29,015 nt of DNA from Saccoglossus kowalevskii (taxonomy: Eukaryota; Hemichordata; Enteropneusta; Harrimaniidae). The notes beneath the pieces are model-generated. The model had not been told where the DNA came from and made no database searches. It saw nothing but the letters and a program-made list of their open reading frames with translations. Both the position numbers and the translations under genes were made by a program. Positions 1-29,015 of the stretch are shown piece after piece. Numbering within the stretch: position 1 is the stretch's first letter; every line of letters begins with the position of its first letter. Where the stretch lies: assembly GCF_000003605.2 (NCBI RefSeq), contig NW_003142811.1, forward strand, positions 41,219-70,233. The letters are read 5' to 3'.

Positions 1-129
1 AATCAAAACGTAAAGGTTGAATCCTTCCATCGGTAGCGCCTGAACCGAGCATTTATTCATTACATACTCTACGTCCGGAACACATATATCGGAGCTCAAA
101 CGGGCGTAAACTATCGTTAGAGTGTGCGC
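1..129 (-). CDS. Possible exon of a TDRD9/Spindle-E-like DExH helicase, cut by the window edge
   Basis: The minus strand is open for 43 codons from position 129 to the window edge. It contains SSDICVPDVEYVM followed by a cysteine three residues later. TDRD9/Spindle-E helicases, which act in piRNA-dependent transposon silencing, have a C-terminal helicase-domain segment of the form ESS-x-T-VPDV-x-YVIDFC, and this stretch resembles it (VPDV, YV and C in register). The reading frame opens directly after an AG (minus-strand ...GCATAG), as expected for a 3' splice acceptor; the codon just upstream is TAG. The usual IDF is replaced by MNK, so it could be a decayed copy or a chance match. No other helicase motif was found on the minus strand of this window. 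The rest of such a domain would lie outside the window to the left. Confidence 0.25.
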
Positions 130-287
130 CTATGCATATGGTAAACTGTAAATAGTTAATACTACAATATAGTTACGTTTGTACAATTATGACATCATGA
201 GTATATTAGTATAAGTTATCACAAATTTTCTACGAGCAATGACGACGTCGTGAAATAATTATGACGTCTCGAACGACACGACTTTTA
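130..287. other. Non-coding stretch, nothing recognised
   Basis: AT-rich sequence with no convincing open frame. A GACGACGTCG near 241-250 and a GACATCATG near 191 resemble CRE-type half sites but have no supporting context. Confidence 0.5.
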
Positions 288-400
288 TGAATGAACGGTA
301 GAAGGCGCTCTGACGCACACGGTCATACATTCACTACATGTTTCTCAAGATGAATGAACGGTAGAGGGCGGTCCAACGCACACGTATATACATTCACTAC
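288..400 (+). repeat. Two-copy tandem repeat, 63-bp period
   Basis: Copy 1 at 288-337 and copy 2 at 351-400 both run from TGAATGAACGGTAGA to CATTCACTAC and share GGGCG/AGGCG and ACGCACAC in between, with a handful of substitutions. The start-to-start distance is 63 bp. The copies are richer in G+C and CpG than their surroundings. No coding potential was seen. Confidence 0.8.
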
Positions 401-2069
401 GTTAATAAATACGTGGCTTTTTTGCATACTAACGTGGTTTATTACACAATAGATGTAAATTGTATGAAATGTTTACATGGAGTACATATTTTTAGCATGG
501 TTAAGTATTTGTTAACGTTTTAAAAAAATCTTGAATTTTTTACATTAATTCCATGCATATCGGTGGTGATCTCTATACGAAATGAGCGATTTCGTATTCG
601 GCATAGAAGAAAAGCGAATACGTCCTCACCTCTCATAATATTCAGCACCAGTAGAACAAGTTAACTTTTTGTTTATAATGAAAGTGAATAATACAACATT
701 TTTGGCAAAAAAGAAAACAAATTTACAGTCATCTTTTTTACTGCCAGGTTTGAGGGGGTACATCCATCATTCCGATTGTGTGCGCGCAATTATTATATTA
801 TGTAGGTTTCCGACCAGAGAAATTGACAAGTATTTGTAACAGTAACAAATAACAATGATGACCTCTCTGTCGACCAATAATTTAGTCAAGAATGCAGTGT
901 TTTCCTTATACATGTTCGTCTTGAAGGTAATACAGAATAATTGTGCCTTGGCTCAATATTGGTTGGCTGGTCGTGCATTATATGTTTATTAATGTGTCCC
1001 GTGAAATAATTATCATGGCAATGCATATTTTATTTGTATACATTGTGTTCCTTCGTCACACTGAATAGCAAACAACAATGAAATCAAACTATTAGAAAAA
1101 AAGGTGGGTTTAACTATTGAAAGCGCCAATTCAATAGGTTCAAGATAATGTTTGTTTGTAATTACTTTTTCAATGGGGGTAGAATATTTAATATTATTAA
1201 ACTTCGTTCAATCACGATTGATTTGTGAACTGGCTTTATAGACCAGTTTGTGTGGACGATCATGAAATATTTAAGCAATTACGCTCGCTTAAGGTGGGTA
1301 CACCACTCGATATACTGAATTATGTACATTAGGATCCAGAGAAAATGGCTTTTCTACGTTAAAATGTTTACACAATTTGAAGGGTAACTGGCCAATTGAA
1401 AATGCAGTTTAACATAAATCGAATGTCTGACTCATCATACTTTTTTTAAATGTACGTGTGTAACATTCAGCAGTACATGGTTAGACAAAATTTTGGAATT
1501 TCCTTCATCATCTCGTCTAGTAGGAAATTGTACTATATTATAGCGTCATCTAATTGTGCGTTATCTCCTAGTCTTTGACAGAAATGAAAATTTCATTTTT
1601 TTGTCTGTGTCACATAGTCATCGTTAGAATCATTTCTTTTTTATTTTGCTTTTTTTGTTTATTTGTTTTCCTGGAAGCATATTTATGTATTCCTTTCCAC
1701 CAACATCGAAACCCCTTTTAAACGAATTCTTGGTCAACATTTGCATTCTAAATTGATCACGTCTCCCCAATAAAAAGAACTTCTTTATAAATCTAACTGA
1801 TTATTATTATTTTTAAACATTATCACCAGAGTCTTTGGAGATGTAGCTCGTATTCTCTGTTTTCATATGACATTCTCGTTTGCATGACATCGTTCCCTAA
1901 CAACCATAGCCACACACATGGCAAGCCAATTTAAAAGTGCTTCTTCTCGATATAATGCTAAAAACTAGTTAGAAATGTTATAGCGACGACGTGACCCACT
2001 AATATGCATACAATTCATTTTAAGTAAACCGTTTGAAGTACCCCTATGCTACAAGAGTGATATTTTTGA
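401..2069. other. AT-rich non-coding stretch with one small hairpin
   Basis: No gene or known repeat was recognised. The only clear local structure is a perfect inverted repeat at 575-597. Homopolymer T and A runs are common, for example around 1615-1665. Confidence 0.6.
575..597. repeat. Perfect 9-bp inverted repeat (hairpin)
   Basis: The arms ATACGAAAT (575-583) and ATTTCGTAT (589-597) are exact reverse complements around the 5-nt loop GAGCG. Function unknown. Confidence 0.75.
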
Positions 2070-2210
2070 TGTAATATTGTGTGTAGTTTTCACTTGTGAA
2101 GTATTGAAAAAAAATGCATTTGCTGTAATTTATTAGATCTCCTTGTGAATAAAGTTGATTTGATATATAAACGCAACGATCATTCTCTGTTTAACGTGGT
2201 TGCTGTTACA
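2070..2210 (-). repeat. 3' LTR of the Gypsy relic (inner end firm, outer end tentative)
   Basis: The minus strand begins TGTAACAGCA at 2210, directly after a polypurine tract, which fits the TGT...ACA ends of Ty3/Gypsy LTRs. A possible outer end is the minus-strand ...CAATATTACA at 2070, giving a 5-bp terminal inverted repeat (TGTAA/TTACA) and a length near 141 bp. Inside are a TATATA stretch near 2164 and a minus-strand AATAAA at 2129-2134, as expected for an LTR promoter and polyadenylation signal. No second LTR is present in the window for comparison, so the outer boundary is uncertain. Confidence 0.5.
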
Positions 2211-2220
2211 TCACCTCCCT
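2211..2220 (-). other. Polypurine tract of the Gypsy relic
   Basis: The minus strand reads AGGGAGGTGA immediately before the putative LTR start TGTAACAG. This is the expected composition and position of the plus-strand priming site of an LTR retrotransposon. Confidence 0.6.
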
Positions 2221-2417
2221 AAATATCAACACAGTAAGGTGAAGAATTTATATTCAGTACAAATCTGGCCTCTCTTTTATGGAAAAGTTTGGCTGTATAC
2301 TTTTCAATGCACTGCATTATTACCTCACTTTGGAGCCTCCGGAACTCACGGAGATCCTGATCAAAACACGATCTATATTGAGCTAACTTGTTTGACTTTT
2401 GTGAAATTGTTGTAAAG

Positions 2418-3240
2418 CATTAAGTCAGATCTTTTCTTGTACACTGTACGTTATTTTCATTCCTCGGTTTTGCGTTCGTAATCCATTGAGGCCTAATTGA
2501 TTTGGATAATTTACTAAAGTGAGATACAATCAAAGAAGGGTGACCCAACATGTCTAAAAACAATCGCACGTTCGAAGCACTTCCTGGACGTTTCATGTCA
2601 CGAATGGATTAACTACGCGTTTTATCACAATGCATGCATTTTTTACCAAATACGAAGCGAAAAAAAAAATATTTGTGGAACTGAAAATACACATTTTCTT
2701 AAACCTAGCGTAATTCCTTTATCACACAACGTAGTCAAACACTTATCTAGGGTCCGGTAATGCACATTTTGAGTTTTACTGTGTATAATATCGACTGCGA
2801 TACTTTCAATACTTGCGAGATCTGACAGTGCTAAAGTCATTTTATTTTGGCAAATTTCAGCAGTCGCATTTATGCCAAATGGGAGATGTTCATATCGCCT
2901 TAAACCAACATAGGTACTTATTGTGGTGAGATTTCCACATTCTTCTTCGAGTTCAAATTGCAAATAGTGATCATTAGCGTCAAGTTTACTATTTCTTGCA
3001 CAGACAGGGTTACATGGCGCTCTCTGAATTTACGACAATGTAATCGCCACATATTCTCACATTATCAGCTCCAGATTTAGGCACAACAACAAAAGGAATT
3101 ACCCATGGAGTTGGACCATTTACCTACTCCAAAATATCGTCTTCCTGTAATAATTTTCATTCGTTTTCGACCTTTTTTCTCAAATGGTATGGAACGTGTC
3201 TATGGCCTTGTTTTAAGGGTCTGACTTTCGAATCAATATG
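2418..3240 (-). pseudogene. Gypsy reverse transcriptase and start of connection/RNase H region, frameshifted
   Basis: Several frames carry consecutive RT blocks. At 3181-3240 a segment with VRPLKQGHRHVPYHL matches the pre-RT region. At 3061-3120, GPTPWVIPFVVVPKS is the conserved substrate-binding block, followed by VRIC near 3050-3060. After a frameshift, KLDANDHYLQFELEEE and then LTTISTYVGLRRYEHLPFG (about 2880-2985) give the FSKLD and thumb-side blocks. The catalytic YxDD-type region reads VDII, so the aspartate pair is damaged. An A-run at about 2661-2670 breaks the frame again. NVRLFLDMLG and HFSKLSKS (about 2490-2575) correspond to the connection segment after RT. In-frame TGA and TAG occur at about 3121-3160. 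It cannot encode an active enzyme. Confidence 0.85.
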
Positions 3241-3400
3241 TAACTTGTATGTTATTTTTCGCTGCATTCATCCATCCAAATGTACTTTTATAATTATAAA
3301 TTATTTTTTTCACAGAATCTGGACAATATGGGATATTCTAGTTAATGTTACTCTTTGTATCACGTCGTGTATTGTTTTGTCGCATGGTGTACATGTGATC

Positions 3401-3709
3401 CTATTCGTCGTGATTGTGTGCATATTCTTTCTGAATGAGAATTAATTTGTTTCTCTGAAAACCGTAGGCTTCTTTCATGACGGATAGTCCAAAATTTACA
3501 AAACTGTAGCTGTCCAGTACTATACAGGTTTCCAGGTCAACATTGGTTTGTACTATACATTTACATTTTGTTTTCCAAGAAGAAACTTTCCTATCCATTG
3601 TTTCTAAAATTACATTATCATTAATAAATTCATTATCATGCCTATTTAATACGTTACATGAAGCACCAAAATCTAACTTGAAATCAATGGATTTATTCTC
3701 CGTATTCAA
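3401..3709 (-). pseudogene. Gypsy aspartic protease remnant
   Basis: The open frame contains FKLDFGASCNVL, matching the retropepsin active-site block FKLDTGAxCNV, with DTG altered to DFG. Downstream residues (CKCIVQTNVDLET and GLSVMKEAYGFQRNKL) fit the C-terminal half of Gypsy proteases that process the Gag-Pol polyprotein. It sits between the zinc knuckles and RT, as in intact elements. The altered active-site triad and the separate frame argue against activity. Confidence 0.7.
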
Positions 3710-3840
3710 CGTAGTGAAGGGAAGTTTTGCATGTTATTGGTTAAAATTAGTAAATTGAATATATACTCGTCTCTGTCGGAGCAATCGTCAGCACAGGTAT
3801 GTTTGATTTTAGTACTTAGATTGTTAGAATCTTTCCTTTT

Positions 3841-3960
3841 TCAACCTTCTAACTTGTGACAACAACGAACAGAGTGTACAGTTTTATGGCAAAAGTTGAA
3901 TTGTTTACCCATTGCAGGGCAATGACTCTTGTGTGGAGATTCATGACCCCATTTATCACA
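3841..3960 (-). pseudogene. Gypsy gag zinc-knuckle segment
   Basis: In the frame ending at a TGA (3841-3843) the minus strand encodes a C-x-x-[C lost to W]-G-H...H-x-x-x-CPAMGK segment followed by FCHKTVHSVRCCHK. This matches the tandem CCHC knuckles of Gypsy gag (typically C-G-H-...-CPAxGKxCxxCGKxxH...C), which bind the element's RNA. One cysteine of the first knuckle is replaced by tryptophan, and one of the second by phenylalanine. The frame differs from the upstream gag segment, which indicates a frameshift near 4000. Confidence 0.7.
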
Positions 3961-4037
3961 AGGGCGTTGCGTCGTCGGTACTTGGTCCAGAGATCTACGG
4001 GCGTTCTGAGGGAACTCTATGGGAGAACGCGCTGCCG

Positions 4038-4365
4038 TCAGGTTGGTGGTGGAGTTTCGTCGTTGACAGGAAATGTCTTCACGAAATCAGGATAACCACC
4101 TATACCTATAGTGTCATGGCCAAGAGACATTTCATCTTGCAAAGTACGACGGCGAACCTTCTCAATCTTCTCTCCCTGTATGAGTTGATGTTTATTTTCG
4201 GCGTCTACTGTGTCTTCAATACCACAGTTATTTATCTGTTTCCTTGAACGAGTTACAAACTTGTCAATGCTTTCCTGCTGTCGTCTTGATTGGCACACTG
4301 AAATTGATAAATTTTAAACTCAAGAACGTAAAAAGAAAGTAGTCTTCTAATGCTTTAATCAAATG
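4038..4365 (-). pseudogene. Gypsy gag (retrotransposon gag domain) remnant
   Basis: The minus strand encodes QSRRQQESIDKFVTRSRKQI, followed by LIQGEKIEKVRRRTLQDE. This fits the conserved retrotransposon gag block in which RxQ.. E(S/T)IDxFVTxLR precedes an I.GI.D...R..LL segment. A further upstream piece, LIKALEDYFLF at about 4330-4365, aligns with the preceding K.LE.F..Y(F) block but is in a different frame. Gag forms the capsid-like particle of the element. The N-terminal part of gag was not found above 4365. Confidence 0.75.
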
Positions 4366-4609
4366 GCTAGACTCTCGTATGTCGCCGTTTTTGTAGAGTG
4401 AATGGAATCATGATGGCCATCGCATCTTCATAACATATTGAATACTACGTTCATGCGCTGCGTATCTTTCCAATAGTAAAACACGACATTCCAACTGTCT
4501 ATTAACAATTCGCGTCCGTTTTGTGCGATTATTGTATACACAGCAAAACAACTTATATGCTGGCCACACACGTAAATGTGCTAATAAAAAGTATTTCAGT
4601 GTTTAAAAA

Positions 4610-4786
4610 TAGCTTTGCGTGTTGCTATTACTGATGCTAGATCATTGGCTGTCAAGTGTTTACATTTTGAATGACCTATGACATCATGCATATATGCACG
4701 TAGATTTGGAGTCAATGATCACGGGATATTGAATCCCAGTTATAAAGATTATTGTGGCGGTATGCATTTAAATACACACTCGAATT
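4610..4786 (-). repeat. Dispersed repeat family R1, copy 1 (inverted)
   Basis: The reverse complement shares long blocks with 8436-8620, including GATGTCATAGGTCATTCAAA, ATGTAAACACTT, CAGCCAA, GATCTAGCATCAG and TAGCAACA, preceded by GAGTGTGTATT...GCATAC. The third copy is at 14005-14125. No coding frame is shared, so this is a non-coding element such as an unclassified SINE/MITE fragment or a duplicated regulatory module. Confidence 0.8.
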
Positions 4787-7071
4787 AGATGACATTTCAT
4801 AATAATTAACCAATCAATAATTAACCAAATTACTTTATATTAGTACACAATAAACACAACTTAACACAATCGATTATTTCGGTGCAAAAATAATATATAC
4901 CACTGTCTTACATTGACTATTATATGTTATTGTATGATTTTTCTTAAACTTCCGCTTTGTATGAAGGTCTACTGTTTATTGGAACATTTCATTCTTCAAT
5001 ATAGGCTTTTTGTATATGTTCAGAAATCCCCATATCCTATGATACTTACAACATGACTCCTTATATATGATAATGGTATACCTTTTAGTGAAATATACAT
5101 TTGCGAACGAGATTATAAAGAAACGAAGTTCCCGAACGTTGATGACCCGTTGATACGTAAGATCATTTATAAAAGTTAGAAATCTTTTATATATGGGCAT
5201 ATGATTATGCTTGAGAACGTGCAGCCTTATTAGTAGTCCGATAATGTAGTTTCAATGAGTAAAAACCAAACAATACTTTACACTAAAATAAATACAATAG
5301 GTTAAATATGCGATTACTTGGCTACTTTTGTATAAAACTGCCCTCTAATAATTCAGATACGAACACATTAAGAACATATAAACACTCACATACAACATTG
5401 AAAGTAGCTGTAATGGCACTTTAGTATAATAGAATAAATAAATAAATGAGGATCGTTTCCCATTAGATGATGATGTTTTACCCCCTGCCAGGGAAATTAG
5501 GGAGTAGCAACTTTTTAACCTTGGCAAGAGAAGTTGCAGATACGTCAACTAAAATAATATATTATAGTGAAAATATAACACGATAACTATTGTAAAAAAA
5601 CTAAATATACTATGTGTTTATATAGTTATTTTATCTACGTTATTTATAAAAATAAAACAATACAACTCAACTTTGTTTTCTCACAACTTCATTTCAAAAT
5701 ATAACTATAACCACTTTACTTCATATGTATTAATGTCAAATCACAACATCTGCAACTTAGTGAGTTATCAACTAATATTATTGAACAAAACATGTACCGT
5801 GTCTGCCAACTTTGGTGCTTAAATCTTGCATGTCAATGTTTTACTGTTATGCTACTGACAACAGCGTAACAGCTGCGTGCACTGAACAAATGAAATTTTG
5901 TTGTGGTTTTCTGCATCCATTTTGACGATAAGTTTTAGATTACCGTATCTTTAGTTATATAAACTTAAAAAGAAACCTTGTATTCGATGCCCATGTTCGT
6001 TTGTGCGAACTCACTAGCCAACACAATATGTTTGCGTGATTCTTAGTACATGCAGACGTGACAAGATTGTAAGGTCGGTGTTATTTGCATAGATTGACGA
6101 CTGAAATGCTATTCATTCCATTTTACGCAACTGATTCTCTTCAAATTAAGTTGGCGTACTGAAATATGAGAGATTAGAGTTCCACAAACTTTTATTATTT
6201 AGGAGAAAACCCGAAAATATATATGCAAAGAATTTGTGAATGTATAATAACTGTGTTTTTTTGTGCCATATATTCCGTGAATATAAGGGTTTTGACAAGA
6301 CAGATGTAAAGTTAAAAATCTTTTAGCCTGGTTGTCATAGGTTAACATTTAGGCTTTATCTCTGTATTTACACGGATTTTTTCGTGTTTATATAGTCCCG
6401 TAAATTAAGTGAGTCAGACCCAAGATTGATAAACCTCCCGCATCTTGAGCATTTTTAATTTAATTCGCATCACTACAAAATTACCAACACGAAGTAGTAT
6501 TCAATTATTCATACAGAAACACTGTGCATCCCCATCCACCACAACAAAGATGTTCCCAAGAACAAAATGATGTTACAATAAATAGCATAATATTGTGGTA
6601 TTAGAGTATCTGTTTTTAGTTATATACAGGCAAACATAAATCAAATAGAAACTTGCTTTGATCTAAAAATAATAATATCCTTATTCGGGATACACTCTAA
6701 CAAACAACTACTTACTAAATATGGTTTACATAACCAGTGCGTCTCGTATCATTTACAATAGTTATACACGTTATACCGACAGTATGCTAGTAGGTTATAC
6801 GTGTTTACATGTACTATCAATACAGTATGGGAGCTATATTATTTGTGTAATGCCGTTTGCTTTTATTCCTTTAAATTTCTTGCTCATTTTATGCATTCAC
6901 TAAATTACAATATCCCAATATGCCCATCTATAAGACAATTCCAACGTTTTTTATTAACGTTTTAGAAACTCGTTTCTTTACGGTGCTTTGTTATGTTATT
7001 TACCAACCTCAGAAAATCAACTATAGAATTTGGACAACTAGGGATTTCTAGTCCCTTCCATTGCTGGTACT
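4787..7071. other. AT-rich non-coding stretch, nothing recognised
   Basis: No open frame showed a known domain or coding-like composition on either strand. Short open frames at 4976-5200 (minus), 5345-5548 (minus) and 6721-6903 (plus) have low-complexity, AT-driven residue composition. No clear repeats were seen. Confidence 0.5.
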
Positions 7072-7475
7072 TTAACTACTTGCAAATTTGGTCATATAAA
7101 CAGATGGTGTTTCAAATGCTACGGGTCTGTTGCTCATCTTAATAAGTGTATTGTCATGGTAAAAAATTAACAGCTTGGGTTGGAAACAATAGAGAATGAA
7201 GCCTACTATCTCATTACAGTCATCAGTTAGAATCATTGTGACAAACATGTCTTGCATAGATGAGTCATATGTTGCTGCTACAAACAATGAATGAGTGGAT
7301 GAATTTTCTTGATGTAGATATAAGTGAAAACAACACTCTCAGTGTATGTGGCACTAGTATACGGTTTCGCTTAACGCAGACGAAATATTTCCAATGTAAA
7401 TTAGGTCGATGTTACGCAACGGCGAGTACAATAAATAGCCCAAACAGCAAGGACGTCTTTTGTTTCCAACAATGA
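7072..7475. other. Two short overlapping open frames of unknown status
   Basis: A 71-codon minus frame (7072-7287) and a 71-codon plus frame (7260-7475) overlap at their starts. Both have balanced residue composition but no recognisable domain, signal peptide or splice context. They are reported only because composition here is less AT-skewed than in the flanks. Confidence 0.15.
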
Positions 7476-7666
7476 CCCACCAACAAGGAAACAACCATCC
7501 TTTGTTTTTATCCATTGAGTTCTCAAGTGGGGAAGAGCCAAGAAAAATGAATATTTACTGAATCAGTTCATCGAGGCATACTCAGTAATACAGTCCCAGT
7601 ATCGACTCACACCAATAACGGAATCAAGTATGGCTATAGTCGTCCGCGAATTCGAATAAATCTTAC

Positions 7667-7830
7667 CGAGTTTCTCGCGGTTCGTAATAACGTTTTTGTC
7701 ACTTCATGTTGCTAGTCCAATTATAAAATAAATTCTAAAATGACCAACACTCGACAACCCTCCAAAGTCGAAAATATGGTCCCTACAACACGAGCAAAGC
7801 CAGACATGTGTGTGACGTCACTTCCTTGAT
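7667..7830 (-). promoter_or_regulatory. Possible minus-strand promoter and first exon with a perfect CRE
   Basis: A perfect CRE palindrome TGACGTCA lies at 7813-7820, flanked on the plus strand by CTTCC (ETS-like). Reading the minus strand from it, an ATG at 7805-7807 opens a 28-codon frame ending at 7721, and a donor-like CG|GTAAGA lies at 7661-7667. The stretch 7590-7870 is richer in CpG than its surroundings (CGTCCGCG, CTCGCGG, CCGACCG). This fits a CREB/ATF-controlled promoter with a short first exon, but no downstream exon was recognised. Confidence 0.25.
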
Positions 7831-8435
7831 ACATCACAAGCCGACCGAACACTGGGTGTCACGATCCAAACCGTATTTAATAAGTTTTAAAATCACTTAT
7901 TTTGCCTGATTTGACCACCACGCACTCGCCTAACACATAAATGGGAACATTTGGGAAAACACTATATGTATTAAAGATGGATTGCTAGTATCTTCAGCTA
8001 TCCATTTTAAGCCGACCAAAATGGCAACAGGCTGGCACCTTTATAGATAATACATAATAGGTATGCAAATGCGGTCAAAGATCGGCCGTCTTGTCAGTTT
8101 ATTGTTGGCAATGCTTACATTAACAGAACTATTCATTGGGTGGCCTAGAGTTAGTACAATTAAGGTACAATTCTAGTTCTCTGGCCATCAAACATGATTA
8201 ATCGTGTTTTTTTGTGTGTAAATAAAGTAATAATAGCCAATACCATATTCGTTGAAACATGTTTATTACAGAAAATCGGCTTAAGTTTGGCAAATTTACC
8301 TAATTTATATTCAGGAATTGTGTATATTATTACCGAACGAGTTAATTGCTTGCGATAAGATATGTTATTCATCAATCTACAATATTGTGCACTACTATAA
8401 AGACAATAGGTGAATGCATGTGCAATTAGTCACCA
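7831..8435. other. Non-coding stretch, nothing recognised
   Basis: No gene or repeat was recognised. Two similar CCGACC-containing words (GCCGACCGAAC near 7843 and GCCGACCAAAA near 8011) and GATCGGCCG near 8083 are the only local echoes. Confidence 0.5.
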
Positions 8436-8620
8436 GATTGGAGTGTGTATTCAACGCATACAGCCGTATTACTTATATAGAGCACGAACTGACAATAATA
8501 CTACATGCAGATACGACTGATGTCATAGGTCATTCAAAATGTAAACACTTCGCAGCCAAAGTATTTAAATAGCTGATCTAGCATCAGATGTAGCAGCAAC
8601 TGGAATAGCTGGCAGTTGAA
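8436..8620 (+). repeat. Dispersed repeat family R1, copy 2
   Basis: This is the best-preserved direct-orientation copy. In order it holds GAGTGTGTATT, GCATACAGCCG, TGATGTCA, AGGTCA, TGTAAACACTT, GATCTAGCATCAG, TAGCAGCAAC and TGGCAG. The blocks from TGATGTCA onward recur at 14005-14125, and almost all recur inverted at 4610-4786. See the first copy for interpretation. Confidence 0.8.
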
Positions 8621-9227
8621 TGTTTTGTAGCACAGAAATCATAATTGATTTAATCATTGAACGGTGAAACGTATGATACCCAAACAAATATTGCTGGTAA
8701 TATTTAGGATTATTCGAATCGATATTTTGGTAAAACGATTCTTGTCTTACAGTATTTTAATATGAAAACTGCATGATTTATTCGAAATACGGTAAGGTAA
8801 ACTAGAGTGAACTTCGTTTAATCTAAATGCCTGTATTTATACCGATATTGAAGCAACCACGTAACCTATGGAAGCGGGAATACCATAATATTTTGCACAA
8901 TCCGCGACAAAAAAACCCACAAACATGAGCTTGGTGAAAATGGTATACGGCGTATTTTACAATGGCTTGCTTCATTAAAAGTACTTTCTCGACTAATCAG
9001 AACGACGTATTCGTGCAAGTGAAATGCTGATATAATGTCATGTAACTTCAATTTTTAATTCCACCATGCCATTTTTTGTAGTGAGCGTCAATCAAAATTA
9101 CATAATTCAAAATCAGAATTCAAATCATTTACTCCAGAAAATATGTATTGTATTAAAAGTAAACAAGGTTTTCAAAATGTTATGTAATTGTGCATAATTT
9201 GACTGAAATAGTGTACCTTCTTTAATA
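8621..9227. other. Non-coding stretch with one TTTTGCACAATC motif
   Basis: No gene was recognised. The 12-mer TTTTGCACAATC at 8891-8902 recurs at 10097-10108 and, inverted, at 10063-10074. Minus-strand TTCCCGCTTCC followed by GGTTACGTGG (about 8855-8877) is a weak echo of the modules in the 11-kb and 19-kb blocks. Confidence 0.4.
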
Positions 9228-9656
9228 GTGAGTGACTGCGAACCAATCACAGCCACGTCTCTCGCGACAGCCAGGTTGCAGTATGTCATTGCTCAGCGTT
9301 ATAGGGTACAGTACAGTACACAGTTTTTTTGTGAAATTTATTTTAAACTGTGGAATGTATTTTTTAGAACCAATTTGGAAGATAGTGATAAGAACTGCTT
9401 GCAGACTCAAAAACTTAAGCAAATCATGGTACAGGCTATGAAAGATCGTGCACTTGATCACTATATCCGGCCGATCACCAGTACGTCATATGTTAAACAG
9501 ATTTCACCATACAACGAGGTAACGAGGTCGCCATGTTTCACACGTATATAATAGGTAATTTTCCTGTTCACATACGAGTGTAGATTCATTCTACTCACCA
9601 TTTTCGTCTGTCAGAGAACGCGATTAAAAGATGAATCTGTGGAACAGCTTTGCTCA
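9228..9656 (+). other. Possible exon pair, unrecognised
   Basis: An open frame at 9228-9551 has a coding-like residue mix in its second half (NLEDSDKNCLQTQKLKQIMV and similar). At about 9615-9656, AGAACGCGATTAAAAGATG... is flanked by an acceptor-like CTGTCAG and a donor-like GGG|GTAGGTGC, and encodes RTRLKDESVEQLCSYDG. A CCAAT motif occurs at about 9243. No domain was recognised. These may be chance open frames. Confidence 0.15.
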
Positions 9657-9794
9657 TATGATGGGGTAGGTGCGGGCGCACAGTAGAACATTTCGTTATC
9701 ATTCAGTATAGATATTGGTTTACATCTCATTAATACACATACATTAACTTGGCGATTCATTGTATTAAAAATGTAATCGTAGCTCTGTGTATCA

Positions 9795-9970
9795 AACTAT
9801 GTGCAAATGGTCACATTACGGAATATGTCAATTTGTTGAAATCTACAAGAAGTCAAGTTCTCCTGTTCAACATTGTGGTTTGAACTTTGCTCAGACATTG
9901 TGTAAATATACTTACTCAAGCAATTTGTTAAGGTAAATCGTGTAGGCACACAATATGTAACCCATTAATT
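9795..9970 (+). repeat. Direct repeat R2, copy 1
   Basis: Shares with 10180-10362 the ordered blocks ATATGTCAA, ACAAGAAGT, GTGGTTTGAA, TTTG-TC/CC-AGACATTGTGT, ACTCAA, TTAAGGTAAATCGTGT and CAATATGTAAC-CATTA. The offset is about 385 bp. Confidence 0.8.
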
Positions 9971-10012
9971 AGCCAAACTAGATGCGCCGCTGAAGAAGAC
10001 ATACCATGAGAG

Positions 10013-10073
10013 TTTGCACAATCCTCCTATAAACACAACCGTGCGCGTCTGTGTATGGAGTTGATTGTGCAAA
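10013..10073. repeat. Imperfect 24-25-bp hairpin carrying TTTGCACAATC
   Basis: The left arm 10013-10037 begins TTTGCACAATC, then CTCCTATAAACACA. The right arm 10050-10073 is TGTGTATGGAG then TTGATTGTGCAAA, nearly its reverse complement apart from a 2-nt bulge and few mismatches. The loop is the CpG-rich ACCGTGCGCGTC. A further TTTTGCACAATC lies at 10097-10108. Confidence 0.75.
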
Positions 10074-10154
10074 ATTGAGGCGGATAATCTACGAGATTTT
10101 GCACAATCTACGTCATATGCACACAAGAGTGAACGAGTGTGTATCTGTTATGTG

Positions 10155-10320
10155 AAGTGTAAACCACAGTTTGCACACAATTAACGTCTGGGCAAAATTA
10201 TGTGCTGATATGTCAAAAAATAAAGTCAACAAGAAGTTAATTTTCCCTGGTTGTTGCTGTGGTTTGAATTTTGTCCAGACATTGTGTGACCTTACGCACT
10301 CAACCAATGTGTTTACACAA
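10155..10320. repeat. Imperfect inverted repeat (foldback), overlapping R2 copy 2
   Basis: The left arm at about 10157-10200 (GTGTAAACCACAGTTTGCAC, ACGTCTGGGCAAAATTA) is largely the reverse complement of the right arm at about 10266-10317 (GAATTTTGTCCAGACATTGT, then AATGTGTTTACAC). The arms are about 45-50 bp with small indels. The loop of about 65 bp is unremarkable. It could be a MITE-like foldback element. Confidence 0.6.
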
Positions 10321-10362
10321 GTTAAGGTAAATCGTGTGGACAAACAATATGTAACACATTAG
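10180..10362 (+). repeat. Direct repeat R2, copy 2
   Basis: Second copy of the unit at 9795-9970; see there for shared blocks. It carries the right arm of the foldback at 10155-10320. Confidence 0.8.
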
Positions 10363-11100
10363 TACACCACCTCTATAAATAAACTGCACGCAAGAATAAT
10401 TATATTCTACAATCACCAAATTAAATGAATATTTCGTGTCTCTCGCCAAGGAATATTTCCTGATAAACTCATTAGTGGTACATGGCAAATAGAATATTCT
10501 GCAACTATACATCGTGTGTACATTTCCCATATTATCTGAAATAAATTGTTGTTACAGTCCTTTTAAAAGCAATGTTCATTTGAGTGATGCAGTCTAGATG
10601 GAGAATAATATTAAACGATTTGAATGAAATGTTGGTGTGATTTATTCACTGTGATACCGAACATGTGGATTATTATTTTATTATCTGACAACAGACCTGC
10701 AAATTCCAGGCACCATGTATGAACCTAACGCGATAACAAACATGGTAATAATTTGTTTTATTATTCACTATCTGCAATATAAATTTTAACAAAACTGAAA
10801 CAAACAAATACACACAATACCAATACAGTAGCTTAGGCTGTTTGATCTGCGTGGGTTTTATACTCACCAAGTTCAACATTTCCTTCCAACAGCAAAATGC
10901 TAAACGTAAATATGTTAGCAGCTGTTTCCTATGAGTGAATATTAATATCGATAAGAAACAGCACATGATGCAAATTACCACCTACCAAATATTTTTTACT
11001 TGAGACATTATTTTCTATTTTAGTTTATGATTAGTGTAAGAAACAGTTCATTATTTACTACGTTGAACGCACACAAGGTCAGCATATTTATATTCCCACA
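10363..11100. other. AT-rich non-coding stretch, nothing recognised
   Basis: No repeat or domain was seen. A 102-codon minus open frame at 10673-10981 is rich in I, L, C, Y and F from AT-driven codons and shows no domain. Confidence 0.5.
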
Positions 11101-11211
11101 AATATATACAGTTTGTCGTATTATTGTTCACTGTTTTGTGATGTAATTGTGACAAATATTTGGGTTAACTGTTTCATTGAATACCGAAATGCATCATGGG
11201 CTAACATACAT

Positions 11212-11290
11212 ATTCCCGCCTAATACGTTACCTATAGCTATCACGTGTTTACGTTTGCGAGTGCATCGCCGTACGGCCGAGGTGAGTATC
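11212..11290 (+). promoter_or_regulatory. Module A1: E2F-like site, TATA-like stretch, E-box, splice-donor-like site
   Basis: ATTCCCGCC at 11212-11220 resembles an E2F site. TAATACGTTAC follows, then CTATAGCTA, then a perfect E-box CACGTG at 11242-11247. GAGGTGAGTATC ends in a strong 5' splice-site-like GTGAGT at 11282-11287. The first 20 bases, from ATTCCCGCC through GTTAC, are identical to B1. As a repeat the module is certain; as a promoter with a very short first exon it is inference. Confidence 0.4.
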
Positions 11291-11400
11291 GTTTACCCAA
11301 TCTTGTGTCCTTCAAATCAACTGCTTTTATTTTATATATCTTTCATAATAACAGCATATTCAATGTGTGTTAACATTATATTAAACTAAATTTGTTTAAA

Positions 11401-11448
11401 ATGAGCTCACAGTGGCAAGGGGTGATCGCGCTTGTCAGGACTGCCTGA
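11401..11448 (+). other. Tiny 15-codon ORF downstream of module A1
   Basis: ATGAGCTCACAG begins a 15-codon frame ending in TGA in a locally GC-richer patch (GGGGTGATCGCGC). The homologous place in block B (about 19,285) keeps CTCACAG but lacks the ATG frame, which argues against a conserved peptide. Confidence 0.1.
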
Positions 11449-11794
11449 TCAATGATCACAGCATTGAGACCTCGTGCCATACTCAATATGAAGTACTTCG
11501 TACACCGGCACTAGCCAGTATTAATCTTGACATCAAAATCCAATTCACTTAGAAATTTCATCTGATTTGATCATTTTGTTGCTACGGTCATATGGGTGAC
11601 TAAACTAACGCTAATTTATTTGATTTCCCTTTGTCGTGGCTTCAATAGAATGTACAAGAAGATTAATTTACCAATTATTTTACCTTCTTTTTACAGTATA
11701 AAATAACAATTATATATTTGCAAATTAGATTGAACTAACATATCAAATAATTTAATACATGAGATGAATATATAGCACAGTTTAACAACATACG

Positions 11795-11845
11795 ATTCCC
11801 GCCTAATAAATTACTTATAAAGATATTACGAGACAAAGTTCGCAA
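11795..11845 (+). promoter_or_regulatory. Module A2
   Basis: ATTCCCGCC at 11795-11803, then TAATAAATTAC, TTATAAAG and a degraded E-box position (TTACGAG), then TTCGCAATTG, which is also present in B2. It is preceded by CACAGTTTAACAACATACG, closely matching B2. No GTGAGT follows. Confidence 0.35.
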
Positions 11846-11999
11846 TTGAATCAGCCCAATGTTAAGTTGCATGTCTCCATAGTACGAATTATAATATCAT
11901 TTCAGATTGCTTCATCTACATAGATCTAATTCTCTGAATTAATATCTGAAAATTAATTATGTTATTTCTAAAATAAATTTACATGTCACAGTATCAATT

Positions 12000-12019
12000 A
12001 GAAATTTCTGGAAATTTCC
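12000..12019 (+). promoter_or_regulatory. Perfect four-unit heat-shock-element-like array
   Basis: The sequence GAAATTTCTGGAAATTTC (12001-12018) has the strict alternation GAA-nn-TTC-nn-GAA-nn-TTC expected of a heat shock factor binding site. It lies in the spacer between modules A2 and A3 and is not conserved at the matching place in block B. Confidence 0.4.
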
Positions 12020-12052
12020 TTGTCCAATATACGACCACAAAGCTGAATTGTT

Positions 12053-12070
12053 ACTTGTAACGTTACAAGT
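12053..12070. repeat. Perfect 18-bp palindrome
   Basis: ACTTGTAACGTTACAAGT is exactly its own reverse complement. Block B keeps only TTTGTAACGATT at the matching place (about 20,033). Confidence 0.8.
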
Positions 12071-12150
12071 GAGTTTACACCAATTATGAAGCATGGTTCA
12101 ACTGTCATTGTATATATCATACTCTATCAACGTATGCATTAACGACATAA

Positions 12151-12200
12151 GATTCCCGATTAATACGTTAATTATATAAATATCACGTGGACATTGACTC
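12151..12200 (+). promoter_or_regulatory. Module A3
   Basis: GATTCCCGAT at 12151-12160 (E2F-like site altered at its end), TAATACGTTA, TATATAAATA and a perfect CACGTG at 12184-12189. The upstream flank AACGACATAAG matches the flanks of the other modules. Confidence 0.35.
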
Positions 12201-12497
12201 GCTGCCAAAGTCGATATGCTGGTTTATTGAATATTTATCCACTCCTGCATAGGATACAATACAACTAATGGACTAATCACTGTGAAACAAGCCTGGTTCT
12301 TATTATTTTTAATAGCTGAAGTGCGTTTGGTATATAATAGCGTTTTGCGCTTTTTCCCCATTCTTTCGGTTGTTTTTTAATTTGTTTTCCTTGGATCATT
12401 CCTCGGATTATGTCTAAGAATAGAATAATTCAAAATATTTGTACACGAGTTTTACTTTTACGCCCAAATGCTCTGTGAATCAACATATACATATAGT

Positions 12498-12545
12498 GTT
12501 CCCGCTATGTATGTCACTTACAACCTATAAATACCACGTGTTTTG
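12498..12545 (+). promoter_or_regulatory. Module A4
   Basis: GTTCCCGC at 12498-12505, a spacer, CTATAAATA and CACGTG at 12535-12540. The upstream GAATCAACATATACATATAG matches B4 (about 20,678), where the TATA and E-box are also adjacent (ATAAATACCACGTG in both). Confidence 0.4.
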
Positions 12546-13810
12546 CGTTTTTATCTATTTCAAATCTATTGCGTATTATCCCTGTTATAAAGGTTTGCTA
12601 ATGCGTTATAATTTATATGGACTTTGACCTGATTCAATGCATATTATTTATACTCAAGACACCAACTACCTTCTTTCTTAAATGTCTATAAATGAGAATA
12701 AATATCTAATTGAACATATATTTTAATTACCAATACGCGATAACACGTCTGGAGTGATTGGTTTTGCCATATTAGAACGGGTTTGTTCATGCGCAATTAA
12801 GGTCATATTACCTTGTTGACACATTCATACAAGGAATCAAAACGCACAAAACAAGAAAACAATTCTATATGTAAGTTCGAAGATTAACAAGACCAATATC
12901 TGTAGCACTTGTGAAAGAGTTCCGAAGTTTTAACTGCTTGAAACCAAGGCTGTATGACATTTGTATTCTTCCAAGTGCCATTGAACCTTCATCAATATCT
13001 TAAATTATCAGATGGATGTGACATTTAATCAATAAAACGTATAAAAGTGTTTTTCATTCAATTCTATCAGTCAGAATATTTGTATAAAATTGTACATGTA
13101 TATGATTAAGGACATAACGAATTCTTTTTTACGGCATTATTTTGTAAGGAGGTATAGGTTTGTTGTAAAATTATATTTTTTCTAATCAACTTGATGGTTA
13201 TATGATTTGTTTTCAATTACTTTTGGCAGCACCTGGCTTAATCGAGTTCAATAATAATATTTGTAATATTTATGCGGAGAGTAAACAAATGGTTTTGTTT
13301 TTGTTTTTCCAATCCGAGAGTGTATAAGTGAACTTGCAATTGTAATTATAACAATCTACTGAATTTGAATCAATTACTAATTGAAGTCAACTTTTGCACC
13401 AACCGTTGGTCACTAAATGGCACAAATTAATAAATTTGAAAAAAACATAATGTCCAAACTCACTTAATGTTTTTTTGTTGCTTTTTTGTTTCACTGTCAC
13501 ATAATATCAATATATTTAATCATGCCAATTGTCTTTTAAAAAGGGTAATTAAAAATTATTCATTAGATGTTTTGCTGCAATTTGAATTTATGAATTGACA
13601 TTTTATTATTTTATTATTTCACCCACTAAATTCAGTGTACTTATTTCATAGATGGTTTATCGCTACTGATAACTTCCTCGGTCAAGACGTTCAAAAACAC
13701 CTTTTTCAAAGCCTCATGAGAAAACTTCATCAATTTTACTAGGGAGTTCAAAACACAAATTATGAGGAAAAATCATAATATCAAAATTGAGATAAAGGTT
13801 AATCCGAACT

Positions 13811-14004
13811 TGAGGTTAATGTTTTCGGTTAAGATGTTTACTTCAAATCAAACAGATTATATTGATACAAAGGGGTAATCGCAATTTAAAATTGAAAACA
13901 TTTCATTCCGTATTCAATTCCGGGAGCTCGTAATTTCGGTGTACATGAGCAGTCAGCTGTTAAATTGAGACCAGTCGTATTCGTGTTCGGTTATTAACCC
14001 CAGA
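13811..14004. other. Non-coding spacer
   Basis: AT-rich sequence between the end of block A and the third R1 repeat copy. Nothing further recognised. Confidence 0.4.
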
Positions 14005-14125
14005 TATGCAGATATACAGATATGCATGATGTCACAGGTCAATTTAAATGCAAACACTCGACTGCTAGTGTATTGTAATATTTCATCTAGCTACAGATAT
14101 AGCAACGTGTAGTTGGCAGTGTCTC
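14005..14125 (+). repeat. Dispersed repeat family R1, copy 3
   Basis: The most diverged copy. It retains in order TGATGTCA, AGGTCA, AAATGCAAACACT, ATCTAG, CAGATATAGCAAC and TTGGCAG. The forkhead-like TGTAAACA of the other copies is TGCAAACA here. Confidence 0.7.
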
Positions 14126-16007
14126 GAAATACAATAGTTGATTGTATATATTGCACAGAAGTACCAATTTGCGTAAATCAGTACGTACTAGGTTGCGTAT
14201 GTTTACTATTGTGACCAGCATGTTAGTTATTTAGCTTATATCAACAAGAGACTATAACGAGTAAAATTTAAATAATGTTATTATTGTTCGTTATAGACTT
14301 GCAATGTAGTTTTCATTTTGATGAGAAAGAACTTATAGGTGTATTACTGACTTCAATTGGTAACTCCATAACCGCGGCTGCACTTAATTTCAGAACATGA
14401 AGAATGTACTGTATTTTGATAAAGTATTTACAATATGTGTAAATCAAGTAATATTTCTGAGTAATATCTGGAAAGTATGTTGGTGAGAACCAATATTCAT
14501 CTCTTAGGTTGTCAACCAATTATTGCCCGTTTCCCTTGTTATAGTTGACATAAAATTAACACGTCTCCAGGATCAATGTTATTTATGCTTCAGAAAGAGC
14601 CTACACTCATGTGAATGTATTATAGTTTCATGCCATTGTATTTGCATGACGTGTCCCTTTTGATACAATTAATTAAGCTCAATGTCAAATTTGAGAATTA
14701 ATTTCCAGTCCTTGCTTTTAGAACTCATCCTAATGATTATTATTTGCAAAATGTCATTTCACCGTTTCTTGCTCTTTCTACCTTCACATTTTAATTGTTT
14801 CTCTTGATTCTTCCGGCCTGTGTTTCCTGGTTTACTTTAATTATGGAATATTTAGTTTTTTATGACTCTCATGTTCTTTATTGTATGATTTTATTTCTCA
14901 TTTTACTCTTCCAAGCCTATTAAAATGAAGTTTGTCACATCATTTACTCTCTCAACTTCTATAGTTAAATTTAGTTCATGCTTTACACCACCAGTTACCA
15001 TGGTATGATTTTCCTCTCAAACTTTAATGTCTCAACAATTATGGTATGGTATGTGTTTCAAATTTCAATCACTCGGTCCTTGTAGTGTGATTTTTGTCTC
15101 ATGCTCTTCCCTCTCAACTCATATTGTGTTAGGCGTGCATGACGTGTCGTTGTTTTCTCGTTGCAATACTGTTCTATGCTTGCAAGTCAGTCTTCCGTGA
15201 ACCGGATTTTTTTCAGCGGTACAACGATCCGCTGGCTCCAGCTTGATTTAAAGATTTAGCAGTTTAAATTGTTAATCACAGTTTAGTGTAATTTCATCGT
15301 CATTAGTTTCATTAACAGTAAATGTAGTAAATCAATAATACAGATTATGAAGGCAGCTTTTGCCCTCGGCTACCCTGAGATTAATGTCCTGTCAGAAGCA
15401 CTACATTATGGTTTCATTTTTTTAGCATACACTGAGTTTAATATTGCGTATATTGTCGAGTGCACTTTATTTATTTAATTTATTAAATTATCGTAAAAAG
15501 TTGTAGTTTTGTATCGCTTTGGCGTCATTTGATTTGACGTGTTTTGTCCAATTATGCTGGTCAAACGCTGGGAATTTTGCAATAGTTAAGGTTGATAACT
15601 GCCTCAGTTTAACCCATTCACTCGTACATTGTTTACTTTTGGATAAATGTCCCTTGCTACTGTAGGGACTCTAACTCGTTGCGAATTGACTTAAATACAC
15701 AGGGTTTTAATCTGACTGATTCCTGCTGGGATTTGAGCAATGTGCAATGTGACTAAATTAATAACATGTTCCCTTTATATTGAGTAAACCGTTACCTGAT
15801 AGTATATGATTGCGTTTGCTGTATATTCCCATTGACTACAGCAGAGTCACGAATTACTGCTTATTGGATATTGGTTATATACAAACATACAAGTCACAAT
15901 TAGTGCACGCCTTTTCATCACATGATGTACAATTATTTAAAAATGAGAGAAATAATTATCCGAAAAAATAAATAAATCAGACTTGCCTGATATAATTACT
16001 TGCATAG
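14126..16007. other. AT-rich non-coding stretch with a pyrimidine-rich part
   Basis: No gene was recognised. From about 14,750 to 15,130 the plus strand is pyrimidine-rich and repeats loose phrases such as GTATGATTTT, CTCATGCTCTTCC and CTCTCAACT at irregular distances. This may be a degenerate tandem repeat, but copies are too diverged to delimit. Confidence 0.4.
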
Positions 16008-16214
16008 GAAAATAAATTATATTTGTACTCTTGTCAATGATGTTGCAGTGTTTTGCAATCTTCAATATTTTACATTGTCACTGGTTGACATCCTGCAGAC
16101 GATTGAGTTTCCCGCGGTAACAACCTTCTGTTTGTATAATGCATTCGTTTACTCGATGTATACTTTCAGTATGTCAGGAAATCGATACATTTATCTACGA
16201 AACATATATTTGAA
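16008..16214 (+). CDS. Possible DEG/ENaC-family channel exon (or relic)
   Basis: An open plus frame spans this interval and encodes LVDILQTIEFPAVT followed by TFCLYNAFVYS. DEG/ENaC/ASIC sodium channels have a near-invariant extracellular block just after TM1, FPAVT-(I/V)-CN-x-N-x-(F/Y)-x-x-S. Here FPAVT is exact (codons 16108-16122), and C, N, F and S follow in order with one extra residue after FPAVT. The interval is bounded by an acceptor-like TTGCATAG (AG at 16006-16007) and a donor-like GAA|GTAAAT (GT at 16215-16216), so it has exon form. The expected hydrophobic TM1 segment upstream of FPAVT is weak, and no further channel exon (cysteine-rich loop, GxS filter) was recognised, so it may be an isolated relic or a chance match. 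Confidence 0.4.
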
Positions 16215-16216
16215 GT

Positions 16217-17880
16217 AAATACGGGATAGGTCATGTTTGAGGCTACTCCGTATATTTCAACGCTTCAGCTCTTTTAGCCTTGTTACGATTACGAGATGGG
16301 AATTTTTTGGCGAACGTTTAATAATACAATTCTTATTTTGTGCGAAGGGAAATGACGAACCTTAATAGTAAGAGTCTTTGAAATAATGCGTTTTCATCAT
16401 TCAATTTTGAGCAATATCATTTCATTGCGGCGATTGAATAATTTCATCGTCCGGGTTGTAACTACACGTGTTTTTTTTCATCTGGAATGAACAGTTCCAT
16501 CGCTGGCTGAGAAATAGATATTTTAGATAATGAATTAAAATGATACACAGATACATATCTTAGTTAACGAATTGTTAAATCTTGCAAAAATATTTAGCAT
16601 TATACTTGTCTGCATATTTACTGATTATGCAAATCATTTGATGGTGTACATTTAGATTGACTGACACGTTACTGTGCTTCAGTATATACTTAATACATAT
16701 CGCTTGATATGTTAGACATTTATGACTCACGTGTGTATATTCGTATTTTCATTAGGATGTTGCCAAATCGACGCCATGTTTGTTAGTGTTAGTAGTTAGT
16801 AACATTCCTCTATTCAGTAACTTATACGTTTTGAGAGGTTTGACCCAGAGTTTGCATGACCTTTAATGTATTTGTACATACAAAATAACTCATTTGCGAT
16901 TTTAAGAAAAACGCTTAATGTGTTTAATTATAAATCACTTAAAGTGATTTTAAAGTTGGACGAAAATGTGTAATATTTTAAAAAACATAGATTTACACTG
17001 TAACAACTGATCCGTAGTACATGGTTTTAACAGTGCCCTATTAATGCTTTCAGCATTTGAAGATGGAAAAGTACGGACAATATTAAGCCGTGATTTAAAA
17101 CATTAACGCAGTTTTTAAATGGTTATGAATGGTTATAGTTAACATTTTCGAATTGTTTTAACTGCAGCTCCTGACTATAATTATACGGGGCAACTTTGCT
17201 TAGTACAACTCTTTATCGTCTTATTGACACTACTCAACAATATGTTAAAATAAGAATATGTATTTTATTTTTTCGCCAGGAAGAGCATTGTCCTGTTAAC
17301 ATACAGGTCCAGGACATTGTTGTCTTTGATAAGTAATTTTATCAAACAATCGGTTCTACACAAAATCAGCTAGACATAGAACGATTGTCCATTCATTTTG
17401 AATGCTGATCATGTATTTCCTTTAACACCTCTTTTTAAACTAAAGAAGGCATAATGCATGGCATTGATGACACACGTGATCACATATTTGTTGTGAAACA
17501 GGCTACTATGAAAGAATATGTTCCGATGTTAGCCGTAATGTAATAAGCATAAATATTCCCAGGTTTCTTACATTTCTAAATGTTTAGGACAAATTTTGCC
17601 GGGATGACTTGAATTCAAATGTTATTTATGTGCACACAACAAACGTATTGCATACCTGTTTAACGCTTCTAGATTTAACTGAGCATGTAAAATAATTGTG
17701 ATCTAATTGATATGCACTAATTTATTTCGATATTACAAACAAAAATAATAATAATTGTTTTTTCATTTCATGGCAACTTACAGACATTATTCAAAATCGC
17801 AATCAAAACACCTTTATTTCAAATAAGTTGATGCTACCAGGGAATCAAAATTTGGGACGTAAATTATTTGGACGACAATT
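16217..17880. other. AT-rich non-coding stretch
   Basis: No gene was recognised. It contains an inverted repeat AAATCACTT/AAGTGATTT around one base (16932-16950), which also forms two facing NK2-type CACTTAA/TTAAAGTG motifs, and a short inverted repeat TGTCCTG/CAGGACA (17289-17316). Confidence 0.5.
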
Positions 17881-18560
17881 ATAACCAAGGGGTGAGAGAC
17901 TACTTACCGCGGCGACATGAAGCTACGGTGTCTGCGACCCCAATCATATTTTAATTTTAGTAAGCTAAGGCAAAACCCGTGTTTATGCTATGAGAAAGTG
18001 CAGTATTTTAGTGGAAATACATTTTTTACTATCACGGCGAACGCAATTTAATGCGAGTGAATTCCCCTACAAATTTCCCTAGTTGTTTGCGGTGTCCAAG
18101 GGCAAAAACATTGTTATGCAAATTAGCTTTAGTTGAAATTTTGAGTTTTCTCGACGATTTGAACCAAAATGTTATCGGCAAGACTCGGGGTACGACAGCG
18201 ACAGTCAATGAAACGTTATTGAAGGCAAATGAACATGTCAGCCAAAAACGACTGTTTCGAGTTGTGGCGTAAAATGAAGGCACATACCATTTTGACGCTT
18301 GAGGGGAATGGAAATCAGTTGATTTGAGGGTGTCACAATAAGCGAGGGAGCAATTCGTGTTTATGCTACGAAAAAATGCAGACCTTGAACGTACTTTTTG
18401 GACTTTGGTACTACGTAAATTTTGTTTGATATCCTAAGGTTTTTAGGTTCATGTGCTGCAAGTTACAGAGCACATACCAAAGCGGTCGTCGCTCAGCAAA
18501 TAATCAAGCAAAAGAATTTTCGATGTCGAAATCGCGAAACTCGCTCCTTTTACGCAAACT
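17881..18560. repeat. GC-richer island with an internal degenerate direct repeat
   Basis: The phrase CGTGTTTATGCTATGAGAAA followed by GTGCAG (about 17,979) recurs as CGTGTTTATGCTACGAAAAA followed by ATGCAG (about 18,355). GGCACATACCA (about 18,278) is echoed by AGCACATACCA (about 18,470). The island is richer in CpG than its flanks. Open frames of 73 codons on plus (18051-18272) and 83 on minus (18032-18283) overlap almost completely. Neither shows a known domain. A fragment of an unrecognised transposable element is the most likely explanation. Confidence 0.45.
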
Positions 18561-18969
18561 GGGACGTTCAAATTACATAACGATATACAGGACGACGAAG
18601 CTTAGCTCTATGCTGATATAAATGACATATCATGTCATTGCATAGCGTTTAAGGGTACATAGAAGCACGATGCAGTGTTTTAACTCGACTTTAAGTGAAG
18701 GGTCATTTCCAAGAGTAATCTCCATGTAGCCGTATGTGGAACTACATATTAGTTCATGATTACGCACGTAACAGTTTATTGACGCTGAATAAAAAAAGTA
18801 GAAAATAATATGTGGATGAGTCAATATAACCATCATCCGCGTTTCTGTTGATATTATATAGGATGATTTGAATTGGTCACATTAGAAATTCAACTTTTTG
18901 AATTGTTTAAATCCACAACAGATACCATTGATAATCTAGAAAATGAAATTTAACAATTTTTCTCGTTAT
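18561..18969. other. Non-coding stretch with one inverted repeat
   Basis: An exact inverted repeat AATGACAT/ATGTCATT with a 3-nt centre lies at 18621-18639. Nothing else was recognised before block B. Confidence 0.5.
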
Positions 18970-19114
18970 TGCTATTGGTTGTGTTTTGTGGTTCGTCATT
19001 AACTTTATGAACTGTAAAATTACTGCGTAGGTTATGACTCAAAAGCCAAAACATATTTGTGTAACTAACACATCAAACACCGAAATGCCTTCTGGGTGAA
19101 GCCACACTAACATC

Positions 19115-19197
19115 ATTCCCGCCTAATACGTTACCTGTATGCCTGTCACGTGTTTACATTCGCAATTACACCATTGTGCGGCCTGAGGTGAGTGTCA
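19115..19197 (+). promoter_or_regulatory. Module B1
   Basis: ATTCCCGCC at 19115-19123, TAATACGTTACC, a lost TATA position (CTGTATGCC), CACGTG at 19147-19152, then TTCGCAATT and GAGGTGAGTGTC with GTGAGT at 19188-19193. The E-box-to-GTGAGT gap is 35 nt, against 34 nt in A1. Confidence 0.4.
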
Positions 19198-19719
19198 TTT
19201 TCAAAACCATTGCTCCCAATGTATACAACTGATATAGTATTCAACAACATACGTTAACACTATAATTTAGATGAATTTGTGTCAGTTACCTCACAGTCGG
19301 AGAATAGATATTCTAAATTATTATGAGCCAAATTGTGGTAATGTGTACCACTGCATGACTGCGTCTGTTTCGTGTGCTTTGCACTAATGTTAAAGTTTTT
19401 CATTTTCCGCAGAAATCTCTACTTTGTGTGACATGCGTTACATTCCTTGATTTTTAGGATATTTACATATTCCATCCACACATAGCGCAGAGTTAGCTTG
19501 GTCCGCATTGATATTCTTGCTGATTTTGTCAGTCCAATTTTGGTTGATTTTTCAATAAAAATATATTGCAGTTTTTCACTTGTTATGAAATTTCTACTTC
19601 AGTACACATTTATAAATTTATGAATTATATTTTAACACAGTAGAAAATAGCAAGTAACCAAACTCATCAAACATTGAAATACATGAGGAAGAATATACAG
19701 CACAGTTTAACAATACAAG

Positions 19720-19775
19720 ATTCCCGCCTAATAAGTTACTTATTTAAATATTATGTGACAGAGTTCGCAATTGTA
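19720..19775 (+). promoter_or_regulatory. Module B2
   Basis: ATTCCCGCC at 19720-19728, TAATAAGTTAC, TTATTTAAATA, an altered E-box (TTATGTG), then TTCGCAATTG and ATCAACTCGC. It is preceded by ACAGCACAGTTTAACAATAC as in A2. No GTGAGT follows. Confidence 0.35.
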
Positions 19776-20101
19776 TCAACTCGCTGATTGTATCTTTCAC
19801 CATATGTCTCGTAGTTCAAATTCACTAACCATAGTTCAGACGTATAATACGAATTGTGTTATGTACAGTCATATCAGAGTTCTATGTTTTTATTGGTCAA
19901 TTTGTTTAGATTTTAACTTCGACCTAATTTCCAGTGTAATTAGATATTCTAAAACGTAATTATGTTATCACAAGAGTAAATGTATGTGAAACACAATTAA
20001 TTACTAGTATAACTACAAAGCTGAAATGGTATTTGTAACGATTTCTGAGACATGGTCTGTGAAAATATTATATAATCCCACGCACGCATTACCAACATGA
20101 G

Positions 20102-20180
20102 ATTCCCGCCAAATATGATACTTATAAAAGTATCACATGGCCATATTCACAATTCTATCACAACTGCCGAAGTGAGTATC
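20102..20180 (+). promoter_or_regulatory. Module B3
   Basis: ATTCCCGCC at 20102-20110, AAATATGATAC, TTATAAAAG, CACATG (one change from CACGTG) at 20134-20139, TTCACAATT, and GCCGAAGTGAGTATC with GTGAGT at 20172-20177. The E-box-to-GTGAGT gap is 32 nt. Confidence 0.4.
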
Positions 20181-20696
20181 TAGGCGCGTTTACAAATAGT
20201 ACAAGTTTTCAATGCAAAACAGTTTGTTGCTATACACCTTTTTTGAATAGTAATGTGCACCAATTCGTTATACTTACACTAGTCGTTATTAGACACTCAA
20301 AACGGAAGCTTTATTTCAAAAATTGTTTTAAATAAACGAGTTTCCAGAAATTTAATTCGAAACATGTTTAAAATTACCCGCCAAAATATCATGACCTGCT
20401 AAAATCCATGTGCTGGTCTCTTGAATATATACTCACTTTAGCCTGAAGTAGGGCACAGTACGGCCTTTATTATTGCTGATTTTGTTGTTTCAAGAGTGTT
20501 TTGTTATTATTAATGTACTGTTAATTTATATTTGTTTTCGTTTGTTTCAATATTTTGACATAATTTTTTTGAATTGTACAATCACTGTTTGAATTATGAT
20601 TATGTATACACATAGGGAGCAATTCAAAACATTTGTATCAGGGTTACACAAACACGACGAGCCCTCAAATACACTGCGAATCAACGTACATATAGT

Positions 20697-20745
20697 ATTC
20701 CCGCCCTGAACGTTACGTATTACTTATAAATACCACGTGACCATG
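20697..20745 (+). promoter_or_regulatory. Module B4
   Basis: ATTCCCGCC at 20697-20705, CTGAACGTTACGTATTAC, TTATAAATA and CACGTG at 20734-20739. It has the best TATA of the set. CATGCGTGCAACTTCATCGG follows. No GTGAGT was seen within 60 nt. Confidence 0.4.
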
Positions 20746-21480
20746 CGTGCAACTTCATCGGCACACTTACAGTTCTAATTGAATCTGTGTTGCAAACACC
20801 AAAATAAAGCTGGGATATTGAGTGATAGGTATGATTATGGTAGATCAACAATCTGTACTATTTTGTAATTGGTTCAGAAGTGATACAGTTAGTAAACTCA
20901 AGAATTTGGAAATTTGATTCAGCCCCAAAGAGTTAAAGTGACCTTGAAATTTGTGAATCTGAATCAATTTTCTACTGGAAGTCAAATTTTAGACTATGCG
21001 TTAGATTACTATGAGTAACAATTTCAAAGAAAAGCATAATGTTCAAAAAAATCTGTATGGCAAGTGTTTTACCATATCACGTATATAAACATTAAACGCT
21101 TTTGTGTTGACAAGACTAGTTTTTTCATTTTAGAATTGTAATGGTTTCAATTATTATTTGCTTTTTCAGTGTGATTTCAGCTCCTCTTATTCTTATTATG
21201 ATTTCATGGACATAATTCGATTCCAAACATATATTTTGTGTGCCAGAGTGTTCAATTCCGAACTTTACAAGTGGTATATGTACAAGTAGCTATATGTTAT
21301 TTATTTAAATATTGTTTCTAGCCAATGATTGTTTCGAAACTTAGTGTTTTGATTCTTTGCACGTGTTATTCCGACTGAGACGGATTGTTCAAACACTCTT
21401 TTATAATATACTTCAATTTGACTTTAAAGCATAAATTATGAAGACTAAAAGTGTTCAGAATTTGAAATAAAGTAAAAGTC

Positions 21481-24356
21481 AAGACACGTCAAAAAACATT
21501 CTTCTCATAGGGAATTGATCAAAATGGTCGAAAAAGATACATATTTTGCCAATCATCTTACACTATAAAAGTCTGATATAAAATATTATTTCTGACCTTA
21601 GTTATTGTCTAATTTTATAATAAACATGCTTCTTTTTGTAATTGCCAAACATTTAAAATTGTGGAAGGGAAATTATATATAGCGCCATATGCACATTTGT
21701 ACAAAATTTTAATTTTAATGTTGTGCGAATAATTGTAATATCATTAAAAGTATAAATCGATTTTTAAATAATCGTGTTGTGTAGCCAATGAAAAACATAC
21801 ATTACAGGCATGTAAATCCCTGTTGTAAATATAACACTAGCTGTTTAATAAAAAGAATATATGTATATCGCTTACTGTCCTGATTTCTGGTTATACAATT
21901 CGCTATCTCGAATATGATTTTAAGAATACAAGATCTCTTACAAAATTTTCAATAACTTTGATCAATAAAAAATATTCATTCATCTATTCATTCATTCATT
22001 CATTCATCCAATCATACTATAATTCACCATCTATTCATTGAGTAATAAAACAAAACAAAAATATGATTGTTGATAAAAACTTTAAATGTCATCTAAAAGA
22101 AGTTTTGAAAATGTAAAAGGCAGAGTGTTAAAACAACAGCAGAGGATGTAAATAAATACTAAAATATTTGTTGTAATTACCCAAGTTGAACATTACTTTC
22201 TGCTGCCCGGTGTTACTTGCAACAATTACATCTGAATAGGCAAGTGCTGTCTTGTAGAATAACCTTCCAATAGGGCACATATATGGAATAACACATTACA
22301 TTCAGTGGGCTAAACACAGCTAACAAATTATAATTAAATGTCACACTATATAATATGATTAACCTAATGACTATGACACACAATGTATTTGTTCAATCAT
22401 ATTAATAGCATGAGCTTTAAATTCAAATGGGAGTGAAGATTCGTCAGAAATACTGGATTGTGACAAATATATTGTAGTAAAAATTGTATTTATGTGCCAA
22501 ATTGCATTAATTTTTCACTGGCTATGAGATATAATACTCTACTTTAATAACTATTTAGTATTTATGAATCTTTTAAAACCGATTAGATGTGTATAAATAA
22601 TTATACTATGTACATGAAAACACCGTGAATCTTCCAAAATCCTAAGAACAATGGGCAATTCTAAAACTGAATATGTTTTTGTGCAATCTTAAATGTGCTT
22701 ATTTCATAAATGAGTAGGGAAATGTGAGAATTATGGTATAATATTTTGAGAAAAATATATCTCCAACTAGATTTTGTCTAATGACTGCTGGTCAAACCTC
22801 TGGTAACTCAACCCCTTGTCTCCAAGTAACATCCAGTGGAAATTGATTCAGCAGCTTATCATAATCACATATTTCAGGTAGGGCATTTTATCTTTGGAGT
22901 TGAAATAATTCAATTTCTAATCCACTTGTTGGATTTTGACTCCTGCTATTACATCGCAAGTTGGACTACTTGCCGAGTTAGTATTTGTTTTGAAAACACT
23001 GTATACAAGGATTTCCTGTGACATACATTATGGGATATATATATGATATAACAGAAAGACAATCTTACTCTATCCATGGATGTATTCCTCTATATAAACA
23101 ATATATTGTGTGGATAATATTATCCGAAAAATATTGTGCCAATAATATTAAATTTGTTAGTTTTGATTGCATTTTTTGAAAAGTCTTAGACAAACCAACT
23201 TGAAGGAACATCCTGATACGGTCTGTTGCGAAATAATATGTTAACTTTCTCAAAATAAGTCAGCCATACATTTAAGAGATAAAAAATCAAATTGAGTATA
23301 TAATAAAGAATGAATGCGCAATAATGGTAGGGAATAATGTATGTGTAGTAATATATTTGCAATTGTTTTAAATATCAATACAATCATTTTGTGAATTCAT
23401 TTCAGGTATCAAGCGGCTGTTGAATTGCACGCACTAATACCGCTGGCGCATGAAATATGATTACTTGTTGTGCAATTGTGTGTTATACTGCGTCAATATT
23501 TAGACTTTAACCGCTGATGGATATATTGACTTACCATGTGTATATAACGGAGTGCATTTATTAGTGTGAATAGACGCTATTAACATAAAAAACACTTTAA
23601 ATACATTATGTTCTTACAACGCAGCTACAACTATTGTACGTACTGACATATACTCTTGCTGTTAATTTAGAGGTAAAGTAACTCTTACTATTACTCTGTT
23701 GTTGTTTTTGTGAATAAAAATAAGTACATGTCAAGATTCGAAATTCTAACAGAAAAGTTACATTTTGAAATGTGTTGCAAATTAAATTATACCTAGTAAT
23801 ACATTATAAAGCATGCGTAGATTTTTAGGATAGGATACACGTTTCAGTACAACATGGTTTTGTGCTTTAACTAGTAAGTATGATTAGTATGAATAAATCT
23901 TCGCAATTGTAGACTCAGAGCCACACCGAATACCAACTCACATTACACATATATAATTTTAGTAATGGAATATATACAAATCATAGAATTTCAAAACACC
24001 CTTTTTGTTGTAATTTAATTCGAAGCACATTGACACATCAAACCGCAATGATGAGAGTGTTTTATGGCGCTATTTGTTCAAAACAACCATATCGTTATTT
24101 ATAAAATACTGTACTATAATATTTACTGAGGTCAGTTGCCAGGTCAACGCAACTATTTTCTATTATTTCAATTGCTCAATTACATAGTATATAGATATGT
24201 ATACATACTCCAAACGTTTCGTAGAGGCGTTATGTTTGCTATTTGTTCGAACATTGCAATAACATTTATGTTGGATAACAGTTCTAATCGTGTGATCTGA
24301 GGAATGAAATGAATTTAGAGAATTATTTTTAGGGTGATGCGAACTGATACGTCAAT
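21481..24356. other. AT-rich non-coding stretch with a microsatellite
   Basis: No gene was recognised. It contains the ATTC microsatellite at 21974-22008, a perfect 14-bp palindrome GGATAATATTATCC at 23112-23125, and two AGGTCA half sites spaced by six bases at 24129-24146. Short open frames at 22836-23021 (plus) and 23065-23253 (minus) show no domain. Confidence 0.5.
21974..22008. repeat. (ATTC)n microsatellite
   Basis: About nine units of ATTC/TTCA with one interruption (ATCT). Confidence 0.9.
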
Positions 24357-24671
24357 ATGAGATTCATTGACCATGTGTATTTATCAGATTGCATACTAAG
24401 AAACAGGATTTCAGAAATCTGTAATGGCCATTCTACAACTTTAATATTCACGTTGGATGCTAAAAGTGACTCATTATATTTTTTGACAATCAAGAACTCA
24501 AGTGCTTTCCCATCTTCAAATTGTGCATATCTACAAAAATTGTGTTATGTTAAAATTAAGGTTTCATCATGTCCATCTACACATAAAACAATTCTGATTT
24601 TAGTTTCAAACATCTGTCGTTCTATTAATTGCGCCCTCTATACTGTATGCTATATTTTATTGACAATCTGA
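24357..24671 (+). other. 104-codon open frame, unrecognised
   Basis: The frame starts with ATG and encodes a protein rich in C, I, L and S with a hydrophobic tail (residues about 80-104). No domain, splice context or homologous frame elsewhere in the window was recognised. It may be a chance frame in AT-rich DNA. Confidence 0.15.
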
Positions 24672-25003
24672 CGAGAAGAGGTAAATAATCAGATCAGTGA
24701 GGAATAGGAATAGGAATAGCTGGTACAGGTTACAAAAAATAAAAACGGCATTTTATGCCTTTACAGGAAATAAAATTAAAGTTCCGCTTACAGTAAAAAA
24801 ATAGGTTTTTACGCTTTGCAGATGAAGAAAATTCCTAATTACATTGTTTAAAATATTTGATATCTGGGTTTAGAATCAATATTAGAAATTGCGTACGAAT
24901 AACGACATTTAATGTGGAGAATGCATTATACGCTTGCAAAAAATAAGATCCTTCTACAAATTACGGGCGAATAAAATATTTGATTACATTTTAGACCTTG
25001 ACG
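24672..25003. other. Non-coding stretch
   Basis: Contains a short tandem GAATAG array (24701-24719). Nothing else was recognised. Confidence 0.5.
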
Positions 25004-25050
<47 letters not shown>

Positions 25051-25110
25051 TTGATTTATTTATTTAGTTATTTATGTATTGTTTATTTATTTGTTTATTT
25101 GTTTATTTAT
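25004..25110. repeat. (TTTA)n microsatellite
   Basis: Uninterrupted TTTA units to about 25052, then interrupted units (GATT, AGTT, TGTATTG, TTTG) to 25110. The open frame that spans it is only the translation of the repeat. Confidence 0.95.
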
Positions 25111-27242
25111 CATTATTACGAAAATAAAAACAATAGATTATAGCTTACGAAAAAACACCTTGCCGACCCTCATCAGTGTGACTTAGTGGTCCATAAAACA
25201 TATGCCCTCAATGACTGTGGTTGTATTATTATTTCTTTTTTTTTTTCTTTGGACAATTCAATAATATAGGGAGTCAGTACCTCCTGAAAAAAACTCTGAT
25301 ACAATGAATAAATATTTGTCTTTACAAAGGTCGCGCATACAAATCGTCGCGCTCAGTAAATAAATACCAAAATTGGTTGGCCAAACTGCTTCAACAAATC
25401 ATACCATATATGGGAAGGAATGTGAAGATATCAACGTTTCTTTGTTACTGCTGCTGTTTTCGCGGAATCTGTAAACCAAATATTATGTACTACCTTCACA
25501 CCAATATTTACTAAATTTACAGCTCCACACAACGCATTCTTGATAGTGTGCCAATATCATTAGTCAAGGTTGAGATGGAAATAAATAACAAAACAAGTAA
25601 CTGAGGTGGTGACTGCGTTTCGTACAGTTTCGACTAATTTTATTATCAAAATAACATGGCCAAAATGTGATTATTGTTTGTGAATTTTATTACACAATGA
25701 TATTTTATTACTAAACTTCTAAGAAAAAGCTAAAAAAATAACGCTTGTTACCGTTCTAATATTCTTTTCCTCACAAGTTCTATTTCGTCGCCATTCCTCA
25801 CTAGCATTGTAATGGTGACATAATGGTTACACTACAATACAACAAGACTACCAACCTAATGTATTATGACAATATTTCATCTTGTATAAAACGAGCAAAC
25901 TGTGCGCAGATTTGATCAATCAATTGTGAATTGCACTCAGGCGATACAGCTTTGGATTCTGCTGTATCGCCACAAATTACCGTGGTGTTTCAAATAGTAC
26001 ATATTATTAAATTCATGAAACAAATCTGTCATGTTGTCTTGTTTTATAGTTTTAGCATTTTAAAAAACTATATTTTTTACTAATAGAGCGCCACCACCAT
26101 GCAAACAAATATTAGAAATTGGGATTTCCTGTCCCTCAGGAATGTATTTGAATTAATTATTTGTTGTTCAATCATTCAAGTCTAATTATTTCCTGTTCAC
26201 TTTATTACATGGAGGAAAAAATAAGGAAAATACTACGACATAATATTAGCATTTTAGTATACCATTCATAGCCATGTCCATATTTTACTGCTGTTTTCGT
26301 CGAATCAATGTAATAATCGTTTACTGCCTACAAACAAAGAAATAACTTCACAAATAAGTTGAACACGTTACGACTCAGTTTACCAGACCCTTTCACACAC
26401 GATATATTATTATGCTATTTCCTAACGCACACATATTAAATACATTGACAAAGTAAAAACAAAAATGTAAATCAGGCTTGTAATTACTAGTACTAGAAGT
26501 ACCTCGAACACAACAATGATAACTGTAAAAGTGGATAAATTCGAAGCAGCCATCACATTTAAAATTCAAACGATCTAGTTGAATGTCAATCAAAACCAAA
26601 CTCTATGTTTTGAAAGACAAAATATACTTGTAACAAAACAACATACACAAGTAAAATATTAAATATCACAAGCAAGGGAGCAAACAAAAGTTAGCTGTAA
26701 AACACGAAAATGTGCATGTGGGAAAGCGATGAGTAACGAACAGAACAGAGCTCGTGGTTCATCAAGGAAACTTAGCGATGGCGAAGTTAGATATATATGT
26801 ATAGACAGCTGTTGAAAACAGGAACTTCTTTGATCTCATATCAGCAGATTCACGTGAAAAAATAGAAACGAATGGCAAGCCAAGCATTAGAAAGATATTT
26901 ATGGATTAATCGGGATTCAGCTACACTAGTGTTTGTAACTGAGTATATAGACTTGTGCGTATTGGTTCTGGAATTGTCTATATCTAAATATATGCAAACA
27001 ACCAGGCTTTCTTTGATTCACCCCAAATTATTCGAATGTGTATTCAGAAATTTAAGAAATTGTTAAAATAATCCTTTACAGGTATATGTCTGACAAATAA
27101 TATTGCGCAATTCCCCAGGCAGTAATACAAATTATTGCTGATACTAATCACTTTTTGTTATACTTGAACGTGTCGGATGATCTTTGTATTGGCCACATGT
27201 AATCGCCGCAGTACGCTTCATGTATAGATTATTAAATGTTTA
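25111..27242. other. AT-rich non-coding stretch with one strong hairpin
   Basis: No gene was recognised. Open frames at 26393-26599 (minus) and 26872-27066 (plus) show no domain. It contains the 25940-25971 hairpin and a perfect C/EBP-like palindrome ATTGCGCAAT at 27102-27111. Confidence 0.5.
25940..25971. repeat. Perfect 11-bp stem-loop
   Basis: GGCGATACAGC (25940-25950) and GCTGTATCGCC (25961-25971) are exact reverse complements around the 10-nt loop TTTGGATTCT. It is GC-rich within an AT-rich setting. It does not match the histone 3' stem-loop or iron-responsive element. Confidence 0.9.
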
Positions 27243-27324
27243 GTTTGATGATTGATAAACATATATTCACTGTGACACTGTTGCGTTCATGTTTGATGAT
27301 TGAAAAACATATATTCACTGTGAA
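27243..27324 (+). repeat. Two-copy direct repeat, 48-bp period
   Basis: Two copies running from GTTTGATGATTGA to CATATATTCACTGTGA, at 27243-27276 and 27291-27324, differ at a single base (T/A after the GATTGA). Confidence 0.9.
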
Positions 27325-27959
27325 AATATGAAAATGTTTGCATGTTCTGCTGTCAACATTATTTGACAATGTGAGATACGCATTTTATATCTCGATTGTA
27401 TTTTTCTATTTGTAGTACACGTTTGAAACACTTGAAAAGGGTTTACATATATGACACCATTTTGTCGTTTAATTTTTCTGGGCATTGTTTTATTTGTGTA
27501 AACATTCTATTTTTATGTAGATTGTAAACAGGTCAGATATATTCATATGCAGAATGTAATTTCCACTGATAAGTGTACACTGGTATTGCCGTAGCTATTG
27601 TGAATAAGACCTACTTATTTGAGACTTGACTTTAGTCAATTTCTAACCGCAACAGCAATTCGCTAACAATTGAGCTAATTAGCTTTTTTTGGTGGTGAAT
27701 GTAGTCGTAACAAATTATACTTGCAAATGAGAAAGAAGGAACGTAGCATCAATATAGCATAGTCAAAAACCGTAAACGTGTCAATTAAAAAATTGTATTA
27801 TTTATACTAATTTTGCGTAACTAACTCGGTTATCGTTTTGTTATTCATGAGAAATTCGTAACTGGATACGTGCCGAGCATTTTTCTTTCTTTCACAAATA
27901 ATTTACGAGCAGTAACTAAAGAAGGGGTTGTTTTCCTGTGATTTTTATCGCGTCTAGTT
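27325..27959. other. Non-coding stretch before the transposase relic
   Basis: No domain was recognised. The last ~100 bases may include the decayed N-terminal half of the adjacent Tc1/mariner transposase, but no DNA-binding motif is readable. Confidence 0.4.
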
Positions 27960-28290
27960 ATGGTCTTCTTGTCCAACATTGGCGCAGCAAATTGTTTCTT
28001 CGAACATCGGCAATTTTGTTTCATAATGAAAATAATTTTATTAGATCTCTCACAAGAGAAACTTGAAGGATTAGCTTGTGTGTTAATACCCAACTTGTAC
28101 AGTGGGGCAGTAATGTTCGTCAGTGGATTATCACTCGTTGGTGTTTGTATAACAATGGAAGCAATGTCACGCTACAGCAGTACAGGATTCCAAATGCCAG
28201 CTGTTTTCTTAAATTTTTACACTACCGCTTGAAATTATTCGTGATTCGATTAGCTAAGGAATATATTCTTGCTGGATAGCACCGAGTCTG
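27960..28290 (+). pseudogene. Tc1/mariner-type transposase relic (DDE core)
   Basis: The plus frame from 27960 encodes FFEHRQFCF, then LACVLIPNLYSGAV and MFVSGLSLVG. These align with the Tc1 transposase core, where a LF-x-DESRF block is followed by GGGSVMVWGGIS-x-G. After a shift into another frame, NNGSNVTLQQYR matches the following GNxTAQRYRDEIL block, and EYILAG (about 28,257-28,275) followed by HRV matches the EFIL-x-DNA-x-x-HRA block holding the second catalytic aspartate. The first aspartate block is altered (EHRQF for DESRF), the second is interrupted by a stop with a small deletion, and frames change, so the copy is inactive. Terminal inverted repeats were not found. The 82-codon minus frame over the same place is a shadow. 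Confidence 0.55.
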
Positions 28291-29015
28291 ATATAAATAT
28301 ATGTTTGAACTAAAAGTATAACAACCCTCATGAGTAGGTGGTTTGACATTTTAAAGAAGTTCAGCACTAGTTAGCTGTCATTGATGTGAAGGTTGAAATC
28401 CCATGCTATAATGATATTATAGGTTGTAAGAGGAATTCCAAAAAAAGTAGTAATTTTTTTTCTTGTGGAATATGCTGACTTGTACAGAACGTACATATTT
28501 AGCAGTGATTTTTAGCAGTGAATCTCAGGTAATCCAGGATTATGTCGCCAAGTGGCGGCATGAGACGGCCTCAAATAACCTTTCAATGTAAATAATAACA
28601 ATCTCGTCTTTATGTGTCCCTAATGTAAAGTTTACAGATTTGTATACGGTGTCTTTGTCGTGTTCGTTTGTGTCACCCGGGGTTTGCGTTGGATTACTTC
28701 CATTGTTCCTCATTTGATATAATGTTTAATAAGTTTAGCGCACAAAGCTAATAACTGAAGAAGGTGTACTTTGGGCTATTATGTGTTTTTTTCATATACA
28801 AATGAATGATTAGTGGCAGAAAACTAGAAAAATAAAAGTCAATTTTTCAGTTTGTCTATTTTCTGATAAAATATTCGGCACAAACTGTTACTGTCAAAGT
28901 ATGTAATGTTCAAATGATTGTTAGTAAACTCAATCTACTTTTTATTATACCTTGGATAAATACCTATCAATTCTATACAATACCAAAATAAAAACCTACT
29001 ATAATCATGGCGATT
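28291..29015. other. Non-coding right end
   Basis: No gene was recognised. A small inverted repeat GTCGCCA/TGGCGGC lies at about 28,543-28,559, and a GC-richer patch at about 28,530-28,700 has no readable domain. A short repeat TTAGCAGTGA occurs twice near 28,500-28,522. Confidence 0.45.

Follow-up and report, generated by a model that had tools for sequence, protein, structure and literature searches.

In the vertebrate UGT1 and clustered protocadherin loci, first exons are large coding sequences spliced to constant exons. They stand in tandem, each with its own promoter, and in UGT1 a conserved motif lies upstream of every one, as described in a published account (PMC1885805). A second, more compact arrangement is that of snRNA promoters, built from a PSE and a TATA box and dependent on SNAPc; in Drosophila, a published account (PMC4227766) places the PSEA ~40-60 bp upstream of the start. 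The window analysed here, a stretch of 29,015 nucleotides from the hemichordate Saccoglossus kowalevskii (contig NW_003142811.1, positions 41,219 to 70,233), likewise holds a conserved motif repeated in tandem, referred to below as a module. Unlike in UGT1 and the protocadherins, the modules yielded neither a coding exon nor similar coding variable exons, the longest reading frame overlapping a module being 90 aa; first exons can only be predicted, from donor-like sequences in 5 of 11 modules. The modules resemble snRNA promoters in having a compact upstream box, followed by TATA in most modules, but the module box would span roughly -48 to -30 relative to the predicted start, compared with the ~40-60 bp described for PSEA, and the upstream regions of the genome's own U2 genes that were examined lack a module-like element.

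Eight modules, all on the plus strand, form two clusters of four, A and B, as the initial annotation had proposed; the copies are real, but their coordinates had been placed 1-2 bases too low with TTCCCG as the reference, and each range given here starts at TTCCCG. Modules A1 (11213-11264) and B1 (19116-19167) carry a TTCCCGCC box and CACGTG, with no clear TATA in A1 and none in B1. Modules A2 (11796-11847) and B2 (19721-19772) combine TTCCCGCC with TATAAAGA and TATTTAAA, respectively, and a degenerate E-box. A3 (12153-12204) has a TTCCCGAT box, TATATAAA and CACGTG, and B3 (20103-20154) has TTCCCGCC, TATAAAAG and CACATG. A4 (12499-12550) and B4 (20698-20756) represent a longer form, with a TTCCCGCT and a TTCCCGCC box, respectively, each followed by TATAAATA and CACGTG. 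The reported counts of exact TTCCCGCC (6 of the 8 window modules) and exact CACGTG (5 of 8) were reproduced, and TAATACGTTAC is exact in only two of the eight. TTCCCGC(C/T) does not hold as a general pattern, the copy at 12153 reading TTCCCGAT, and the spacing described as near-constant is so only in part: exact CACGTG begins 29 or 31 bases past the start of TTCCCG, and 36 bases past it in both copies of module 4. The labels E2F and Myc/USF/Clock denote resemblance to a consensus only, and to our knowledge the upstream 19-bp box matches no named core element.

The significance of the array was assessed with leave-one-cluster-out profiles, using as a control 50 random windows of the same length drawn from a first-order Markov model. 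The profile from cluster A scores the cluster B modules at 27.7-36.4 bits, and the profile from cluster B scores those of cluster A at 21.4-38.6 bits; the best random-window scores of the two profiles are 10.8 and 10.9 bits. The eight window modules are far above chance. A partial resemblance on the minus strand near 8840-8887 (8.8-9.4 bits) is at noise level. Searches of the 572 Mb genome, which score best candidates only, revealed one further cluster, C, which lies on contig C1011 and has three modules, with no other convincing candidate; as far as these searches reach, the array is restricted to clusters A, B and C, with module order and strand maintained across all three. The 19-mer occurs in the genome at 31 places with at most three mismatches, versus 40 for the reversed control, and at six with at most two, every one within the three clusters. 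Contig C3226 has three 3-mismatch matches to the 19-mer, but blastn at E 1e-4 did not align it to the locus, and its scores under the module models do not exceed 13-14 bits. An exact 19-mer in a viral contig (L009) was taken as chance because neither TATA nor an E-box follows. A single genome-wide transposon consensus, the counter-evidence named in the initial annotation, was looked for in the genome and not found; clusters A, B and C alone emerged, so that the searches do not support a dispersed transposon.

Conservation was measured by local alignment scores, expressed as z against shuffled sequences. Between A and B the module cores reach z 12.6-26.1, compared with 1.6, 6.3 and 0.9 for the spacers, in line with the earlier observation that spacers are the more diverged. 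The two clusters share the modules and some upstream flank, the spacers are mostly unalignable, and the 60 bp downstream are hardly conserved (z 7.2, 1.7, -1.0, -0.1). The A3-C3 core, with a score of 20, equals the best shuffle (20) and hardly rises above shuffled sequence (z 3.2). Segmental duplication accounts for clusters B and C, which have since diverged; the cores of their modules 1-3 are 86% identical (132/154) against a background of 77% (714/923; p = 0.019), a modest excess that is missing from the flanks (upstream 76%, downstream 73%). Because the modules share a common descent, they do not count as independent observations. Cluster C lacks module 4 and has a module 3 that falls short by about 10 bp. 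Among modules 1, 2 and the A4-B4 pair, the closest kin is the same-numbered module of another cluster, not the neighbour within the cluster, with the exception that the B4 core scores slightly higher with C3 (43) than with A4 (42). Module 3 cores are as like modules 2 or 4 as they are like one another (A3-B2 47 versus A3-B3 40; C3-B4 43 versus C3-B3 39).

Upstream conservation is seen at modules 1 and 2. On the plus strand, an element (CCGAAATGC...TGGG) that presumably resembles a ZNF143/Staf site lies upstream of A1 at 11184-11200 and of B1 at 19080-19096, and the 60 bp upstream of module 1 align with z 11.7 for A1-C1 and 7.3 for A1-B1. The conserved flank of module 2 (11742-11795, plus strand) reaches z 17.7 for A2-B2 and 29.0 for A2-C2, and blastn gave 84% identity over 11742-11853. 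A possible left-edge remnant of unit A (9283-9310, plus strand) matches 18632-18659 of unit B, with a local score of 36, whereas none of 200 shuffles exceeded 28, for a stretch first chosen by eye. The region is rich in segmental duplication.

The resemblance to TATA/initiator promoters of RNA polymerase II lies in a TATA-like box, present in 8 of 11 modules, and a CA downstream of it. The claim that every module has such a box stands for modules 2-4 and fails for module 1, which lacks it in all three clusters. TATAWAWR is matched at 8/8 positions in 5 of 11 modules (1.7% of random stretches); the eight modules with at least 7/8 compare with 16% of random stretches, such matches being common in the AT-rich DNA here. 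The offset of the box is 20 in five modules, 27 in two and 12 in one. In the four modules where both are exact, TATA and CACGTG are separated by 9-11 bp, a distance that is kept because the additional bases of A4 and B4 sit upstream of TATA. In 5 of the 8 TATA modules, an aligned CAATT/CAACT begins with CA 26-28 bp past the TATA T; A3 and A4 have no CA there, and C2 has CG. This distance is slightly short of the usual optimum. A further difference, besides the missing TATA of module 1, is that CACGTG sits between TATA and the putative start, where an activator site would not usually be expected.

Sequences resembling 5' splice sites, scored with a weight matrix and a threshold of 8 bits, were found 59-72 bp downstream in five of the six copies of modules 1 and 3. 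In the window they are GAG/GTGAGT after A1 (11279-11287) and B1 (19185-19193), each at 12.6 bits, and GAA/GTGAGT after B3 (20169-20177; 8.4 bits), all on the plus strand. Donors of at least 8 bits are enriched on the plus side (5 of 11 modules, with none in 11 on the minus side and 2.9% in random stretches); A3 is among the six modules without one. The putative exons ending at these donors are 21-24 nt in B1, C1, B3 and C3. No Pfam match below E 0.19 was obtained for the five frames of at least 60 aa near or over modules, and among ten longer frames of the window that lie away from modules, a weak match to reverse transcriptase was the sole result. A tRNA search of the window found none. Rfam gave no gathering-level matches in the window; those obtained close to the modules all fall well short of the curated cut-offs, the best being mir-263 (12942-12993, minus strand, E 0.046, 21.3 bits versus a cut-off of 51.3). 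The proposed "family of short transcripts" is left without support: no transcript body conserved between A and B was found, no Rfam match, and no stable fold in the five donor-bearing modules (z 0.03 to 1.29 versus shuffled).

The best-supported explanation, which holds about half of our credence, is that the modules may be tandemly duplicated core promoters of RNA polymerase II, as first suggested; the TATA-like boxes, the plus-only donors and the A-B core conservation all point to it. An ancestral promoter would have comprised the upstream TTCCCGCC-TAATACGTTAC box, a TATA box, CACGTG and a start roughly 26-28 bp past the first T of TATA. Tandem copying would have brought it to four copies, and larger segmental duplications would then have carried the four-module block, yielding the three clusters. 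The plus strand would be the one transcribed, modules 2-4 using their TATA boxes, and modules 1 and 3 would give transcripts with a first exon of ~21-24 nt ending at a 5' splice site. The products would probably be non-coding, or 5' non-coding first exons spliced to an exon outside the sequence read. It seems improbable that two kinds of promoter alternate, 1 and 3 spliced with ~22-nt first exons and 2 and 4 unspliced, with transcript bodies not kept and selection acting on starting transcription, or its choice, rather than on the RNA sequence.

Other readings account for parts of this pattern. The modules could be a repeated enhancer or silencer of a distant gene, comprising the E2F-like box, the E-box and the upstream ZNF143-like site, a reading that is rather unlikely: consensus resemblances to transcription-factor sites, the conservation of flanking sequence upstream of modules 1 and 2 between A and B/C, and the lack of a domain match in the five frames scanned near the modules agree with it, yet the fixed orientation, the TATA-like boxes in 8 of 11 modules with their distance of 9-11 bp to CACGTG, and donors confined to the plus side speak against it. 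Somewhat less probable is a relic of an old tandem repeat or element, specific to this locus, whose 50-bp core has persisted by chance or through gene conversion, with no present function. The duplicated surroundings, the damage to several modules (C3, the A3 box, the module 1 TATA), the absence of module 4 from C and the cross-number likeness of module 3 cores, which conversion could explain, would all fit; A-B cores conserved far above the spacers, and kinship by number across clusters for modules 1, 2 and A4-B4 (B4-C3 excepted), count against it.

Two further readings found no support. SNAPc-dependent snRNA-type promoters, for small Pol II or Pol III RNAs, are suggested by a box preceding TATA and the presumed ZNF143-like site upstream of module 1, but are highly improbable: the module profile has no match in two U2 upstreams (2 of 7 U2 matches), which appear to share a block of their own (41/59 columns identical), and in one U6 upstream (1 of 3 U6 matches) only a minus-strand noise match of 0.7 bits (E 0.19); the modules lack the upstream element of the U2/U6 genes examined, and their box lies nearer the predicted start than the fly PSEA. 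Even less credible are spliced-leader RNA genes, with a short exon ending AG/GT downstream of a small promoter. The donor-like ends of the 21-24 nt putative exons recall them, but exon sequences vary from module to module, the six donor-less modules have no such end, and the five donor-bearing modules yielded neither a constant leader exon nor, by pattern search, an Sm-like site, and fold no better than shuffled sequence.

If the modules are untranscribed, they amount to a conserved non-coding repeat of an ordinary kind within duplicated DNA. If they are promoters, the locus offers a naturally occurring set of paralogous core promoters in which a shared plan was kept while transcripts and spacers decayed, and it could show where in a promoter constraint acts and how duplication alters, over evolution, the number of promoters and the splice sites of first exons.

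All eight plus-strand modules proposed in the initial annotation are present, arranged as two clusters of four: A1–A4 (cluster A), with TTCCCG starting at window positions 11213, 11796, 12153 and 12499, and B1–B4 (cluster B), at 19116, 19721, 20103 and 20698. Its counts of exact TTCCCGCC (six of eight) and exact CACGTG (five of eight) are right; TAATACGTTAC is exact in only two of the eight. A profile from cluster A alone recovers all four B modules at 27.7–36.4 bits, and one from cluster B alone recovers all four A modules at 21.4–38.6 bits; in 50 first-order Markov windows, used as a chance control, the top scores were 10.8 bits (profile A) and 10.9 bits (profile B).

The genome-wide module search suggested at that stage was run over 572 Mb in 4830 contigs, the window being C3367:41219-70233; the size, the composition and the presence of full-length U2 snRNA genes point to an animal genome. 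Pattern searching, together with DNA searches using clusters A and B, gave a single further cluster among the best-scoring candidates in the readable sequence, so additional copies may exist: cluster C, on the minus strand of contig C1011 at ~112.7–113.7 kb, near the contig end. It has modules 1 and 2 and a shorter form of module 3 (C1–C3) but lacks module 4. A 35-place pattern occurs at three places in the genome, all inside the window. A model of all 11 modules, which are its own training set, scores them at 39.9–61.2 bits and gives 14 hits in 124,507 bases, the best outside the 11 reaching 14.2 bits.

The elements are ordered TTCCCGCC, TAATACGTTAC-like, TATA and CACGTG. TATAWAWR is matched at 8/8 positions in A3, A4, B3, B4 and C3 and at 7/8 in A2, B2 and C2; module 1 lacks a good TATA in every cluster. 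Five modules have the TATA T 20 bases past the TTCCCG start; for A4 and B4 the offset is 27 and for C3 it is 12. TATA-to-CACGTG distances are 11 in A3 and 9 in A4, B4 and C3. A CA opening CAATT or CAACT follows the TATA T by 26–28 bp in A2, B2, B3, B4 and C3; it is absent from A3 and A4, and C2 has CG instead.

C1011 matches window 18.7–26 kb in blocks of 69–84% identity (longer blocks 69–75%), which marks clusters B and C as segmental duplicates that have since diverged. Core identity between B and C (modules 1–3) is 86% against a 77% background (p = 0.019); the flanks show no excess (upstream 76%, downstream 73%). Clusters A and B have little in common beyond the modules and parts of the near upstream. 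In local scores against shuffles (z), A–B cores of modules 1–4 reach 22.9, 26.1, 12.6 and 14.0, the upstream 60 bp 7.3, 17.7, 2.4 and 6.9, the downstream 60 bp 7.2, 1.7, −1.0 and −0.1, and the spacers 1.6, 6.3 and 0.9; A–C cores reach 20.7 and 28.4 for modules 1 and 2 but only 3.2 for module 3, which is shortened in C. For modules 1, 2 and A4, the closest partner in another cluster carries the same number. Module 3 is the exception, its cores resembling module 2 or 4 equally well (A3–B2 47 vs A3–B3 40; B3–C2 41 vs B3–C3 39; C3–B4 43), and its upstream flanks connect A3–B3 and B3–C3 (z 5.1 and 5.4). This pattern makes it most likely that the four-module block is older than the A/B/C duplications, though less certainly so for module 3. 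In the B and C comparisons, modules 1 and 2 have an upstream stretch in common (z 3.7–9.2), but A1 and A2 do not (z 0.7).

The window is AT-rich (GC 27–39% per kb), and its longest frame with an ATG, GTG or TTG start is 111 aa. A degraded, retrotransposon-like pol frame at 2646-3029 (−) weakly matches reverse transcriptase (RVT_1, E 0.0021, under the curated cut-off); frames onward to 4313 (−), a possible pol extension, have no supporting match. The left part (1-10194) has an inverted, rearranged paralogous copy at C3367 ~142.3–149.2 kb, ~74–82% identical over kilobase blocks. A 140-bp direct repeat (9839-9967 and 10223-10361; 73%) is matched both on C1011 and close to C3367:142.4 kb, but blastn found no counterpart in unit B. 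The block at 25354-25553, which contains TGCTGTTTTCGCGGAATC, has three diverged matches on C1011 and is possibly another repeated element of the same duplicated units. Elsewhere, exon-like frames at C3367:120096-124335 (+), of which the final one has a transmembrane-like segment and ends in a basic tail, are possibly a surface receptor gene; Pfam gave them zero matches above cut-off. An 85-aa frame at C1011:101200-101454 (−), on the strand of cluster C and ~12 kb downstream of it, looks vaguely Ig-like by eye, and Pfam and PDB support was not found.

Several identities were rejected. An snRNA-type promoter is not supported: the module profile finds nothing in the two U2 upstream regions read (L039 and L040), and the U6 upstream gives only 0.7 bits. 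Both U2 upstreams carry GACGCCAT(A/T)TTG, which resembles a YY1 site, plus, nearer the gene, a common block of their own (41/59 columns identical), taken without proof as their PSE. For a spliced leader, the pattern used found no Sm-like site, and folds were no better than shuffles (5/5); known RNA families gave zero matches at curated cut-offs.

A 5′ splice-site-like sequence lies 59–72 bp past the TTCCCG start in A1, B1, C1 (where it reads GTGCGT), B3 and C3, scoring 8.4–12.6 bits on a weight matrix for such sites; none occurs in A3 or in modules 2 and 4. Eight bits are reached by 2.9% of random 66-start window stretches and, on the minus side, by 0/11 modules (best 6.1). The modules are kin by descent and so not independent; counted by module number, the enrichment is 2/4 (p ~0.005). 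An exon beginning at the aligned CA, which A1 lacks, would be 24 nt long for modules B1 and C1, or 21 nt for B3 and C3. The main rival reading is a repeated enhancer. Most likely, the modules are Pol II core promoters arranged in tandem, from which the plus strand would be transcribed, and some of them would lead into a very short first exon followed by a 5′ splice site; we infer the transcription, its direction and the splicing. The UGT1 clusters of vertebrates (PMC1885805) follow a similar plan, each of their tandem first exons being preceded by a conserved motif, but there the exons are coding.
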